64,000 nucleotides of DNA from Microbispora catharanthi. Its GTDB lineage: Bacteria > Actinomycetota > Actinomycetes > Streptosporangiales > Streptosporangiaceae. Under the pieces are notes generated by a model that was not told the origin of the DNA, ran no database searches, and saw nothing but the letters and a program-made list of their open reading frames with translations. Location: positions 124,001-188,000 of the forward strand of contig NZ_VDMA02000019.1 in NCBI RefSeq assembly GCF_006334915.2, in the 5' to 3' direction. Positions 1 to 64,000 of this stretch are shown here, one piece after another. Numbering within the stretch: the first letter of the stretch is position 1; each line of letters starts with the position of its first letter. Both the position numbers and the translations under genes were made by a program.

Positions 1-356
<356 letters not shown>

Positions 357-422
357 CTTGTCCCTGTCGTCGGTTTCCAACTCCGGCCTCCCCCGATCGC
401 CGTACACGTCCGAAACGACTCC

Positions 423-1427
423 TCACCGGCGGCTCACCGGCACGGCGACCACGCTGCGGCGCTCGGGATGGAAGCAGGCGTGCTCCTGCGGCGTGTCGCC
501 GTCGCGGCCGAGCGCGGGCCGCTCGCGTTCGCACCGCTCGGTCCTGAAGGGACAGCGCGGCGCGAACAGGCAGCCGTCCGGGTGCTCCCCCGACGCCTCC
601 ACCGGCACGACCCGCTGCTCGCCCGGCGACTCCAGGCCGTGCAGCACCGGGATGGCCGACAGCAGCGCCTGCGTGTAGGGATGCACCGGAGCCGAGATGA
701 CGGTCTCGACCGGGCCGCGTTCGACGACCTGACCGCGGTAGATGACGTACAGCTCGCCGTCGGTGCCGATGTAGCGGGCCGTCGCCACGTCGTGCGTGAT
801 GAACAGCACGCTCACCCCGAGCCGCTCGCGCAGGTCCTTCAGCAGCGCGAGGATGCCCAGGCGCAGCGACACGTCGATCATGGAGACCGCCTCGTCGGCG
901 ACCAGGACCTCGGGATCGACGGTGAGCGCGCGGGCGATCACCACGCGCTGGCGCATGCCGCCGGACAGCTGGTGGGGATAGCGCGGCAGCACGTAGCCCG
1001 GGTCGAGCCCGACCAGGCCGAGCAGTTCCCTGGCCCGCTCGTCCGCCCACGAGCGCGGCCGGCCGGTCTGCCTCGCCCGCAGCGCGAGCGGCGCGGCCAG
1101 CGCCTGGTGGATCGTGCGCGTCGGGTTCAGCGCGGAGTACGGGTCCTGGTGGATGAGCTGGACCCGGCGGAAGTACGGCTGCCGCCCGCGGTGGCTCAGC
1201 GACGACATCGCCACGTCGTCGATGACGATCTCCCCGGAGTCGCAGGTCTCCAGCCCGGCGATGATCCGGCCGAGTGTGGTCTTGCCGCAGCCCGACTCGC
1301 CGATGAACGAGACGGCGCCGCCCTTCGGAATGGCGAAGTCCACGCCGCGCAGCGCGGGCACCTCCCGGGCGCCCAGCACGCCGCCGCGCTGCCGGAACGT
1401 CTTCGTGATGCCGGTCCCGCCGATCAT
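423..1427 (-). CDS. Oligopeptide/dipeptide ABC transporter ATP-binding protein (DppF/OppF-like)
   Basis: A 334-residue ATPase of the peptide/nickel ABC importer class. It has Walker A GESGCGKTT, the signature LSGGMRQR, a Walker B followed by ADEAVSMID (variant of DEPTSALD), the H-loop ITHD, and the C-terminal oligopeptide-transporter extension with a cysteine-containing CLFAPRCPFRTERC segment expected of this family, probably iron-sulfur binding. The ATG at 1425-1427 has a GGAGGAG ribosome site and overlaps the stop of the upstream ATPase gene by four bases (ATGA). It is the last transporter gene before murQ. It would form the nucleotide-binding heterodimer with the product of 1424-2455. Confidence 0.93.
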   Translation of the reverse strand: MIGGTGITKTFRQRGGVLGAREVPALRGVDFAIPKGGAVSFIGESGCGKTTLGRIIAGLETCDSGEIVIDDVAMSSLSHRGRQPYFRRVQLIHQDPYSALNPTRTIHQALAAPLALRARQTGRPRSWADERARELLGLVGLDPGYVLPRYPHQLSGGMRQRVVIARALTVDPEVLVADEAVSMIDVSLRLGILALLKDLRERLGVSVLFITHDVATARYIGTDGELYVIYRGQVVERGPVETVISAPVHPYTQALLSAIPVLHGLESPGEQRVVPVEASGEHPDGCLFAPRCPFRTERCERERPALGRDGDTPQEHACFHPERRSVVAVPVSRR

Positions 1428-2455
1428 GCCTGCTCCTCCCCGGTCGCGGCGGCCACGGCCGGTCTGCCCCCGTCGTCGTCCCGTACGGCGTGGCAGGCCG
1501 CCGACCGGGAGACTGAGACGACCACCGGCGGCCGGCCGGTCTCGCACACGTCCATGCGCAGCGGGCAGCGCTCGCGGAACACGCACCCGTCGGCCGGGAT
1601 GTCGGCCAGCGTCGGCGGCCGGCCCGGCAGGGCGTGCGCCTCGCCGATGTCGCCGACGAGGCGCGGGATGGCCCCGAGCAGCCCCCGCGTGTACGGGTGG
1701 CGCGGCTCGGCCAGCACCTCGCGGGTGGGACCCTGCTCGGCCACTCGCCCGCCGTACATGACCGCGAGCCGGTCGGCGACCTCGGCGACCACCCCGAGGT
1801 CGTGGGTGATGACGAGCGTGGTGAGGCCGCGCTCGGCGTGCACCTCTCGGACGATGCGCAGGATCGTCGCCTGCGTGATCATGTCGAGCGCGGTCGTGGG
1901 CTCGTCCAGCACGACGAGGCGGGCGTTCAGCACCAGGGCCAGCATGATGCCGACCCGCTGGCGCATGCCGCCGGACAGTTCGTGCTGGTAGGAGTCGAGC
2001 ACCCGGGCGCCGTCCAGGCCCATCCGGCCGAGCAGGTCGCGGGCGTCCGCCAGCAGGCCGCGCGGGTTCTCGACGCCGTGGGAGCGGCCCAGGTCGAGCA
2101 CCTGTTTGCCGACCGTCTTGAGCGGGTTGAGGGAGTTCTGCGCCGCCTGGAAGACGTACCCGACGTGCCGCCCGCGAGCCCGGCGCAGCCCCTCGCCGCC
2201 GAGCGCGACGACGTCGCCGAGCCCGTCGATCTCGACGCTGCCCGCCGCGATCCTGCCGGGCGGCTGGACGGCGTTGAGCAGCGACAGCGCGAGCGTGGAC
2301 TTGCCGGAGCCCGACTCGCCGACGACGCCGGTGATCGTGCCCGGCGCGAGGTCGAGGTCGACGCCGGACACCGCCGGCAGCTCGCCGGCCGGGGTGCGGT
2401 AGACCACGGTCAGCCCGCGGATCCGCACGCCGGGAGGACTCTGCTCGGGAGCCAT
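1424..2455 (-). CDS. Oligopeptide/dipeptide ABC transporter ATP-binding protein (DppD/OppD-like)
   Basis: A 343-residue ATPase with Walker A GESGSGKST, signature LSGGMRQRV, Walker B LVVLDEPTTALD and H-loop ITHD, followed by the OppD-type C-terminal extension containing CVFRERCPLRMDVC, the cysteine cluster typical of these subunits. The ATG at 2453-2455 begins two bases after the stop of the DppC-like permease, so translation is likely coupled. The N-terminal MAPEQSPPG leads straight into the ABC core RIRGLTVVY, supporting this start. It pairs with the product of 423-1427 to power the importer. Confidence 0.93.
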   Translation of the reverse strand: MAPEQSPPGVRIRGLTVVYRTPAGELPAVSGVDLDLAPGTITGVVGESGSGKSTLALSLLNAVQPPGRIAAGSVEIDGLGDVVALGGEGLRRARGRHVGYVFQAAQNSLNPLKTVGKQVLDLGRSHGVENPRGLLADARDLLGRMGLDGARVLDSYQHELSGGMRQRVGIMLALVLNARLVVLDEPTTALDMITQATILRIVREVHAERGLTTLVITHDLGVVAEVADRLAVMYGGRVAEQGPTREVLAEPRHPYTRGLLGAIPRLVGDIGEAHALPGRPPTLADIPADGCVFRERCPLRMDVCETGRPPVVVSVSRSAACHAVRDDDGGRPAVAAATGEEQA

Positions 2456-2457
2456 GC

Positions 2458-3366
2458 TCACTCCTCCCGCAGCCGGGGGTTGAAGATCTCGTCCATGGCG
2501 TCCACGACCAGCACGATGCCGAGCGTGAGCAGCAGGATCGCCAGCAGCGGCGCCAGCAGATACGGCAGCGCGGCCGTCGTGGTCAGCGCGCCGCCGCCGA
2601 AGACGGCGAGGTTGAGCATGACGCCCCAGTTGTTCGCCTCGAACGGCAGCACACCCAGGAAGAACAGGCCCACCTGCGCGTAGACCGCGCCGGTCACCGC
2701 GATGAGCGCGTTCATCGCGATGTACGGAGCCATGCCGGGCAGCAGCTCCCTGCCGACGATGTGCGTCGTGGACAGGCCGAGCCCCCGTGCGGCCTCGATG
2801 AAGCCGCGCTCGCGCAGTGAGAGCGTCTGCGACCGCACGGCCCGGGCGACGCCGCCCCAGCCGAGCAGCCCGAGCACCAGGCCCATCTCGACGGCGCCGG
2901 TGAACTTCCACACCGTCGACAGCACCAGCAGCAGCGGCAGCCCCGGGATCGTGAGCTTCATGTCGGTGAACCGCATGAGCACGGTGTCCCAGCGCCCCCG
3001 CCGGAACCCGGCGAACAACCCGACGCCCGCGCCGACCACGACCGTGATGACGGCCGTCACGACGGCGGTCAGCAGGACGTACCGGGAGCCGGTGACGACG
3101 AGGGCGAGCACGTCCGTGCCCTCGAAGTCGGTGCCGAACGGATGCCGCAGGCTCGGCGGGGCGTAGAGCGCGCTCGTGTCGCGGGGCAGGGGGTCGGGGT
3201 AGAGCATCGGCCCGAAGATCCCCATGAAGGCGAACACCGCGAGGATGACCGCCCCGGCCATCCGGCTCGGCTTGCGCCGCATGACCCGCCAGACGCCCCG
3301 CCAGAAGTTGCGGCGGACCGCCGCGGCGCCCCCCGCCTCCGCCTCCGGCACGATGGTCGCGCTCAC
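2458..3366 (-). CDS. Oligopeptide/dipeptide ABC transporter permease (DppC/OppC-like)
   Basis: A 302-residue inner-membrane permease with an N-terminal cytoplasmic stretch, an OppC-type first membrane helix (AGAVILAVFAFMGIFGP), then the conserved periplasmic PSLRHPFGTDFEGTDVLALVVTGSR motif split over the DppC signature region, and four to five further helices. The EAA loop reads EAARGLGLSTTHIVGRELLPG. The chosen GTG at 3364-3366 overlaps the preceding permease stop by four bases (GTGA), which decides the start. It forms the membrane channel with the DppB-like protein. Confidence 0.92.
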   Translation of the reverse strand: MSATIVPEAEAGGAAAVRRNFWRGVWRVMRRKPSRMAGAVILAVFAFMGIFGPMLYPDPLPRDTSALYAPPSLRHPFGTDFEGTDVLALVVTGSRYVLLTAVVTAVITVVVGAGVGLFAGFRRGRWDTVLMRFTDMKLTIPGLPLLLVLSTVWKFTGAVEMGLVLGLLGWGGVARAVRSQTLSLRERGFIEAARGLGLSTTHIVGRELLPGMAPYIAMNALIAVTGAVYAQVGLFFLGVLPFEANNWGVMLNLAVFGGGALTTTAALPYLLAPLLAILLLTLGIVLVVDAMDEIFNPRLREE

Positions 3367-4370
3367 GCCGCCTCCCCTCCGCTGCGCACCCGGGGGTCGA
3401 TGACCGTGTAGAGGAGGTCGGCGGCGATGTTCGCGACGACGACCGCAGTCGTGATGAGCAGGAACGCCCCGCCCATCAGGGAGTAGTCGCGGTTGTTGAT
3501 GCTGTCGATGAGCATCAGCCCCAGGCCCGGGTAGTTGAAGATGCGCTCGATGAAGATCGCGCCGCCGAAGAGCAGGCCCAGCGAGAGCGCCAGGATCGTG
3601 AACAGCGGCAGGATCGCGTTGCGCGCCAGGTAACGGAAGACGATCGACCGCTTCATTCCGCGCAGCTCGGCGGCCAGGATGAAGTCGTCGCCGAGCACGG
3701 TGACCACGCTCGACTTCATCGCGAGGATCCACCCGCCGTAGCCGGCCAGCGCGTACGTGACGACAGGCAGGGTGGCGTGCTGGACCAGCGAGCCGATGTA
3801 GTCGGCGGTGAAGCCGGGGTCGATCATGATGTCGGCGGTCCCCCCGGCGGGGAGGATCGGGACCAGCGTGGTGAAGATCGCCCCCAGCAGCAGCGCCAGC
3901 ACGTACTGCGGGACACCGTGCAGCAGCGATCCGGAGATCGCGAGGAGGTCGCCCAGCACGCCGGTCCGTTTGATCGCCGCGTAGACGCCCATGACGACGC
4001 CGACGAGGAAGCTCAGCAGCGTCCCGGCGAGCACCGGGATCACGGTCCACTTGGCGGCCGAGAACAGCACGGTGGACACGCCGGCGCCGGGCACGGACAG
4101 CGACTGCCCGAGGTCGAGGTGGGCCAGCCCGCCCATGTAATCGAGGTACTGCTCCCAGAGGCCGCCCTTCGGCGTGAAGCCGTACAGCGCCTCGACCGCG
4201 CGCTGGGCGGCGTCGGGGGCCATGCCCTGCTCGACGAGCTTCTGGTAGCGGGCCGCGAGCGGGTCGCCGGGCACGCTCCTGATGATCAGGAAGCTGATCG
4301 TCGTGACGACCAGGATCATGACGAACCCGCGGGCCACATGACCCGCGAGCCGCCGGAGGAGAACCGCCAT
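3363..4370 (-). CDS. Oligopeptide/dipeptide ABC transporter permease (DppB/OppB-like)
   Basis: A 335-residue permease. The N-terminal helix GFVMILVVTTISFLIIRSVPGDP with the VPGDP motif is diagnostic of DppB/OppB. Six membrane segments follow; the EAA-type loop AAELRGMKRSIVFRYLARNAILP precedes the last helices. The extracytoplasmic insert between helices 1 and 2 (about residues 40-100) is longer than in short DppB proteins and is predicted to contact the binding protein. Its ATG begins only a few bases after the binding-protein stop, so all five transporter genes form one transcription unit. Confidence 0.92.
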   Translation of the reverse strand: MAVLLRRLAGHVARGFVMILVVTTISFLIIRSVPGDPLAARYQKLVEQGMAPDAAQRAVEALYGFTPKGGLWEQYLDYMGGLAHLDLGQSLSVPGAGVSTVLFSAAKWTVIPVLAGTLLSFLVGVVMGVYAAIKRTGVLGDLLAISGSLLHGVPQYVLALLLGAIFTTLVPILPAGGTADIMIDPGFTADYIGSLVQHATLPVVTYALAGYGGWILAMKSSVVTVLGDDFILAAELRGMKRSIVFRYLARNAILPLFTILALSLGLLFGGAIFIERIFNYPGLGLMLIDSINNRDYSLMGGAFLLITTAVVVANIAADLLYTVIDPRVRSGGEAA

Positions 4371-4373
4371 GGA

Positions 4374-6188
4374 CTACTGCTTCTTCTTGATCATGCCGAG
4401 CTGGATCCAGACGCCGGAGGGCTGGCGCAGCAGGTCGCTCTCGTCTTCGGGGAAGCCGGTGAAGCGGTTGGTGTTGACGAACTGGGTGTTCACGTAGTCC
4501 CAGAGCTGGATCACCGGCAGGTCCTGGTTGGCCGCCTTGGCGAGCTTGGCGATCACGGCCTTCTGCTCGTCGCCGCTGACGCTGTTGAGCTGGGCGGTCA
4601 GCTCGCCGGGGTTGACCGCGCCGACGCCCTCGACGTCGATCGTCTCGGGGCCGCCCATCCAGTTGCCGTCCTTGCCGGCAGCCGAGTGCTTGACCTTGCC
4701 GCCGAGGATGTTCCAGCCGTTGGAGGTGCCGTACAGGCGCTGGAAGATGTTGTACGGCGCGGGGCCGAGCGCGATGAGCCAGAAGCCGAGGTCGTACTTG
4801 CCCTCGGCGAGCTCCGACAGATAGAGCGGGTAGTCGGCGGTGGTGACCACCTCGGCGTCCACGCCGGCCGTGGTGAGCTGGCTGGTGATGGCCTTGGCCG
4901 CGGAGACCCAGTCGGAGAACGGCGCCGGGATGTGGATGGTCACCTTCCACGGCTTGCCGTCGGCCAGCGTCCACTTGCCGTCCTTCTTCTGGAGACCGGC
5001 CTCCGCGAACTCCTTGTCCGCCGTGGTCGGGTCCAGCTTGTACGGCTCCAGCGCGTCGAGTTCGGCGCCGAGCCATTCCCTGGCGGCCTTCTGGTGGATG
5101 CCCGAGGTGGTCACGGCCGCCGTGCCGCCCTCCGGAGAGGCGATCTGCGTGACCTCCTCACGGTTGATCAGGTAGGCCAGCCCGCGCCGCACGTGCACGT
5201 TGTCGTACGGCTTCTTCGCCTGGTTGAACGCCAGCGAGACGGCCACCGGGGAGTAGCCCTTGATGACCTGGTTGCCGGGCGTCGCCTTGATGCGCGTCAT
5301 CACGTCGGCGGGCACCGCGGTGAACGGGGCGTTGTCGAGCTTGCCGGAGGTCAGGTAGTTCCAGATCTGCTCGTTCCCGGTGGTGTTGAGCAGCTTGAGC
5401 TGGTCGGGCGCGACGTTGGCGGCGTTGTAGAAGTTCTTGTTCTTCACCAGCAGCGCCTCGCCGGGGTTCATCCGCTTGAGGACGAACGGCCCGGCCGACA
5501 CGTCCTGGGCCGGGGCGAACGCGAGCACCTTCTCCGACAGCGCCTTGATCTGCCCGCGCGCCGCCTCCGCCTCCGGGCCGTCGCCGCGGGCGGCCTTGAG
5601 CGTGTCCCAGAAGTCGGCGGGGACGACGCTCTGCCACACGTGCTGGGGCACCACGAAGGCGTCCATGACCCCGCGTACGAACGTGACGCTGGGGTTCTTC
5701 ATGTCCTGGGTGATTTTGATGGTCTTGTCGTCGACGACTTCGACGTCCGAGGCGGCGCCGGCCGCGCCGGGGTCGACCGCGAAGGCGGTGCTGCCCTGGG
5801 TGTAGGCCAGCGCGACGGAGAACTTCACGTCCTCGGCGGTGACGGGCTTCCCGTCGGACCACTTGTTGCCCGGCTGCAGGTGGAGGGTGATGGAGGAGTT
5901 GTCCGGCGCGATGTCCCAGCTCGCCGCGATGCCCGGATAGAACTGGTTCGGGTCGGTGAGGGTGTTCTTCGCCCAGGCGATCCTCATCGCGTTGTAGCCC
6001 CAGAACGCGTTGCCCTTGGGGTTCCACGGGTTGATCGGCGCGTTGACGTCGAGCGACGGTTTGTTGATGTCGACCGTGGTGTAGACGCCGCCACCGCCGC
6101 CTGTGGAGTTCCCGTTCGTGCCGCCGCCGCTGCATGCCGCGACGGCCGCGAGGCTGAGCAACGCCGCGACCGCTGTCAGACGTTTCAT
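4374..6188 (-). CDS. ABC transporter substrate-binding lipoprotein, family 5 (peptide-type)
   Basis: A 604-residue extracellular solute-binding protein of SBP family 5. A lipoprotein signal is visible: basic MKRL, hydrophobic TAVAALLSLAAVAAC, lipobox cysteine at residue 19, then a Gly/Ser/Thr-rich linker. The core has the family features WDIAPDNSSITLHLQPGNKWSDGKPVTAEDV and the later VRRGLAYLINRE. It delivers ligand, probably short peptides or muropeptides, to the DppB/DppC channel. The ATG at 6186-6188 is chosen because it opens the signal peptide; the frame continues upstream without signal-like sequence. It is the first gene of the importer operon and sits behind the TTGACC/TAAGGT promoter at 6230-6259. 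Confidence 0.93.
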   Translation of the reverse strand: MKRLTAVAALLSLAAVAACSGGGTNGNSTGGGGGVYTTVDINKPSLDVNAPINPWNPKGNAFWGYNAMRIAWAKNTLTDPNQFYPGIAASWDIAPDNSSITLHLQPGNKWSDGKPVTAEDVKFSVALAYTQGSTAFAVDPGAAGAASDVEVVDDKTIKITQDMKNPSVTFVRGVMDAFVVPQHVWQSVVPADFWDTLKAARGDGPEAEAARGQIKALSEKVLAFAPAQDVSAGPFVLKRMNPGEALLVKNKNFYNAANVAPDQLKLLNTTGNEQIWNYLTSGKLDNAPFTAVPADVMTRIKATPGNQVIKGYSPVAVSLAFNQAKKPYDNVHVRRGLAYLINREEVTQIASPEGGTAAVTTSGIHQKAAREWLGAELDALEPYKLDPTTADKEFAEAGLQKKDGKWTLADGKPWKVTIHIPAPFSDWVSAAKAITSQLTTAGVDAEVVTTADYPLYLSELAEGKYDLGFWLIALGPAPYNIFQRLYGTSNGWNILGGKVKHSAAGKDGNWMGGPETIDVEGVGAVNPGELTAQLNSVSGDEQKAVIAKLAKAANQDLPVIQLWDYVNTQFVNTNRFTGFPEDESDLLRQPSGVWIQLGMIKKKQ

Positions 6189-6229
6189 TGACCGCTCCGG
6201 GGGGTTGTTCTGATGCGGATCTTGTCCGG

Positions 6230-6259
6230 ACCTTATGCGGCGGCCCAAGCGTAGGTCAA
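6230..6259 (-). promoter_or_regulatory. Probable sigma-70-type promoter of the peptide importer operon
   Basis: Read on the minus strand there is a -35 TTGACC (6254-6259) and a -10 TAAGGT (6230-6235) separated by 18 bases, placing transcription start about 35-40 bases upstream of the binding-protein ATG. Just upstream are two direct TTGCAGA-containing repeats about 20 bases apart (roughly 6261-6290), which could bind a regulator. The assignment rests on consensus similarity only. Confidence 0.6.
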
Positions 6260-6303
6260 TAATCTGCAAAACTCGTGAGGGTTCTGCAACTTTCCTTCAT
6301 TCG

Positions 6304-6331
6304 GATCACGGCGAAACCGAGCGCCGTGATC
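6304..6331. repeat. Perfect inverted repeat in the divergent importer/Cys-rich-protein intergenic region
   Basis: Arms GATCACGGCG (6304-6313) and CGCCGTGATC (6322-6331) are perfect complements around an 8-base spacer. There is no T-run, so it is not a typical terminator. It lies in the 257-base interval between two divergent transcription units and could be an operator or a leader hairpin. Confidence 0.55.
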
Positions 6332-6445
6332 GCCCATCGGGAGTGGCGGTCTTCTCTCCGGCCGGTCAGCGAACTGTTACTGGTCGCCTCCATGCGATCA
6401 CATTACGTTGCGAGCAAAAGGCCCCGCCGTACGAGGAGGACTGGC

Positions 6446-6646
6446 GTGAAGTCCATCGCCCGATTCTGTGGCAACTGCAGCTGCGGCTGCCCCGAGCTGT
6501 TCGTGGACGCCTCCGCCCCGGCAGAGCGTCAGGTCGTCATCACCGACGACTTCGGCCAGAAGGTGGAGATGAGCCTCGACCAGCTCGGCTCGCTCGTGGA
6601 GGCGGCGAAGACCGGCGCGCTGGACGACCTCGCGCTCACCGGCTGA
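6446..6646 (+). CDS. Small cysteine-rich protein, 66 residues, function unknown
   Basis: I do not recognise a named family. The protein opens with four clustered cysteines, RFCGNCSCGCPEL (C8, C11, C13, C15), followed by a charged middle (DDFGQKVEMSLDQ) and an acidic helical tail. The GTG at 6446 is preceded by GAGGAGG at six bases, which decides the start. Its stop is two bases before the GTG of the DsbD/TauE-cupredoxin gene, so the two are almost certainly translationally coupled. The C-x2-C-x-C-x-C cluster suggests metal binding. Given the copper-type cupredoxin tail on its partner, a copper or soft-metal carrier is one possibility; a modified-peptide precursor is another. Neither is shown. 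Confidence 0.75.
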   Translation: MKSIARFCGNCSCGCPELFVDASAPAERQVVITDDFGQKVEMSLDQLGSLVEAAKTGALDDLALTG

Positions 6647-6648
6647 CC

Positions 6649-7722
6649 GTGAACCCGGCCGCCCTGTTCGCCGGGGGCCTCGCCGCCGGCCTGGCCGCGG
6701 GCACAGCGTCGTGCGCCGCGGTCCAGGGCGGTCTCCTCATCGGCCTCGTCTCCCCCTCCGGCGACCGGCACGGCCCCTCGCGCGGCCTTCCGCCGGTGGT
6801 CGCGTTCCTGACCGGCAGGCTCGCCGCCCACACCGCCCTCGGGGCGCTGCTCGGGCTGGCGGGCGCGGTCGTCCAGGTCGGCCCCCGCACCCGCGCCGCG
6901 CTGCTCGTCGCCGCCGGAACCGCGGTGGTCGTCCTCGCCGTACGGATGCTCCGCCGGCGCCGCGAGACGGGCTGCACGCCGGCGAGGAAGGGGCCCGCCT
7001 CGGCAGGCGGCGACCCGAGCGGATGCTCGTGCCCGGACGGCGGGCACGGGCAGGATGACGTGCCACCGGATGGCGCGGCCCGCGGGACCGGCGCCCGCTC
7101 CCCGACTCTCGTACGGGCGGCGGCACTGGGCATGGCCACGATCTTCGTACCCTGTGGCGTCACGATCGGCATGGAGGTCGTGGCCGTCTCCGCGGGGTCG
7201 GCGCTCGGGGGCGCGGCCGCGCTCGCGGGGCTCGCCCTCGGCACGGCGCCCGCCTTCGCCGCCCTGGGACTGCTGCTGCGCACGCTCGCCGCGACCAGGC
7301 TGGCCGCCCTGGCGGGGATCGCGGCCCTGGCCGCCGGGCTCTTCACCGTCGGCTCCGGTCTGCGGCTCGGCGGCTGGCTGCCGGACTTCTCGCTGCCACA
7401 GTTGGGCTCTCCCGCCGCCGCCGCGGCGGGACGCGCCCTCACCGGAGCGGACGGCGTCCAGCGGCTCACCATCTGGGCGACCCCGGAGGGTTTCCGGCCC
7501 GGCATCGCCGTCGCCGCCGCCGGCCGGCCCGTCGAAATCGCCTTCAGGACCGACGACAACCGGGGCTGCACGCGCACGCTCGCCATCGACGACCGCGACG
7601 TCGTGCTCCCCGTGACGGGCGAGCGCGTGGTGCGGCTCGCCGCCCATCCGGAGGGACGGCTGCGCTACGCCTGCGGGATGGGAATGTACGTGGGCTTCGT
7701 CAGGTTCGAGCGCGTCCCTTGA
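6649..7722 (+). CDS. DsbD/TauE-SafE-like membrane protein with C-terminal cupredoxin-like domain
   Basis: A 357-residue membrane protein. Two three-helix halves of the UreH/DsbD type are visible, each with a conserved cysteine: GTASCAAVQGG (C22) in the first and FVPCGVTIGM in the second. Between them is a hydrophilic loop rich in Cys, His and acidic residues (CTPARKG, GCSCPDGGHGQDD). After the last helix comes a soluble segment of about 90 residues ending in FRTDDNRGCTRTL...RYACGMGMYVGFV, whose Cys and Met residues look like a cupredoxin copper site. Proteins of this architecture are linked to copper or thiol-redox handling across the membrane. The GTG at 6649 is two bases past the previous stop. 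Substrate is inferred only. Confidence 0.82.
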   Translation: MNPAALFAGGLAAGLAAGTASCAAVQGGLLIGLVSPSGDRHGPSRGLPPVVAFLTGRLAAHTALGALLGLAGAVVQVGPRTRAALLVAAGTAVVVLAVRMLRRRRETGCTPARKGPASAGGDPSGCSCPDGGHGQDDVPPDGAARGTGARSPTLVRAAALGMATIFVPCGVTIGMEVVAVSAGSALGGAAALAGLALGTAPAFAALGLLLRTLAATRLAALAGIAALAAGLFTVGSGLRLGGWLPDFSLPQLGSPAAAAAGRALTGADGVQRLTIWATPEGFRPGIAVAAAGRPVEIAFRTDDNRGCTRTLAIDDRDVVLPVTGERVVRLAAHPEGRLRYACGMGMYVGFVRFERVP

Positions 7723-7781
7723 CGCCAAGGTCTTACCAATAACCCTCCGTGACGACTCGGTTACGTGTCACCCTGTCTCCC

Positions 7782-9293
7782 ATGACACTAGTGGGAGCGA
7801 CGGAGGCGACCGCGTGGCCCGGGATACCGGTCCCGCGTACCCCTGAACCCCTGGACCCGGCCGAGGCGAACCTGGTCGATAGGGCCCGCGACGGCGACCG
7901 CGACGCGGCGCACCGGCTGGGCCGGCTGTGCGCGGAGCGCGACGACCGACTGGGCGCCCGGCACTGGTGGGAGCGGGCGGCGCGGGCGGGCAACGTCGAC
8001 AGCGCCTACAACCTGGGGCTGTGGCACCGCACGCACGGAACGACCGAGGAGGCCATCGGCTGGTTCGAGCTGGCGGCGGCCACCGGCGACACCGACGCGG
8101 CGACGAATCTGGCCTCGCTGCTGCTGGAGCGGCGCGGCGACACCGACGGAGCGCGCACGTGGTTCGAGCGGGCGGCCGAGGACGGCTCCCGCCACGCGGC
8201 CCGGCGGCTGGCCCTGCTGTGCGAGGACCAGGGCGACGGCATGGGCGCCCGGCGCTGGCACTTCAGGGCGGCCGTGGACGGCGACCTGCGCTCGGCCCAC
8301 GACCTGGGCTTTCTCGGCTACGCCGCGGGCGACGAGGCCGAGGCGCTGCACTGGTGGGAGTACGCGGCGCGCGGCGGCCACGCGGAGGCCGCCTATCACA
8401 TGGCCCTGCTCCTGCACGCGGCCCGCGACGAGAAGGGCGCCGAAGCCTTCTACCGGCTCGCCGCCCGCGCCGACCACCCCGGCGCGGCCTTCCGGCTCGG
8501 CGACATGGCGCTGTGCCGGGGCGACCTGCCCACGGCGCGTGCCTGCTTCGAACGCGCGGCGAAGACCGGACGGCCGGACGCGCGGCGGATGGCCGGCCTC
8601 GTCTGCGCCCGGATGGACGACAAGGCGGCGACCGCCCACTGGTACGGACGGGCCGCGGCCGACGACCCCGAGGCCGCCTTCCGGTTCGGGCTGCTGCTCA
8701 TCGCGGAGCACAACGACCTGAAGGGCGGGCGCCACTGGTTCAGGCGGGCGGCCGAACGCGGGCACCACGGCGCCATGGTCGAGCTGCGGACGCTGCTGCC
8801 CCTGCTGGGCGCGTCACCCGAGGCCGAGGAATGCCTGCTCGACCCGGCCGCGCCGTACTGGAGCCGGCCCGCGGAACCCGAGCAGGCCGCGCGCGCGGAA
8901 CTCGCCGTGGCGGCGGCGCGCAGGCGCGGCGACCCGGCGGCGGAGCCCGCGGACCTGGTCGAGATCCTCGGCACGTGGGATCTGGTCACAGGGGGCGTGG
9001 TCACAGGAGATCTGGTGACAGGGAATCCGGTCACCGGGGATCTCGTCGCCGGAGGCCTGTCGAGCGCCGACGTCCCCAGCGGCGCGTTACCCGCCGGGAA
9101 CGAGGTGGGCCCGGCGGACACCGTGGGGTGGCTCGCCAGGGCGAGCGGGCTGCACCGGGCCGCGATCGAGCACCTCGGCCTGGTGCGCGCGACCCTGCTG
9201 CGGCCGGGCACGGCCCCGTGGCCCACCCCGGCCGAGGTCGAGCACGTGCTCGGCACCGCGAGGGATCTGCGCAGACGCCTCGGACTGCGCTGA
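7782..9293 (+). CDS. Sel1/TPR-like repeat protein
   Basis: About 503 residues. From residue 30 to 350 there are roughly nine 36-residue Sel1-like units with the pattern A..LG.L....GD...A..W.ERAA..G, a superhelical scaffold for protein-protein contacts. No signal peptide or membrane helix is seen, so it is probably cytosolic. Beyond the repeats is an Ala/Pro-rich region with five tandem VTG-containing 5-mers (see 8982-9056) and a small helical C-terminal segment. The start is uncertain: ATG 7782 has no clear ribosome site and an in-frame GTG lies at 7749, but that extension contains a rare TTA codon. It converges on alanine dehydrogenase; partners are unknown. Confidence 0.85.
   Translation: MTLVGATEATAWPGIPVPRTPEPLDPAEANLVDRARDGDRDAAHRLGRLCAERDDRLGARHWWERAARAGNVDSAYNLGLWHRTHGTTEEAIGWFELAAATGDTDAATNLASLLLERRGDTDGARTWFERAAEDGSRHAARRLALLCEDQGDGMGARRWHFRAAVDGDLRSAHDLGFLGYAAGDEAEALHWWEYAARGGHAEAAYHMALLLHAARDEKGAEAFYRLAARADHPGAAFRLGDMALCRGDLPTARACFERAAKTGRPDARRMAGLVCARMDDKAATAHWYGRAAADDPEAAFRFGLLLIAEHNDLKGGRHWFRRAAERGHHGAMVELRTLLPLLGASPEAEECLLDPAAPYWSRPAEPEQAARAELAVAAARRRGDPAAEPADLVEILGTWDLVTGGVVTGDLVTGNPVTGDLVAGGLSSADVPSGALPAGNEVGPADTVGWLARASGLHRAAIEHLGLVRATLLRPGTAPWPTPAEVEHVLGTARDLRRRLGLR
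8982..9056 (+). repeat. Five degenerate 15-base tandem repeats inside the Sel1-like gene
   Basis: Five consecutive 15-base units (8982, 8997, 9012, 9027, 9042), typified by GTGGTCACAGGAGAT, encode the pentapeptides LVTGG, VVTGD, LVTGN, PVTGD and LVAGG. Units differ at two to six bases. They form a flexible or beta-prone linker between the repeat superhelix and the C-terminal helix. Confidence 0.8.
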
Positions 9294-9309
9294 TCCCCCA
9301 CGTCTGCGG

Positions 9310-10425
9310 TCAGGCGGCGAGGATCTCCGCGACCGGCGTGTACCGCAGGTCGTGCGCCGCCGCGACCGGCTCGTTGGTGAGCACGCCGGCGTGGGTGTTG
9401 AGGCCCAGGCCGAGCGCCTCGTCGCCGCGCAGCGCGTCCTTCCAGCCCTTGTCGGCGAGCTTGACGGCGTAGGGCAGGGTCGCGTTGGTCAGGGCGTAGG
9501 TGGAGGTGTTGGCCACCGAGCCCGGCATGTTCGCCACGCAGTAGAACACCGACTCGTGCACGCGGAACGTCGGCTCGTCGTGCGTGGTCGGGCGGGAGTC
9601 CTCGAAGCAGCCGCCCTGGTCGATCGCGATGTCGACGAGCACGGAGCCCGGCTTCATGCGGGAGACCAGCTCGTTGGACACGAGCGTCGGGGCCTTGGCG
9701 CCCGGGATGAGCACGGCGCCGATGACCAGGTCGGCCTCGATCACCGCCCGCTCGATCGCGTACGTCGTGGAGACCAGCGTCTTCAGCCGGCCCTGGTAGA
9801 TCGCGTCGATGAAGCGCAGCCGGTCGATGTTGACGTCGAGGATCGTCACGTCGGCGCCCATGCCGACGGCGATCTGCGCCGCGTTCAGGCCGGAGACGCC
9901 GCCGCCGATCACGACGACCTTGGCGGGGGCCACGCCGGGCACCCCGCCGGGGAGCACGCCGCGGCCGCCGTTGAAGCGCATCAGGTTGTACGCGCCGACC
10001 TGGGGCGCCAGCCGCCCGGCGACCTCCGACATCGGGGCCAGCAGCGGCAGGCCGTTGCCGACCTGGACGGTCTCGTACGCGATGGCGGTGGTGCCTGCCG
10101 CGAGCAGCGCGTCGGTGCAGGGCCGGGAGGCGGCCAGGTGCAGGTAGGTGAACAGGATCTGGTCCGCGCGGAGCCGGTGGTACTCCTCCGCGATCGGCTC
10201 CTTGACCTTGAGGATCATCTCGGACTCGGCCCACACCTCGTCGGCGCCCTCGACCAGCTTGGCGCCGGCCGCGAGGTACTCCTCGTCGGTGATGTGGGAG
10301 CCGAGCCCGGCGCCGCGCTGGACGCTGACCTCGTGGCCGTGACGGACGAGCTCGTGGACGCCGGCCGGAGTGGCGGCGACGCGGTATTCGTGGTTCTTGA
10401 CCTCGGCGGGCACGCCGATCTTCAT
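9310..10425 (-). CDS. ald: Alanine dehydrogenase
   Basis: A 371-residue NAD-dependent enzyme interconverting L-alanine with pyruvate and ammonia. Visible features are the N-terminal MKIGVPAEVKNHEYRVAATPAGV, substrate-site lysine in LKVKEP, the histidine in TYLHLAA, the Rossmann motif VVIGGGVSGLNAA, and catalytic aspartate in VDIAIDQGG. Length matches the family. The ATG at 10423-10425 has an AAAGGA site. It lies 67 bases downstream of the class III aminotransferase on the same strand; the pair would recycle alanine formed by a pyruvate-dependent transaminase back to pyruvate. Confidence 0.95.
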   Translation of the reverse strand: MKIGVPAEVKNHEYRVAATPAGVHELVRHGHEVSVQRGAGLGSHITDEEYLAAGAKLVEGADEVWAESEMILKVKEPIAEEYHRLRADQILFTYLHLAASRPCTDALLAAGTTAIAYETVQVGNGLPLLAPMSEVAGRLAPQVGAYNLMRFNGGRGVLPGGVPGVAPAKVVVIGGGVSGLNAAQIAVGMGADVTILDVNIDRLRFIDAIYQGRLKTLVSTTYAIERAVIEADLVIGAVLIPGAKAPTLVSNELVSRMKPGSVLVDIAIDQGGCFEDSRPTTHDEPTFRVHESVFYCVANMPGSVANTSTYALTNATLPYAVKLADKGWKDALRGDEALGLGLNTHAGVLTNEPVAAAHDLRYTPVAEILAA

Positions 10426-10492
10426 GAGTTGTGTCCTTTCAAGCGGTCACTCGTCACGGTCGCCCCCTACCCGGCCGCACGAGCTCCATGGT

Positions 10493-11875
10493 CTACAGGC
10501 GGGCCCACGCCTCGGTGAGCACCGAACGGAGGATCGACTCGATCTCGTCGAACTCCTTGGGGCCGCAGATCAGCGGCGGGGCGAGCTGCACGACCGGGTC
10601 CCCGCGGTCGTCCGCCCGGCAGTACAGGCCGGCGTCGAACAGCGCCTTCGAGAGGAAGCCGCGCAGCAGGCGCTCCGACTCCTCCTCGTTGAACGTCTGC
10701 TTGGTGGACTTGTCCTTGACCAGCTCGATTCCGTAGAAGTAGCCCGAGCCGCGGACGTCGCCGACGATCGGCAGGTCCAGCAGCCGGTCGAGGGTCGCCT
10801 TGAACACCGGCTCGTTGGCCGTGACGTGCTCGAGCAGACCCTCACTCTCGAAGATGTCGAGGTTGGCCAGGGCGACGGCGGCCGACACCGGGTGGCCGCC
10901 GAAGGTGTAGCCGTGCGCGAAGGTCTCGTTGCCGTGCTTGAACGGCTCGAACAGCCGCTCCGAGGCGATCATGGCGCCGATGGGCGAGTAACCGCTCGTC
11001 AGGCCCTTCGCACAGGTGATGATGTCCGGCACGTAGTCGAACTTCTGGCCGCCGAACATCGTGCCCAGCCGGCCGAAGGCGCAGATGACCTCGTCCGACA
11101 CGAGCAGCACGTCGTGGGCGTCGCAGATCTCGCGCAGGCGCTGGAAGTATCCGGGGGGCGGCGGGAAGCAGCCGCCGGCGTTCTGCACCGGCTCGACGAA
11201 GACGGCGGCCACGGTGTCCGGGCCTTCCATCTCGATGGCCTTGCCGATCTGGTCGGCGGCCCAGCGGCCGAACGCCTCGGGGTCCTTCTCCAGGCCGGGG
11301 AAGCCGGAGATCTCGTCGGCGCGGTAGAGGTTCGTGTTGGGGGCCTTGATCGCGCCGGGCACCAGCGGCTCGAAGACCTGCTTGAGCGCCGGGATGCCGG
11401 TGATCGACAGCGCGCCCTGCGGGGTGCCGTGGTAGGCGATGGACCGGCTGACGACCTTGGTCTTCAGCGGCTTGCCCTTGAGCTTGTAGTACTGCTTGGC
11501 CAGCTTCCAGGCCGACTCGACGGCCTCGCCGCCGCCCGTGGTGAAGAAGACGCGGTTGAGGTCGCCGGGGGTGAGCTCCGCGAGTCGCGCGGCGAGCTCG
11601 GCGGCCTTCGGGTGCGCGTACGACCACAGGGGGAAGAACGCGAGCTCCTGGGCCTGCTTGGCGGCGGCCTCGGCCAGTTCGGCGCGGCCGTGGCCGACCT
11701 GGACCACGAACAGTCCGGCCAGGCCGTCGAGGTACCGCTTGCCGTGGATGTCGTAGATGTAGGCGCCCTCACCGCGCACGATCATGGGCACCTCCCCTCC
11801 CTCATAGGAGGAGTGGCGCGTGAAGTGCATCCAGAGATTGTCGTGTGCGGCCTTGAGAACGTCGGGGCGCGTCAT
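10493..11875 (-). CDS. Class III pyridoxal-phosphate aminotransferase (omega-amino acid/polyamine:pyruvate type)
   Basis: A 460-residue fold-type I transaminase. It shows the entry segment YDIHGKRYLDGLAGL, the phosphate-binding TTGGGEAVESAWK, the PLP-ring aspartate in LLVSDEVICAFGRLG (D261) and Schiff-base lysine in CAKGLTSGYSP (K290). The sequence resembles putrescine/omega-amino-acid:pyruvate aminotransferases. Exact substrate cannot be read from sequence; the adjacent alanine dehydrogenase suggests pyruvate is the acceptor and alanine the product. The ATG is preceded by GAGGGAAG. It is first gene of a two-gene operon and diverges from the M20 peptidase. Confidence 0.92.
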   Translation of the reverse strand: MTRPDVLKAAHDNLWMHFTRHSSYEGGEVPMIVRGEGAYIYDIHGKRYLDGLAGLFVVQVGHGRAELAEAAAKQAQELAFFPLWSYAHPKAAELAARLAELTPGDLNRVFFTTGGGEAVESAWKLAKQYYKLKGKPLKTKVVSRSIAYHGTPQGALSITGIPALKQVFEPLVPGAIKAPNTNLYRADEISGFPGLEKDPEAFGRWAADQIGKAIEMEGPDTVAAVFVEPVQNAGGCFPPPPGYFQRLREICDAHDVLLVSDEVICAFGRLGTMFGGQKFDYVPDIITCAKGLTSGYSPIGAMIASERLFEPFKHGNETFAHGYTFGGHPVSAAVALANLDIFESEGLLEHVTANEPVFKATLDRLLDLPIVGDVRGSGYFYGIELVKDKSTKQTFNEEESERLLRGFLSKALFDAGLYCRADDRGDPVVQLAPPLICGPKEFDEIESILRSVLTEAWARL

Positions 11876-12117
11876 CGCAACCTTCCCTCAGGTGATCCGT
11901 CGCTGTTGGACAGTGTGCATGCCACTTCGGCGTTTTGCCAAGTGATTACGTGGCGTCACTGTGAAAGAAGTTCGGATTCCGTGACATCGACATGTAACGG
12001 CAACGAAATCCGTCACGGTAGATTGAGGCCGTCCAGACCTGGGAGATGGGTCCGCCGGACCTGTGGTCAAATGGGGTCCACCAGCCGGGAAGATCCGCGT
12101 ACATCCGGGAGAACGCC

Positions 12118-13470
12118 GTGACACCAGAGGAGATCGAGCGCGCCGTCGAGGAGGGCATGCCGCAGACGGTCGAGGACCTCAGGCGCCTGGTCGCCATCCC
12201 GTCCGTCGCGTTCCCCGGCCACTCCGAGGCCCCGGTCCTGGAGGCCGCGGCGCTCGTGGAGCGGCTGCTGCGCGCCGCCGGCCTCCCGCACGTCCGGCAG
12301 ATCCCCATCGAGGGCAGCTTCCCCGCCGTGTTCGCCGAGGCGCCCGCCCCCGACGGGGCCCCGACCGTGCTGCTCTACGCGCACTACGACGTGCAGCCCT
12401 CCGGCGACCTCGCCCTCTGGCGCACTCCGCCGTTCGAGCCCACGGTCGCCGACGGCATCATGTACGGCCGGGGTGCGGCCGACGACAAGAGCGGCGTCAT
12501 CACCCACGTGGCCGCGCTGCGCGCCTTCAACGGCCGGTTCCCGGTCGGTGTGAAGGTCATCATCGAGGGCCAGGAGGAGTACGCGGGCGAGCGCCTGGAG
12601 GCGTTCGTCGAGGCCAACCCCGACCTGCTGCGCGCCGACGCCATGGTCATCGCCGACGTGGGCAACCCCGAGGTGGGCGACCCCGCGATCACGACGTCGC
12701 TGCGCGGCATGGCCGCGTTCACCGTGGAGGTCCGCACGCTGGCCGAGGCCGTGCACAGCGGCGCGTTCGGCGGCGCCGCGCCCGACGCGCTGGCCGCGCT
12801 CATGCGCATGCTGACCGCCCTGCACGACGACCAGGGGAACGTACGGGTGCCCGGGCTCGAACCGGGGACCTTCCCCGGCGCGGCGCTCGGCGATGAGGAG
12901 TTCCGCGCGCTCGCCGGGGTGCTCGACGGCGTGTCGCTGGTCGGCGACGGTTCGCTCGCCGACCGGCTCTGGGCGTCGTACGCGATCACGGTGACCGGGC
13001 TGGACGTGCCGACGGTGACCGGCGCGATCAACGCGGTGCAGGCGGTGGCCCGGGCTCGCGTCACGATCCGCATCCCCGCGAGCGGGGACGCCAGGCAGGC
13101 GCTGAACGACGTGACGGCCTTCCTGGAGAAGGTCGCGCCGTGGGGGGTCAAGGTCTCCTTCGGCGACTTCGTCAGCGGCTCGGGCTTCCAGATCGAGCCG
13201 GGCGGCCCGGCCATGAACGCCGCGGAGCGGGCGCTGGAGCGCGCCTTCGGCCGGGCGCCGCGCCAGGTCGGCCAGGGCGGCTCGATTCCGCTGGTGGCGG
13301 CCCTCGCCCGGCAGTTCCCCAAGGCCGAGATCCTGCTTTACGGCGCCGAGGACGACGGCGCCTCGATCCACGCCCCCAACGAGCGGGTGGTGCTGGAGGA
13401 GCTGCGCCGCACCATCACGACCGAGGCCCTGTTCCTCGCCGACTACGGCGGCTGGCACGGCGCCGCCTGA
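12118..13470 (+). CDS. M20-family metallopeptidase (dipeptidase/carboxypeptidase type)
   Basis: A 450-residue zinc peptidase of the M20 (ArgE/DapE/CPG2) superfamily. Metal ligands and catalytic residues are visible: H89 and D91 in AHYDVQP, D122 in GAADDKSG, the acidic pair E153/E154 in IIEGQEEYAG, and a distal ligand region near the C-terminus. The dimerisation domain starts with SLRGMAAFTVEVRT. Cytosolic, no signal. The GTG at 12118 is preceded by CGGGAG; the frame stays open upstream but without a ribosome site. It is divergent from the aminotransferase across a 242-base region and ends at a strong hairpin (13489-13523). Substrate unknown, probably small peptides or N-acyl amino acids. Confidence 0.9.
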   Translation: MTPEEIERAVEEGMPQTVEDLRRLVAIPSVAFPGHSEAPVLEAAALVERLLRAAGLPHVRQIPIEGSFPAVFAEAPAPDGAPTVLLYAHYDVQPSGDLALWRTPPFEPTVADGIMYGRGAADDKSGVITHVAALRAFNGRFPVGVKVIIEGQEEYAGERLEAFVEANPDLLRADAMVIADVGNPEVGDPAITTSLRGMAAFTVEVRTLAEAVHSGAFGGAAPDALAALMRMLTALHDDQGNVRVPGLEPGTFPGAALGDEEFRALAGVLDGVSLVGDGSLADRLWASYAITVTGLDVPTVTGAINAVQAVARARVTIRIPASGDARQALNDVTAFLEKVAPWGVKVSFGDFVSGSGFQIEPGGPAMNAAERALERAFGRAPRQVGQGGSIPLVAALARQFPKAEILLYGAEDDGASIHAPNERVVLEELRRTITTEALFLADYGGWHGAA

Positions 13471-13488
13471 CGCCGATCGTTGATGCGG

Positions 13489-13530
13489 GAAGGCCCGGTG
13501 GCTGGGGGGACCACCGGGCCTTCCGTCTTT
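13489..13530 (+). terminator. Intrinsic terminator of the M20 peptidase gene
   Basis: A 13-base perfect stem, GAAGGCCCGGTGG (13489-13501) with CCACCGGGCCTTC (13511-13523), with a 9-base loop, followed by CGTCTTTCTC. It begins 18 bases after the peptidase stop codon and also separates it from the convergent pectate lyase gene. Confidence 0.85.
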
Positions 13531-13582
13531 CTCGCACCGCCGTCACACGTGGCCCCGGGGATCTCGGGACCGGCCGGCGCGC

Positions 13583-14860
13583 TTACTGGTAGTGGATGTC
13601 GGAGGAGCTGTAGATGCAGTTCGTCCCGTCGGCGCCGCTACCGATCTCGGTCGGCTCGCTGCCCTTCGGCACGCCCTTGTACTTCAGGCACACGATCATC
13701 TTGTGGTTGGGGTCGTTCTTGATCGTGATGTTCGAGAAGCGCGCGGTGTCGCCCCAGTTGGTGTTGATGCCCGCGAGCACCTTGCCGGGGTAGGTCGCCA
13801 CGATGTTCGACATCTGGACGTGCCGCTGGTAGGAGTTCGTGCAGTTGCCGCAGGCACGGTAGAGCTTCCCGAAGTTGTCCACCTGGAAGTTCTTGATGAC
13901 CATGGTGCCGGGGCCGTTGTGCTGGAACACCTTGTCGGACGCGCTCTTGGCGCCGCCGCCGTCGATGGTCATGACCTGCGACGACGAGCTGCCCAGCAGG
14001 GTCGCGGCGTCCTCGCCGACGTCCTCCCACCAGACGTTCTGCAGGGTGCAGCTACCCAGGCAGTGGATGCCGTCGGCGCCGGGCGAACCGATGACGACGT
14101 TCTTGAGCGTCGCGCCGTTGGCCAGCTCGAAGATCGGGTCCTGGCTCTCGCTCTGCCCGCCGTCGCCCATGTCGCCGCTTGCGTAGTAGCGCTTCAGGCC
14201 GCCGTCCATGGTGCCGGAGACGCTGATCGTGCTGGTGACCGCCTGCGAGCCGTTCGGGCTGGGCCAGCCCGACGGCGGCGTCGGGTTGGTGGTCGGGCTC
14301 TTCGTCGGCGTGACTGTGGGGGTGGACGACGGCTGGGAACCGGCCGGCTGGAGGGTCCACTGCTTGGTGGAGACCGAGTCGCAGGAGTTCTGCTGCACCA
14401 GGGCGCCCGAGGAGGTGGAGTTGTCCTTGGTGTTGAGGCACTTGTCGCTGTTGGCGTTGACGACGCGGTAGTTCGACCCCGAGGCGGTGAGTTCCCAGGT
14501 CTGCGACGAGGCGCCGGTGCACGACTCCTGCTGGACGGCCTTGCCCGCGGAGGTGGAGGCCCCGGCGACGCCGGCGCACTTGCCGCTGTTGCCCGCGGTC
14601 AGGCGGAAGCCGCTGCCCTGGGCCGACAGGTTCCAGGTCTGGTTGCTCGCGCCGTTGCAGGCGGCGACCGTGAGCTGGACGCCGTCCGAGCCGCTGCTGC
14701 CCGGAACGGTGAGGCACAGGCCGCTGGCGCCGTTCACGATCCGGTAGGCGCCCGCGCTCGGCGCCGCGTTGGAGACGCCGGCGAAGACGCCGCCGACCAG
14801 GGCGGCGACCCCGACGACGGTGCCGATCACCCCGACTCCGGTTCTGGTACTCCTTCTCAA
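13583..14860 (-). CDS. Secreted pectate lyase (PL3-like) with N-terminal ricin-type CBM13
   Basis: A 425-residue secreted protein. A signal peptide with basic LRRSTRTG and hydrophobic core ends near SNAAPSA. Residues about 37-165 are a ricin-B trefoil with three repeats carrying the QTW/Q.W motif (NQTWNL, SQTWEL, TKQWTL), a carbohydrate-binding module. After a Ser/Thr/Pro linker, the C-terminal 200 residues form a right-handed beta-helix with DGIHCLGSCTLQNVWWEDVGEDAATL, typical of PL3 pectate lyases that cleave polygalacturonate by beta-elimination. I chose TTG at 14858-14860 because GAGGAG precedes it by seven bases and it directly opens the signal peptide; the upstream extension lacks both. 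Confidence 0.9.
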   Translation of the reverse strand: MRRSTRTGVGVIGTVVGVAALVGGVFAGVSNAAPSAGAYRIVNGASGLCLTVPGSSGSDGVQLTVAACNGASNQTWNLSAQGSGFRLTAGNSGKCAGVAGASTSAGKAVQQESCTGASSQTWELTASGSNYRVVNANSDKCLNTKDNSTSSGALVQQNSCDSVSTKQWTLQPAGSQPSSTPTVTPTKSPTTNPTPPSGWPSPNGSQAVTSTISVSGTMDGGLKRYYASGDMGDGGQSESQDPIFELANGATLKNVVIGSPGADGIHCLGSCTLQNVWWEDVGEDAATLLGSSSSQVMTIDGGGAKSASDKVFQHNGPGTMVIKNFQVDNFGKLYRACGNCTNSYQRHVQMSNIVATYPGKVLAGINTNWGDTARFSNITIKNDPNHKMIVCLKYKGVPKGSEPTEIGSGADGTNCIYSSSDIHYQ

Positions 14861-14938
14861 AGCCGAGCTCCTCGCAGGTCGTGCAGGACCCCTGACCGAG
14901 GCGGTGGCCGGCGCCACTTCTGGTCCCGCTGGGGGAAA

Positions 14939-14965
14939 TTCATAGATGTGAACAACATCCATGAA
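14939..14965. promoter_or_regulatory. Candidate operator of the pectate lyase gene
   Basis: Arms TTCATAGATGT (14939-14949) and ACATCCATGAA (14955-14965) pair at 10 of 11 positions around five bases. It lies just downstream of the predicted transcription start of the pectate lyase promoter, a position suited to repression. The A+T-rich palindrome stands out from its surroundings. The regulator is unknown and not encoded next door. Confidence 0.6.
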
Positions 14966-14979
14966 CCGGAACACGGCCA

Positions 14980-15009
14980 AAATTACGGACCTCGGGAACC
15001 CGTGGTCAA
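14980..15009 (-). promoter_or_regulatory. Sigma-70-type promoter for pectate lyase
   Basis: On the minus strand, -35 TTGACC (15004-15009) and -10 TAATTT (14980-14985) with an 18-base spacer. This gives a leader of roughly 110 bases before the TTG start, containing the palindrome at 14939-14965. The rest of the 390-base interval up to the LysR fragment holds no other gene that I can support. Confidence 0.6.
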
Positions 15010-15250
15010 TGGTCTGTGTCGGCCAGTTGACGACCGGTCCGGGCACCCACCGATTCGGGCAGGTGAGAGCCGATGCACCCGGCGTCCGCCGGTGAAATTT
15101 TCATGAAACACGGACATGCCGGGGAAGCGCTCACTCGTGCGCGCGGCGGTGCCCGGATGACCGCCAGGCTCCCCCTGCGCGGCGGTCACCAGCTCTGACG
15201 AGCCGCTATTGGGTCTACTGCAAAGTTTCTTTACTTATTACGCTCGCGGC

Positions 15251-15385
15251 GTGGAGCTAGAAGTGCGTCATCTGCGCGCGGTCTGCGCCATCGCGGACCG
15301 CGGGAGCATCTCCAAGGTCGCCGCCGCACTGAAGACCTCCCAGCCATCCCCGACCCGCCGACCGGGCTCCTCCTCATGTCGGTGA
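15251..15385 (+). pseudogene. Truncated LysR-family regulator (N-terminal HTH remnant)
   Basis: GTG at 15251 opens a reading frame whose first 33 residues, VELEVRHLRAVCAIADRG then SISKVAAALKTSQPS, match the start of a LysR winged helix; compare MDLEIRHLRIVHAVAEAG of the intact regulator at 47665. After SQPS, where TAQLKRIE should follow, it runs into unrelated residues and stops at TGA 15383-15385. The remainder of the gene is absent, so this is a deletion remnant. What removed the rest is not evident; the next intact gene starts 88 bases downstream. Confidence 0.75.
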
Positions 15386-15426
15386 AATCACACCATGACG
15401 GGCATGGGGCGAGGAGCTCTCGGCGC

Positions 15427-15451
15427 TACACTTTTGTACCGACTGGTCAGT
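15427..15451 (+). promoter_or_regulatory. Promoter -10 and TetR-type operator for the ABC/YhgE/TetR operon
   Basis: A -10-like TACACT (15427-15432) is followed by the partial palindrome ACCGACTGGTCAGT (15438-15451), resembling the ACCGACCGGTCGGT-type sites bound by many TetR regulators. It covers the expected transcription start, 22 bases upstream of the first GTG. The TetR gene at the end of this operon (18651) is the natural candidate repressor. Confidence 0.55.
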
Positions 15452-15472
15452 GCAAAAGAATGGAGCACAGAC

Positions 15473-16309
15473 GTGGATGCCGGGCGGACCGCCGGGGACG
15501 TCACCCCCTCAGCCGGAACTCCCGCCGGGCCGTCCGGCCCCATGGTCGAGGGGCTGATCGGCGGCGTGTTCGGCGGCGTCGAGGTGGAGGCGCGGGAACT
15601 GGGCCTGCGGGGTGGTCACGGCTGGGTCTACCGGCACGTCTCACTGCACGCGGCCCCCGGGACGCTCACCGTTGTCACGGGCCAGGCGGGCAGCGGGCGT
15701 ACGAGCCTGCTGCTCACACTCGCGGGACGGATGAAGCCCACCGAGGGGACGCTCACCGTCGGCGGCCTGGCGACGCCCCACAGGATCAGGCAGATCGCCG
15801 CCCTCGGGCTCTTCACCGAGGTGAACCCGTTCGACGACGCCCTGACCGTACGGGAGCACCTGCAGGAGCGGCTGCGCCCGCACGGGTTCCTGTGGCGCAG
15901 GCGGCACCCGGACGCCGGGCGGTCGGCGCTCGCCCACGCCGGCCTCGCCCCTGACGAACTGCCGCACGGCGACCGGACCCCGACCAGGGAGCTCACCCGG
16001 GACCAGGCGGTGCGGCTGGGCGTCACGCTCGCCCTGCTCGACCAGCCGGGCCTGCTCCTCGTGGACGACGCCGACACCGGCATCCCCGCGGGCAGGCGGC
16101 GCGAGCTGTGGGACATCCTGCGCCGCCTCGCCGACCAGGGGCTCACCGTCGTCGCGGCGTGCACCGACGCCGAGGAGGCGACCGGCGCGGCCACCACGCT
16201 GCTGCCGCTGCCCGTCCCCGCTCCCCCGCCGCCTCCCTCACCGCCCGTCGCCGCGGACGACACCGGCGTGGCGCGCGGCGATGAGGCGGAGGAAGGAGAA
16301 CGCCGATGA
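15473..16309 (+). CDS. Degenerate ABC-type ATPase partner of YhgE/Pip protein
   Basis: A 278-residue ABC domain protein. The P-loop reads GQAGSGRTS (70-78) with arginine at the usual lysine; the signature is LTRDQ (174-178) instead of LSGGQ; Walker B is LLLVDDA with aspartate (D199) at the catalytic glutamate; the H-loop histidine is replaced by cysteine in VVAACTD. A Pro-rich C-terminal tail follows. Such changes suggest weak or no ATP hydrolysis. The GTG at 15473 has GGAG at seven bases. The stop overlaps the ATG of the YhgE-like gene by four bases, so they likely form one complex. Function of the complex is unknown. Confidence 0.82.
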   Translation: MDAGRTAGDVTPSAGTPAGPSGPMVEGLIGGVFGGVEVEARELGLRGGHGWVYRHVSLHAAPGTLTVVTGQAGSGRTSLLLTLAGRMKPTEGTLTVGGLATPHRIRQIAALGLFTEVNPFDDALTVREHLQERLRPHGFLWRRRHPDAGRSALAHAGLAPDELPHGDRTPTRELTRDQAVRLGVTLALLDQPGLLLVDDADTGIPAGRRRELWDILRRLADQGLTVVAACTDAEEATGAATTLLPLPVPAPPPPPSPPVAADDTGVARGDEAEEGERR

Positions 16310-18654
16310 GGGTCCCCATCCCCGGCCGGCTCGAACTGCGCAGGTTCATGCGCTCGCGGCTCACCAGAGCCGCGCTGGTCGCCGTGATCATGCTGCCCTT
16401 GCTGTACGCCGGGCTCTACCTGTGGTCGTTCTGGGATCCCCAGGCGAACCTGAACCGCGTACCGGTGGCCCTCGTCGTGGAGGACCGTCCCGCCACCGCC
16501 GCCGGCGCCGCGGGAGGCCCGCCGAGCACGGTGGACGCCGGCCGCGAACTCGCCGCAGAGCTGGAGCAGCGCAAGGTCTTCGCCTGGCACCGGGTCGGCG
16601 CGGCCGAGGCCGACAGGGGTGTCCGCGATGGCCGCTACTACCTGTCGCTCACGATCCCGGCCGACTTCAGCGCCGACCTCGCCTCCCCCTCCGGTGACGG
16701 CACGACGCGCCCGGCCCAGCTCGGCGTACGGGTGGACACCGGGCGCAGCTACATCATGCGGACGATCTCGGACGCCGTGTTCCGCGAGGTCAAGGAGGCG
16801 GCCGGGCGGAGCGCGGTCAGGGACTACCTGGACCAGATCTTCCTGTCCTTCGGCGAACTGCACGACAAGACCTCCCAGGCGGCCGACGGCGCCGACCGGT
16901 TGCACGACGGAGCCGCCGCCGCGAGCGACGGCGCCGCCTCGCTGGCCAAGGGGCTCGGGTCCGCGCAGGACGCGACCGGCAAGCTGTCGTCCGGAGCGGA
17001 CGCCCTGTACGGCGGATCGAAGCAGCTGACGAGCGGGCTGCACCAGGCCAGGACCGGCTCGGCCTCCCTGTCCGCCGGCCTGTCGAAGGCGGCCACGGGC
17101 GCGGCCGACCTCCGCAAGGGCCTGTCCGCGCTCGACAAGGGGGCGGCCAAACTGGCCGAGGGCAACCGCGAGGTCTACCGCCAGGTCCACACCCTGTCTC
17201 CCACCGTCAACCGAGCGGCCGACAAGTACGTCCCCGTGCTGGAGAAGAACGGCGACCGCATCCGGCAGGCCGCGCTCACCCTCGCGGAGGGTGCCGACGG
17301 CTTCGCCGACGCGCTCGACGGCCTGCCCCGGGAGGTGCAGGGCTCGGCCGGCACGGCCAGGCAGGACCTGCGCGCGGTCCAGCGCTGGCTGAGCGCCCAT
17401 CCGGGCGCCGACCCCGAGCTGCGCGCGCTCGTCGAGCGGGCCGCCGGGTCGGCAGGCGACCTCGCGTCGGCCGCCGGACGGCTGCAGAACCGCCTCGACG
17501 GCCAGGCAGGCAGGCTCGACGGCCTCGCCGGCACGGCACGGGCGGTGGCGGACGACGCCCGCGAACTGGCCGCCGCCGCGCCCGGTGTCGGCAGCGCGCT
17601 GGACGACGCCCGCGACAAGTTCAACCAGCTCGACAAGGGGCTCAGGCAACTGGCCGACGGAGCGTCCGGCCTCCGCGACGGCGCGGGCAAGGCGTTGTAC
17701 GGAGCCTCCTCACTGTCGCGCGGCCTCGGCACCCTGGACAACGGCGCGCGGAGCCTGTCCACGGGCCTGGCCAGGCTCGACAACGGAGCGACCAGTCTCA
17801 ACAGTGGGCTCGCCTCGCTCGCCTCCGGTGCGGGCAAGCTCGACAACGGCATCGGCAAGCTGCAGCGGGGGGCGGGCAAGCTCGACTCCGGGCTGGTCAA
17901 GCTGACCGACGGCTCGGGCGAGCTGGCCGGCAAGCTCGGCGACGGGGCCGCCCGGATCCCCGACTACGGCACGCAGGAGCGCGACAGCCGTACGGACATG
18001 ATGAGCGACCCCGTCCGGCTCGCCACCGAGGTGGACAACGAGGTGCCCAACTACGGGACCGGGTTCGCGCCGTTCTTCGTGCCGCTCGCGTTGTGGGTCG
18101 GCGCGATGGTGACGTACATGCTGCTGCGGCCGCTCAACCCGCGCCTGCTCGCCGGGTCGGCGCCGGCGTGGCGCACGGCCCTCGCGGGCTGGCTGCCCGG
18201 TCTCGCGATGGGGACGCTCCAGGTGGCGGTGCTGCTCGCCGTGCTGCGCTTCGGCCTCGGGCTGCAGGCGGCGAACTGGCCGGGCGTGGTGGCCTTCCTC
18301 GTGCTGGTCACGGCGGCGTTCCTCGCCGTCGTGCAGGCGGTCAACGCGCTGCTCGGGCCACCCGGACGAGTGGCGGTGCTGGCACTGCTCATGCTGCAGC
18401 TCACCTCGTCGGCGGGCACCTATCCGATCGAGACCTCTCCCGGGTTCTTCCAGGCCATCTCGCCGTGGCTGCCGATGAGCTGGGTGGTGTCGGCGATGCG
18501 CCGCCTCATCAGCGGTGGCGACGCCGCCGTGGTGTGGCAGGCTTGCGGCGTGCTGTCCGCGTTCGTCGCCCTCGGTCTCGCCCTCACCGTGCTCGCCGTC
18601 CACCGCGGCCGTACATGGTCGATGCGCCGCCTCAAGCCGGAGCTCTCCCTGTGA
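16306..18654 (+). CDS. YhgE/Pip-domain ABC-2-like membrane protein
   Basis: A 782-residue membrane protein. An N-terminal helix (about residues 22-42, LVAVIMLPLLYAGLYLWSFW) leads to an extracytoplasmic domain of roughly 520 residues packed with seven- and fourteen-residue repeats of the type LxxGAxxLxxGLxxL, the YhgE/Pip hallmark, and a central helical insert. The C-terminal 200 residues hold five membrane helices with the ABC-2 pattern, including LLMLQLTSSAGTYPIETSPGFFQAISPWLPMSW. Family members include phage infection protein and ESX/T7SS-associated envelope proteins, but the role here is not known. It overlaps both neighbours by four bases and is tightly coupled to the degenerate ATPase and TetR gene. 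Confidence 0.9.
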   Translation: MRVPIPGRLELRRFMRSRLTRAALVAVIMLPLLYAGLYLWSFWDPQANLNRVPVALVVEDRPATAAGAAGGPPSTVDAGRELAAELEQRKVFAWHRVGAAEADRGVRDGRYYLSLTIPADFSADLASPSGDGTTRPAQLGVRVDTGRSYIMRTISDAVFREVKEAAGRSAVRDYLDQIFLSFGELHDKTSQAADGADRLHDGAAAASDGAASLAKGLGSAQDATGKLSSGADALYGGSKQLTSGLHQARTGSASLSAGLSKAATGAADLRKGLSALDKGAAKLAEGNREVYRQVHTLSPTVNRAADKYVPVLEKNGDRIRQAALTLAEGADGFADALDGLPREVQGSAGTARQDLRAVQRWLSAHPGADPELRALVERAAGSAGDLASAAGRLQNRLDGQAGRLDGLAGTARAVADDARELAAAAPGVGSALDDARDKFNQLDKGLRQLADGASGLRDGAGKALYGASSLSRGLGTLDNGARSLSTGLARLDNGATSLNSGLASLASGAGKLDNGIGKLQRGAGKLDSGLVKLTDGSGELAGKLGDGAARIPDYGTQERDSRTDMMSDPVRLATEVDNEVPNYGTGFAPFFVPLALWVGAMVTYMLLRPLNPRLLAGSAPAWRTALAGWLPGLAMGTLQVAVLLAVLRFGLGLQAANWPGVVAFLVLVTAAFLAVVQAVNALLGPPGRVAVLALLMLQLTSSAGTYPIETSPGFFQAISPWLPMSWVVSAMRRLISGGDAAVVWQACGVLSAFVALGLALTVLAVHRGRTWSMRRLKPELSL

Positions 18655-19265
18655 GCCGCCCCGTGGACGGTCCGGCGAAGGAGCAGGGCGGCAGGCGGGC
18701 CGAGACGCGGCAGCGGCTCTACCGGGCCGCGGCCGACCTCATCGCCGAGCAGGGCTTCGCCGCCACGACCGTCGACGCGATCGCCGAACGCGCGGGGGTG
18801 GCCAAGGGCACCGTCTTCTACAACTTCGGCAGTAAGGAGGCGCTGTTCGCCGGCCTGCTCGACCACGGGATCGAGCGGCTCGCCGACGCCCTCGCCGAGG
18901 CCGCGCGCGGCCCCGCCGCCTCGCCGGTCGCCGTGCTCGACGCGCTCATGCTCGCCCAGCTCCGCTTCTTCGACGAGTACGGGCCGTTCGCCCGGGTGCT
19001 GCTTGCCGAGATGTGGCGGGCGGCCTGGCAGGACGCCGTCCTGCGGCTGCGTACGAGCGTGCTCGCGGTGTACGAGCGGGTTCTCGCGGACGCCGTGGAG
19101 GCAGGCGAGCTGCGCCCCGGCCTCGACACTGGCACCGCCGCCACGGCCGTCTTCGGCATGGTGCTCACCGTCGCCATCGAGCGTCGCGCGCTGCGCCCCG
19201 ACCAGCCGGTCGAGGACGTGCACGCGACCCTGGCCGAGCTCGTCCACCGCCGCATCTCGCCCTGA
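18651..19265 (+). CDS. TetR/AcrR-family regulator
   Basis: A 204-residue regulator. The N-terminal HTH is clear: RLYRAAADLIAEQGFAATTVDAIAERAGVAKGTVFYNFGSKEALF. The ligand domain has no recognisable subtype. The GTG at 18651 overlaps the YhgE stop (GTGA), so it is the third gene of the operon. It probably represses the operon through the TetR-like operator at 15438-15451. An in-frame GTG 12 bases downstream is an alternative start. Confidence 0.9.
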   Translation: MSRPVDGPAKEQGGRRAETRQRLYRAAADLIAEQGFAATTVDAIAERAGVAKGTVFYNFGSKEALFAGLLDHGIERLADALAEAARGPAASPVAVLDALMLAQLRFFDEYGPFARVLLAEMWRAAWQDAVLRLRTSVLAVYERVLADAVEAGELRPGLDTGTAATAVFGMVLTVAIERRALRPDQPVEDVHATLAELVHRRISP

Positions 19266-19284
19266 CCGCCCCTCGATGACCGGC

Positions 19285-19340
19285 CTTCCCGGCGACGACT
19301 CCCGCTCGAGCCAAGACTCGTCGCCGGCATCGCCGGGAAG
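19285..19340. terminator. Bidirectional terminator-like hairpins between convergent TetR and Rpn-type genes
   Basis: CCGGCGACGA (19289-19298) pairs perfectly with TCGTCGCCGG (19318-19327). An alternative, mutually exclusive pairing joins CTTCCCGGCG (19285-19294) with CGCCGGGAAG (19331-19340). It sits between two convergent genes. No strong T-run follows, as is common in high-G+C genomes. Confidence 0.6.
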
Positions 19341-19349
19341 TGCGCGGCC

Positions 19350-20267
19350 TCAGACGAAGAGTTCGTCCACCGACGTCACCGTCACCGCCCGGCGAATCCA
19401 CTTCTCCAGTAGATGCAGGTCGGAGCATCGGCTGATCCGCTCACGTGCTTCGGCGGGAATGTCCAGCCCACGGGCGTCGAGCACGGTGAGGATCGCCTCG
19501 ATCTCGCCCTCCGCGCGGCCCTGTTCCCGGCCCTGTTCCCGGCCCTGTTGCAGACCCTGTTCCAGGCCCTTGTTCACCCACTCGGAGAAGTAGCGGGCGC
19601 CGATCACCTTCTCGTAGTCGGCTGACGCTGTCATTAGAAGCTCCCTCAGGCGCTCGCCCACTACTGTGGGTACCAGACCGAACACGTAACTCAAATATAG
19701 CTGGGCGCCCTTCCGGTCCAGCTCGTTCAGGCCCTCCAGCATGACCTCCATCGCCTTGTCGATGTCGGGGTGGTCGCCGTTCATGGCCACCGACAACACG
19801 GCCAGCTCGGGGTGCCTGCGCGCCTCGCCCGGGTCGGTGATCAGAGGCAGGCGGTCCGAATGAATCGCCACCGGGGTGACGGTCCCGCTCGGCCCCATGG
19901 AGATGGGCTGCTCGCACCAGCGGCCCACCGCCCGGTTCATGCAGATCACCAGCAGGGCGGTGTCACACTGCAGCCGGGCCCGCAGCGCGGCGGCGTACAC
20001 AGGCCAGCTGAAGCGCTTCTTCGCGTCACGACGCAACTGCACCTCGACGATCACCGCCAGGCGGGCCGTTCCCGAGCCGTCTCGGAGCACCACGACCGCG
20101 TCCGCGCGGTACTCCACGGAGGTCAGTTGTGTGGCGTCCACCGCCTCTGCCGTGGCTCTGGCGAACCGGGGCAGCTCGATGCCGCCGACCTCACGTAACA
20201 GCGCCACGGCGGCGATGGGCTGGTTGTGGAAGAAGTCGACGGTCTGCTGATGGATGAACTTCGGCAC
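19350..20267 (-). CDS. Rpn/YhgA-like PD-(D/E)XK nuclease-family protein
   Basis: A 305-residue protein of the actinobacterial Rpn-like/putative-transposase-related family. The start VPKFIHQQTVDFFHNQPIAAVALL is followed by a PD-(D/E)XK core: SVEYRADAVVVL, then VIVEVQLRRDAKKRFSWPVY with the E-x-Q catalytic pair. The C-terminus carries the helical GLEQGLQQGREQGREQGRAEG-type tail split by Glu/Gln/Gly repeats, typical of this family. Rpn proteins are DNA endonucleases linked to recombination, and some act in phage defence; a role here is unproven. The GTG at 20267 is chosen by the conserved N-terminus; a TTG at 20285 is also possible. No ribosome site is seen for either. Confidence 0.8.
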   Translation of the reverse strand: MPKFIHQQTVDFFHNQPIAAVALLREVGGIELPRFARATAEAVDATQLTSVEYRADAVVVLRDGSGTARLAVIVEVQLRRDAKKRFSWPVYAAALRARLQCDTALLVICMNRAVGRWCEQPISMGPSGTVTPVAIHSDRLPLITDPGEARRHPELAVLSVAMNGDHPDIDKAMEVMLEGLNELDRKGAQLYLSYVFGLVPTVVGERLRELLMTASADYEKVIGARYFSEWVNKGLEQGLQQGREQGREQGRAEGEIEAILTVLDARGLDIPAEARERISRCSDLHLLEKWIRRAVTVTSVDELFV

Positions 20268-20434
20268 GCGGGAGACATTACTCAATGTGTTCGAGTCATT
20301 ACCGAGAATTACCAAACTCTGTGGATGGGCGCGGGAACGGGGCTGGGGCGTTAGCAGGACGAGATGATCGGCAACTAACGTGATCCGCCGTTCGTCGGGA
20401 TAAATGCAGGTATCCCGTGACAATGGAGGAGACC

Positions 20435-22264
20435 GTGTACCCCCCACCGCAGCAGAAGCGCCGCCGCAGCGTGGCTCCGTTCGTCATCGCGGTCATCTTC
20501 GCGGGAGCGCTCATCGTCGGGCTGAAGTTGCTGTTCGGCGGGGCCTCGGGCGGCGGCGGGAACGCCGGTGACGACGAGGGCGGGAACGCGAGCAGACGCG
20601 CCTGCGGCGACGACGGGATCACGCTGACCATCGCCGCCTCGAGCGAGAAGGCCGAACTGCTGCGCACGATGGCCAACGACTACAACGGCCACAAGGTGGA
20701 CGGGCAGTGCGTGGACGTGGTAGTGAACTCCAAGGCGTCCGGTGGGGCGATGCAGGCCCTGGCGCGCGGCTGGGACGAGCGGCAGGACGGCCCGAAGCCG
20801 GACGTCTGGACGCCGGCGAGCACCGGCTGGGTCACTCTCCTGCGGCAGCGCGTCGAGGGCGGCGACCAGGCGTCGCCGGTGGCCGCGGACAACCCGACGA
20901 TCGCCACGTCTCCGCTGGTCATCGCGATGCCCAAGCCGATGGCCCAGGCGCTCGGCTGGCCGTCCAAGAAGATCGGCTGGTCGGAGATCCTGGACCTCGC
21001 CAACGACCCCAAGGGCTGGGCGAAGTACGACCACCCCGAGTGGGGCAAGTTCCGCCTCGGCAAGACGAACCCGAACTTCTCCACCTCCGGTCTCAACGCG
21101 ACCGTCGGAGCGTACTTCGCGGCCACCGGGCTGTCGGGCGACCTGACGGAACGGGACGTCGCCGCGGCGAAGACACGTGACTTCGTGAAGGGGGTCGAGC
21201 GGTCCATCGTCCACTACGGCGACACGACTCTGACCTTCCTGTCCAACCTCCAGCACGCCGACGACTCGGGTACGGCCATGTCGTACATCTCCGCCGTGAC
21301 GGTGGAGGAGAAGTCGGTGTGGGACTACAACCAGGGCAACCCGACGGGCGATCCCAAGACATTCGGCGACCACGCCAAGCCGAAGGTGCCGCTGGTGGCG
21401 ATCTACCCCAAGGAGGGCACGCTCTTCTCCGACCACCCGTACGCCGTGCTGTCCTGGGCGGACGCCGCGAAGAAGGCCGCGGCGGCGGACTTCCTGAAGT
21501 ACCTGCGGGAGCCCGATCGGCAGCGGGAGTTCGAGAAGTACGCCTTCCGGTCGTTCGACAGCAAGCCGGGCGACCTCATCACGACCGCCAACGGCCTCGA
21601 CCCCAAACAACCGGCGACCACGCTCAGCACCCCGACTCCGCAGGTGCTGGACCGGATCCTGAAGAGCTGGGCCGAGCTGCGCAAGCCCGCCAACGTGCTG
21701 ATGGTGATGGACGTCTCCGGCTCGATGGGCGCCGACGTCGCCGGCACCGGCAAGACCAAGCTCGACCTCGCCAAGCAGGCCGCTATCAACGCGCTGCCGC
21801 AGTTCGGACCCAACGACCGGGTCGGCCTGTGGTTGTTCAGCCTCAAGCAGGACGGCGACAAGGACTACCGCGAGCTCGTCCCCCTGGGCAGGGGCAACCA
21901 GTCGCGGCTCAAGAGCCGCATCAGCGGCCTGATCCCCAACGGCGGCACGGGGTTGTACGACACGGCGCTCGCGTCGTACCAGTACGTGATGCGGCACCAG
22001 AACGGCGACGCGATCAACGCGGTCGTGTTCCTGACGGACGGCAAGAACGAGGACAACCACTCCATCTCGCTCGAGAACCTGCTGCCCGACCTGCGCAAGG
22101 AGGCCGGGCAGGAGACCGTGCGGATGTTCACCATCGCCTACGGCGGCGACGCCGACCTCGACGTCCTGCGGCGCATCTCGCAGACCACGGACGCGGCGGC
22201 CTACGATTCGCGCAAGCCGGGAAGCATCGACGAGGTGTTCACCGCCGTCATCTCCAACTTCTGA
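20435..22264 (+). CDS. Membrane-anchored solute-binding/VWA-domain fusion protein
   Basis: About 609 residues. After a basic N-terminus (QQKRRRS), a single membrane helix APFVIAVIFAGALIVGLKLLF anchors an extracytoplasmic region. Residues about 55-400 form a periplasmic-binding-protein type 2 fold (LTIAASSEKAELLRTMANDYN, KPDVWTPASTGWVTLL). Residues about 415-609 form a von Willebrand A domain with a complete MIDAS, DVSGSMG (D426, S428, S430), plus TGLYDT and LTDGKNEDN. This fusion suggests a divalent-metal-dependent adhesion or sensor role. The GTG at 20435 has GGAGG just upstream. The next gene begins 31 bases downstream and probably encodes a partner. Confidence 0.88.
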   Translation: MYPPPQQKRRRSVAPFVIAVIFAGALIVGLKLLFGGASGGGGNAGDDEGGNASRRACGDDGITLTIAASSEKAELLRTMANDYNGHKVDGQCVDVVVNSKASGGAMQALARGWDERQDGPKPDVWTPASTGWVTLLRQRVEGGDQASPVAADNPTIATSPLVIAMPKPMAQALGWPSKKIGWSEILDLANDPKGWAKYDHPEWGKFRLGKTNPNFSTSGLNATVGAYFAATGLSGDLTERDVAAAKTRDFVKGVERSIVHYGDTTLTFLSNLQHADDSGTAMSYISAVTVEEKSVWDYNQGNPTGDPKTFGDHAKPKVPLVAIYPKEGTLFSDHPYAVLSWADAAKKAAAADFLKYLREPDRQREFEKYAFRSFDSKPGDLITTANGLDPKQPATTLSTPTPQVLDRILKSWAELRKPANVLMVMDVSGSMGADVAGTGKTKLDLAKQAAINALPQFGPNDRVGLWLFSLKQDGDKDYRELVPLGRGNQSRLKSRISGLIPNGGTGLYDTALASYQYVMRHQNGDAINAVVFLTDGKNEDNHSISLENLLPDLRKEAGQETVRMFTIAYGGDADLDVLRRISQTTDAAAYDSRKPGSIDEVFTAVISNF

Positions 22265-22295
22265 TCGACCCCCACCGTCCAACCTGGGAGCCCCC

Positions 22296-23051
22296 GTGTC
22301 CCGCTTCACCGAGGAACTCCGCGACCCCTGGGCGCTGCTCCTGGGCGCCACCGCCGCGGGCGCGGCCTGGGCGGTCGGCGTCCCTGTCGTGGGGGTGCCC
22401 GTCGCCGGGGTCGCGGTCTGGCTCATCAAGGCGTTCGCCTCCGCGTGGCAGTCCACCGGAGGCGAGAGCCGTACGGAACCGCAGGCACCGCCGGTCGCGA
22501 AAGGGAGCGCCGAGGAGGCGTGGCTGCGGCGGGCGGAGCGGGCCGCCGCGTCGTTCGCCGACCTGACCGCCTCGATGCGCGGGCAGCTCCTGCTCGACCG
22601 GATCGCGGCGATGCGCCCGCAGGTGGACGACACCGTCGGCACGCTGCGCCGGCTGGCCGGGCACGCCTCCGTCACCGGCTCGGCGCTGGCTCGCTTCGAC
22701 CCCCGGTTCCTGGAGCAGGAGCGCGTACGGCTCACGCAGGCGCGGCGAACGGCCCGGCAGGAGGTCGCGGCGGGCGAGCTCGAACGGTCGATCGCCGCCC
22801 TGGACGCGCAGCGCGAGGTGTACGACAGGTTGTCGGGCGCGCGGGAGCGGGTGCTGGCCCGGCTGCAGTCGGGCGCCATCAGCCTGGAGGGCCTGGTCGC
22901 GCGGGCCGTCGAGATCTCCGCCATGACGGCGGCCTCCGACGGCGTGGGCGGCGGCGCCCAGGCACTCGACGAGCTGACCTCGGAGCTCGAACTGACCCGG
23001 CAGAGCCTGCACGAGGTCGAGGAGTCCGCCCGGCACGACATCGGCCCCTGA
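22296..23051 (+). CDS. Membrane-associated coiled-coil protein, partner of VWA protein; unknown function
   Basis: A 251-residue protein not assigned to a named family. Two short hydrophobic segments near the N-terminus (WALLLGATAAGAAWAVGV and GVPVAGVAVWLIKAF) could form a hairpin in the membrane. From about residue 70 to the end the sequence is almost entirely charged helix with heptad character (AERAAASFADL, RRTARQEVAAGELERSIAALDAQREVYDRL split), suggesting a coiled coil. The GTG at 22296 has GGGAG. It follows the VWA fusion closely on the same strand. A cytoplasmic PspA-like or signalling partner role is possible but not shown. Confidence 0.8.
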   Translation: MSRFTEELRDPWALLLGATAAGAAWAVGVPVVGVPVAGVAVWLIKAFASAWQSTGGESRTEPQAPPVAKGSAEEAWLRRAERAAASFADLTASMRGQLLLDRIAAMRPQVDDTVGTLRRLAGHASVTGSALARFDPRFLEQERVRLTQARRTARQEVAAGELERSIAALDAQREVYDRLSGARERVLARLQSGAISLEGLVARAVEISAMTAASDGVGGGAQALDELTSELELTRQSLHEVEESARHDIGP

Positions 23052-23067
23052 GCCCCTGTTTCCTCGC

Positions 23068-23445
23068 TCAGCCCGAGGAGGCGGCCAGCGCGTGCCACAG
23101 GGCCGCCCTGTCCACTGCGCCGACCTGCCAGGTGCGGGAACGCAGCGTGCCCCGATGCCGGTACTCGCGCATGATCTCGGCATGCGCGCGCAACCGCACG
23201 AACTCCCGCAGATCGCTCTCACTGCGCCACACCGACAGCGAACCGACCCGGCGGCCGGGGATGTCCGCCCACAACCACATGCCGACCGCGCCGGGCAGCG
23301 ACGGCCACAGGCGGCTCAGCGACAGGCCGCGCCGCGCGATGCCGGGCAGGTCGAGCATCCGGTCCGTCCGGAAGTCCGTCAGCGCGGCCACCAGCGGTCC
23401 CGGCCGCTCCGCCGCGGGCCCGGCGATCCAGCGCGACCTCAGCAC
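23068..23445 (-). CDS. Small protein, possible dimeric alpha/beta-barrel (monooxygenase-like) fold
   Basis: A 125-residue protein. The layout resembles short ferredoxin-like dimeric barrel proteins: a hydrophobic strand MWLWADIPGRRVGSLSVWRSESDLREFVRLRAHAEIMREYRHRG, read in pieces, contains the S.W.S.DL..F.....H...M..YR pattern seen in antibiotic-biosynthesis-monooxygenase and related heme- or substrate-binding barrels. Catalytic residues cannot be identified. The GTG at 23445 overlaps the end of the thioesterase gene by seven bases, so it is the third gene of a TetR-thioesterase-barrel operon. Confidence 0.7.
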   Translation of the reverse strand: MLRSRWIAGPAAERPGPLVAALTDFRTDRMLDLPGIARRGLSLSRLWPSLPGAVGMWLWADIPGRRVGSLSVWRSESDLREFVRLRAHAEIMREYRHRGTLRSRTWQVGAVDRAALWHALAASSG

Positions 23446-23909
23446 GGCGCCGCCTCCGGCAGCACCGCGAGCGCCGTGCGCAGCAGAGGCGCGGCGGCCT
23501 CGCGGATCTCGTCGCTGAACGGCGTCGGCCGGAAGGTGGCCGGATCCAGGTTGACCATGACGCGGTAGCCCTCGGCGTGCACTATGGCTTGGTCCGGGGC
23601 GCGGTCCGCGGACAGCACGCGAAAGCCGTACACCCCGCTGGTGCGTCCCATCCGCTCCAGCCAGAAGTGCACCAGCTGCTCGCCCGGCTCCGCGATGGGC
23701 GCGTGGTAGGTCACCTTGAATTCGCGTACGGCCATCAGCACGTCCTTGAAGGCCGACCGGCCGGGATCGGCCGCCCAGCCGAGCCGGTGCCAGTAGGCGC
23801 CGATCGCCCGCTCGACCAGCACGGCGTAGCGCGAGTTGTGCAGCAGTCCCATCGCGTCGAGGTCGTCGAAATGCACCTGGACGGTCTCGTGGACGCCATC
23901 TGCGGTCAT
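23439..23909 (-). CDS. Acyl-CoA thioesterase (hotdog fold, 4HBT-like)
   Basis: A 156-residue hotdog-fold protein. The signature VQVHFDDLDAMGLLHNSRYAVLVERA contains the 4HBT active-site pattern with aspartate and the HNxRY motif; central strands REFKVTYHAPI and FWLERMGRTSGVYGFRVL follow. It should hydrolyse an acyl-CoA thioester in the cytosol; chain type is unknown. The ATG at 23907-23909 has GGAGG and lies one base after the TetR stop, so it is probably controlled by that regulator. Confidence 0.87.
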   Translation of the reverse strand: MTADGVHETVQVHFDDLDAMGLLHNSRYAVLVERAIGAYWHRLGWAADPGRSAFKDVLMAVREFKVTYHAPIAEPGEQLVHFWLERMGRTSGVYGFRVLSADRAPDQAIVHAEGYRVMVNLDPATFRPTPFSDEIREAAAPLLRTALAVLPEAAPC

Positions 23910-23910
23910 G

Positions 23911-24543
23911 TCAGTCCTCCGGGAGAAGTGCGGGGTCGGGGCAGAGCGCACGCAGGCGCTGCAGCACGCCGCGGCGGGCATGGACGAGGGCCTGCGCGCC
24001 GTCGTGCAACCGGGAATGGATGATCACCATCTCGCCGAGCGCGTCGATCTCGTAGGCCAGCTGGGCCGGATCGGCGCCGCCGGTCAGTTCGCCCAGCGTC
24101 ACGGCCTCCGCGACCAGCCGGCGGATGAGCCCCTGCCATTCGCGCATGGCGCGCGAGAGCCGGTCGCGGACGGCTCCGGGACGGTCGTCGAACTCGGCCT
24201 GCACGGCGAAGAAGAAACACCCGCCGGGCAGCACACCTTCGCCGTAGAAGGCCAGCCGCGCCTCGTGCAGCGCGAACAGGCGCCGTATGCCCGCGGGGGC
24301 GCGCAGAGCGGGCCCCACCACCTGTTCGGTCCACTGCCGGACGGCCCACTCCACGGCGTCGAGCTGCAGTTGCTCCTTGTCACGCCAGTGCGCGAAGAGC
24401 CCGGACTTGCTGACGCCGGTCGCCGTCGCCAACCGCCCCAGGGAGAGCCCGTCGAGCCCTTCGACGGAGGACAGCTCCACCGCCTGCCGGAGGATCGTCT
24501 CGCGGCTGCGCAATCCGCGCAGCCGCCGGCCGTCTTGTGTCAC
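23911..24543 (-). CDS. TetR-family regulator, probably autoregulated and leaderless
   Basis: A 210-residue TetR protein with HTH SRETILRQAVELSSVEGLDGLSLGRLATATGVSKSGLFAHWRDKEQL (read in segments) and a C-terminal domain of the TetR_C type seen in acyl-related regulators (GVLPGGCFFFAVQAEFDDRPG). The GTG at 24541-24543 lies only eight bases after a TATAGT -10 element, so the message is predicted to be leaderless or nearly so. An inverted-repeat operator sits in the promoter spacer. It heads the thioesterase operon. Confidence 0.9.
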   Translation of the reverse strand: MTQDGRRLRGLRSRETILRQAVELSSVEGLDGLSLGRLATATGVSKSGLFAHWRDKEQLQLDAVEWAVRQWTEQVVGPALRAPAGIRRLFALHEARLAFYGEGVLPGGCFFFAVQAEFDDRPGAVRDRLSRAMREWQGLIRRLVAEAVTLGELTGGADPAQLAYEIDALGEMVIIHSRLHDGAQALVHARRGVLQRLRALCPDPALLPED

Positions 24544-24551
24544 CCGGGCAA

Positions 24552-24576
24552 ACTATACGAACGACCGGTCGGTCGT
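24552..24576 (-). promoter_or_regulatory. Promoter and operator of the TetR-thioesterase operon
   Basis: On the minus strand a -10 TATAGT (24552-24557) is preceded by the perfect inverted repeat ACGACC-GGTC-GGTCGT (24561-24576), which lies in the -10/-35 spacer. The -35 would overlap the stop codon of the upstream dehydratase gene. The dyad resembles common TetR operators, so autoregulation is likely. Confidence 0.7.
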
Positions 24577-25527
24577 CTACTCGGCGGAGGCCAGGAGACG
24601 GGCGAGCTCTGCCGGGCCGGCGTTGCCGCCCGTGCACACCACGGCGACCTTGCGCCCGGCGAACTCCTCGCGCCGGGCCAGGAGTCCGGCGAGCGCGGCG
24701 GCCCCCGCCCCCTCGGCCAGGGTGTGGGCCTCGGTGAGCAGCAGCCGCTGGGCCCGCAGGATGTCGTCGTCGTCCACGAGCACGAAGTCGGCCAGACCGT
24801 CCCGCATCACGGCCTGCGGGAGCGCGAACGCGGACCCGGTGGCGAGCCCCTCCACGACGGTCTTTATGGGCCTGGTCACCGGCTCCCGCAACCGCCAGGA
24901 GTCGTGCGCGGCCGGAGCCTGGGCCGACTGGACGGCGATCACCCGGCAGCCCGGCGCGAGCGCGGCGGCGGCGAGGCACGCCGCAGCGGCCCCGCTGCCG
25001 CTGCCCACCGGCACGAACACCGCTTCCAGGTCCGGCCGGGCGGTGAACATCTCGACGTAGAGCGTGCCCACCCCGGCCAGGATGTCCGGCTCGTCGGCCG
25101 GGCTGATCAGCCTGCGTCCCGCGCGTTCGGCGAGGTCGCGCGCGTGCTCGGCGGTCTCCACCATCGTCGCGCCCCGGACCTCGACGGTCGCCCCGAGCGC
25201 CTCGACCGCGGCGACCTTGGCGGGGTTCGGGTTCTCCGGCATCAGGACGGCACACGGCACGCCGTACAGGCGGGAGGCGTACGCGACGGACTGGGCGTGG
25301 TTGCCGGTCGAGTACGTGACGACCCCGCGACGGCGATCGGCCATGCGGGCCAGCAGCGTGATGCCGCCGCGCACCTTGAAGGCCCCCGTGGGCTGGACGT
25401 TCTCGTGCTTCACGTGGACCTCGGCGCCGACCGCCGCGTCGAGCACGGGATAGGACCACATGGGGGTCTCGGGCAGGTGCGGGGCGATGAGCCGCCGGGC
25501 GTCCAGGATGTCGCGGATGTCGGTCAT
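24577..25527 (-). CDS. PLP-dependent threonine/serine dehydratase-like enzyme
   Basis: A 316-residue fold-type II PLP enzyme of the threonine ammonia-lyase/serine racemase group. PLP lysine is in KHENVQPTGAFKVRGG; the substrate loop is STGNHAQSVAYAS; the phosphate-binding Gly loop is VGSGSGAAA; the C-terminal CTGGNAG is also present. It lacks an ACT regulatory domain, so it is a catabolic or short form. It would convert threonine or serine (or a hydroxy-amino acid) to the keto acid and ammonia. The ATG at 25525-25527 is 76 bases from the divergent LysR gene, which is its likely regulator. Confidence 0.9.
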   Translation of the reverse strand: MTDIRDILDARRLIAPHLPETPMWSYPVLDAAVGAEVHVKHENVQPTGAFKVRGGITLLARMADRRRGVVTYSTGNHAQSVAYASRLYGVPCAVLMPENPNPAKVAAVEALGATVEVRGATMVETAEHARDLAERAGRRLISPADEPDILAGVGTLYVEMFTARPDLEAVFVPVGSGSGAAAACLAAAALAPGCRVIAVQSAQAPAAHDSWRLREPVTRPIKTVVEGLATGSAFALPQAVMRDGLADFVLVDDDDILRAQRLLLTEAHTLAEGAGAAALAGLLARREEFAGRKVAVVCTGGNAGPAELARLLASAE

Positions 25528-25603
25528 GGCTCCCAGCCTGGCCGCCGGCGGGACAATAGGTCCAACTGAAGTTTTGAGGCGAAACCATAGACGGGATCGA
25601 TGA

Positions 25604-26482
25604 ATGCCGCTCGACGTCGTACGACTGCGGGTGCTCGTGGCCGTGGCCAGGACCGGCACGGTGACCGCCGCGGCGCGGGAGCTGCACTACTCGCAGCCCT
25701 CGGTGAGCCACCACCTCGCCCGGCTGGAGGCGGAGACCGGCGCGAAGCTGGTGCGGCGCGTGGGGCGCGGCATCCGCCTCACCGAGGCGGGCCGCCTGCT
25801 CGCCGAACGGGGCGCGGAGATCCTCGGCCGCCTCGACGCGGCGTCCGCGGAGCTCGCCGCGCACGTCGGGCTGCGGGCCGGACGCGTACGGCTGGCCGCG
25901 TTCCCCTCGGCCCTCGGCACGTTCGTCCCGGCCGCCGCCGCGCGGCTCGCGCAGGACCATCCGGGGCTGGACCTGCGGCTGATGGAGGCCGAGCCGCCCG
26001 AGGCGCTGCGCCTGCTGCGGGCCGGCCGGGTGGACGTCGCCGTGGTCTTCCGCTACGGCGAGACCGCTCCCGAGGACGACGGCGTCCGCCTCGTCCACCT
26101 GCTCGACGACCCGAGCCTCCTCGTCACCCCCCCGGCGTACGGCGGGGCGGGGGATCTGACGGCGTGCGCGGACGGGCCGTGGATCGCGGGGTGTGAGCGG
26201 TGCCGCGCGCACCTGCTCGCGCTGTGCGCCGAGGCGGGCTTCGAGCCGCGCGTCTCGTTCACCACGGACGACTACGTGGCGGTGCAGGCCATGGTCGCGG
26301 CCGGGCTGGGCGTGGCGCTCCTCCCCCGGCTGGCGCTGTCGGCTCACCGCCACCCCGACGTGCGGGTGTCCGAGCTGCCGGGGTCAGACCGCCGGGTCTA
26401 CGCCGCGACGTACGGCGAGCCGCCCGACCCGCCCGCCGTCGCCGCCCTGGTCGCGGCCCTCCTCCCCCAAACAGATGCGTGA
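25604..26482 (+). CDS. LysR-family transcriptional regulator
   Basis: A 292-residue LysR protein with winged helix RLRVLVAVARTGTVTAAARELHYSQPSVSHHLARLE and a periplasmic-binding-like effector domain from about residue 90. It is divergent from the dehydratase-like gene at 24577-25527, with only 76 bases between, the usual layout for a LysR regulator and its target. The ATG at 25604 has a weak ribosome site. Confidence 0.92.
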   Translation: MPLDVVRLRVLVAVARTGTVTAAARELHYSQPSVSHHLARLEAETGAKLVRRVGRGIRLTEAGRLLAERGAEILGRLDAASAELAAHVGLRAGRVRLAAFPSALGTFVPAAAARLAQDHPGLDLRLMEAEPPEALRLLRAGRVDVAVVFRYGETAPEDDGVRLVHLLDDPSLLVTPPAYGGAGDLTACADGPWIAGCERCRAHLLALCAEAGFEPRVSFTTDDYVAVQAMVAAGLGVALLPRLALSAHRHPDVRVSELPGSDRRVYAATYGEPPDPPAVAALVAALLPQTDA

Positions 26483-26522
26483 TATGTCTGCGGCGGCGGC
26501 ATTGATCCACTAGAAATTGGAC

Positions 26523-27809
26523 ATGCAGAAAACGTCGCTGTTCGCGTCCACATCTGAGGATCAGGGAGGTCTGAGCAGGAGGAACTTCCTCCAGATGGGC
26601 GCCATCGCGGTGCCCGCCCTCGCGTTCGGTTCGAGGATGCTCCCCGCGCCCGTCGTGGAGGCCACGGGTGTGGCGCCGGCCTCGCTCGCCGGGTTCGACA
26701 CGCTGATGAAGACCTACATCAAGGAGCGAGGGATCACCTGCGGCCAGCTCGCCGTCTCCAAGGGCGGCAGGCTGGTGCTCGCCAGGGGCTACCGATACTC
26801 CGACGGCAGCCATGCCGTTCCCGCCGTGTCGCCCACGTCGCTGTTCCGCATCGCGAGCCTGAGCAAGCACATCACCGCCATCGCGATCATGCGGCTCGCG
26901 CAGGAGGGCAAGCTCAGCCTGACCGCCTCGGCCGCGAAGCTCCTCGGCCTGTCCACTTCGGCCGACTCCCGGCTGGCGAACGTGACGGTGTGGCGGCTGT
27001 TGCAGCACACCGGGGGCTGGGACCGGGACGTCTCCGGCGACTACCTGCACATGGACCTCACCATCGCCAAGGCGCTCGGCGTGCCGCTGCCGATCACCCA
27101 GGACCACATCGTCACGTACGCGAGCGCCCGGCCGCTCGACTTCGCCCCCGGCACGAAGTTCGCCTACAGCAACTACGGCTATCTGCTGCTGGGCCGGATC
27201 ATCGAGAAGGTCTCCGGGATGGGCTACGAGGCCTACGTCAGGCAGAAGGTCCTGGCGCCTCTCGGCATCACGCGTCCGCGGCTGGGCCGTACGCTCCGGA
27301 CGCAGGCCGCCTCCGGTGAGGTGATCTACGAGTCGCGCTACACGGGCCAGACCATCCTGGACCAGTCCGGCCAGGTCCTGCCCGCGCCGTACGGCGGCGG
27401 GTTCAGCATGGCCTGCCAGGGCCCCAACGGCGGCTGGATCGCCTCCGCGGCCGACCTGGTGCGCCTGGCGAAGGTGCTCGACGCGCCGAACACGGTGCTC
27501 AACTCGACCTCCATCGCCAGGATGCTCGCCAAGCCCGAGATCGGTGTGAACCAGTACGGCTCCTGGTATGGCGCCGGCCTGTGGGTGCGCCAGGTGACGG
27601 GGCACGTCAACACCTGGCACGACGGCTCACAGCCCGGCACCTACACCTACATCGCTCGCCTGCAGAACGGCGTCACCTACGCCGCCCTGTTCAACCGGCG
27701 GGAGGAGAGCGGCTCGCCCGACTTCGACGTGCTCGCCGACCTGTTCAACACCCAGATCGGGAAGGTGCGCAGCTGGCCCGCCGGCGACCTCAGCTCGCGC
27801 TACTTCTGA
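26523..27809 (+). CDS. Tat-exported serine hydrolase (beta-lactamase/PBP-like, class C fold)
   Basis: A 428-residue protein. The N-terminus carries a twin-arginine motif SRRNFLQMG (R19, R20) and a hydrophobic stretch ending near FGSRML, indicating Tat export. The hydrolase core shows the S-x-x-K nucleophile motif ASLSKH (S112, K115), Y-x-N as YSNYG, and a C-terminal HDGSQPG at the KTG-equivalent position. Family members include esterases, D-aminopeptidases and carboxypeptidases; a specific substrate is not readable. ATG 26523 is used, with TTG 26517 as an alternative; neither has a strong ribosome site. Convergent with the secreted protein gene five bases downstream. Confidence 0.88.
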   Translation: MQKTSLFASTSEDQGGLSRRNFLQMGAIAVPALAFGSRMLPAPVVEATGVAPASLAGFDTLMKTYIKERGITCGQLAVSKGGRLVLARGYRYSDGSHAVPAVSPTSLFRIASLSKHITAIAIMRLAQEGKLSLTASAAKLLGLSTSADSRLANVTVWRLLQHTGGWDRDVSGDYLHMDLTIAKALGVPLPITQDHIVTYASARPLDFAPGTKFAYSNYGYLLLGRIIEKVSGMGYEAYVRQKVLAPLGITRPRLGRTLRTQAASGEVIYESRYTGQTILDQSGQVLPAPYGGGFSMACQGPNGGWIASAADLVRLAKVLDAPNTVLNSTSIARMLAKPEIGVNQYGSWYGAGLWVRQVTGHVNTWHDGSQPGTYTYIARLQNGVTYAALFNRREESGSPDFDVLADLFNTQIGKVRSWPAGDLSSRYF

Positions 27810-27814
27810 CGGGT

Positions 27815-28333
27815 TCAACTGGGACTCGGCGTGGGGACGTCGTTGTCCAGTTCCCTGGCGGTCCACTCGGCGACACCGCTGCCTGGCAGCTGACTGATCC
27901 GGGACTCGAACGTGGCGGTGCCGTCCGTCGCATCGTCGTCCTCCTCGGCGAAGACGAGGAGGGACTGCCACTCGCTGTACCGGTCCGCGGGGAAGAGCAG
28001 CCGGGGGCCGATCAGCAGGTCCGAGTCGCCGGACAGCCGCTGGCTGTCGACGGTCACCCAGCCGTACGACGGCCTCTGGCTGAGCCGTACGTAGATGAGC
28101 GCCGAGCCTCCTTCGGGCACGACCACCTGGGCGGGCGTGACGATGACGCTCGGCGTGGCGCTCACACTCGGCGTGGGAGTGGGAACCGGGCTCGGCAGCA
28201 GGCGGACCTCGCCGGCCGATCCGCGCGGCGCGGCGTCGGCCGTGCCCGGGACGAGCCCGGTCACCGCGGACGCGGTGGCCACGACGGCCGCGAGGACGGC
28301 CGAGCGACGTAACCGGCCGTGGGGGAATCGCAT
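27815..28333 (-). CDS. Secreted protein with a Calx-beta-like domain
   Basis: A 172-residue exported protein. The signal peptide runs from MRFPHGRLRRSAVLAAV to a cleavage near TADAAP. After a Pro/Thr/Ser linker (SPVPTPTPSVSATPS) the rest follows the Calx-beta pattern: VVVPEGGSALIYVRLSQRPS, a VTV strand, a GD-containing loop, LLFPADRYSEWQSLLVFA and the EEDDDATDGTATF turn rich in acidic residues that could bind calcium. The ATG at 28331-28333 has GGAGG, so the ATG 12 bases upstream is less likely. Function unknown; extracellular adhesion or a lost enzyme partner are possible. Confidence 0.82.
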   Translation of the reverse strand: MRFPHGRLRRSAVLAAVVATASAVTGLVPGTADAAPRGSAGEVRLLPSPVPTPTPSVSATPSVIVTPAQVVVPEGGSALIYVRLSQRPSYGWVTVDSQRLSGDSDLLIGPRLLFPADRYSEWQSLLVFAEEDDDATDGTATFESRISQLPGSGVAEWTARELDNDVPTPSPS

Positions 28334-28637
28334 CGGCACCTCCATGGTGAGCTGACCAACCGCCTCGGGCCGGCTGCCACCACTCGCCGGCGATGCTCCC
28401 AGCGTCCGGTCTGCCTCGCGGCCTGTACAGGAATCGCCCCTGCGGCGGCGGCCCGAGACCGGGGGCGCGCGACCGGCCGCCCGCCGTCTACCTGAGGGAA
28501 ACGCCGCCGGACACGGGCCGCCCAGCCGGCGACGACCGGTGAAAGATTCAGTGGCCTTCGGCCGGCCGGACTCGCGGTCGTCGACGACGGTGCCGCATGA
28601 GGCGGCGGACCGGCTCCTTCCGAGCGCGGCCGCGGGA
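28334..28637. other. Intergenic stretch of 304 bases
   Basis: It lies between the start of the Calx-beta-like secreted protein and the end of the TetR gene, both on the minus strand. I see no supported coding region, no clear terminator and no convincing promoter in it. It should contain the promoter of the secreted-protein gene. Confidence 0.5.
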
Positions 28638-29183
28638 TCACCGCGGGAGGTCGAGACCCATCTCGGCGACGGCCGTCTCGACGAACTCGGCGGGGTCGTC
28701 GAGCATGCCGATCCGGCGGAGCGCGGCGACGCCGACGTAGACGCCGTATCCCGCGAGGACGCGCCGCCGGGCGAGGTCAGGGGGCTGGCCCAGCTCCTCG
28801 AGCGTCTGCCTCATGACGTCCAGGCGGCGCGCGGTGACGCGGCGCGCGACCTCGGCGACAGCGGGGTCGTCGGCCGCGCCGATCAGGCGGAAGGCGATCG
28901 CGGCGTCACGTGTGTCACCGAAGGCGGCCCCGAGGAGGGTTCGCATCCGCCGGGCCGGGTCGGTGATCTCCCGCAGGTTCGCGATGATCTGCTCGGAGTC
29001 CGCCTCCCAGAGCGCGAGCGCGGCCTCGATGAGTTTCCGGCGATTGGCGAAGTGCCAGTAGAAGCTGCCCTTGGTCACCCCGAGCCGGGCCGCCACGGGC
29101 TCCACGGCCACCGCGGCGAAGCCGTCTTCGGCGAGGGTGTCGAGCGCCGCCCTCGCCCAGTCCTGCGCGCTCACCCTCCCCAT
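28638..29183 (-). CDS. TetR-family regulator of the divergent SRPBCC gene
   Basis: A 181-residue TetR protein with HTH WARAALDTLAEDGFAAVAVEPVAARLGVTKGSFYWHFANRRKLIEAAL (read in segments) and a TetR_C domain. The ATG at 29181-29183 is chosen because the HTH begins a few residues later and the operator/promoter region lies just upstream. It faces the SRPBCC gene across two matching palindromes, the usual layout for a repressor controlling itself and its neighbour. Confidence 0.9.
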   Translation of the reverse strand: MGRVSAQDWARAALDTLAEDGFAAVAVEPVAARLGVTKGSFYWHFANRRKLIEAALALWEADSEQIIANLREITDPARRMRTLLGAAFGDTRDAAIAFRLIGAADDPAVAEVARRVTARRLDVMRQTLEELGQPPDLARRRVLAGYGVYVGVAALRRIGMLDDPAEFVETAVAEMGLDLPR

Positions 29184-29197
29184 CCCGCCAGTCTTCC

Positions 29198-29234
29198 ATA
29201 CGCCGGCGTATAGTCGGACCATACGCAACCGTAT
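29198..29234. promoter_or_regulatory. Twin TetR operators in a divergent promoter
   Basis: A perfect 14-base palindrome ATACGCCGGCGTAT (29198-29211) and an imperfect copy ATACGCAACCGTAT (29221-29234) have the same ATACG/CGTAT arms, with centres 23 bases apart. The first overlaps a -10-like TATAGT (29209-29214) for the plus-strand gene. GGAGG in the second copy region is the ribosome site of the SRPBCC gene, so binding could block both transcription units. Confidence 0.75.
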
Positions 29235-29245
29235 GGAGGTCAGCG

Positions 29246-30115
29246 ATGGTGCACAACGTGCACGAACGAGTCGTCTCCGCAACTCCGGACCAGGTATGGA
29301 GCGTGCTCGGCACACTCGGATCCGAGCGCGACCGCCTCTGGCCGCTCCCCGGCACGTTCGCACTGCCGGAGGGCCTCGCCGAGGGCGCACCCGTACGGCA
29401 CGGCCCGATGAGATACCGGGTCGGGGCTGTCGAGCCCGGCAGCCGGCTCTGGTTCGACACCCCGGACGCCTTCAGCGGGGGCCACGGCTTCACCCTCGCT
29501 CCGGCCGAGGGCGGCACGCTGGTCCGGCACGAGATCGCAGGACGCACGCTGGGGGCGATGCGCCTGTTGTGGCCGCTCGTCATCCGGCGCAAGCACAACG
29601 CGGTGGTGGAGGCCCTGCTCGACAACCTGGACCGGGAGGTCTCGGGGACACCGCCGATCCTGCCCGATCCCGAGTTCGCCGAACGGCACGCCGTCGCCAT
29701 CGAGGCGAGCGCCGACCGCGTGTGGGCCGCGCTGGCGTCGCTGCGGTTCACCCGCGGCTTCGTCCCCCTGCGGGAGAGGCCAGGACACGAGGTCACCGTC
29801 GGCCTGGCCGGCCGGTGGTGGCGACCACCCGCCAGGGTGAACGAGCCCCGGCTCGCCGGGCCGGCCGACTTCGCGGCCTTCGCGAGACCGGGCTACGCGA
29901 AGGGCACGTTCTCCTTCACCCTGCACACCCTGGGCGGCGGGCGAACGCTGCTGGTGACCGAGACGAGGGTGGTCACGACGAGCCCGGCCGCGCACCGGGC
30001 CATGCGCCGATACTGGCGAGTGATCCGGCCGGGCAGCGGCCTGATCAGGAGGCTCATGCTCGTCGCGGTACGGCGCCGCGCGCTCGGCAAGGGCCTGGCA
30101 CCCGGCCTGCCGTAG
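29246..30115 (+). CDS. SRPBCC-superfamily protein (two START/polyketide-cyclase-like halves)
   Basis: A 289-residue protein. The first half (about 1-140) starts with VHERVVSATPDQVWSVLGTLGSE, a classic SRPBCC opening, and contains RHEIAGRTLGAMRLLWPLV. The second half restarts with RHAVAIEASADRVWAALASLRFTRGF, another SRPBCC-like opening, and ends with a TLLVTETRVVTTS strand and basic tail. These folds bind hydrophobic ligands; no catalytic residue is evident. The ATG has GGAGG at six bases. It is likely repressed by the divergent TetR, so its ligand or a related compound may be the inducer. Confidence 0.85.
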   Translation: MVHNVHERVVSATPDQVWSVLGTLGSERDRLWPLPGTFALPEGLAEGAPVRHGPMRYRVGAVEPGSRLWFDTPDAFSGGHGFTLAPAEGGTLVRHEIAGRTLGAMRLLWPLVIRRKHNAVVEALLDNLDREVSGTPPILPDPEFAERHAVAIEASADRVWAALASLRFTRGFVPLRERPGHEVTVGLAGRWWRPPARVNEPRLAGPADFAAFARPGYAKGTFSFTLHTLGGGRTLLVTETRVVTTSPAAHRAMRRYWRVIRPGSGLIRRLMLVAVRRRALGKGLAPGLP

Positions 30116-30157
30116 GGGCCGCGCCGTACAACCCTTGCCCGGCGACGCCGGCGAGCG

Positions 30158-30445
30158 TCAGCCCGCTTGGCGGAACTCGGCGGCCCGTCCTTGGGTGAAC
30201 TGGCCTTCGGCGCAGGCTGCGGCCAGCTCGTCCAACGACAGGCCCAGCGCGGCGGCGAGCGCGGCGACGGTGAAGAAGGCCGGGGTCGGCGCGCGGCCGG
30301 TCTCGATCTTGCGCAGCGTCTCGGCCGACAGCCCGGCCGCCGCGGCGACCTCGACCATGCTGCGCTCGCCGCGCGCCTGCCGGAGCAGGACGCCGAACCG
30401 CTCCCCCCGCTGCCGCTCCTCGGGGGTCAGGGGCACTCTCACCAT
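30158..30445 (-). CDS. XRE-family helix-turn-helix regulator
   Basis: A 95-residue protein that is almost entirely a lambda-repressor-like HTH: LLRQARGERSMVEVAAAAGLSAETLRKIETGRAPTPAFFTVAALAAALGLSLDEL (read in segments). The ATG at 30443-30445 is preceded by no clear ribosome site and lies close to a promoter-like region, so a leaderless message is possible. It diverges from the methionine aminopeptidase gene. Confidence 0.85.
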   Translation of the reverse strand: MVRVPLTPEERQRGERFGVLLRQARGERSMVEVAAAAGLSAETLRKIETGRAPTPAFFTVAALAAALGLSLDELAAACAEGQFTQGRAAEFRQAG

Positions 30446-30458
30446 GACCGTGATACTA

Positions 30459-30471
30459 ATACCGGTATAGT
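30459..30471. promoter_or_regulatory. Palindrome overlapping the divergent XRE/MetAP promoter
   Basis: ATACCGGTAT (30459-30468) is a perfect 10-base palindrome that overlaps a -10-like TATAGT (30466-30471) reading toward the aminopeptidase gene. It is the likely binding site of the adjacent XRE regulator. Confidence 0.6.
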
Positions 30472-30499
30472 TATTGGTGCCACCCCGGGAGGGCATGTC

Positions 30500-31267
30500 A
30501 TGGTGGAAATCAAGACCGACGCCGCGCTGGACGCGATGCGCGAGGCGGGACGCGTCGTGGCCCGCGCGCTCGACGCCGTACAGCGGGCCGCGGCCGTGGG
30601 GGTGCGGCTCACCGACCTGGACGAGGCGGCGCGGGCGGTGCTGCGCGAGGCCCGGGCGAGCTCGCCGTTCCTCGGCTACCGGCCGCACTTCGCGCCGACC
30701 CCGTTCCCCGCCGTGATCTGCGTGTCCGTCAACGACGCCATCGTGCACGGCATCCCGACCGATTACCGGTTGCGGGACGGGGACGTCGTCGGCGTCGACT
30801 GCGGCGCCGAACTGGACGGCTGGGCGGCCGACGCCGCCGTCACCTTCATCGTGGGCACGCCTCGGCCCGGCGACGTGGAGCTCGTCGACACCACGCGCCG
30901 GGCGTTGGAGGCTGGGATCGCCGCCGCGACCGTGGGCAACCGCATCGGGGACATCTCGGCGGCGATCGGCGCGGTCGCCCAGAAGGCCGGGTACGGCATG
31001 CCCAGGGACTTCGGCGGCCACGGCATCGGCCGCCGCATGCACGAGGACCCGTCGGTGCCGAACCACGGCCGGCCCGGCCGGGGCTATCCCCTGCGGCACG
31101 GCCTCGCGCTGGCCATCGAGCCGATGTTCATCGCCGGAGGCCGGGACGGTTACCACACGGCGGCCGACGGCTGGACGCTGCACAGCGTGGACGGCAGCCG
31201 GGCCGCCCACATGGAGCACACCATCGCGATCACCGAGGACGGCCCCCGCGTGCTGACCCTGCTCTAG
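30500..31267 (+). CDS. Methionine aminopeptidase, type I
   Basis: A 255-residue metallopeptidase that removes N-terminal methionine. All five metal ligands are present: D100 and D111 in GVDCGAELDGWAADAA, H174 in FGGHGIG, E207 in AIEPM and E239 in HMEHT; the substrate histidine H83 is in IVHGIP. No N-terminal zinc-finger extension. The ATG at 30500 has GGGAGG eight bases upstream. Its placement beside a dedicated XRE regulator, not in the ribosomal-protein/adk operon where the housekeeping copy normally lies, suggests an accessory paralogue, perhaps induced by stress or by an inhibitor. Confidence 0.92.
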   Translation: MVEIKTDAALDAMREAGRVVARALDAVQRAAAVGVRLTDLDEAARAVLREARASSPFLGYRPHFAPTPFPAVICVSVNDAIVHGIPTDYRLRDGDVVGVDCGAELDGWAADAAVTFIVGTPRPGDVELVDTTRRALEAGIAAATVGNRIGDISAAIGAVAQKAGYGMPRDFGGHGIGRRMHEDPSVPNHGRPGRGYPLRHGLALAIEPMFIAGGRDGYHTAADGWTLHSVDGSRAAHMEHTIAITEDGPRVLTLL

Positions 31268-31290
31268 GGCGTGAAAATCCACGTGCCGTA

Positions 31291-31307
31291 ACGGACGCGG
31301 TGTCCGT
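31291..31307 (+). promoter_or_regulatory. Small inverted repeat upstream of LysE gene
   Basis: ACGGAC (31291-31296) and GTCCGT (31302-31307) are perfect arms around five bases. A -10-like TACCAT follows at once and the ATG lies about seven bases beyond it, so the transcript could be leaderless and this dyad an operator. Confidence 0.4.
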
Positions 31308-31319
31308 ACCATCCGAGCC

Positions 31320-31958
31320 ATGCCGACTCTGCCCACACTCGCCCTGTTCGCGACCGCCACGCTGGCGCTGCTCCTGGTTCCGGGACCCGCCGTGCTCTAC
31401 ATCGTCACTCGCAGCGTGGCCCAGGGGCGTGCGGCGGGGCTGGTGTCCGTTCTCGGCGTCCACACCGGTTCTCTCGTCCACATCGCCGCCGCGGCGTTCG
31501 GGATCACCGCGCTGCTCGCCGCCTCGGCCACGGCGTTCGCCGTCGTGAAGTACCTGGGCGCGGCCTACCTCCTCTACCTGGGCGTCCGCAAGCTCGTGCG
31601 GCGGACGGAGGCGGAGGAGGCCGAGGTCAAGGTGGCCTCGCCCCGGCGGCTGTTCGGCGAGGGGTTCGTGGTCAACGTGCTGAACCCGAAGACGGCCATG
31701 TTCTACCTCGCGTTCCTGCCGCAGTTCGTCGACCCGGCGCGCGGTCCCGTGGCGCCGCAGGTGCTCGTGCTCGGGGCCGTGTGGGTCGCGCTCGGCATGG
31801 CCAGCGACGGCACGTACGCCCTGCTGGCCTCGGTTCTGGCCGGGCGGCTGCGCTCCTCGGCGCGCGCCCGGCGGCGGCTCGACAAGGGCAGCGGCGTCGT
31901 CTACCTCGGTCTCGGCGCCGTGGCCGCGCTCGCGACCGAGGGCGCCAAGAGGCTCTGA
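31320..31958 (+). CDS. LysE/RhtB-family amino acid exporter
   Basis: A 212-residue membrane protein with six predicted helices. Family features include LLVPGPAVLYIVTRSVAQGRAAGLVSVLGV near the start, KYLGAAYLLYLGVRKL, and GFVVNVLNPKTAMFYLAFLPQFVDP in the middle. It should export an amino acid or derivative across the cytoplasmic membrane; substrate is unknown. A single-gene unit with no adjacent dedicated regulator. Confidence 0.92.
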   Translation: MPTLPTLALFATATLALLLVPGPAVLYIVTRSVAQGRAAGLVSVLGVHTGSLVHIAAAAFGITALLAASATAFAVVKYLGAAYLLYLGVRKLVRRTEAEEAEVKVASPRRLFGEGFVVNVLNPKTAMFYLAFLPQFVDPARGPVAPQVLVLGAVWVALGMASDGTYALLASVLAGRLRSSARARRRLDKGSGVVYLGLGAVAALATEGAKRL

Positions 31959-32064
31959 CGGCTACCCGGGACATTTGTACTGCCGCAATCGGGATCGCTG
32001 AATCTGCCCGGCTCCTCCGGTTTTCGAGACGCTTGACGCACACGGAGACGCCCTGGAGGAGCCG

Positions 32065-32748
32065 ATGACCGAGACCCTGACCGCCCCGGTGAGAGCCGCG
32101 CAGCCCCGGCGGGGCACCCTCCGCACCTTGCTGATGCCGCTGGCGGTCGACGTCGCCGCGCCGATGGCGTGCTACTACCTCCTGCACGGCGCGTTGGGCA
32201 CGAGCGAGGTCACCGCGCTGGCCGTGAGCGGCGTGATCCCGGCCGTCCGGGTGATCGCCGGGATCGTCAGGGACCGCACGCTGAACGGGCTGGCCGGGCT
32301 GACGCTGGCGGTCAACGTGGCGGGGATCGCGCTGAGCTTCGTCACCGGCGACGCCCGCATGATGATCGCCAAGGATTCGGCCCTCAGCGGCGTGATCAGC
32401 CTGTTCATGATGCTCTCGGCGTTCACCGCGCGCCCGGTGATGACCCCGGGCATGCGCGCGTTCATCACCCGGGGGAACGCGGTGCGGGAGGCCGCCTGGG
32501 AACGGCTCGCGAGCTCCACCCGGTTCCGCCGCGCCGAGCGCCGCTTCACCGGCATCTGGGGCGCGGCGATGCTCGCCGACTGCGTGGCCCGGCTGATCGG
32601 CGCGTTCACGCTGCCGGTGTCCACCATGGTCTGGCTGTCCAACGTGCTGCTGATCGCCGCACTCGCGGTGGGGCTTGTGGTCGCGGGCGCGTTCGGCTCC
32701 GGGCCGATCATGTGGATGATCAACAACGAGACGAGGGACGCGCGATGA
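32065..32748 (+). CDS. VC0807-like integral membrane protein
   Basis: A 227-residue membrane protein with about five to six helices. The pattern PLAVDVAAPMACYYLLHGALGTSEVTALAVSGVIPAVRVIAG and RDRTLNGLAGLTLAVNVAGI, then ALSGVISLFMMLSAFTARPVM, matches the VC0807 family of unknown function. The ATG has GGAGGAG at three to four bases. Its stop overlaps the start of the glycosidase-like gene by four bases. Confidence 0.82.
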   Translation: MTETLTAPVRAAQPRRGTLRTLLMPLAVDVAAPMACYYLLHGALGTSEVTALAVSGVIPAVRVIAGIVRDRTLNGLAGLTLAVNVAGIALSFVTGDARMMIAKDSALSGVISLFMMLSAFTARPVMTPGMRAFITRGNAVREAAWERLASSTRFRRAERRFTGIWGAAMLADCVARLIGAFTLPVSTMVWLSNVLLIAALAVGLVVAGAFGSGPIMWMINNETRDAR

Positions 32749-33773
32749 GGGGCAGGGGCATCAACTACGACACCGGTTTCCTCCCGGGCGGGCACATCAG
32801 CAGGGAGACGTTCGACCCGGAGACGGTCCGCGCGGAGATGCGGGTCATCGCCGATGAGCTGCACTGCACCGCGGTCCGCATCACCGGCGGGCATCCCGAA
32901 CGGCTCAGCGTCGCCGCGCGGCACGCCGCCGAGGCGGGGCTGGAGGTGTGGTTCGCGCCCTTTCCCTGCGAGATGACGACGCGGGAGCTCGCGCCGTACT
33001 TCCTGGAATGCGCCGAGCGGGCCGAGGAGGTGCGGCGCGACGGCGCGGAGGTGGTGCTCGTGACCGGGTGCGAGCTGAGCTTCTTCTGCGCCGGTTTCCT
33101 GCCCGGGGAGACCTTCTTCCACCGCATGGCCGCGCTCGGCACGGGGGATTCCGAGCTGTACGCCCGGTTCGCCGAGATCCCCGCGCGGCTGAACCCCTTC
33201 CTGGCGGAGACCGCCGAGGCCGTCCGCGAGCTCTTCGGCGGACGGGTGACGTACGCCTCGGGCGACTGGGAGGACGTCGACTGGAGCCCGTTCGACATCG
33301 TCGCGGTGGACGCCTACCGCGACGAGCGCAACGCCGCGACCTACCGCGAGGAGCTGCGCTCCCGCTTCCGGTTCGGCAAGCCGGTGGCGGTCACCGAGTT
33401 CGGCACGTGCGCCTACACAGGGGCAGGCGCACGCGGCGGCATGGCGTGGGCCATCGTGGACTACACCGTGAATCCGCCCCGGCTGGACGGCGACTACCGC
33501 CGCGACGAGGGCGAGCAGGTCCGCTACCTGCGCGAACTGCTCACCGTGTTCGAGGAGGAGGGCGTGGACAGCGCCTTCTGGTTCACCTTCGCCGGCTACA
33601 ACACGACGTACGACCCGGACCCGCGCAGCGACCTCGACATGTCCTCCTACGGGGTGGTCCGGCTGCTAAAGGACGGCGGCAGGGAGCCGAAGGCGGGCGG
33701 CAGGGAGCCGAAGGCGGGCGGCAGGGAGCCGAAGGAGGTCTTCCACGCCCTCGCCGCCGCCTACTCCGGCTGA
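32745..33773 (+). CDS. Glycoside-hydrolase-like TIM-barrel protein of unknown specificity
   Basis: A 342-residue cytosolic protein. The start RGINYDTGFLPG and later segments suggest a (beta/alpha)8 glycosidase barrel; VTGCELSFF could supply an acid/base glutamate and AVTEFGTCAYTGAG a nucleophile glutamate at barrel strand ends. No signal peptide. I cannot name a GH family. The C-terminus has two and a half perfect 21-base repeats. It overlaps the VC0807-like gene by four bases and the convergent FadD19-like gene by 13 bases at its 3' end. Confidence 0.75.
   Translation: MRGRGINYDTGFLPGGHISRETFDPETVRAEMRVIADELHCTAVRITGGHPERLSVAARHAAEAGLEVWFAPFPCEMTTRELAPYFLECAERAEEVRRDGAEVVLVTGCELSFFCAGFLPGETFFHRMAALGTGDSELYARFAEIPARLNPFLAETAEAVRELFGGRVTYASGDWEDVDWSPFDIVAVDAYRDERNAATYREELRSRFRFGKPVAVTEFGTCAYTGAGARGGMAWAIVDYTVNPPRLDGDYRRDEGEQVRYLRELLTVFEEEGVDSAFWFTFAGYNTTYDPDPRSDLDMSSYGVVRLLKDGGREPKAGGREPKAGGREPKEVFHALAAAYSG
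33675..33734 (+). repeat. Perfect 21-base tandem repeats in the glycosidase-like gene
   Basis: Two full 21-base units (33675-33695, 33696-33716) and 18 bases of a third (33717-33734) encode GGREPKA-GGREPKA-GGREPK. Identity between units is complete, pointing to recent expansion by slippage. Confidence 0.9.
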
Positions 33774-35371
33774 CCCGCGGCCGGCTGAGATGCGACGGCG
33801 GCCACCTGGCCGGCCCACCGGTAGTCGGCCTTGCCCGCCGGGGAGCGGAGGATCTCCTCCACGAACGCGTAGGTCCGCGGCACCTTGTAGCCCGACAGCC
33901 GGGTGCGGCAGTGGGCGTCGAGCTGCTGCGCCGTCGGCGAGGTCCCGTCGTACGGCTGGACGACGGCCGCGACCCGCGAGCCCCAGCGTTCGTCGGGGAT
34001 GCCGGTGACCACGGCGTCGAACACGGCGGGATGCCCCTTGAGCACCGCCTCGACCTCCTCGGGGAAGACCTTCTCCCCTCCGGTGTTGATGCACTGGGAT
34101 CCGCGGCCGAGGATGCGGATCGTGCCGTCCTCCTCGACCGTGGCGAGGTCGCCGGTGAGCAGCCACCGGACGCCGTGGGCGTCGGTCACGAAGGTGCGGG
34201 CGGTCTTGTCCGGGTCGTTGTGGTAGCCGGACGCGATCCGGCCGGTCCTGGCCACGGTGCCGATCCGCCCCGAGCCCGGCTCGACCGGGGTCAGCGTCTC
34301 GTCCAGCACGGCGAGGGAGGCGCTGGCGTTGGGCCGGTAGCGCAGGCCCGACTCCGGCGACGATCCGTCGACGGCGGACGCCGTGTATCCGGACTCGGTC
34401 GAGCCGAAGTTGTCGAGGATCATCCGGCCCGGCAGGAGCTCCTCCAGCCGGGCGCGTACGGCCCCACTGAGGATCGCCCCGGTCGAGCTGAGCGCGAACA
34501 GCGACGACAGGTCGTAGGAGCCCGCAGCGATCTCAACGGCGAGCGGGCGGGCCATCGCGTCGCCGGTGATGTTCAGGCTGACGACCTTCTCCCGCTCGAT
34601 CGCGCGCAGCACGGCGGCGGCGTCGAACCTGCGGACGTACACCATCGTGCCGCCCATCCACCAGGCGATGAAGGTGCCCACCTGCGCGGCGCCGTGCATC
34701 AGCGGCGCAGCCGTCATCATGACGATCGGCGACGCCGCGCCGTGCGCCTGCTCGATCACCGCCTCGGGCGTCTTCAGCGGCTCGCCGTACGGGTTGCCGC
34801 CGCCGAAGGCGTAGAACAGGTCCTCCGACCGCCACATCACGCCCTTGGGCATGCCGGTCGTGCCGCCGGTGTAGATGACATACACGTCGTCGCCGGACCG
34901 GGGCGGGAATCCCCTGCCCTCGGGCTGCCCCGCCACCGCCTCCTCGTACGGCACCGCCTCCGGCACGGCCGTGGGACCGCCGACGGCGACGAGGTGGCGC
35001 AGCCCGGGGACCTCGGGTGCGGTGGCCGCGACGCGGTCGTCGAACTCCACGTCGAACAGCAGGGCCTCGACGCCGGAGTCCCGGTAGAGGTAGAGCAGCT
35101 CCGACTCGACGTACCGGTAGTTGACGTTGACCGGCACGGCCCGCAGCTTCAGCGTCGCCAGCAGGCCCGCAACGTACTCCACCCCGTTGTAGAGCTGCAT
35201 GCCGACGTGGGTGCCGTGGCCGACGCCGTGCGCGGCCAGGTGGTGGGCGAGCCGGTTGGCGCGGGCGTCGAGCTCGGCGTAGGTCAGGCGGTCGTCGCCG
35301 CAGACCACCGCCACGCGGTCCCCGATGGCGTCGGCGAGCCCCTCGAAAAGATCGGCGTGGTTGAACTCCAT
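33761..35371 (-). CDS. Long-chain/steroid acyl-CoA ligase, FadD19-like
   Basis: A 536-residue AMP-forming ligase. The P-loop-like YTGGTTGMPKGVMW, GSTESGYTA motif, LTGDLATVEEDG and the C-terminal catalytic lysine region RSPAGKADYRW are present. GDAMARPL, YDLSSLF, GGEKVFPEEVEAVLKGHP and RSPAGK-DYRWA closely recall mycobacterial FadD19, the ligase for the C-24 branched sterol side chain. It is the last gene of a five-gene minus-strand operon with Ltp3/Ltp4/OB-fold partners. Substrate is inferred from resemblance and context. Confidence 0.88.
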   Translation of the reverse strand: MEFNHADLFEGLADAIGDRVAVVCGDDRLTYAELDARANRLAHHLAAHGVGHGTHVGMQLYNGVEYVAGLLATLKLRAVPVNVNYRYVESELLYLYRDSGVEALLFDVEFDDRVAATAPEVPGLRHLVAVGGPTAVPEAVPYEEAVAGQPEGRGFPPRSGDDVYVIYTGGTTGMPKGVMWRSEDLFYAFGGGNPYGEPLKTPEAVIEQAHGAASPIVMMTAAPLMHGAAQVGTFIAWWMGGTMVYVRRFDAAAVLRAIEREKVVSLNITGDAMARPLAVEIAAGSYDLSSLFALSSTGAILSGAVRARLEELLPGRMILDNFGSTESGYTASAVDGSSPESGLRYRPNASASLAVLDETLTPVEPGSGRIGTVARTGRIASGYHNDPDKTARTFVTDAHGVRWLLTGDLATVEEDGTIRILGRGSQCINTGGEKVFPEEVEAVLKGHPAVFDAVVTGIPDERWGSRVAAVVQPYDGTSPTAQQLDAHCRTRLSGYKVPRTYAFVEEILRSPAGKADYRWAGQVAAVASQPAAGQPE

Positions 35372-35389
35372 CCGGCGGACCTCCCGCGC

Positions 35390-36538
35390 TCAGGGTTTAC
35401 TGCTGCCGACGATCCACATCGCGAAGAACTGGGCGCCTCCGCCGTACGCGTGGCCGAGCGCGAGGCGCGCCCCCTCCACCTGGTGCTCCCCCGCCATGCC
35501 CCGCACCTGGAGCGCCGCCTCGGCGAAGCGGATGAGGCCGGAGGCGCCGATCGGGTTGGACGACAGCACGCCGCCGGAGGCATTCCACGGGGTGTCGCCG
35601 TCGAGGGCCGTGCACCCGGCCTCGGTGAGCTTCCAGCCCTCGCCCTCGGCGGCGAAGCCGAGGTTCTCCAGCCACATCGGCTCATACCAGGAGAACGGAA
35701 CGTACACCTCTGCGACGTCGATCTCCCGGCGCGGATCGGTGACCCCGGCCTGGCGGTAGACGTCGGCGGCGCAGTCGCGGCCCGCCCGCGGGCTGACGAC
35801 GTCGCGGCCCGCCACCGTGATGGGCTCCGAGCGCATCGCCGTGCCGTGGATCCAGGCGGGCGTGCCGGTCACCTTGTCCTCGGCCGCGAGCACCATCGCG
35901 CAGGCGCCGTCGGACGACGGGCAGGTCTCCAGGTAGCGGATCGGCTCCCACAGCATCGGGGTCGACTCGACCATCTCCCGGTTGATCCCGGGGATGCGCA
36001 GGTGGGCGTACGGGTTCTTCAGCGCGTTCAGCCGGTCCTTGACCGCGACCAGCGTGCCGACGTGGTCCGGCGCGCCCGACCTGCGCATGTACTCCCTGAT
36101 GTGCGGCGCGAAGTAGCCGCCCGCGCCCACCACCAGGGAGGCGTTGAAGGGCAGGTGCGTGGTCAGGGCCCAGGTGGCGTTCGACTCCGACTGCTTCTCG
36201 AAGGCGACCACCAGCACCCGCCCGTGCACCCCGGCCTGGACGAGCGACGCGCCGACCAGCGCGGTCGAGCCGCCGACCGAGCCCGCCGTGTGCACGCGCA
36301 TCACCGGCTTGCCGGCCGCGCCGAGCGCGTCGGCGAGGTACGCCTCCGGCATCATCACGCCCTCGAACAGGTCGGGGGCCTTGCCGATGACGACCGCGTC
36401 GATGTCGGCGAACGTCAGGCCGGCGTCCTCGAGCGCCCGCAGGGCGGCCTCGCGGACCAGCCCGGCCAGCGACACGTCCCGCCGTCTGGTCTGGTAGCGG
36501 GTCTGGCCCACGCCGATGACGGCACAGCGGTTTCCCAC
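35390..36538 (-). CDS. Thiolase-fold lipid-transfer protein, Ltp3-like (steroid side-chain aldolase)
   Basis: A 382-residue thiolase-superfamily protein. N-terminal GVGQTRYQTRRRDVSLAGLVREAALRALEDAGL is typical of SCP2-thiolase-like proteins. Where degradative thiolases have the nucleophilic cysteine this protein has TAGSVGGSTAL, so it is not a classical thiolase. The C-terminal NASGGVLSSNPIGASGLIRFAEAALQ segment is also present. Relatives act as retro-aldolases on steroid side chains with an OB-fold partner. The GTG at 36538 has GGGAG. It is in one operon with the Ltp4-like and double OB-fold genes. Confidence 0.87.
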   Translation of the reverse strand: MGNRCAVIGVGQTRYQTRRRDVSLAGLVREAALRALEDAGLTFADIDAVVIGKAPDLFEGVMMPEAYLADALGAAGKPVMRVHTAGSVGGSTALVGASLVQAGVHGRVLVVAFEKQSESNATWALTTHLPFNASLVVGAGGYFAPHIREYMRRSGAPDHVGTLVAVKDRLNALKNPYAHLRIPGINREMVESTPMLWEPIRYLETCPSSDGACAMVLAAEDKVTGTPAWIHGTAMRSEPITVAGRDVVSPRAGRDCAADVYRQAGVTDPRREIDVAEVYVPFSWYEPMWLENLGFAAEGEGWKLTEAGCTALDGDTPWNASGGVLSSNPIGASGLIRFAEAALQVRGMAGEHQVEGARLALGHAYGGGAQFFAMWIVGSSKP

Positions 36539-36547
36539 GGCGACTCC

Positions 36548-37585
36548 CTACGCGGACGTTTCGAGCACGGCGACGAGGTTCTGCTGCAGGCACGGTCCTG
36601 AGGTGGCGTGCGCCACCGCGCGGCCGGCCGAGCCGTCGAGGATCCGCCGGGCCGCCTCACCCACGCGGATCAGGCCGGCGGCCATGACCGGGTTGGCCGC
36701 GAGCGGCCCGCCCGACGGGTTGACCGTCACGTCGGCGGACAGGCCGAGCGCCTCGCGCAGGATCGGCTCCTCGTGGCTGAACTGGGTGTGGAGCTCCGCC
36801 ACGTCGACCGGGCCCTTGCCCACCCCGGCCGCCCGGCCCGCGTCGGCGGTGGACACCGACCGGGAGAGGTCGCGCATGCCCAGGTAGTGGGGCTCGGCGC
36901 GGTGCGCGATGCCGGTGATCCAGGCGGGTCGCCCGGCGAGCTCACGGGCGCGGTCCCCTGCGGCCAGCACCACGGCCGCCGCCCCGTCCGTGACCGGCGC
37001 GACGTCGTACGGCCGCAGCGGCTCGACCTCGAACTCCTCGCCTGAAGGATCCGGCAGGTCGAGGGCGTACGGATTGGCCCGGCCGTCCGCGCGGCTGCGC
37101 CGTACGATCTCGTCGAGCACGGCCCGCTCGGCGCCCGCGGCGGCGGCCTGCAGCGCGGCGTACGACACCTGGTCGAGCCCGAGCGGCGCCAGATAGTACG
37201 GGTCGAGCTGAAGCGTCATGATCTCCCGGATGTCCGACATCGACGACTTGCCGAAGCCGTAGACCAGCGCGGTGTCGATGTCGCCGTGCTGGAGCCGCAC
37301 CCACGCCTCGTACAGCGCGAAGGCGCCGTCCATCTCGACGTGGCTCTCGCTGATGGGCGGCCAGGCGCCGACCGCGTCGAGGGCCGAGACGAACGAGAAC
37401 GGCGCCCCGGCCAGGTAGTCGCACGAGCCGGAACACGTGAAGCCGAACCTCTTCAGCCCGGTCGCCCGCTTGACCTCGTCGATCACCGGCAGCAGCAGCT
37501 CCGGCTCGGCCAGCCCGGTGTCGTGGCCGGTGTGGACGGTCTGGGCGAAGGCGACGACGGCCACCTCGCGCACGAGCCCACTCAT
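36548..37585 (-). CDS. Thiolase-fold protein, Ltp4-like (steroid side-chain aldolase)
   Basis: A 345-residue thiolase-fold protein, shorter than true thiolases. The usual cysteine nucleophile site reads SHVEMDGAFALYEAW, lacking cysteine, and the C-terminal active-site region reads NPSGGPLAANPVMAAGLIRVGEAARRI. The overall pattern resembles mycobacterial Ltp4 and the Ltp2 aldolase. Its ATG overlaps the double OB-fold gene by four bases, suggesting a stoichiometric complex. With the Ltp3-like protein it would cleave a C24-branched side chain after hydration. Confidence 0.87.
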   Translation of the reverse strand: MSGLVREVAVVAFAQTVHTGHDTGLAEPELLLPVIDEVKRATGLKRFGFTCSGSCDYLAGAPFSFVSALDAVGAWPPISESHVEMDGAFALYEAWVRLQHGDIDTALVYGFGKSSMSDIREIMTLQLDPYYLAPLGLDQVSYAALQAAAAGAERAVLDEIVRRSRADGRANPYALDLPDPSGEEFEVEPLRPYDVAPVTDGAAAVVLAAGDRARELAGRPAWITGIAHRAEPHYLGMRDLSRSVSTADAGRAAGVGKGPVDVAELHTQFSHEEPILREALGLSADVTVNPSGGPLAANPVMAAGLIRVGEAARRILDGSAGRAVAHATSGPCLQQNLVAVLETSA

Positions 37586-38499
37586 CGGGCACCTCCGGTG
37601 GAGTCGTCGAGGTCGGCGTCCGGCTCCCCGGTCGGCTCGAACCACTTCACGTTGGTCATCGACAGCGTCCGCTCCTCGGGCGGCACCCACACGGCGTGCA
37701 CCCGCATGCCCTGCCGCACCTCGTGCGCCGGCACCCCGCCGATCAGCGTGATCATCGGCGTGTCCGCGCCGTCCAGCAGCACGTACGCGGAGACGAACGG
37801 CACCTCGGGAGCCCGGGGATCGGGCAGGTTGTTGATCGCGAAGGTGGTGACCGTGCCGGTGTCGGCGACCTCCACCTCCTCCTCGACGACCGAGCCGCAC
37901 GCGGGGCACGACTCGCGGTAGGGCACGTAGACGGCGGCGCACCCGGCGCACCTGCCGCCGACGAACCTTCCGTCGCGCACGCCCTCCAGGAACCGGGTGA
38001 GCGCCCGGCCCGGCGTGACGCGATACTCGGCCCGCACGGGCGCGACGAGCGAGGCGACCTCGGGCAGGAAGCACTCGATGTCCGTGATGTGCCCGGTGGT
38101 GGCGGCCCGCCAGCGCGGGCGCACCCGCATGCCCGGCCGCAGCGCCTTCGGGCTCCCCGCGTCCACCGCGTGGACGAGGGCCGTGTCGGCACCGTCGAGA
38201 CTGATCAACGCCCAGGCGAACGGCCGGTCGAGCGGGTGCCCGGGGCGCGGGGAGCCCACCCAGGCCCACGCCTGGACGGTCCCGGCCGGCCCGACCTCCA
38301 CGTACTCCTCGGTGACCGGCTCGCCCGTGTCCGGGTCGTACTCCAGCGGCGGCACCAGCACCCGCCCCCCGGCCGTACGGACCCCGACGAGCCGCCGGTC
38401 GCGCAGTTCGGTGAGGAACCGCCCGATGACCGGCCCGGTCGTCCGGGTGTAACCGCCGGGGAACTCCAGGACGTGCGTCGCGACCAGGTCCTCGGACAT
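37582..38499 (-). CDS. Tandem Zn-ribbon/OB-fold (DUF35) protein, partner of Ltp aldolases
   Basis: A 305-residue protein built of two DUF35 OB-fold halves. The second half carries the four-cysteine zinc ribbon CAGCAAVYVPYRESCPACG, while the first half lacks the ribbon cysteines. OB-fold strands such as TVTTFAINNLP and TVQAWAWVGSPRPG follow each linker. DUF35 proteins deliver acyl-CoA substrates to Ltp-type aldolases, as ChsH2 does for Ltp2. The layout matches the double protein next to Ltp4/Ltp3 in mycobacteria. The ATG at 38499 lies one base after the FadD stop. Confidence 0.88.
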   Translation of the reverse strand: MSEDLVATHVLEFPGGYTRTTGPVIGRFLTELRDRRLVGVRTAGGRVLVPPLEYDPDTGEPVTEEYVEVGPAGTVQAWAWVGSPRPGHPLDRPFAWALISLDGADTALVHAVDAGSPKALRPGMRVRPRWRAATTGHITDIECFLPEVASLVAPVRAEYRVTPGRALTRFLEGVRDGRFVGGRCAGCAAVYVPYRESCPACGSVVEEEVEVADTGTVTTFAINNLPDPRAPEVPFVSAYVLLDGADTPMITLIGGVPAHEVRQGMRVHAVWVPPEERTLSMTNVKWFEPTGEPDADLDDSTGGAR

Positions 38500-38500
38500 G

Positions 38501-40048
38501 TCAGATGGCACGGTCCCTGCCTTCCCAGTAGGGGGCGCGGAGCTTGCGTTTGAGCAGCTTGCCGTTGGGCTCGCGGGGCATCTCGTCGATGAAGTCGATC
38601 ACGCTCGGCCACTTCATGCGGGCCAGGCGGCCCTCCAGCGAAAGAACGATCTCCGCGGCCAGTTCCTGCCCGGGGACGGCGCCGGGCGCGGGCTCGACGA
38701 CGGCCATGATGCGCTCGCCCCACTCGTCGTCCGGGATGCCGAAGACGGCCACGTCGGCCACCTTCGGGTGGACCATGAGCTCCTTCTCGATCTCGGCCGG
38801 ATAGATGTTGGCCCCGCCCGAGATGATCATGTCGGCCTTGCGGTCGCAGAGGAACAGGAAGCCGTCCTCGTCCAGGTAGCCGATGTCCCCGACGGTGAAG
38901 TAATCGCGCAGCCGGTTGGCCGCGGTCTTCTCCGGGTCGCCCTTGTACTCGAAGGAGATGCCCATCTTCATGTAGACGGTGCCGGGCGTACCCGCGGGCA
39001 CCGGCGCGAGCTCGTCGTCCACGATCAGCAGCTCGCTGCCCGGCCAGGCCTTCCCGACCGTGCCCGGCCGCTTCTTCCAGTCCTCGGGGGTGGCGATCGT
39101 GCCGCCGCCCTCGGTGGCGGCGTAGTACTCGTAGATCACGTCGCCCCACCACTCCAGCATCTGCCACTTGACCGGCACCGGGCAGGGCGCGGCGGCGTGG
39201 ATCATCCAGCGCAGCGACGACAGGTCGTAGGAGCGCCGCGTCTCCTCGGGCAGCGACAGCAGCCGTTTGAAGTGCGTCGGCACCATGTGGGAGTTCGTCA
39301 CGCGGTGGCGTTCGCACAGGCGCAGGGTCTCCTCCGCGTCCCACTTGTCCATGAAGACAAGCGTGTGTCCCATGTGCAGCGCCGTACCGGCGAACTGGGT
39401 GACCGCCGTGTGATAGCTCGGCGACGTGACCAGGTGGGCGTTCGGCCGGCCCGGCGTCACGCCGAACAGCCGCAGCAGCCCCGTCATCAACTCGGCGGAG
39501 TCGTCGGGGTCGAGGCCGGTGAGCGCGCGCCGCACACCCTTCGGCCTGCCGGTGGTGCCCGAGGTGTAGTGCATGGTGGCCCCGGCCGTACGGTCGGGGG
39601 GCGTGCCGTCCGGCCTGCCGTCGGTCAGCTCGGCCACGGGCCGGAAGCCCTCGACCTCGCCGTAGGAGAAGCACCGGTCGGCGGCGATCCCGGCTTCCTG
39701 GGCGCCCCTGACGGCGTCCGCGGCGTACCGCTCGTGGGCGAAGAACGCGGCGGCCTCGCTGTCGGCGACGATGTAGCCGATCTCGGGCCCGGTGAGGTGC
39801 CAGTTGACCGGCGTGTAGTACCACCCCGCCTGCAGGGCGGCGAGGTAGAGCACGAGGCCGTCCGCGCCGTTGGGCAGCAGGCCGCAGATGCCGTCCCCGG
39901 GGCGCAGGCCCAGCTCGCGCAGGCCGTGGACCACGCGGTTGGCCTTGGCGAGCAGCTCGCCCGCGGGATGTTCCGTTCCGTCGGGATCGACCGCGGCGAT
40001 CCACGCCGGGTCTGCCTGCGCCAGCCTCCAGAAACCGAGTGAGCCCAT
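38501..40048 (-). CDS. Acyl-CoA synthetase (FadD family), first gene of sterol operon
   Basis: A 515-residue AMP-forming ligase. AMP-binding motif HYTSGTTGRPKGVRR, YEYYAATEGGG, TVGDIGYLDEDGFLFLCDRKADMIISGG and a C-terminal PNGKLLKRKLR lysine are present. It differs from the FadD19-like ligase of the same operon and may activate an alternative side-chain length or a propionate side chain. The ATG at 40046-40048 has GGGAG at eight bases. It begins the operon downstream of the KstR-like and KstR2-like boxes. Confidence 0.88.
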   Translation of the reverse strand: MGSLGFWRLAQADPAWIAAVDPDGTEHPAGELLAKANRVVHGLRELGLRPGDGICGLLPNGADGLVLYLAALQAGWYYTPVNWHLTGPEIGYIVADSEAAAFFAHERYAADAVRGAQEAGIAADRCFSYGEVEGFRPVAELTDGRPDGTPPDRTAGATMHYTSGTTGRPKGVRRALTGLDPDDSAELMTGLLRLFGVTPGRPNAHLVTSPSYHTAVTQFAGTALHMGHTLVFMDKWDAEETLRLCERHRVTNSHMVPTHFKRLLSLPEETRRSYDLSSLRWMIHAAAPCPVPVKWQMLEWWGDVIYEYYAATEGGGTIATPEDWKKRPGTVGKAWPGSELLIVDDELAPVPAGTPGTVYMKMGISFEYKGDPEKTAANRLRDYFTVGDIGYLDEDGFLFLCDRKADMIISGGANIYPAEIEKELMVHPKVADVAVFGIPDDEWGERIMAVVEPAPGAVPGQELAAEIVLSLEGRLARMKWPSVIDFIDEMPREPNGKLLKRKLRAPYWEGRDRAI

Positions 40049-40160
40049 ATGCCAGCTCCCTTTGTGGCCGCACTGCCGGGGCGTCCGCGGCGCGAGCGGC
40101 CCCGAAGTGAAGCACGCCGGCACGACGCTGACAAGACCTGGCAATGCGGAGCGACTCAGA

Positions 40161-40178
40161 TGAGAATCGGTTCTAGTT
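40161..40178. promoter_or_regulatory. KstR-like operator
   Basis: TGAGAATCGGTTCTAGTT has arms AGAAT and GTTCT around CG. Against the consensus TnnAACnnGTTnnA it matches six of eight defined positions in the better orientation. Position, upstream of a divergent pair of sterol genes, supports it more than sequence alone. Confidence 0.5.
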
Positions 40179-40211
40179 CTTGCGGGCAGACTAACCCCGC
40201 GCGCCATGTCT

Positions 40212-40225
40212 AACAAGCGCTTGAT
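40212..40225. promoter_or_regulatory. KstR2-type operator, exact consensus match
   Basis: AACAAGCGCTTGAT fits the published KstR2 palindrome AnCAAGnnCTTGnT at every defined position. It lies between the KstR-like site and the ribosome site of the hydratase gene, 34 bases upstream of its GTG. No KstR2-type repressor is encoded in this window. Confidence 0.65.
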
Positions 40226-40259
40226 CGAATCGGTGACGCCGCCCAGCTGGAGGACACCT

Positions 40260-41075
40260 GTGGAGCTCCTGCCCATCAGCACCCCGCACTGCCGGATCGA
40301 GCGCGACGGTCACGTGGTGATCGTCACGATGGACCGGCCCGAGGCCAGGAACGCGCTCTCACAGGACATGCTGGTGGGGCTCGCAGAGGCATGGCAGTAC
40401 ATCTCTGACGAGCCGGAGGTGCGGGTCGGCATCCTCACCGGCGCGGAAGGAACGTTCTGCGCCGGGGCCGACCTCAAGGCCATGGGCACGCCGTCCGAGG
40501 ACGAGCGGGTGCGCCACCGTGCCGCCGAGATCCCCGACTACCACTGGAAGGGCCTGCTGCGCGATCCCGAGGCGCTGCCCGCCAAGCCCATCGTCTGCGC
40601 GGTCGAGGGGTACGCCGTCGCGGGCGGCACCGAACTGCTCGTCGGCACCGACCTGCGCGTCGCCGGCGAGAGCGCCACGCTCGGGCTGTTCGAGGCGCGG
40701 CGGGCGCTGTTCCCGATGGGCGGCAGCGCCGTACGGCTGCCGCGCCAGATCCCGTACGCGTTCGCCATGGACGTGCTGCTCACCGGCAGGGCGATCACGG
40801 CGGCCGAGGCGCTCGCGATGGGCATGGTCAACCGGGTCGTGCCGGACGGCCAGGCGCTCGCGGCGGCCCGCGAGCTCGCCGGCCAGGTGGCCGCCTGCGG
40901 ACCGCTGGCCGTCCAGGCGATCCTACGCGCCTACCGCGAGACGCTGGGCATGCCGGAGGCCGAGGCCTTCAAGGTCTCCGACGCGATCGGCTGGCCGGTC
41001 ATCGGCTCCGAGGACGCCAAGGAGGGCTCCCGCGCCTTCCGCGACAAGCGCCCGCCGGTCTACCGGGGGCGTTGA
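40260..41075 (+). CDS. Enoyl-CoA hydratase, EchA19-like (steroid side chain)
   Basis: A 271-residue crotonase. The oxyanion-hole segments are AGADLKAMG (first) and AVAGGTELLVGTDLRVA (second); the glutamate in AGGTE is at the catalytic position. The segment TPHCRIERDGHVVIVTMDRPEARNALS opens the fold. It resembles the steroid enoyl-CoA hydratase EchA19 and would hydrate the unsaturated side-chain CoA before aldol cleavage by the Ltp pair. The GTG at 40260 is chosen because GGAGG lies six bases upstream; the ATG at 40206 would precede the operator. Confidence 0.88.
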   Translation: MELLPISTPHCRIERDGHVVIVTMDRPEARNALSQDMLVGLAEAWQYISDEPEVRVGILTGAEGTFCAGADLKAMGTPSEDERVRHRAAEIPDYHWKGLLRDPEALPAKPIVCAVEGYAVAGGTELLVGTDLRVAGESATLGLFEARRALFPMGGSAVRLPRQIPYAFAMDVLLTGRAITAAEALAMGMVNRVVPDGQALAAARELAGQVAACGPLAVQAILRAYRETLGMPEAEAFKVSDAIGWPVIGSEDAKEGSRAFRDKRPPVYRGR

Positions 41076-41104
41076 CGCCCTCCCTGCGGGCGCCCACGCC
41101 GCCT

Positions 41105-41127
41105 CTTGACCTTGCCCCAGGGTCAAG
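41105..41127 (+). promoter_or_regulatory. MerR-type operator/-35 element upstream of serine hydrolase
   Basis: CTTGACC (41105-41111) and GGTCAAG (41121-41127) are perfect arms nine bases apart, with TTGACC as a -35. Such dyads between -35 and -10 elements are the hallmark of MerR-controlled promoters. The MerR gene lies downstream of the hydrolase. The -10 is not obvious. Confidence 0.6.
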
Positions 41128-41135
41128 GTTCGACG

Positions 41136-42569
41136 ATGCTCCGCATGAACGACAACGCACTGCGCACCGTCGCAGCCCGGATCCGCGAGCTGGCCGCCGA
41201 CTACTGCGAGTCCGGGAACATCCCCGGGTTCGTCGCCGGCGTCCACCACGCCGGCGAGCAGGTCGTCGTCGCCCACGGCACCGCGAACACCGCCACAGGC
41301 GCCCCGATGCTCGAGGACACCGGATTCCTCTTCGGCTCCGTCACCAAGGTCCTGACCACCACGCTGGTCCTGCAGCAGGTCGACCGGGGACTGCTCGACC
41401 TCGACACGCCGGTGGTGAAGCACCTCCCCGGCTTCGCCCTGACCACACCGGGCGCGGCGGACAAGATCCTGGTCCGGCACCTCATCTCGCATACCAACGG
41501 CATCGACGCGGACCTGTTCTTCCCCGACGCCAAGGGCCGCGACGCTCTGAAGAGCTACGTCCACGGCCTGGCGAGCGGCTGCGGCACGCTGTTCGAACCC
41601 GGCGAGCGGCTCAGCTACAGCAACGGCGGCATGATCGTGGCGGGCCGCCTGCTGGAAGTGGTGACCGGCACGCCCTTCCCCGAGCTGCTCGAGCGCGACG
41701 TCTACGCACGCGTCGGCATGAAGAACTCCAGCACCTCGGCCGAGCAGGCCATCCTGCGCAGCACGGCCATCGGTCACTTTCCCGATCCCGAGACGATGGC
41801 GGCACGGCCCACGGGCATGTTCATGCTGCCCGACACCTGGGGGCCGGCCGGCGGCACACCGATCGGCACCATCGCCGATCTGCTCGCCTTCGGATGCACC
41901 CACCTCGCGGGCGGCCTGTCCCCATCGGGCGCACGTGTTCTGTCGGCCGAGTCGACCGCGCTGATGCAGCAGGTCGCGTACGACATGGCGACCCCGAACG
42001 TCCCGCCGATGGGCCTGGGCTGGGTGCGGTACCCGTTCGGCGACACGACCGTGCTCGCCATGTCGGGCGCGTCGCCCGGCGGTGTGTCCATCCTGTGCGT
42101 CGTCCCCGAACACGACCTGGTCTTCGCCGCCTTCGGCAACACTCCGGGGGCGATCGTCCTGCACGACCGGATCCTGCAGTGGCTCCTGAGCGAGCGTCTC
42201 GGCGTCCGGATCCCCACTCTGATCAACGAATCGGTAGACGACGTCGACCTCAGCCCCTATGTGGGCACCTACCGCTCCAATCAGCTCCGCATCGACGTCC
42301 GCGTGGTGGACGGCCAGCTCGAGGAGCGGACGACGTACGAACCGGCGGACGAGTCACAGAAGCGGATCTTCACCGAGTTCGCCGGCGGCATGACCTCCGC
42401 CCCGCCGCAGCGCTACGTGCCGATCCGGCCCGGCCTCTTCGCACCCGCCGGATATCCACTGGAGACGTTCGACGGATACCTGCGACTGCTGCTCGTCTCC
42501 TATCACGACGTCCGCGACGGCCGAGCGCGTTTCCGCAACGGCGGCGGCCGCCTGACCCGACGGGCGTGA
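41136..42569 (+). CDS. Serine hydrolase (beta-lactamase/esterase family)
   Basis: About 477 residues. Class C beta-lactamase-like core with S-x-x-K in GSVTKVL (S68, K71), Y-x-N as YSNGG, and SGASPGG near the third motif. After residue about 365 there is an extra beta-rich C-terminal domain (VDLSPYVGTYRSNQLRIDVRVVDGQLEE), as in many esterase-type members. No signal peptide is evident, so it is probably cytosolic. Start is uncertain between ATG 41136 and ATG 41145; starts further upstream would lie in the operator. It is followed at 24 bases by the MerR gene. Confidence 0.85.
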   Translation: MLRMNDNALRTVAARIRELAADYCESGNIPGFVAGVHHAGEQVVVAHGTANTATGAPMLEDTGFLFGSVTKVLTTTLVLQQVDRGLLDLDTPVVKHLPGFALTTPGAADKILVRHLISHTNGIDADLFFPDAKGRDALKSYVHGLASGCGTLFEPGERLSYSNGGMIVAGRLLEVVTGTPFPELLERDVYARVGMKNSSTSAEQAILRSTAIGHFPDPETMAARPTGMFMLPDTWGPAGGTPIGTIADLLAFGCTHLAGGLSPSGARVLSAESTALMQQVAYDMATPNVPPMGLGWVRYPFGDTTVLAMSGASPGGVSILCVVPEHDLVFAAFGNTPGAIVLHDRILQWLLSERLGVRIPTLINESVDDVDLSPYVGTYRSNQLRIDVRVVDGQLEERTTYEPADESQKRIFTEFAGGMTSAPPQRYVPIRPGLFAPAGYPLETFDGYLRLLLVSYHDVRDGRARFRNGGGRLTRRA

Positions 42570-42593
42570 CAGACCGGTGGAAGGATGTCCAGC

Positions 42594-43313
42594 ATGATCC
42601 CGATTGGCCGCCTCGCGGACTACGCCGGAGTGACCATCAAAGCCGTCCGCCACTATCACGAGCGCGGTCTGCTCCCCGAGCCCGGCCGCGACTCGTCCGG
42701 CTACCGGCGCTACATCGCCGAGGACGCCGTCACCCTCGTCAAGATCAGGACTCTGGCTCAGGCGGGCGTGCCGCTGGCCCACGTCAAGGACCTCCTCGAC
42801 GCCGACCCCGACGCGCTCACGGCGGCCATCGCCGAGATCGACCGCGACCTCCGAGACCGCATCGCGCAGCTGCAGCACGTCCGCGACCAGCTCGTGCAGC
42901 TGCGCGGCGGCGACGGGCTCTTCGTCTCCCCCGAAGTCGCCGGCTATCTCGACGACCTGCGCAGGCTCGGCGTCAGCGAGCGCCAGATCCACCTGGAACG
43001 CGACGGCTGGATCCTCATGCAGACGGCCTCACCCGAGGACGCCGCCCTGTGGATCGCCGAGAAGCGCGAGCTCATGACCGACCCGGACTTCCGTGCGCTC
43101 TACCTCGAACACGACGCCGCCTACGACTGGCCGCCGAGCGATCCCCGCCTCCCCGCCCTCGCGGACCGTACGCGGGACTGGTTCGCCAGGCATCGGAGCC
43201 GATCCGAGGCCCGCCCCGTCCGCAACCCGGATATCGCCCGGCTGGCCGTGCAGACCCAGCCCGGAGCCTCGTCCCCGGCCTGGGACCGGCTGACCCGGCT
43301 CATGGAAGGCTAG
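42594..43313 (+). CDS. MerR-family transcriptional regulator
   Basis: A 239-residue protein. The N-terminal winged HTH reads PIGRLADYAGVTIKAVRHYHERGLLPEPGRDSSGYRRY, followed by the dimerisation helix (RDLRDRIAQLQHVRDQL). The C-terminal domain has no metal-binding cysteine cluster, so small-molecule sensing is more likely than metal. The ATG at 42594 has GGAAGG at nine bases, preferred over ATG 42585. It probably controls the serine hydrolase through the dyad at 41105-41127. Confidence 0.88.
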   Translation: MIPIGRLADYAGVTIKAVRHYHERGLLPEPGRDSSGYRRYIAEDAVTLVKIRTLAQAGVPLAHVKDLLDADPDALTAAIAEIDRDLRDRIAQLQHVRDQLVQLRGGDGLFVSPEVAGYLDDLRRLGVSERQIHLERDGWILMQTASPEDAALWIAEKRELMTDPDFRALYLEHDAAYDWPPSDPRLPALADRTRDWFARHRSRSEARPVRNPDIARLAVQTQPGASSPAWDRLTRLMEG

Positions 43314-43379
43314 GCGCGGGTCCTGAGCCGGCGCCGGCGGACGAGAAGGCCGGACCACGCGGACGGATCCGGCAGCCGG

Positions 43380-44573
43380 TCAGCTGCGGGCCTGGACCAT
43401 GGCGTGGGTGCCGGTCGTACGCCACGGGCGGCCGGCCGCGTCGAGCTCCGCCAGCGTGCGCTCCGGCACGCCGACGAGCGCGTCCGACTTCAGCGTGCGC
43501 AGCGCGACGACCGGCCCGGGGAAGTAGGCGGTGACCGCGGCGAACGGCGTGCTCGCCGGCCACATCCGGTCGCCGACGAGCCGCCGGTAGTTCAGGTCGC
43601 CCTTCATGACGGTCAGCGAGGCCGACGCGAACTCCTCCCGCAGGTCGTCCGGCATCTCCGCGTAGGGCAGCGGCGCGCAGGCGAAGGGATGCGCCCGCAG
43701 CGTGAGGCGTCCCTCCTCCATCGCGCCCCACAGGCGGGCGCCCGCCTCCCCGGCCCTGCCGGGCGCCGCGGCGAGCCGCCGCAGGCACGCGAGCACGTCG
43801 GCCGGGGTGGCGTCGGACACGAAGTACGGGAAGGGCTTGACGTGGAGGACGACCTCGCCCGCGAGCCCGCCGGCGAGGAGGTGGTCGGCCAGCACGAGGT
43901 CGGGCAGCAGTTCGCGCCCCGCGTTGTCGGCGACCAGGCAGATCCTCCCGGGTGCGGCGGCCTCGATGAGCGACCACAGCAACGGGCGGTCGTCCACCAC
44001 CAGGTCCGCCGCCCTCTCCCGGTCGCCCTTGAGAGTGACACCGAAGGACAGGTCGGCGCGGTTGCCCCAGAGCGAACCGAGCAGCAGCGCATCGGCCCGC
44101 TCGGCCGGGGAGAGCGTCGCCGTTCCGTCGAGCGCCGCCAGCTCCCCGTCCACGACCGGGCCGTCGAGTTCGGCCCGTTTCATGGGGCCGAACGGATCGA
44201 TCCCGCGCCACGGACCGTCGCCGAAGTATCCGGTGGCCTCAAGCAGCTTCCGGTAGAAGTAGCTCTCCCCCCACAGGAACGGCACGTCGACGTAGCGGCG
44301 GCCGATCTTGCCGCGTCCCCACTCGGCCCAGGCGGCGCCGTCGTGCGCCGACGGCTCCAGTGGCTCCATGACGTCGCGTACGACCTCGTCGAGCAGCCGG
44401 TCGAGCGCGCGCCGCCGGTCAGGCGGGTACGGCAGCGCCCCCGCGACCTGGCGGACGAGGACCGGATGCCGCTCCCTGAAGACGCTCAGAGCATAGGAGC
44501 CGGGGACGTTCCCCCTGATCGGCGGCGGGCTGGGCGGGGCCTCCGCCACGGTCTCGTCGCGGGCACCACTCAT
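43380..44573 (-). CDS. ARMT1-like damage-control phosphatase (DUF89)
   Basis: A 397-residue metal-dependent phosphatase of the DUF89 family. FLWGESYFYRKLLEATGYF, GNRADLSFG, CLVADNAGRELLPDLVLADHLL and the KGDLNYRRLVGDR motif mark it; the aspartate and asparagine in ADNAG and the aspartate in KGDLN are the metal-site residues. Family members remove phosphate from harmful sugar phosphates or cofactor by-products. No linked gene suggests a substrate. The ATG at 44571-44573 has GGGAGG at nine bases. Convergent with the MerR gene. Confidence 0.88.
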   Translation of the reverse strand: MSGARDETVAEAPPSPPPIRGNVPGSYALSVFRERHPVLVRQVAGALPYPPDRRRALDRLLDEVVRDVMEPLEPSAHDGAAWAEWGRGKIGRRYVDVPFLWGESYFYRKLLEATGYFGDGPWRGIDPFGPMKRAELDGPVVDGELAALDGTATLSPAERADALLLGSLWGNRADLSFGVTLKGDRERAADLVVDDRPLLWSLIEAAAPGRICLVADNAGRELLPDLVLADHLLAGGLAGEVVLHVKPFPYFVSDATPADVLACLRRLAAAPGRAGEAGARLWGAMEEGRLTLRAHPFACAPLPYAEMPDDLREEFASASLTVMKGDLNYRRLVGDRMWPASTPFAAVTAYFPGPVVALRTLKSDALVGVPERTLAELDAAGRPWRTTGTHAMVQARS

Positions 44574-44682
44574 CCCCCGCACCCTCCCTCGGCTCGCGGA
44601 ACTGCACCGCCAGTAGAGTCCCTGTCTCCGAAGAGTTCGCTGAATACGATTGACGGGATCTCGTCCGATCATATGGTGGCGA

Positions 44683-45138
44683 TCAAAGGTCCACCGCTGA
44701 CGCGGTCTCCTTCAGCTCCTGTGCGGTCATGTCGGTGACGCGGCTGCTGAAGAACCAGGAGTGGCCGAACGGGTCCTCCAGCTCGACCTGCAGATCGCCG
44801 TGGAACTGCATCTCCAGCGGCCGGATGACGCGCGCTCCTGCGGCTATGGCCCGCTCGGCGAACGTCTCGACGTCCGGTACGAAGACCAGCAGGTTGACCG
44901 GTGTGCCGCCGATCGTCTTCGGGCTGCGGAAGCGGTATTCGGGGTATTCGTCGCGCAGCATGAAGACCGCCTCACCGATCCGGAATTCGGCGTGTGCGAT
45001 CTTGTCGCCCTGCCGTGGGATCTCGATGCTCACCTCCGCGCCGAAAGCCCTTCTGTAGAAGTCGATGGCCGCCTTGGCGTCGTGCACGTTGAGGTAGGGG
45101 ACGCCGCCCTTGTACTCCTGGGGGATGGGGTCGGTCAC
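44683..45138 (-). CDS. VOC-superfamily protein (PhnB/glyoxalase-like)
   Basis: A 151-residue vicinal-oxygen-chelate protein. VPYLNVHDAKAAIDFYRRAFGAE opens the fold and ELEDPFGHSWFFSSRVTDM ends it, the PhnB-like arrangement. Function is not readable. The GTG at 45136-45138 has GAGGAG. It lies downstream of the LysR gene on the same strand, with copies of the same motif upstream of both genes, so it is the likely regulatory target. Confidence 0.85.
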   Translation of the reverse strand: MTDPIPQEYKGGVPYLNVHDAKAAIDFYRRAFGAEVSIEIPRQGDKIAHAEFRIGEAVFMLRDEYPEYRFRSPKTIGGTPVNLLVFVPDVETFAERAIAAGARVIRPLEMQFHGDLQVELEDPFGHSWFFSSRVTDMTAQELKETASAVDL

Positions 45139-45207
45139 GATGTGCTCCTCTCGTCGTTGGCGTCTCCATCCTCGACACCCCGTCCACCTGCAACAACGAC
45201 GCGATCC

Positions 45208-45240
45208 GCAACGATCGTTAACCTCCGGGTTAGCGATCGA
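45208..45240. promoter_or_regulatory. Repeated LysR-type operator upstream of VOC gene
   Basis: GCAACGATCGTTAAC (45208-45222) and, five bases further, GGTTAGCGATCG (45228-45239) form inverted copies of a motif also present at the LysR gene start (46123-46138). The right copy overlaps the stop codon of the LysR gene. Confidence 0.6.
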
Positions 45241-46114
45241 GCTGCGTGCGGAGGAGCGTGACGAACGCACGCACCCTGCTGGTCTGAGCGCCGACCGGCC
45301 AAACCGGCCCGTACTCGATGGGTGGCAGGTCGGCGATGGGCACGTAGACGATGTCGGGCCGGGCGTGGTAGCGAGTGGCCTGGGTGCCCACCACGGCCAT
45401 CCCGGCGCCGCCACTGACCAGCGTCAGCGACTCCTGCCGCGAGGTCGTCGCCTGCGTCCGCTGGATGGGACGCCCGCTGGGCGCCTGCGCCGGGATCAGC
45501 GCGTCGAGCAGATACTCGGGCGCGTCGGTGGGCACGAGAACGGTGTCCCTGGTGAGGTCCTCCACTGTGACGCTGTCCCGCCGGGCGAAGGGATGCCGGG
45601 AGGACACAGCCAGCATGGGCTCGTCGCGCAGCAGTACCGGCCCGCTCGACAGATCGGCCTCGCGCACGGGCAGTTCGGTGATCTGCACGTCGAGTTCGCC
45701 GGCTCGCAACGCGCCGAACGCATCCGACAGGTGCACCTCGCGGATGCGCACCTCGCATTCCGGATGACGGGTGCGGAACACCTCGGCGGCGGCCATGATG
45801 GCCTCCCCCACCAGCGGGCTGGAAAAGCCCACCCGCAAGATCCCGGAGAAGCCGCGCCCGGCGGCGACGGCCTTGGCGATGCCCTCTTGTATGCGTTGAT
45901 AGCCGGCCTGCACATCCTCGCGCAGCGCGCTGCCGACCGGGGTCAGCGCCACCTGGCGGCTGGTGCGCTGGAACAGCGCCACACCGAACCGGCGCTCCAA
46001 CTGCTTGATCGTCTGACTGACACGGGCGCCACTGACGCCCAGCCGCTCGGCCGTGCGGGCGAAGTGCAGTTCCTCGGCCAGGGTCAGAAAGATCTCTATG
46101 TCACGCCGTTCCAT
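45230..46114 (-). CDS. LysR-family regulator of the VOC gene
   Basis: A 294-residue LysR protein. Winged helix ERRDIEIFLTLAEELHFARTAERLGVSGARVSQTIKQLERRFG; effector domain from about residue 90. The ATG at 46112-46114 is preferred, since an upstream GTG (46147) would lie beyond the operator-like repeat. The stop codon at 45230 overlaps one copy of the repeated motif. It probably controls itself and the VOC gene downstream. Confidence 0.9.
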   Translation of the reverse strand: MERRDIEIFLTLAEELHFARTAERLGVSGARVSQTIKQLERRFGVALFQRTSRQVALTPVGSALREDVQAGYQRIQEGIAKAVAAGRGFSGILRVGFSSPLVGEAIMAAAEVFRTRHPECEVRIREVHLSDAFGALRAGELDVQITELPVREADLSSGPVLLRDEPMLAVSSRHPFARRDSVTVEDLTRDTVLVPTDAPEYLLDALIPAQAPSGRPIQRTQATTSRQESLTLVSGGAGMAVVGTQATRYHARPDIVYVPIADLPPIEYGPVWPVGAQTSRVRAFVTLLRTQLDR

Positions 46115-46122
46115 AATCCGCA

Positions 46123-46138
46123 GGTTAGCGATCGTTGC
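46123..46138. promoter_or_regulatory. LysR-type operator at the LysR gene start
   Basis: GGTTAGCGATCGTTGC lies nine bases upstream of the LysR ATG. Its core GTTAGCGATCGTTGC differs by one base from the reverse complement of the motif at 45208-45222, supporting binding by the same regulator. Confidence 0.6.
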
Positions 46139-46290
46139 GAATTTCACTGTTGCCGCAGGTCACCGCCGCCCACTTCCAGGAGGAGGGCGGGCAGGGCGCG
46201 CCGACGATCCGTTCCCGGCAGGTGGAGCCCGGTGCGGTGGGCGGCAGGGGCGAGCGACCGGGTGCGCGAGGGCCCCCGCCGCTCGCGGCG

Positions 46291-47406
46291 TCACCCGTCG
46301 CCGGTGATGCGGCCGAGGCGCTCCATGGCCTCGATGTACTCCTCCACCATCTCGAAGACGACCTGTCTGGCCGGCTTGACCTGGTTCATCGCGCCGATGA
46401 TCTGACCGGCCGGGAACGTCGCCAGCTCGGTCGCGTCCGATCTGCCGATCCGCCGCAGCGCGTCGGAGATCAGCATGAACTGCAGCGGCATCGGCAGCGT
46501 GCCGGGCGACTCGGCCGACTCCCACGCGTCGGTCCACTCGTTCTTCAGCAGGCGGGCGGGCTTGCCGGTCCAGCTCCGCGACCTGACCGTGTCGCGGGAG
46601 GTGGCCGCGATGATGCGCTGCCGCACGGTCTCGGAGGTGTCGGCCTCCTCCACGGCCAGCCAGATCGAGCCGGTCCACACGCCTTCGGCGCCGAGCGCCA
46701 TGCCCGCGGCCATCTGGCGGCCGGAGCCGATGCCGCCCGCGGCCAGGACCGGCACGTCCACCGCGTCCACCACCTGCGGGATCAGCACCATCGTGGAGAT
46801 CTCTCCGGTGTGGCCGCCCGCCTCGGTGCCCTGCGCCACGACGACGTCCACGCCGACCTCGACCTGTTTGATCGCGTGGCGGGGTGTGGAGGCGAGCGCG
46901 GCCACCTTCACGCCCTTCGCGTGCGCCTGCTCCACGACGTCGGCGGGCGGCGGGCCGAGGGCGTTGGCGAGCAGCGCGATGGGATGCCGGAGCGCGACCT
47001 CGACCTGCGGCCGGGCGGTCGCGTCGGTCCAGCCGAGCAGCACCTTGCCGGAGTCGGAGCCGTCCAGCGGCGGGACGCCGTGCCGGGCCAGCAGGTCCTC
47101 CACGAAGGCCCGGTGCCCCTGGGGGATCATCCCCTGCAGCCGCGCCACGAGTTCGGCCGGGGAGTCCACGTCGAGGTCCGCGCCCTCGTAGGAGGCGGGC
47201 ATCACCACGTCGACGCCGTACGGACGGCCGTCCACGTGGTCGTCGATCCACTTCAGCTCGATCTCGAGCTCTTCGGGGGTGAAGTACAGGGCGCCGAGCA
47301 CCCCCATGCCGCCGGCACGGCTGACCGCGGCGACGACGTCCCGGCAGTGGCTGAACGCGAAGACAGGGAACTCGATACCGAACATGTCGGTGACACGTGT
47401 CCGCAT
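46291..47406 (-). CDS. Nitronate monooxygenase family flavoprotein, possible IpdC-like
   Basis: A 371-residue FMN-dependent TIM-barrel protein of the 2-nitropropane dioxygenase family. Motifs include FPVFAFSHCRDVVAAVSRAGGMGVLGA at the start, GTEAGGHTG for phosphate/FMN binding and PVLAAGGIGSGRQMAAGMALGAEGVWTGS. The family includes IpdC, used in late steroid ring degradation, and nitronate-detoxifying enzymes. A KstR consensus lies 29 bases upstream, favouring a steroid role. Classical nitronate detoxification cannot be excluded. Confidence 0.85.
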   Translation of the reverse strand: MRTRVTDMFGIEFPVFAFSHCRDVVAAVSRAGGMGVLGALYFTPEELEIELKWIDDHVDGRPYGVDVVMPASYEGADLDVDSPAELVARLQGMIPQGHRAFVEDLLARHGVPPLDGSDSGKVLLGWTDATARPQVEVALRHPIALLANALGPPPADVVEQAHAKGVKVAALASTPRHAIKQVEVGVDVVVAQGTEAGGHTGEISTMVLIPQVVDAVDVPVLAAGGIGSGRQMAAGMALGAEGVWTGSIWLAVEEADTSETVRQRIIAATSRDTVRSRSWTGKPARLLKNEWTDAWESAESPGTLPMPLQFMLISDALRRIGRSDATELATFPAGQIIGAMNQVKPARQVVFEMVEEYIEAMERLGRITGDG

Positions 47407-47434
47407 GCCTCGAACCTACGACGGCTCTCAGCGA

Positions 47435-47452
47435 ACTGCAACGCGTTCTAGT
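47435..47452 (-). promoter_or_regulatory. KstR-type operator, exact consensus core
   Basis: ACTGCAACGCGTTCTAGT contains TGCAACGCGTTCTA (47437-47450), which fits TnnAACnnGTTnnA at all eight defined positions. It lies 29 bases upstream of the nitronate-monooxygenase-family ATG. Confidence 0.65.
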
Positions 47453-47664
47453 AAGCCGCACCGGACGGGTTCCTACCAACCGGTAACCAGGCGCCGAGAG
47501 GCGGCCGAAGGCCATGCGAGAACACGTTCCACGCGGCCGCCGCCTTCCTGCAAGCGACTCATGGGCACCAGACGTCACAGGGGTGACGACAGCTCACGGA
47601 CCAAAGTCAGATTTCATGACAATGCGGGATTGCGGCCATACCACCGGGGTCGTACCGTCCCACT

Positions 47665-48627
47665 ATGGATCTGGAGATCCGCCATCTGAGAATCGTGCAC
47701 GCGGTCGCCGAAGCCGGGAGCGTCACGAAAGCGGCCACCCGGCTCGGCCTCGCCCAACCGTCGCTCACCGCGCAGCTCAAGCGCATCGAGCGCTCACTCG
47801 GGGGTCCGCTGTTCGAACGCGACCGCAACGGCGCCCGTCCCACTCCTCTCGGCGAGATGGTGCTCGCCCGCGCCCGGGTGCTGCTGCCCGCCGTACGGGA
47901 CCTCCAGGAGGACGCGGTCCGGTTCGCCAACACCTCCGTCAAGCTGCCCGGCTACCGTCTCGGCGCGACGAACGGGCCCATACTCGGCGGGCTCGTCGAG
48001 CGTCTGACCGCCGACCAGCCGGGCATCCCGGTCACCACCCGCACGTCCTGGTCGGCCGGTGAGCTGACCGCGCTCGCCGTGGCAGGCCGGCTCGACTTCG
48101 TGCTGCTCGGGACGTGCGGCGACAGCCCGCCTCCCCCGGCGGAGGCGATGAACTGGACCACGGTCGGCACCGACCCGGTCTTCGTGCTCCTGTCCGAGGA
48201 CCACCCCCTCGCGGGGGAAAAGGAACTGGAGCTGTCGAGCCTCGCCGACGAACGCTGGACGGTCGCCCCCGGCGACGGCTGTTTCGCCGACTGCTTCGCC
48301 GCCGCCTGCTCCCGGGCCGGGTTCGTCCCCGAGTCCATCTACGAGACGGATGTGGCGACCTGCCTGCACCTGGTCGGGGTGGGCAAGGCGGTCGCCCTGT
48401 GCCAGGCCACCTTCCTGCTCACCGCCGGGCTGGTCATGATGCCGCTGGCCGGCGCGCCGCTGCGCTGGCGGCACCTGCTCGGCTGGCACGCCGACTCGAT
48501 CGGCGCACGGGCCGCCGCCCCCGTCGTCGCCGCCCACGCCAGGGCCGCGTACGCCGACGCGGTGCGGCGCAGCGCCCGCTACGCCGACTGGCTCGTCACC
48601 AACCCCGAATACGGAGCGGTTCCCTAG
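47665..48627 (+). CDS. LysR-family transcriptional regulator
   Basis: A 320-residue LysR protein with winged helix DLEIRHLRIVHAVAEAGSVTKAATRLGLAQPSLTAQLKRIE and a type-2 binding-protein effector domain. The N-terminus is close to the truncated LysR remnant at 15251, suggesting both belong to one actinomycete LysR subgroup. It is divergent from the nitronate monooxygenase-family gene over 258 bases; whether it controls that gene is unknown. Confidence 0.9.
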   Translation: MDLEIRHLRIVHAVAEAGSVTKAATRLGLAQPSLTAQLKRIERSLGGPLFERDRNGARPTPLGEMVLARARVLLPAVRDLQEDAVRFANTSVKLPGYRLGATNGPILGGLVERLTADQPGIPVTTRTSWSAGELTALAVAGRLDFVLLGTCGDSPPPPAEAMNWTTVGTDPVFVLLSEDHPLAGEKELELSSLADERWTVAPGDGCFADCFAAACSRAGFVPESIYETDVATCLHLVGVGKAVALCQATFLLTAGLVMMPLAGAPLRWRHLLGWHADSIGARAAAPVVAAHARAAYADAVRRSARYADWLVTNPEYGAVP

Positions 48628-49000
48628 ACAAGCGCCGCGTCAGGCGACGTTCGCCCTGCCGACGACCTGGCGTTGCCGTTCGCCGGCCCGCCTGACCCGC
48701 GCTTCGCGGCAGACTCCGGCCCGCGGTGCAGACGCTGCCCGTCATCGGCGTGAGCGTGCCCCGCGATCACCACGTGGGTGGCCTCCGGAACGCCGATCAC
48801 GTCGCGGGTGAACCGCTCGGGCACGGTGAGCTCTCTCCAGGCGACCTTGCCGGAGCCCTGCGAGGGCGCCAATTTCGGGCCAGCGAATCTTCAGACGAGG
48901 GCGGTTCCATAACTCGGTGATAGGGGCGAACTGATAGATCCACGTGACAGCGGAGGTCGGTTACGTTGACGGCACCCCCCACAGACAAGGAGAGCCCCAC
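48628..49000. other. 373-base interval with a doubtful minus-strand ORF
   Basis: Between the LysR gene and the protease. On the minus strand an 82-codon frame (48624-48872) encodes WRELTVPERFTRDVIG then VPEATHVVIAGHAHADDGQ, which looks protein-like, followed by low-complexity residues. I recognise no family. It may be a gene remnant or a chance frame. Near the right end, AAGGAG serves the protease. No terminator is evident. Confidence 0.35.
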
Positions 49001-50155
49001 ATGCTCCACAGACGCACCGTACTCGCCGGATGCGCTCTGGCCGTCACGGCCCTCGCCACGGTCGCCACCCCCGCCATGGCCGAGCCGAGCAACTCTCCCG
49101 CCTCCTCCGCCGTCAAGCCCCCGCCCGCGATGGTGGACGCCATGCAGCGCGACCTCGGGCTCACCCCCGCCCAGGTCAACGCCCGCCTGGCCAACGAGGC
49201 GAAGGCCATGTCCACCGACGCCAAGGTCCGTGCCGCGATCGGCGACGCCTACGCCGGATCCTGGGTCTCCGGCGCCACCTCCGAGAGCTTCATCGTCGCC
49301 ACCTCCGACGCCTCCAAGGCGGGCGCGGTGCTGGCCGCCGGCGCGCAGCCGAAGATCGTCAGCCGCAACCTCGCCGCCCTCGACTCCGCCGAGGCCGCGC
49401 TGGACCGGGCCGCCGCCGACGCGCCCGCCTCCACGTCCGTCTGGTACGTCGACGTGCTCAGCAACAGCGTCGTCGTGCTGTCCTCCAACACCGCAGAGGC
49501 CGCGGCGTTCGTGGCCGCGAGCGGCGCCGACAAGTCGGCCGTACGCGTCGAGCAGTCGAACGAGCAGCCGCAGACCTTCTACAACGTGCGCGGCGGCGAC
49601 GCCTACTACATCGGCAGCTCGGCACGGTGCTCGATCGGCTTCTCGGTACGCAGGGGAACCACACCCGGCTTTGTCAGCGCCGGCCACTGCGCCACCGTCG
49701 GCAGCACGCTGTACGGCTACAACCGGGTCTCCATGGGCAGCTTCCAGGGCTACTCGTTCCCCGGCAACGACTACTCGTGGGCCGCTGTCAACAGCAACTG
49801 GACGGTCACGCCGTACGTCAACAACTACAGCGGCGGCAACGTCACCGTGAAGGGCTCGTCCGTGGCCCCCGTGGGCTCGTCGATCTGCCGGTCCGGCTCG
49901 ACCACGGGATGGCACTGCGGCTCCGTCCAGCAGCTCAACGCCAGCGTCCGCTACTCGCAGGGCACGGTCAGCGGGCTGACCCGGACCAACGTCTGCGCCG
50001 AGCCCGGCGACTCCGGCGGCTCGTTCATCTCGGGCAGCCAGGCCCAGGGCATGACCTCCGGCGGCTCCGGCAACTGCTCCTCCGGCGGCACCACCTACTT
50101 CCAGCCCGTCAACGAGGCCCTCTCGGTCTACGGACTGACACTCGTCACCGGCTGA
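49001..50155 (+). CDS. Secreted S1-family serine protease (streptogrisin/alpha-lytic type)
   Basis: A 384-residue pre-pro-protease. Signal peptide MLHRRTVLAGCALAVTALA to about TPAMA; a pro-region of about 165 residues with repeats typical of alpha-lytic proregions (DLGLTPAQVNARLANEAKA); mature chymotrypsin-fold domain starting near NVRGGDAYYIG. The triad is visible: histidine in SAGHCATVG, aspartate in GNDYSWAAV, serine in EPGDSGGSF. Cysteines in SARCSIG, GHCA, WHCG and NVCAEPG form the usual disulfides. AAGGAG decides the ATG at 49001. The gene ends 18 bases before a hairpin shared with dprE2. Confidence 0.93.
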   Translation: MLHRRTVLAGCALAVTALATVATPAMAEPSNSPASSAVKPPPAMVDAMQRDLGLTPAQVNARLANEAKAMSTDAKVRAAIGDAYAGSWVSGATSESFIVATSDASKAGAVLAAGAQPKIVSRNLAALDSAEAALDRAAADAPASTSVWYVDVLSNSVVVLSSNTAEAAAFVAASGADKSAVRVEQSNEQPQTFYNVRGGDAYYIGSSARCSIGFSVRRGTTPGFVSAGHCATVGSTLYGYNRVSMGSFQGYSFPGNDYSWAAVNSNWTVTPYVNNYSGGNVTVKGSSVAPVGSSICRSGSTTGWHCGSVQQLNASVRYSQGTVSGLTRTNVCAEPGDSGGSFISGSQAQGMTSGGSGNCSSGGTTYFQPVNEALSVYGLTLVTG

Positions 50156-50172
50156 TCCCAGCCGACCGGGGA

Positions 50173-50211
50173 GCTCCCCCGCCGGCCCGTTTCCCGGGTC
50201 AGCGGGGGAGC
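50173..50211. terminator. Bidirectional terminator between protease and dprE2
   Basis: GCTCCCCCGC (50173-50182) and GCGGGGGAGC (50202-50211) are perfect arms. The hairpin lies just past the protease stop and its right arm covers the end of the convergent dprE2 gene. Confidence 0.7.
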
Positions 50212-50975
50212 CTTCGCCATAGGGGCCGGGGCAGCAGCAGCATGACGGCGAACGCGAGCCGCAGCCGGGCGGGCACCCACACGATCACCTTCCGCGTGTC
50301 CAGGGACTCCACGACCGCGTCCGCGACCTCGGCCGCCGTCACCGACATCGGGGCGGGGGTCATCCCCCGCGTCATCCGGCCGATCACGAACCCCGGCCGG
50401 ACGACCACGACCCGGGCCCCGGAACCGTGCAGCGCGTCGGCCAGTCCCTGGGCGAAGCCGTCCAGCCCGGCCTTGGCCGAGCCGTACACGAAGTTGGCCT
50501 TCCGCACCCGTACGCCGGCCACCGACGACAGCACGACGAGCGTGCCGTGGCCCTGCTCGCGCAGCCGCCGTGCCGCGGCCAGGCCGATCGAGACGTGTCC
50601 GCCGAAGTTGACCGCGACGTCGCGGGCGGCGGCGACCGGGTCGGCGTCGTAGACCGCCTGGCTGCCGAGCACGCCGAACGCCGGGATCACCACGTCGAGG
50701 TCGCCGACCTTGGCGGCGGCCTCCTCGATCAGGGCGGCGTGCGTCTCCGGGCGGGCGGCGTCGAAGTCCAGCACATGGACCTCGGCCCCGAGCCGTTCGA
50801 GGTCGTCCACCGGCGCGGTGCCGCCGCCATCCTTCATGGACGCGGTGGCGTCACGCGCCGCGAGCACGACCCTGCGGGCGCCCCGCCGGACCAGCCGCTC
50901 CACGATCGCGAGGCCGATCTCGCTGCGCCCGCCCAGCAGCAGGACGGTGTCGACCGAGCCCAGCGCGTTTCTCAT
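50199..50975 (-). CDS. dprE2: Decaprenylphosphoryl-2-keto-ribose reductase-like SDR (DprE2)
   Basis: A 258-residue short-chain dehydrogenase. The variant cofactor motif VLLLGGRSEIGLAI and catalytic SSVAGVRVRKANFVYGSAKAGL with Ser, Tyr and Lys are present, matching the mycobacterial DprE2 pattern. With DprE1 it epimerises decaprenylphosphoryl-ribose to the arabinose donor. The ATG at 50973-50975 has GAGGGAG; the GTG six bases upstream lies on the ribosome site. It follows dprE1 with a 22-base gap and is probably the last gene of the dpr operon. Confidence 0.88.
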   Translation of the reverse strand: MRNALGSVDTVLLLGGRSEIGLAIVERLVRRGARRVVLAARDATASMKDGGGTAPVDDLERLGAEVHVLDFDAARPETHAALIEEAAAKVGDLDVVIPAFGVLGSQAVYDADPVAAARDVAVNFGGHVSIGLAAARRLREQGHGTLVVLSSVAGVRVRKANFVYGSAKAGLDGFAQGLADALHGSGARVVVVRPGFVIGRMTRGMTPAPMSVTAAEVADAVVESLDTRKVIVWVPARLRLAFAVMLLLPRPLWRRLPR

Positions 50976-50997
50976 GGCCACTCCCTCGACGACGGAA

Positions 50998-52335
50998 TCA
51001 GCACAGGCGCAGCCTACGGGCGAGATCGGAGACGAAGACGCCGTCCGGGTCGGCCCGGCGCCGGATCTCCCGCCATTCCCCCAGCCGGAGGTACGTCGCG
51101 GCCATGGTGGTGGCCGACATGCGGGAGTCCTTGGCCAGGTAGAGGCGGCCCCCGGCCGCCGCGACCCAGCCGTCGAACTCGGTCAGCATCGCGGCCAGCC
51201 CGCTCTGCCCGGCCGGGATGTCCAAGGCCAGCGTCCACCCCGGCATCGGGAACGACAGCATGCCGGGCGTCCCCGCCCCGAACCTCTTCAGCACGGTCAG
51301 GAACGACACGACCCCCGCGCCGGACAGCCGCTCGACCACCCGGCGCAACGTGTCCTCCGCCCCGAGCGGCACCACGAACTGGTACTGCACGAAGCCGCGC
51401 GGGCCGTACATCCGGTTCCAGCCGTCCACCCCGTCAAGAGGGTGGAAGAACGGCGCGACGCCCTGGGCGATCCGGCGCGGGGTGGCGGGGGCCTTGCCAT
51501 ACCAGGCGGCGTTGAAGGCCCGCACCGTGGCCCGGTTGAGCAGGCCGCCGGGCGCCCAGGGCGGGGCGGACAGCAGAGGCCGCGGCGCGAAGGCGAGGGG
51601 GTTCCCGCGCGCGCGGGCGGGCAGGTCGCCCGGCGCGGCGTGGTCGCCGCGGGTGAGCACGCCCCGGCCCATCCGCCCGCCCCGCGCGAGCAGGTCGATC
51701 CACGCGACCGTGTAACGGTGACCGTCGTCGGTCGCGGCCATCGTCTCCAGGGTCTGGTCGAGGTCGCGAGTGCGCTCGACGTCCACCCGCATCCACGCGG
51801 TCTCGATCGGCACGCACTGGAACGTCGCCTCGACGATGACGCCGGTCAGCCCCATGCCGCCCACGGTGGCCCAGAACAGGTCGTCGCCCGGTTCGAGCGT
51901 ACGCACGCTTCCGTCGGCGGTGAGCAGGCGCAGCGAGCGCAGGTGGGCCCCGAAGGAGGAGTCCACGTGGTGGTTCTTGCCGTGCACGTCGGCCGCGACG
52001 GCCCCGCCGACCGTGACATAGCGGGTGCCGGGGGTCACCGGCACGAACCAGCCGCGCGGGACGAGCGCGGTCATGAGGTCGTGCAGGCTCACCCCCGCCG
52101 AAGCGGTGACGAGCCCGGTGGAGTCGACTCGCCATGACGGTTCCAGCGCCGTGCAGTCGAGCACGAGGCCGCCCGCGTTCTGCGCGGCGTCGCCGTACGC
52201 GCGGCCGAGGCCGCGGGCCACGACTCCGCGCCGGCCCGCCTTCGCCACGAGTGCGGCGGCCTCCTCGGCGGTGCGCGGGCGGGCCACCGTCGCACGCGTG
52301 GGCGCGGTGCGCCCCCATCCCGTCAGCAGCATCAT
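50998..52335 (-). CDS. dprE1: Decaprenylphosphoryl-ribose oxidase-like flavoprotein (DprE1)
   Basis: A 445-residue FAD oxidase. The start LTGWGRTAPTRA, the FAD loop PVTPGTRYVTVGGAVAADVHGKNHH and the C-terminal RLYLAKDSRM with catalytic lysine (K401) mark DprE1. In the segment SFPMPGWTLALDIP the residue equivalent to the benzothiazinone-reactive Cys387 of M. tuberculosis is alanine (A370). It oxidises decaprenylphosphoryl-ribose to the 2-keto intermediate. Its start overlaps the UbiA stop (ATGATG), so the three dpr genes form an operon. Confidence 0.9.
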   Translation of the reverse strand: MMLLTGWGRTAPTRATVARPRTAEEAAALVAKAGRRGVVARGLGRAYGDAAQNAGGLVLDCTALEPSWRVDSTGLVTASAGVSLHDLMTALVPRGWFVPVTPGTRYVTVGGAVAADVHGKNHHVDSSFGAHLRSLRLLTADGSVRTLEPGDDLFWATVGGMGLTGVIVEATFQCVPIETAWMRVDVERTRDLDQTLETMAATDDGHRYTVAWIDLLARGGRMGRGVLTRGDHAAPGDLPARARGNPLAFAPRPLLSAPPWAPGGLLNRATVRAFNAAWYGKAPATPRRIAQGVAPFFHPLDGVDGWNRMYGPRGFVQYQFVVPLGAEDTLRRVVERLSGAGVVSFLTVLKRFGAGTPGMLSFPMPGWTLALDIPAGQSGLAAMLTEFDGWVAAAGGRLYLAKDSRMSATTMAATYLRLGEWREIRRRADPDGVFVSDLARRLRLC

Positions 52336-53276
52336 GCCAGTTGGATACCGCATGCCAGCAGGATCAGCATCAGCGCGAGGAACACCTGGAGCGGCCGGTC
52401 GCGCAGCACCAGTTCCTCGGGTTCCTCCCCCACCCCACGGTCGACCAGCAGCGCGTGCCGCAGCACGACCAGCACGAACGGCACGATGCTGAGCGCGCAG
52501 AACGCCCTGGCCGGCCCGGTGTGCTCCTGGAGCGCCCACAGGCAGTAGGTGACGATCATCGCCCCCGAGGCCATGACGCGCACGTGACCGAGGTAGCTCG
52601 CGGTGTACGTCTCCAGCGTGGCCCGGGCGACCCGGCCGTCCCCGGGCCCGGCGCGGAGCTCGGCCTCCCGCTTGCCGGCCACCAGCAGCAGCGAGCCGAG
52701 CGAGACGACGACCAGGAACCAGCTCGTCACCGGCACGGCCACGGCGACCGCCCCCGCGTACGCGCGCACGACGTGGCAGCCGGCCACCGCGACCAGGTCC
52801 ACCACGGGCTGGTGCTTGAGCCAGAGGGTGTAGGAGAAGGTGAGCGCCAGATAGGCGGCGACGACGGCGGCGAGCGGCCACCCGCCCGCGAGCCCGGTGA
52901 GCAGGCCGGCCGCCAGCAGCGCCGCGCCCGCGGTCCGCGCGAGCCGCACGGACACGATCCCGGCCGCGATCGGGCGCAGCCGCTTGCGGGGGTGGCGCCG
53001 GTCGGCGGCGACGTCGGCCGCGTCGTTGAAGAGGTAGGAGCCGCTGGCGGCCAGGCAGAAGGCGGCGAACGCGACGAGCGAGCCGCGCAGTCCCGCCCCG
53101 GTGGTCAGCACGCCGGCGGCGGCCGGGGCGGCGAAGACGAGCGCGTTCTTGAGCCACTGCCGGGGCCGGCAGGCCCGCAGCAGCCCCGCCGCCCGCGAGC
53201 GCCGGGAGGGCGTGCCCGCCGGAGGCGTCGCCACCGGCGGGCCCATCGGCGGGTTCAGTGCGCTGTCCCGCTTCAC
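52332..53276 (-). CDS. Decaprenyl-phosphate phosphoribosyltransferase-like UbiA protein
   Basis: A 314-residue membrane prenyltransferase. The first Asp-rich motif LFNDAADVAADRRHPRKRLRP and the second YTLWLKHQPVVDLVAVAGCHVVRAYAG (read in parts) and seven to eight helices mark the DPPR-synthase branch of UbiA. It would attach phosphoribose from PRPP to decaprenyl phosphate, the precursor for DprE1. The GTG at 53276 is chosen for its place after the DUF3068 stop; the N-terminus is somewhat long and ATG 53246 is possible. It is in one operon with dprE1 and dprE2. Confidence 0.88.
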   Translation of the reverse strand: MKRDSALNPPMGPPVATPPAGTPSRRSRAAGLLRACRPRQWLKNALVFAAPAAAGVLTTGAGLRGSLVAFAAFCLAASGSYLFNDAADVAADRRHPRKRLRPIAAGIVSVRLARTAGAALLAAGLLTGLAGGWPLAAVVAAYLALTFSYTLWLKHQPVVDLVAVAGCHVVRAYAGAVAVAVPVTSWFLVVVSLGSLLLVAGKREAELRAGPGDGRVARATLETYTASYLGHVRVMASGAMIVTYCLWALQEHTGPARAFCALSIVPFVLVVLRHALLVDRGVGEEPEELVLRDRPLQVFLALMLILLACGIQLA

Positions 53277-53296
53277 GGGTCGGCCGGCTTCCCGGG

Positions 53297-54226
53297 TCAG
53301 TCCACGCGGCCCGGCCGCAGCAGCAGCCACACTCCGACGACGGCGAGCGCGAGCCCGAGGATGAGCGCCACCAGCGGGAGCGTCGTCTTGATCAGCGTGA
53401 TCTGGGCCATGTTGTCGCGGGCCGTCTGGACGAGCTCGCCGACGGTCTCCGGCGTGAACGAGGCGGTGGCGATGAGGGCGGGCATGCGCTCGACGCCGTC
53501 GGCCGTCTTCAGCACCTCGTGGCGCTGCTGCTCCTGCTTGACCGGGACGCCGGTGGTCGGCTCGACCCAGAAGGTGTTCACGCCGTCGTAGACGCGGTCG
53601 ACCTGGATGTCGCCCGTCCCCTTCATGCCGAGCACGGAGGCGGGCGCGCTGAGCTTCTCGATGGGCGTCGGCGGGATCCGCTGCACGAAGCGGTAGACCG
53701 TCAGGCCGTTGACCGTGTCCTCGCCGTCGAACGTCGCGTCGTACGCCTTGCGGGTGTCGGTGTTGAACACCTGGTAGGTCTTCTTCTCGACACCGAACGG
53801 GAACAGGAAGATCTGGCCCTGCAACTGCACCGGCTGCGCGCCCGATCCGCTGTTCACGCTCGTGCCGCAGCAGGTGACGCCCTGGCCGTTGTATTTGTTG
53901 AACGCGCTGCGGAACTGCGTCATGGAGATCTGCGGATTGTTGTTGGTCACGTCGTTGGCGTTGGTGAACTGGTCCCACACGACGTGGTCGTCCTTGGCGT
54001 CCTTGACGTCGCCCCTGGTCGTGACCGTGATGTCGAGGGTGCCGGTGAGGACCTTCAGATCCCGCTTGCTGAAGTACTGCGCGTTCTCGGCGGTCAGCCG
54101 TGTGATGCTGTACTGGTTCGCCGGCGCCTGCACGAGTTTGTCCGCGACCTGGAACCTCAGCAGCGGCGCGAGAACGACAAGGAACGCCCCGAGTCCTACG
54201 AGGACCACTCCTAATCCGCGGCGCAT
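53297..54226 (-). CDS. DUF3068 (PorA-like) membrane-anchored protein
   Basis: A 309-residue protein with an N-terminal helix (GLGVVLVGLGAFLVVLAPLL), a large extracytoplasmic domain containing YDATFDGEDTVNGLTVYRFVQRIPPT and WVEPTTGVPV, and a C-terminal helix (LPLVALILGLALAVVGVWLLL). This is the DUF3068 family found near arabinan genes in mycobacteria (Rv0227c locus). Function is unknown. It heads the dpr operon by position. A second member lies at 58306-59301. Confidence 0.88.
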   Translation of the reverse strand: MRRGLGVVLVGLGAFLVVLAPLLRFQVADKLVQAPANQYSITRLTAENAQYFSKRDLKVLTGTLDITVTTRGDVKDAKDDHVVWDQFTNANDVTNNNPQISMTQFRSAFNKYNGQGVTCCGTSVNSGSGAQPVQLQGQIFLFPFGVEKKTYQVFNTDTRKAYDATFDGEDTVNGLTVYRFVQRIPPTPIEKLSAPASVLGMKGTGDIQVDRVYDGVNTFWVEPTTGVPVKQEQQRHEVLKTADGVERMPALIATASFTPETVGELVQTARDNMAQITLIKTTLPLVALILGLALAVVGVWLLLRPGRVD

Positions 54227-54333
54227 CGCTCCTCCTGGGGCAGGCCAGCTACTGCCTATTTGTCCTGAAACACGTTCCTATTTCGCTGTATGTTAGACGG
54301 GGCAGTGACCGACGTCACCAGGGATGCGGAAAA

Positions 54334-55674
54334 GTGACCGAAACAGGTTCTAGCTCGACGGCGACTCGTGACATGTTACCGGCCGGTTCGCAACCCGTTC
54401 GTGACACAGCCGTGCTTTCCGGTCAGGTTCCCTCCGGCCATGTGGACGCCCTCGACGGCGTGCGGGCGCTCGCGGCCGTCGCCGTCCTCGTCTTCCACGT
54501 CGCGATCGAGTCGGCGGCGGCGTTGCGGGACAACTTCTTCAGCAGCCTGCTCGCCCGGGGCGACGTCGCGGTCCCCATCTTCTTCGCGTTGTCGGGGCTG
54601 CTCCTCTACCGGCCCTACGCGCGCGCCGCGCTGCTCGGGGAGCGTCCCCCGGACACCCGCGTCTACCTGATCAAGCGCGCCCTGCGCATCCTCCCGGCGT
54701 ACTGGCTGGTCGTGGCCGTGGCGATGGCGCTGTGGGCCGGGCCGCACCTCGGCGACGTCAAGACGTGGCTGCAACTGCTGCTGCTCGGCCAGACCTACGA
54801 GATCCACCCCTGGTGGTTCGGCCTCGGGCCGCGCGGGCTCGCCCAGATGTGGAGCCTGTGCGTCGAGGCCGCCTTCTACGTGCTGCTGCCGCTGGTCGCC
54901 GCCGCGCTGGCGGCGTACGCCCGGCGCGGCGGCCCCGGCCTCGACACCCGCGCTCGGCGACTGCTGACCGGCGTCGCCGTGCTGGCCGCCTCGTCGTTCG
55001 CATGGGCGCTGATCACCTACTTCCCCGTCTACCGGCCCTACCTGAACACCTGGCTCCCCCGGGCCTGGGTGTTCTTCGCGGTCGGCATGGCGCTGGCCGT
55101 CGTCTCCGAGTGGGCCCGCCGGGAAACCGGCGAGAACGGCCCGGCGCACCGGTTCGTCCGGGCCGTGGGCGCGTCGGCGGGCTCGTTCCTGCTCGTCGCC
55201 GCCCTCGCGTACGCCGTGGCGGCCTCGCCGCTGACCGGCACGCGCTTCAGCGGCGTCGACGGCGTGTGGGCGGACCTGTCGGAGCTGGCCCTGTACGCCA
55301 CCGTGGCGGCCGGGCTGGTGACCCCGGCCGCGCTGCTGCCGGCCGAGGGCTCGGCGTACGGCCGCTTCCTGAGCAGCCGGGTGATGCGCTTCCTCGGCCG
55401 GGTGTCCTACGGCGTGTTCCTGTGGCAGTTCGTGGCCCTCTATCTCTGGTACGACTTCACCCAGCAGCAGGCGTGGAGCGGGAACTTCGTCGGCAACCTC
55501 GTCGTGGTCGGCGCGCTCACGCTGCTGCTCGCCACGCTCACCCACCGCTACGTCGAGGAGCCGGCGAGGCACCTCGCCCGCTTGGCGACCTCTTCGCGGA
55601 AGGGGACGCGGAAGGGGACGCCGACGGGGACGGAGACGGGGACGGGGACGGCTGCGGCGGCGCCGCGGCCGTAG
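54334..55674 (+). CDS. Acyltransferase 3-family membrane protein
   Basis: A 446-residue membrane O-acyltransferase with about ten helices. The catalytic histidine motif is in LDGVRALAAVAVLVFHVAIES; FFALSGLLLYRP and RALRILPAYWLVV are family segments. It would transfer an acyl group to an envelope glycan or glycolipid. It matches the acyltransferase (Rv0228-like) of the mycobacterial arabinan locus. The GTG at 54334 has GGA nearby. The C-terminal tail is a low-complexity Lys/Gly/Thr run that overlaps the convergent gene by 137 bases. Confidence 0.88.
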   Translation: MTETGSSSTATRDMLPAGSQPVRDTAVLSGQVPSGHVDALDGVRALAAVAVLVFHVAIESAAALRDNFFSSLLARGDVAVPIFFALSGLLLYRPYARAALLGERPPDTRVYLIKRALRILPAYWLVVAVAMALWAGPHLGDVKTWLQLLLLGQTYEIHPWWFGLGPRGLAQMWSLCVEAAFYVLLPLVAAALAAYARRGGPGLDTRARRLLTGVAVLAASSFAWALITYFPVYRPYLNTWLPRAWVFFAVGMALAVVSEWARRETGENGPAHRFVRAVGASAGSFLLVAALAYAVAASPLTGTRFSGVDGVWADLSELALYATVAAGLVTPAALLPAEGSAYGRFLSSRVMRFLGRVSYGVFLWQFVALYLWYDFTQQQAWSGNFVGNLVVVGALTLLLATLTHRYVEEPARHLARLATSSRKGTRKGTPTGTETGTGTAAAAPRP

Positions 55675-57541
55675 GGGCGGGCGCTCCGGGCACCGGGTCG
55701 CCGTAGGCGAAGCCCTTCAGGCAGACCGCCGCCGGGTCGTCCAGCCGGATCAGCAGCCCCTTGCCGACGGCCGTGACCGGGAACTGCACCAGCGCGCCGC
55801 CGGAGCCGGTGGCGTGGAACTGCAGCTGCCCCCGCTGCCCGTTCATCTCGTAGCTGCCGGTGCCGGCCCGCTTGGCGGTGTAGGCCAGCCCGGCGATCGG
55901 CCCCGGCCCGCCGAAGGACACGACGTCAGGGAAGAAGATCGCGTCGCCGAGGAGCGGGAAGCACGAGCGGTCCCCCGGCGGCACCACTCCGATCGACGCC
56001 TTCACCTCGGCCGGCGCGAGCCCACCCTTGTCGTCGAAGACGAACGCGTGCTCCGACGGCTCGGGCACGCGCATCCTGGCGCGCAGCGCGGGCCGGGCGA
56101 GCGGGGCCAGCAGGTGGTGGCTGAGCCTGCGGTTGCCGTTCCACGGCAGCACGATGTACTCGGGGAGCGGGCTGGAGTAGATCACGGCCGTGTCCGGGAC
56201 CTTGGCGAGGGAGGCCCGTACGGCGGCCAGGTAGGCCCGCACCCGGTCTCCCGACAGCGTGTCGCGGTAGTTCTGGATCGACACGATCGACATCGCGAGG
56301 TAGGCGCCCGCGAGGAGGCCCGCCGCCGTCGGCAGCCCGCTCCCCGCGGGAATCGGCCGCCGGTAGGGCTCGGTCTCGTCCCGCAGGGGCAGCAGTGCGA
56401 GCCCCAGGCAGACCGCGAGCACGATCGCGGCGTCCGCGACGTAGCGGGTCTCGGAGCCGACGACCTGGGTGAGCCCGGTGCCCCGTGCGATCGCCGTCGG
56501 CACGCCGTCCGCGGCGACCAGGTAGCCCGCCAGGATCAGCCAGGCGCGCGCGGCCCGCCGCCGCCACAGCACGGTGGCGACCACCAGGGCGGCGAGCACG
56601 GCCCATCCGGCGGCCACCAGCAGCTGGCTGGGATCGGCAAGCCCGCCGTTGGGCAGCACCGGACCCCATGACAGCGGCCCGCCGACCACTCCGGCGGGGA
56701 AGACCTGGCCGAGCAGGCGGCCCAGCAGGTCGGCCGCGTTGCCCGGCGCCGGGACGGCCGCGCCCTCGCCCGGCGCGGTGCCGCGGCGGGCGAGGTACAG
56801 CGCCGCGTATCCGCCCATCAGCAGCACGTACGAGCCCCACAGCCGCCAGTGGGAGCGCAGCTCGCGGAGCATGACCGCGATCCATGCGCCCGCCCACGGC
56901 CGCAGGTGCGACGTGGTCAGCGCGAACAGCAGGAACGGGACGAAGACCCCCTTCGTGCTGAACGCCATGCCGGCGAGGACCCAGTAGAAGGCCCGGCGGG
57001 CGTGCCGCGCCCCGCCCTCCCCGGCCCACCTGACCTGGGCCGCCAGAGCCATGACCATCGTGAGCTGCAGCGGCACCGCGTTTATGGCGGCCGACCACCA
57101 GCCGAAGGCCGGGACGGTCAGCGGCGAGAACAGGGCGAAGGCGAGCGGCAGCAGGATCCCGGGCCGCGTGCCGAACAGCCGCACGAGCAGCCGCAGCAGC
57201 ATGACCGCCACGGCCGCCTGGACGACGAGCGTGACCGCCGAGACCAGCAGCCAGTTGTACGGCGACAGCCTCGACAGCACCCAGGTGAGCCCGAGCGCCC
57301 CCGGCATCAGGTGGCCCTTGTGGACGCGGAACAGGAAGTCGAACGTCAGGGAGTGCTCGTAGGCGTCGCCCACGAACAGGAAGTCGTCCTCGACGAAGGA
57401 GGAGGACGTCATCACGGGGATCCGGACCGCCAGCGACGCCACGACCAGCAGGACCGCCGTGATCACGACGGGGTTCGCCAGACCTGCTCGCCATCGCGGC
57501 GACGCGATGCCGGACCGACCGGTACGCATGATCTGTGTCAT
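55538..57541 (-). CDS. GT-C-like polytopic membrane protein
   Basis: A 667-residue membrane protein with about ten helices. The N-terminal loop contains SFVEDDFLFVGDAYEHS, an acidic motif consistent with GT-C glycosyltransferases. The C-terminal soluble domain (about residues 450-620) has beta-rich segments, and the tail is PSPSPSPSPSASPSASPS-like low complexity. In the mycobacterial arabinan locus a comparable membrane protein lies between the DUF3068 and methyltransferase genes. Substrate unknown. The ATG at 57541 has GGGAG at seven bases. Confidence 0.75.
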   Translation of the reverse strand: MTQIMRTGRSGIASPRWRAGLANPVVITAVLLVVASLAVRIPVMTSSSFVEDDFLFVGDAYEHSLTFDFLFRVHKGHLMPGALGLTWVLSRLSPYNWLLVSAVTLVVQAAVAVMLLRLLVRLFGTRPGILLPLAFALFSPLTVPAFGWWSAAINAVPLQLTMVMALAAQVRWAGEGGARHARRAFYWVLAGMAFSTKGVFVPFLLFALTTSHLRPWAGAWIAVMLRELRSHWRLWGSYVLLMGGYAALYLARRGTAPGEGAAVPAPGNAADLLGRLLGQVFPAGVVGGPLSWGPVLPNGGLADPSQLLVAAGWAVLAALVVATVLWRRRAARAWLILAGYLVAADGVPTAIARGTGLTQVVGSETRYVADAAIVLAVCLGLALLPLRDETEPYRRPIPAGSGLPTAAGLLAGAYLAMSIVSIQNYRDTLSGDRVRAYLAAVRASLAKVPDTAVIYSSPLPEYIVLPWNGNRRLSHHLLAPLARPALRARMRVPEPSEHAFVFDDKGGLAPAEVKASIGVVPPGDRSCFPLLGDAIFFPDVVSFGGPGPIAGLAYTAKRAGTGSYEMNGQRGQLQFHATGSGGALVQFPVTAVGKGLLIRLDDPAAVCLKGFAYGDPVPGAPAPTAAAPPQPSPSPSPSPSASPSASPSAKRSPSGRGASPAPRRSGG

Positions 57542-57627
57542 CGCGATTCTCCCAGCGCTGTGGGACAAAAAGGGGGGGAACAAAGGGGGATGTTATGCTC
57601 CGGCGCACCCGACAGGAGAGGGACGTC

Positions 57628-58365
57628 GTGCACGCCGAGCCGTTCCGCGCCGACCTGGCCCGTTCGATCCGCCTGTTCAGCGCCTTCCGCAAGGAGCAGA
57701 CCGACCCCGACTTCTTCTACGGCCTGCTCGCCCGTGACACCGTCGCCCAGCTCGCGGCGTACGCCGACCTCGGCGGCGCGCTCGTCGCGGACGTCGGCGG
57801 CGGGCCCGGCTACTTCACCGACGCGCTGCGCGCCGTGGGCGCGCGGCCGGTGTGCGTCGACTGCGACGCCGGGGAGATGAGCGCGCGCACCGGCGCCATC
57901 CCCGACGGCGCGGTGCTCGGCAGCGCCCTCGACCTGCCGTTGAAGACCGGATCCGTCGACGTGTGCTTCTCCTCCAACGTGCTGGAGCACGTGCCCGATC
58001 CGTGGCGGATGGGCGACGAGATGGTGCGGGTGACGCGGCCGGGCGGCATCGTCTACTTGTCGTTCACCAACTGGCTGTCGCCCTGGGGCGGCCACGAGAC
58101 CTCGCCGTGGCACTACCTGGGCGGGCACCGCGCCGCGCGCCGTTACGCGCGCCGCCACCGCCGCTCTCCCAAGAACGTGTACGGCACGAGCCTGTACGCC
58201 GTCTCGGTGGCCCGGGCGCTCGCGTGGGCCAGGCGGCATCCCGGCGCCGACCTCGTCGACGCCCTGCCGCGCTACCACCCTCGCTGGGCGACCCCGGCGA
58301 TCCATCTACCCGGCGTTCGCGAGATCGTGACCTGGAACCTGCTGCTGGTGCTGCGCCGCCGGTGA
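57628..58365 (+). CDS. SAM-dependent methyltransferase (class I)
   Basis: A 245-residue methyltransferase. SIRLFSAFRKEQTDPDFFYGLLA opens, then the SAM motif ALVADVGGGPGYFTDAL, acidic loop VCVDCDAGEM and post-motif VCFSSNVLEHVPDPWRMGDEMVRVTRPGG. It recalls Rv0224c of the mycobacterial locus. The GTG at 57628 has GGAGAGG at six bases; ATG 57595 behind a purine-rich tract is an alternative. It converges on the DUF3068 gene with a 60-base overlap. Substrate unknown, perhaps an envelope glycan. Confidence 0.87.
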   Translation: MHAEPFRADLARSIRLFSAFRKEQTDPDFFYGLLARDTVAQLAAYADLGGALVADVGGGPGYFTDALRAVGARPVCVDCDAGEMSARTGAIPDGAVLGSALDLPLKTGSVDVCFSSNVLEHVPDPWRMGDEMVRVTRPGGIVYLSFTNWLSPWGGHETSPWHYLGGHRAARRYARRHRRSPKNVYGTSLYAVSVARALAWARRHPGADLVDALPRYHPRWATPAIHLPGVREIVTWNLLLVLRRR

Positions 58366-59301
58366 CCTCCTCGGCCGGGTGGCGATCCGGAAGACTACGG
58401 CGAGCACCACGGTGAGCAGGGCGGCGAGCAGGCCGCACGCCAGCGGGATCCACTCGCGCGTCAGCAGGATCCACCGGCGGAACCTGGCCGCCTCGTCCGC
58501 GAAGGCGCGCACCTCGGCGGCGCTCGTCGTCAGGTCGGCGTCGAAGGCGACCTGTCGCTCGACCTGGTCGGGCGTGCGCAGGGTGTCGCGCCGCCGCTCC
58601 TGCGTGCGCACGGTCAGACCGCTCTCCGGTTCGACCCAGATCGTGCGGGTGATCTCGGTGTACCGCGCCACGACGACCCGCTCCTCCCCCGGCATGCCGA
58701 CCGTCGTGCCGGGCACCGGGCCGGGCAGGTCGGCCGTCTTCACCGGCCCTGCCGAGTAGGTGTAGCGGTAGGTCGGCACGCCCTCGACGGTCTCCTCGCG
58801 CTCGAACCGCATCGGCGCCTCCCGCCGCAGCACCGGGTCGAACACCGTGTACGAGCGCGGCTCGGCCCCGGCGGGCAGCCGGAAGGCCAGCCCGGCCTGC
58901 CGTACGCCGGGGTCGTCGTCGACGTACTCCCCGCAGCACTCGACGGCCAGGCCGGTCCGCCGGTCGAAGGCCGTGCGGCGCTCGTGGTAGTCGACCCGCT
59001 CGCCGTCCCGGGTGTCCAGCGAGGAGAACTCCACCCAGACGGCCGTACGGTCGTCACCCGCCTGCGGATCGCCATAGACGGCCACCGTGTTCTGCACCGG
59101 CACGTTCCGATGCAGTCGGAAGGTGGCGGTGTCGAGGTAGGTGGCCGAGGGCGAGACGAGCCGCTGGACGCGGGTCTGCTCCAGCGGCAGGACCGTGGTC
59201 CGCGGGTAGACGTAGAAGTGGAACAGCGCCCCCACGGTGATCAGGAAGGCGATGCCCGCCAGGAGGAGCGTGCGCCGACGCCGCACGAACGCGCCCGTCA
59301 T
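58306..59301 (-). CDS. Second DUF3068-like membrane-anchored protein
   Basis: A 331-residue protein with an N-terminal helix (TLLLAGIAFLITVGALFHFYVYP), an extracytoplasmic domain with DGERVDYHERRTAFDRRTG and GVPTYRYTYSAG, and a C-terminal helix (WIPLACGLLAALLTVVLAVVF). It shares the DUF3068 plan with 53297-54226 but is diverged. The ATG overlaps the aftD stop by four bases, and its 3' end overlaps the methyltransferase by 60 bases. Confidence 0.82.
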   Translation of the reverse strand: MTGAFVRRRRTLLLAGIAFLITVGALFHFYVYPRTTVLPLEQTRVQRLVSPSATYLDTATFRLHRNVPVQNTVAVYGDPQAGDDRTAVWVEFSSLDTRDGERVDYHERRTAFDRRTGLAVECCGEYVDDDPGVRQAGLAFRLPAGAEPRSYTVFDPVLRREAPMRFEREETVEGVPTYRYTYSAGPVKTADLPGPVPGTTVGMPGEERVVVARYTEITRTIWVEPESGLTVRTQERRRDTLRTPDQVERQVAFDADLTTSAAEVRAFADEAARFRRWILLTREWIPLACGLLAALLTVVLAVVFRIATRPRRSPAAQHQQQVPGHDLANAG

Positions 59302-62300
59302 CGGGCCACCTCCCCCTGCTGATCTCGTACGGCGGCCAGCAGCCGGGCGAGCACGACGAGGCAGAGCGCGTCGGCGGCCTGGCCCTGCCCGGCGGCCTGG
59401 GCGAGCCCGGCGAGGCCGAGCGCGACGAGCGCCACCCACGCGGAGGCGGCGTGGCGGGCGAAGGCCCTAAGGCGGCTCGGCCCCGCGTGCTGGGCGCCGG
59501 CGATCCCGCGCAGCCACAGGAACGCCGCCAGCGCGGCGGCGACGACGACCACGCCCGCCACGCCCCCGGCCCACAGTCCGGCGATCGGCGCCGCGATCCA
59601 CACCCACAGCGTGCGGACGCGGCCCGGCCCCACGGGGCGCAGCCGCGACCGGCCGCGCACCAGCGCCAGGGCCACCACCGCGAGGGCCAGGCCCAGCCCG
59701 GCGAGCAGCGCGATGCGGTAGGCCGGGTCGGGCTCGTAGCGCAGCACCACATCGCCGCCGCCGACCGGCAGTTCCCAGGCCTGCCGCCAGCCGTCGAGCC
59801 TCGCCGGTGTCAGCCGTACGCCGTCGAGGTACGCCTGCCAGCCGGCGTTGTAGTTCTCGTTGACCACCAGGTAGGAGGGCGTGGCGGCGGTGACCCGGAG
59901 GCGACGCTCCTGCGGCCCCCACGACGTCACCGTGGCGGGGGTGGCCGTCACCGCCGCGCTCTTCTCTCCCACCCTGGCCTCTCCTGCTCCGTCGTCCAGC
60001 ACCACCGAGCGCACCCGGAAGGCGTCGCTGGGCGCCACGCCGACCCGGCTGCGCCCCTCGGTCAGGTGCACGGGCGCGCACCCCGAGTAGGTCAGCGGAC
60101 GGCCGTTGAGCACGTCGTCGAGCGTGCCCCCGACCACCCGGGTCGGCACCTCGTCGCCGTCCACCCGCAGGGTCGGGCCGTAGCCGCAGGGCAGCCGCAG
60201 CGGGATGGCGCCGAGGCCGCCGAGGGGTTTCACCCCGGGAATGGCGATCTCGGCCACCTCGATCGCGCGGGAGGCGGGCGCGGTGAACTCGATGGTGAAC
60301 CTCCGCGTCTTCAGCGCGGGGAACGTGAACACCCCGTCGCGGTCCACCCAGCCCTGCACCGCCCGTGTTTCCGTGAGCGCCGCCCCCGCGCGCAGCGTGA
60401 GCTTCACCGGCGGGATGCCCTGCGCCGAGTCGGGGAACAGCACCCGGATCCGGGAGAACGTCCGGGTCCTGCCCAGGTCGATCGACAGCGTCGGACGCCG
60501 GTCGAACGGCTGGGCGTACCACAGCGTCGAGGGGTCGCCGTCCATCGCCTGGCGGCCCAGCACGGCCCCGTGCTCGGCCGCCGTGGACGACGCGCTGACG
60601 TGCGGATACTGGTTCGGCAGCGTGGTGATCAGGTCCGCCGCCTTCGGATCGGCGAGCACGGCCTGCCCGCGCACCGTGCGCACGCCGTCGCGCGCCACCG
60701 GGACGAGCCGGTCGAACCCGTAGCCGTCCTCTCCGATGATCTGCAGCCGCGAGGAGCAGGTCCAGGCGACCGAGCCCCGCATGCACGCGTCGGCGTCCCC
60801 CTGCTTGGTGAGCAGCACGGTGCCCGGGTCGCCCGTGCCGGTGTCCGGCACCGAGATCGTCCGCACCGCCCGCACGCCCGGGATGCGCAGGTCGGTGACG
60901 CCGACCCGGCTGCCGAGCGCCGTCCTCGGCTCGTACGCGAGCCTGGTCACCCTGATCCGCAGCCACGAACTCTTCCCGGGCACCGGGCGCAGCGGCTGGA
61001 GCGCGTCGGTGCGCGCCACCGCCACTCGGCGGACCCCGCGCTCGGTCTCCAGCGCGACCTCGGCAACCGGCGGGCCGATCGCCCCCTGCTCGAAGGCCGC
61101 CGAGATCTCGGTCAGGTCCACCCGGCCGGTGAAGCGGACCTCCAGCCACTCCCCGACCGCGCCGTGCCAGCCGTCCGACCGCCATCCCGTGCGCGGATCC
61201 TCGTCGAGCGCGGCGTACGGCTGCCGCCCCGGGTCGCGCTGGCCCACGGCGGCCGTGACGGCGGAGTCCGCCGACGAGGCGGTGACGTCCTTCACGTCGA
61301 GGTAGCGGGCGGTCGACGTGGCCGCCGACCAGGCCGGATCGGTGAGGTCGGTCGAGACCGGCGCCTGGTTGCCCGTCAGCGTCGCCGACGCGACGCGCCG
61401 TACGTCACCAAACACGATGTCCCGTTTGCGCAGTGTGTCGGTGAGGATGGTGTCGCGGGCGGGGATCGCCGCCGCGCCCGGCTCGTCGCCCACGAGCACC
61501 GGGCGGTCGTCGGTGAGCAGTCCCTCCTCGGCCATGTCGAGCACGGCCTCGGGGGCGCCCTCCACGTGCAGCGTGCCCGCACGGGGCACCGTCGAGGCGA
61601 GCGGTGCCGTTCCGGGGATCTTGTAGACCTCCAGCGCCGGGTAGGGCTGGTCGAGCCAGCCCGAGGCGGTGCCGTTCGCCGTAAGGCCGACCAGCGGCCC
61701 GAACTCGGCGGTCCTGGACAGCCCGGAGTCCTGCAGGGTCTGGTGCACCCGGGCGGGCCAGGCGGTCCCGAGCGTCTCCCTGACCAGGTCGTTGCGGATG
61801 AGCAGGTAGGTCACCCCGGCCCGGCGCAGGGCCTCGGTCAGGCCGGGCGAGCCGTGCCCGGTGGCGAAGCGCTCGTCCACCGCCTGCACGACCCGGGCCA
61901 GGCCGGGCGATCCCCAGGGCACGTTGGCGTGGGTGGCCCAGCGCACGGTCAGCAGCGACTGCATGGGCTCGTCGAGCGGGCGGCCCCACAGATACTCGCC
62001 CCGCGCCGAGCCGGGCATGGCGAGCACCATGCCGTCGCCCGCGTTGCGGTTCAGCCAGGCCGCCGCCTCGCGCCAGTAGGCGGGGAGGTCCGCGAAGGAC
62101 CCGCGGGCGGTCACCCCGGCCGTCGCGACCGGCACGATCGTGAGCGCGAGCAGCCCGGCCGCCGCCGCGGTGACCCGCCCGCGCAGGCGCACCGGCCCCG
62201 CGACGGGAAGCGCGGCCAGGCCGAGCGCGAGCGGAAGCCGGATCAGCGCGTCGAACTTGTGCAGGTTGCGGAAGGGCGCGAGCGGCCCGTCGAGCAGGTC

Positions 62301-63455
62301 CCTGACCTGGCCGGTCCAGGGGTGGGCGAGGTCGCCCGCGTGGCCCGCGGTGACGACGAGCAGGCCGGCGATCACGCACAGGACCAGGAACGTCCGCTCG
62401 GGGGTCGCCCTGCGGACGACGCCGGTCAGCCCGAGCCCGGCCACCAGCGCCGTGGCGGCGACCAGCCACGGCACGGTGGCCTGGTCGTAGGCCGCGGGGA
62501 GCCACGGCTGCCCGTCCACCGGGAGGAACGAGATCCAGCTCGACGTGCCGCGCAGCGCGTTCACCAGCGAGGTGACGCTGGTGGTCGCCGACGCCGTCTC
62601 GATGAACGGCAGGAACGAGAAGATGTAGCGCCCGAGCAGCAGCAGCGGGACGAGCCACCACATCGACACGAGGCCGACGAACAGCAGCCACCAGCCGAGC
62701 AGGGCCCACGTGCGCCCGCCGTGGCGGCGGCTGAGCAGGTAGACGAGCGGGACGACGAGCACGGCCAGCTCCGCCGCCGCGTTGACGCCGCCCGCGAACA
62801 GGAACGCGGCGGCCGACAGCGCGGCGGCCCGGCGTGGGCTCGCGCCCTCCCGCGTCCCATGGACCAGTGGCAGCAGCACCCACGGCAGCACGGCGGTCGG
62901 CTGGAACTCCGAGGAGTTGATCCCGATCAGGGCCAGCGCGTGCGGGGCCAGGGCGTAGGCGAGCGCGCCGAGGATCCGGGTGCCGGGCGAGCCGATCCCC
63001 ATGGCCCGGGCCAGCCGCTCGGTCCCGAGGAACGCCGCGCACAGCACGAGCGACATCCACAGGCGCTGGATGTCCCAGGCGGGCATGTCCATGGCCCGGA
63101 AGAGCACGTAGAACGGGCCCATCGGGAAGAGGTAGCCGTACGCCTGGTTCTGCAGGTGGCCGAAGTAGGCCGGATCCCACAGGTGCAGCGCGCGCGAGAG
63201 GAACCCCAGGGGGTTCACCGCCATGTCGAGCTTGGTCTCGGAGATCACCGCGCCGGGCGCGGTGTTGAAGGCGACGGCCGCGAGCAGCAGGCAGCCCGCC
63301 AGCAGCCGGAGCCGGTGCCGCAGCGCCCGGCCCGGCGGCGCGGGACGGGCGGCGGGGGCCGTCTCCGGGGCCCCGGCGGTCTCCCCTGGCTCGCGGGTCA
63401 CCCCCTCCCGGGCGTGACCGGGCTCCCGCGGCTGGACCGAGACGTCAACGGACAC
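59298..63455 (-). CDS. aftD: Alpha-(1->3)-arabinofuranosyltransferase-like protein (AftD)
   Basis: A 1385-residue protein, close to the roughly 1400 residues of mycobacterial AftD. The N-terminal third has about ten to twelve helices of a GT-C membrane core, starting VAFNTAPGAVISETKLDMAVNP and FGHLQNQAYGYLFPMGPFY. The middle and C-terminal portions are extracytoplasmic with discoidin/CBM-like beta domains (DEDPRTGWRSDGWHGAVGEWLEVRF, AMDGDPSTLWYAQPFDRRPTLSIDLG), and two further helices lie near the C-terminus. In mycobacteria it adds alpha-1,3 arabinose branches to arabinogalactan and lipoarabinomannan. It is preceded by a GT4 gene and overlaps the DUF3068 gene. Confidence 0.92.
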   Translation of the reverse strand: MSVDVSVQPREPGHAREGVTREPGETAGAPETAPAARPAPPGRALRHRLRLLAGCLLLAAVAFNTAPGAVISETKLDMAVNPLGFLSRALHLWDPAYFGHLQNQAYGYLFPMGPFYVLFRAMDMPAWDIQRLWMSLVLCAAFLGTERLARAMGIGSPGTRILGALAYALAPHALALIGINSSEFQPTAVLPWVLLPLVHGTREGASPRRAAALSAAAFLFAGGVNAAAELAVLVVPLVYLLSRRHGGRTWALLGWWLLFVGLVSMWWLVPLLLLGRYIFSFLPFIETASATTSVTSLVNALRGTSSWISFLPVDGQPWLPAAYDQATVPWLVAATALVAGLGLTGVVRRATPERTFLVLCVIAGLLVVTAGHAGDLAHPWTGQVRDLLDGPLAPFRNLHKFDALIRLPLALGLAALPVAGPVRLRGRVTAAAAGLLALTIVPVATAGVTARGSFADLPAYWREAAAWLNRNAGDGMVLAMPGSARGEYLWGRPLDEPMQSLLTVRWATHANVPWGSPGLARVVQAVDERFATGHGSPGLTEALRRAGVTYLLIRNDLVRETLGTAWPARVHQTLQDSGLSRTAEFGPLVGLTANGTASGWLDQPYPALEVYKIPGTAPLASTVPRAGTLHVEGAPEAVLDMAEEGLLTDDRPVLVGDEPGAAAIPARDTILTDTLRKRDIVFGDVRRVASATLTGNQAPVSTDLTDPAWSAATSTARYLDVKDVTASSADSAVTAAVGQRDPGRQPYAALDEDPRTGWRSDGWHGAVGEWLEVRFTGRVDLTEISAAFEQGAIGPPVAEVALETERGVRRVAVARTDALQPLRPVPGKSSWLRIRVTRLAYEPRTALGSRVGVTDLRIPGVRAVRTISVPDTGTGDPGTVLLTKQGDADACMRGSVAWTCSSRLQIIGEDGYGFDRLVPVARDGVRTVRGQAVLADPKAADLITTLPNQYPHVSASSTAAEHGAVLGRQAMDGDPSTLWYAQPFDRRPTLSIDLGRTRTFSRIRVLFPDSAQGIPPVKLTLRAGAALTETRAVQGWVDRDGVFTFPALKTRRFTIEFTAPASRAIEVAEIAIPGVKPLGGLGAIPLRLPCGYGPTLRVDGDEVPTRVVGGTLDDVLNGRPLTYSGCAPVHLTEGRSRVGVAPSDAFRVRSVVLDDGAGEARVGEKSAAVTATPATVTSWGPQERRLRVTAATPSYLVVNENYNAGWQAYLDGVRLTPARLDGWRQAWELPVGGGDVVLRYEPDPAYRIALLAGLGLALAVVALALVRGRSRLRPVGPGRVRTLWVWIAAPIAGLWAGGVAGVVVVAAALAAFLWLRGIAGAQHAGPSRLRAFARHAASAWVALVALGLAGLAQAAGQGQAADALCLVVLARLLAAVRDQQGEVAR

Positions 63456-63463
63456 GGGCGCGC

Positions 63464-64000
63464 TCAGGACTTCTCAGGGCCGTTGCCGGGGGTTCGCGCG
63501 GGGAGCAGGCCGAGTTCGCCCGCCACCAGTCTGGTCATGGCCGCCCCCGTCTTCCCCCAGGTGAACTCGCCCGCCCAGCTGCGGCACGCCCGGGCCATCC
63601 GTGCCCTCGTCAGGGGATCGTCCAGCTCCCGCAGCGCCTGGTCGACCACGTCGGCGAGCCGCTCGCCGTCGCGCACCAGCCACCCCGTCACGCCGTGCCG
63701 TACGGAGTCGCGCAAGCCGGCCACGTCGTAGGCGACGGTGGGCACGCCCAGCGCCGCCGCCTCGATCACGGTCAGCCCCCATCCCTCGAACTCCGAGGCC
63801 GTGACGTTGAGCCTGGCGCCGCTCAGCATCGCGTTCTTCTCCGCCTCCGGCAGGAATCCGTGCAGGTGGACGCGTCCGGCCACGTCGGGCCTGCCCGCCC
63901 GCTCGGCCAGCCGGTCGTGCTCGGGGCCCCGTCCGACGACGTGCACGTGCAGGCCGGGACGGCCGGGCGCCAGGTCGGCGGCGAGCTCGACCACCCGCTC
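63464..64000 (-). CDS. Family 4 glycosyltransferase, C-terminal part (cut by window edge)
   Basis: The last 178 residues of a GT-B glycosyltransferase. The conserved donor-binding block reads LHVHVVGRGPEHDRL, VHLHGFLPEAEKNAMLSGARLNV and TASEFEGWGLTVIEAAALGVPTVAYDVAGLRDSV, with the E-x7-E motif in EGWGLTVIE. The N-terminus lies beyond 64000. Its stop is eight bases before the aftD start, so it is co-transcribed. Comparable to the GT4 gene of the mycobacterial arabinan locus. Confidence 0.92.
   Translation of the reverse strand, partial: ERVVELAADLAPGRPGLHVHVVGRGPEHDRLAERAGRPDVAGRVHLHGFLPEAEKNAMLSGARLNVTASEFEGWGLTVIEAAALGVPTVAYDVAGLRDSVRHGVTGWLVRDGERLADVVDQALRELDDPLTRARMARACRSWAGEFTWGKTGAAMTRLVAGELGLLPARTPGNGPEKS

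Follow-up and report, generated by a model that had tools for sequence, protein, structure and literature searches.

Does a single divergent promoter that carries operator-like palindromes of both the KstR and the KstR2 type place a steroid side-chain module under two repressors, and which proteins would read the two sites? This question is raised by a 64,000-nucleotide stretch of Microbispora catharanthi DNA (referred to as the window, C10:124001-188000 of a 9.25 Mb genome), in which a sequence-only reading had noticed both palindromes between an acyl-CoA synthetase operon and an EchA19-like hydratase gene and had proposed dual control by regulators of the side-chain and of the ring/HIP genes. 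The analysis described here followed the two palindromes, referred to as K1 (KstR type) and K2 (KstR2 type), through related genomes and searched for their cognate repressors.

The divergent promoter and its flanking genes

The window hydratase has the PDB EchA19 entries as its top matches and scores 345 bits with the EchA19 model NCBIfam NF051848, below the cutoff of 400 (Table 1). The divergent FadD reached the cutoff in none of the 25 NCBIfam models listed, and among the genes behind it the lipid-transfer/thiolase-like protein, the thiolase-domain protein and the second acyl-CoA synthetase are presumably Ltp4-like, Ltp3-like and FadD19-like, respectively. Searches with tblastn found the order of this six-gene module kept in 8 of 10 stretches from relatives; in the other two, G057 and G043, the genes are arranged differently, with echA19 next to the FadD19-like gene. 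The window EchA19 protein shares 97% identity with its counterpart in Microbispora siamensis NBRC 104113, which PMC9782250 names as one of 7 species carrying steroid-degradation genes in a set of 52 that are thermophilic or thermotolerant.

Table 1. Location of the promoter elements, flanking genes and candidate repressor genes (positions of the window unless a contig, C, is given)
Feature	Location	Strand	Basis
Second acyl-CoA synthetase	33761..35371	-	NCBIfam PRK07798 682 bits, cutoff 543
Thiolase-domain protein	35390..36538	-	NCBIfam PRK08313 695 bits, cutoff 514
Lipid-transfer/thiolase-like protein	36548..37576	-	NCBIfam PRK07937 507 bits, cutoff 419
ChsH2-type OB-fold/zinc-ribbon (DUF35) protein	37582..38511	-	Pfam PF01796, PF12172
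Acyl-CoA synthetase (FadD), divergent from echA19	38501..40048	-	AMP-binding domains
Putative decayed second KstR-type box, fadD side (TAGATCACGTTCTC in other families)	40107..40126	.	upstream alignment
Possible echA19 core promoter: CTGGCA, 18 bp, GAGAAT; -10 inside K1	40138..40167	+	inference only
K1, predicted KstR-type operator GAGAATCGGTTCTA, other strand TAGAACCGATTCTC	40162..40175	.	1 mismatch to the lineage-form pattern TAGAAYNNRTTCTA
Conserved block GCAGACTAACCC between K1 and K2	40186..40197	.	alignment of 35 paired loci
K2, predicted KstR2-type operator AACAAGCGCTTGAT	40212..40225	.	perfect match to AnCAAGnnCTTGnT
echA19 ribosome binding site GGAGG	40249..40253	+	by sequence
echA19-like enoyl-CoA hydratase	40260..41075	+	PDB EchA19 277 bits; NCBIfam PRK07799 364 bits, above cutoff 316
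KstR-like TetR repressor gene (L056)	C9:39574-40230
KstR2-like repressor gene, type A	C1:66603-67283
KstR2-like repressor gene, type B	C11:238858-239478

Both palindromes are as the sequence-only reading described them: K2 agrees with the KstR2 consensus at all defined positions, and K1 with 6 of 8 positions of the KstR box TnnAACnnGTTnnA. The hydratase gene most likely starts at the GTG at 40260, behind the GGAGG, and K2 would therefore sit in the echA19 leader. An alternative start, the ATG at 40206, was rejected, as it is not conserved in the upstream alignment. A sigma-70 consensus scan of the K1/K2 promoter region found no promoter. In the upstream alignment of paired loci CTGGC is seen repeatedly, in many of the loci, and the sole well-conserved stretch between the two boxes is GCAGACTAACCC, the reverse of which (GGGTTA) may be the -35 element of the fadD promoter.

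Within the scope of the search, no gene for either KstR or KstR2 turned up in the window, in keeping with the claim that it holds no repressor gene, but a TetR-family frame at about 18600-19265, after an ABC-type gene region, scores weakly with the model of the KstR2 C-terminal domain. MerR and LysR regulators are present elsewhere in the window.

Some observations concern other parts of the window. A nitronate-monooxygenase-like gene (46291-47406) is followed by two KstR-like palindromes, TGCAACGCGTTCTA (47437-47450) and GAGAACACGTTCCA (47518-47531), and then by a LysR gene (47665-48627). Further on, the short spacer separating a PgfA/PorA-like gene (53297-54226) from an acyltransferase gene (54334-55674) contains TGAAACACGTTCCT (54266-54279). 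The region 50199-54226 consecutively encodes a DprE2-like reductase, an FAD-binding oxidase and a PgfA-like envelope lipid protein; genes of these types are usually discussed for mycolic-acid bacteria.

Conservation and spacing of the two boxes

A GTDB scan returned 100 EchA19 relatives, of which 80 loci were kept; 15 of these (L317-L331, 38-41% identity) were excluded before the orthologue counts, leaving the 65 loci with at least 74% identity. Boxes were searched in the 330 bp upstream, allowing up to one mismatch for K2 and up to two for K1. K2 was found in 54 of the 65 loci, 33 of them with a perfect box (reversed control 3), K1 in 46 (reversed control 0) and both in 35, counts in which related species are non-independent samples. 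One hundred permuted patterns per box gave means of 0.45 (maximum 17) for K2 and 0.25 (maximum 5) for K1. These results bear out the proposal of two operator types in a single divergent promoter serving a side-chain-like module, and show both to be conserved across many genera.

All eight same-genus echA19 orthologues have a perfect K2. Loci titled Actinomadura, Actinoallomurus or Thermomonosporaceae carry K2 in 0 of 9 cases and instead two K1 boxes in all 9, and outside these titles K2 is present in 54 of 56 loci from 12 named genera. K2 therefore looks like a gain in one line, presumably that of the Streptosporangiaceae.

The distance between the boxes is nearly fixed. When each K1 was paired with the nearest K2 20-120 bp downstream, the start-to-start distance was 48-52 bp in 33 of 35 pairs and 57 and 60 bp in the remaining two, while the distance from the paired K2 to the start codon ranges about tenfold, from about 27 to 260 bp. 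Rearranged loci are also informative. In nine loci fadD no longer adjoins echA19, and all nine retain K2 at echA19; five of them retain the K1-K2 pair, 50-51 bp apart, beside fadD, and the other four have K2 beside fadD without a K1 at up to two mismatches. Ten further loci have a divergent fadD and K2 with no K1 at this threshold, and in seven of these only 59 bp separate the fadD and echA19 matches. Two K2 boxes were seen upstream of echA19 in L256 (Microbispora corallina) and in the Microtetraspora loci L262, L270, L275, L284 and L288, one of them pairing with K1 and the other lying about 30 bp before the start codon.

Candidate repressors

A search of the genome for KstR and KstR2 homologues, on which the dual-control proposal depended, showed that both kinds are encoded. 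With the M. tuberculosis KstR sequence as query, confirmed against the solved KstR chains, the best two of 64 matches in this genome were L056 (C9, 37% identity) and L057 (C11, 31%), which score 144.3 and 112.1 bits with the KstR model NCBIfam NF033703, below its cutoff of 280. L056 is divergent from an acyl-CoA dehydrogenase gene, and the promoter between them has TTAGAATCCGTTCTAGTTT, which is almost the window K1 with its flanks; the window AGAATCGGTTCTAGTT and the AGAATCCGTTCTAGTT of the L056 promoter are identical at 15 of 16 bp. A box of the TAGAAnnnnTTCTA type lies upstream in 29 of 30 L056-type loci (up to two mismatches), and in the thirtieth, L137, the box matches only within the gene. 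L056 is present in 17 of 17 genomes, this one included, that have an EchA19 at least 69% identical; within the genus, L056 and the type A repressor described below occur in 15 of 15 genomes and echA19 in eight. L057, which adjoins a kstD-like gene scoring below its family cutoffs, was rejected as the K1 regulator, having no K1 (up to two mismatches) near its start, where L056 has one.

Two KstR2-like repressors, type A and type B, are encoded, with 39% identity to each other. They pull the family assignment in different directions: the tree groups the solved KstR2-type chains with type A at modest support (93/73), and overall identity instead brings them nearer to type B (50-51%, against 44% for type A). 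The best solved relatives of type A are 2ibd (178 bits) and the KstR2 structures 4w1u and 4w97 (169 bits), and its TetR_C_24 domain scores 72.9 bits, above the cutoff of 26.4. The recognition helix AGILSGSLYHHF of type A proteins in the genus recurs unchanged in the solved chains of M. tuberculosis KstR2 and of 2ibd, and type B differs there. Type A also has a K2-like box in its own promoter, AACAAGCTCTTGCT, 12 bp before the start codon; the box is conserved in the genus, perfect in 14 of 15 genomes, with CT or CC at its centre. An apparent single stop codon falls within the matched stretch of the type A relatives L119, L123 and L131 (G023, G015 and G027), and little was gained from searching plasmids with type A.

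Type B sits in a cluster resembling those for HIP degradation, with a FadD3-family ligase, a hydratase, presumably EchA20-like, two frames that were read as IpdA and IpdB with no family model matched, and a thiolase. Near the HIP genes on C11 and near L057, no K2-type box was found at zero or one mismatch. The promoter of the type B operon instead carries TCTAACAACTATTTGATAGA, or a form within three mismatches, in 11 of 11 loci examined, a set from which the remaining loci of the KstR2 search (type A or unclear) were excluded. The core of this operator (AACAAC/T...TTTG) is unlike K2 in 10 of the 11 promoters, and its TTTG is present in all 11.

The distribution of the two repressors also separates them. 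An EchA19 match was found in 24 genomes, and in 12 of them K2 (up to one mismatch) lies upstream; these 12, the present genome included, encode type A in all cases and type B in seven. The five with K2 and without type B are G006, G010, G012, G017 and G019, whose matches in the KstR2 search are type A proteins. Four of them (G006, G010, G012 and G019) combine echA19, K2 and type A with no type B and no ipdA at E 1e-50. From these four, HIP-CoA is probably not the ligand of type A, or not the only one. In G017, about 5 kb separate type A from ipdA, and the same cluster contains perfect and near boxes, placed between genes that were read as Ltp-like and FadE-like without a family scan; type A can therefore be tied to steroid genes. 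Where relatives of type A occur beyond the K2 group, as in G015 and G030, A-type boxes are present at type A itself and absent from echA19, and genus members without echA19 also have type A, which must therefore have other work there.

K2 was further compared with the M. tuberculosis kstR2 promoter probe tested by gel shift, which comes from PMC3068626; 16 of 20 positions agree, including 10 of 10 in the core CAAGCGCTTG. Taken together, the assignment of K2 to KstR2 holds in part: the box is of the KstR2 type by sequence, but the KstR2 of the HIP cluster has a different conserved operator, and type A fits K2 best.

A second paired promoter

The two boxes also meet at a C9 gene for a P450; among solved proteins, the best relatives of this P450 are of the CYP125 type (a reconstructed ancestor with 514 bits and CYP125 with 362 bits). 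The promoter of this gene has TAGAACACGTTTCA and, 25 bp off, AACAAGCGCTTGAC. K2 (up to one mismatch) occurs in 5 of 30 CYP125 loci, always 24-26 bp from K1, and the other 25 are without it. Only the echA19 and CYP125 promoters have a K1 (up to two mismatches) within 120 bp of a K2 (up to one mismatch) in the 0.73 Mb of this genome examined, where the 20 and 23 single sites give a random expectation of about 0.15 such pairs, in a sample that is non-neutral, part of it having been chosen for holding K1 or K2 sites.

A proposed two-signal gate and its alternatives

What the DNA shows directly is that both sites are conserved at a nearly constant distance, that homologous regulators are encoded and that these have boxes of matching sequence in their own promoters. 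On this basis, it is likely that the window holds a shared side-chain promoter in which K1 serves as the operator of the KstR-like L056 and K2 as that of type A, the two forming a two-signal gate. The module would be transcribed from this one promoter as fadD-DUF35-ltp4-ltp3-fadD in one direction and echA19 in the other. Bound by L056, K1 would probably cover both divergent -10 regions, with the putative echA19 promoter made of a GAGAAT -10 behind CTGGCA at 18 bp and the putative fadD promoter of a TAGAAC -10 behind GGGTTA at 16 bp. K2, about 40 bp into the presumed echA19 leader, would be bound by type A and act as a roadblock, blocking mainly echA19. Full echA19 expression would then need the release of both repressors, and the fadD operon would depend mainly on K1, so that one step is probably under the joint control of two related repressors. 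Binding, promoter positions, ligands and gate logic are the parts of this scheme that we infer. A wider account, offered tentatively and held with rather more doubt than belief, is that a KstR2 paralogue which kept its helix and operator was rewired to the side-chain genes of the Streptosporangiaceae as a sensor for something other than HIP-CoA, gated together with a KstR about five helical turns away, and that the KstR2 of the HIP cluster drifted to a new operator.

The most serious alternative is that K2 is bound by type B, the KstR2 of the HIP cluster, or by both types, and that the promoter truly links the side-chain and ring regulons. Type B is overall the nearer to KstR2 (50-51% against 44%), and between the arms of K2 in the window (TCTAACAA...TTGATCGA) and the type B operator 15 of 16 positions are the same. 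Among the eight genus genomes with echA19, the TCTAACAA arm is moreover found in 4 of 5 with type B and 0 of 3 without it, a correlation that may reflect shared descent. However, 5 of the 12 K2 genomes lack type B, the core of the type B operator and the helix of type B differ, and the K2 cores follow the type A box. This alternative therefore appears unlikely, and the bridge between side-chain and ring control suggested by the sequence-only reading is not a simple one, given the four genomes that have the box, echA19 and type A with neither ipdA nor type B.

It is less probable still, and in our view distinctly so, that K1 works alone and K2 is a leftover or the site of an unrelated regulator, for example of the LacI family. 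Operators of that family have the centre AAnCGnTT, and by column counts at least 52 of the 54 K2 boxes have a LacI-like CG at their centre. The genus type A promoters, on the other hand, have CT or CC there, and the KstR2 gel-shift probe shares the CAAGCGCTTG core of K2. K1 was not found beside echA19 in 19 of the 65 loci (up to two mismatches), and K2 is present in 19 of these 19; K2 is therefore no mere leftover.

Counting alone gives neither box any standing. In the window, the KstR2 pattern at up to one mismatch occurs once against 0.29 expected, with 26 of 100 shuffles having at least one, and 83 places satisfy the 6-of-8 KstR criterion. In the 9.25 Mb genome the perfect KstR2 pattern is found at 4 places, 2 of which (C33 and C55) fall within predicted reading frames, against 3 for the reversed pattern, and the stricter TAGAAYNNRTTCTA at up to one mismatch at 11 against 12 reversed. 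Across 15 genus genomes there are 39 perfect K2 places against 73 reversed: 14 at the type A gene, 8 at echA19, 2 at CYP125 and 15 elsewhere, the 8 at echA19 coming from all eight of these genomes that have the gene. Neither motif was thus enriched in genome-wide counts. The expected enrichment at other steroid genes gives a mixed picture, in which the CYP125 promoter is the only further one found to pair both boxes; the remaining K1-type places of the genome (C3, C66, C13, C9:39455, C9:4742, C2 and C33), in a partial look, gave no clear steroid regulon. That the resemblance is due to chance and has no regulatory meaning, as these background-level counts would allow, is contradicted by the conservation and spacing across many genera and is scarcely credible. 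Conservation and position, and not counts, set both boxes convincingly above chance.

One set of sites on C66 stands apart. Three near-identical AGAACGCGTTCTA boxes lie within about 4.2 kb (G000:C66:168931, 170382 and 173155; L096 and L097), around a gene read as IclR-like and an F420-type oxidoreductase gene, and are perhaps a separate regulon.

Comparison with known systems

A search of titles and abstract beginnings, including those for Microbispora and Streptosporangi-, found no description of a promoter under dual KstR/KstR2 control. The KstR2 regulon of mycobacteria and Rhodococcus (PMC3068626) shares with the present system the 14-bp palindrome, the TetR repressor, the recognition helix, autoregulation and boxes in divergent promoters. 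In those genomes, the predicted KstR2 boxes belong to three promoters each, every one close to kstR2, whereas here the box occurs next to one of the KstR type in the promoter of a side-chain-like module, and the regulator of the HIP cluster uses another operator. The caution follows that ring-degradation genes cannot be presumed wherever a KstR2 box is found, and the KstR2 family appears to split into two repressors with different operators. The near-fixed two-box promoter family across many genera suggests joint control, in contrast to mycobacteria, in which KstR and KstR2 are described as acting independently (PMC3068626). Ligand, operator code and gate logic thereby become testable in harmless soil actinomycetes.

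The KstR regulon, which covers the side chain and rings A/B (PMC9782250), has in common with this locus a palindrome of the K1 type ahead of echA19 and of acyl-CoA synthetase genes, and a KstR-like TetR repressor with its own box. It differs in that the core here is TAGAAYnnRTTCTA, with one C/G pair often changed, and in that the repressor shares only 37% identity and falls short of the KstR family cutoff. The two KstR-like genes of this genome, L056 and L057, agree with the 2-3 KstR paralogues reported for more distant actinomycetes (PMC3388012). In Nocardioides simplex, KstR sites were predicted in 71 operons and KstR2 sites in 29 (PMC7807495). In Mycobacterium sp. VKM Ac-1817D, two promoters are reported to combine a KstR site with a 'motif X' (PMC6593523). 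As at the present locus, one promoter there has sites for two steroid-linked regulators, but the second motif was likened to that of Rv0767c, and here it is of the KstR2 type.
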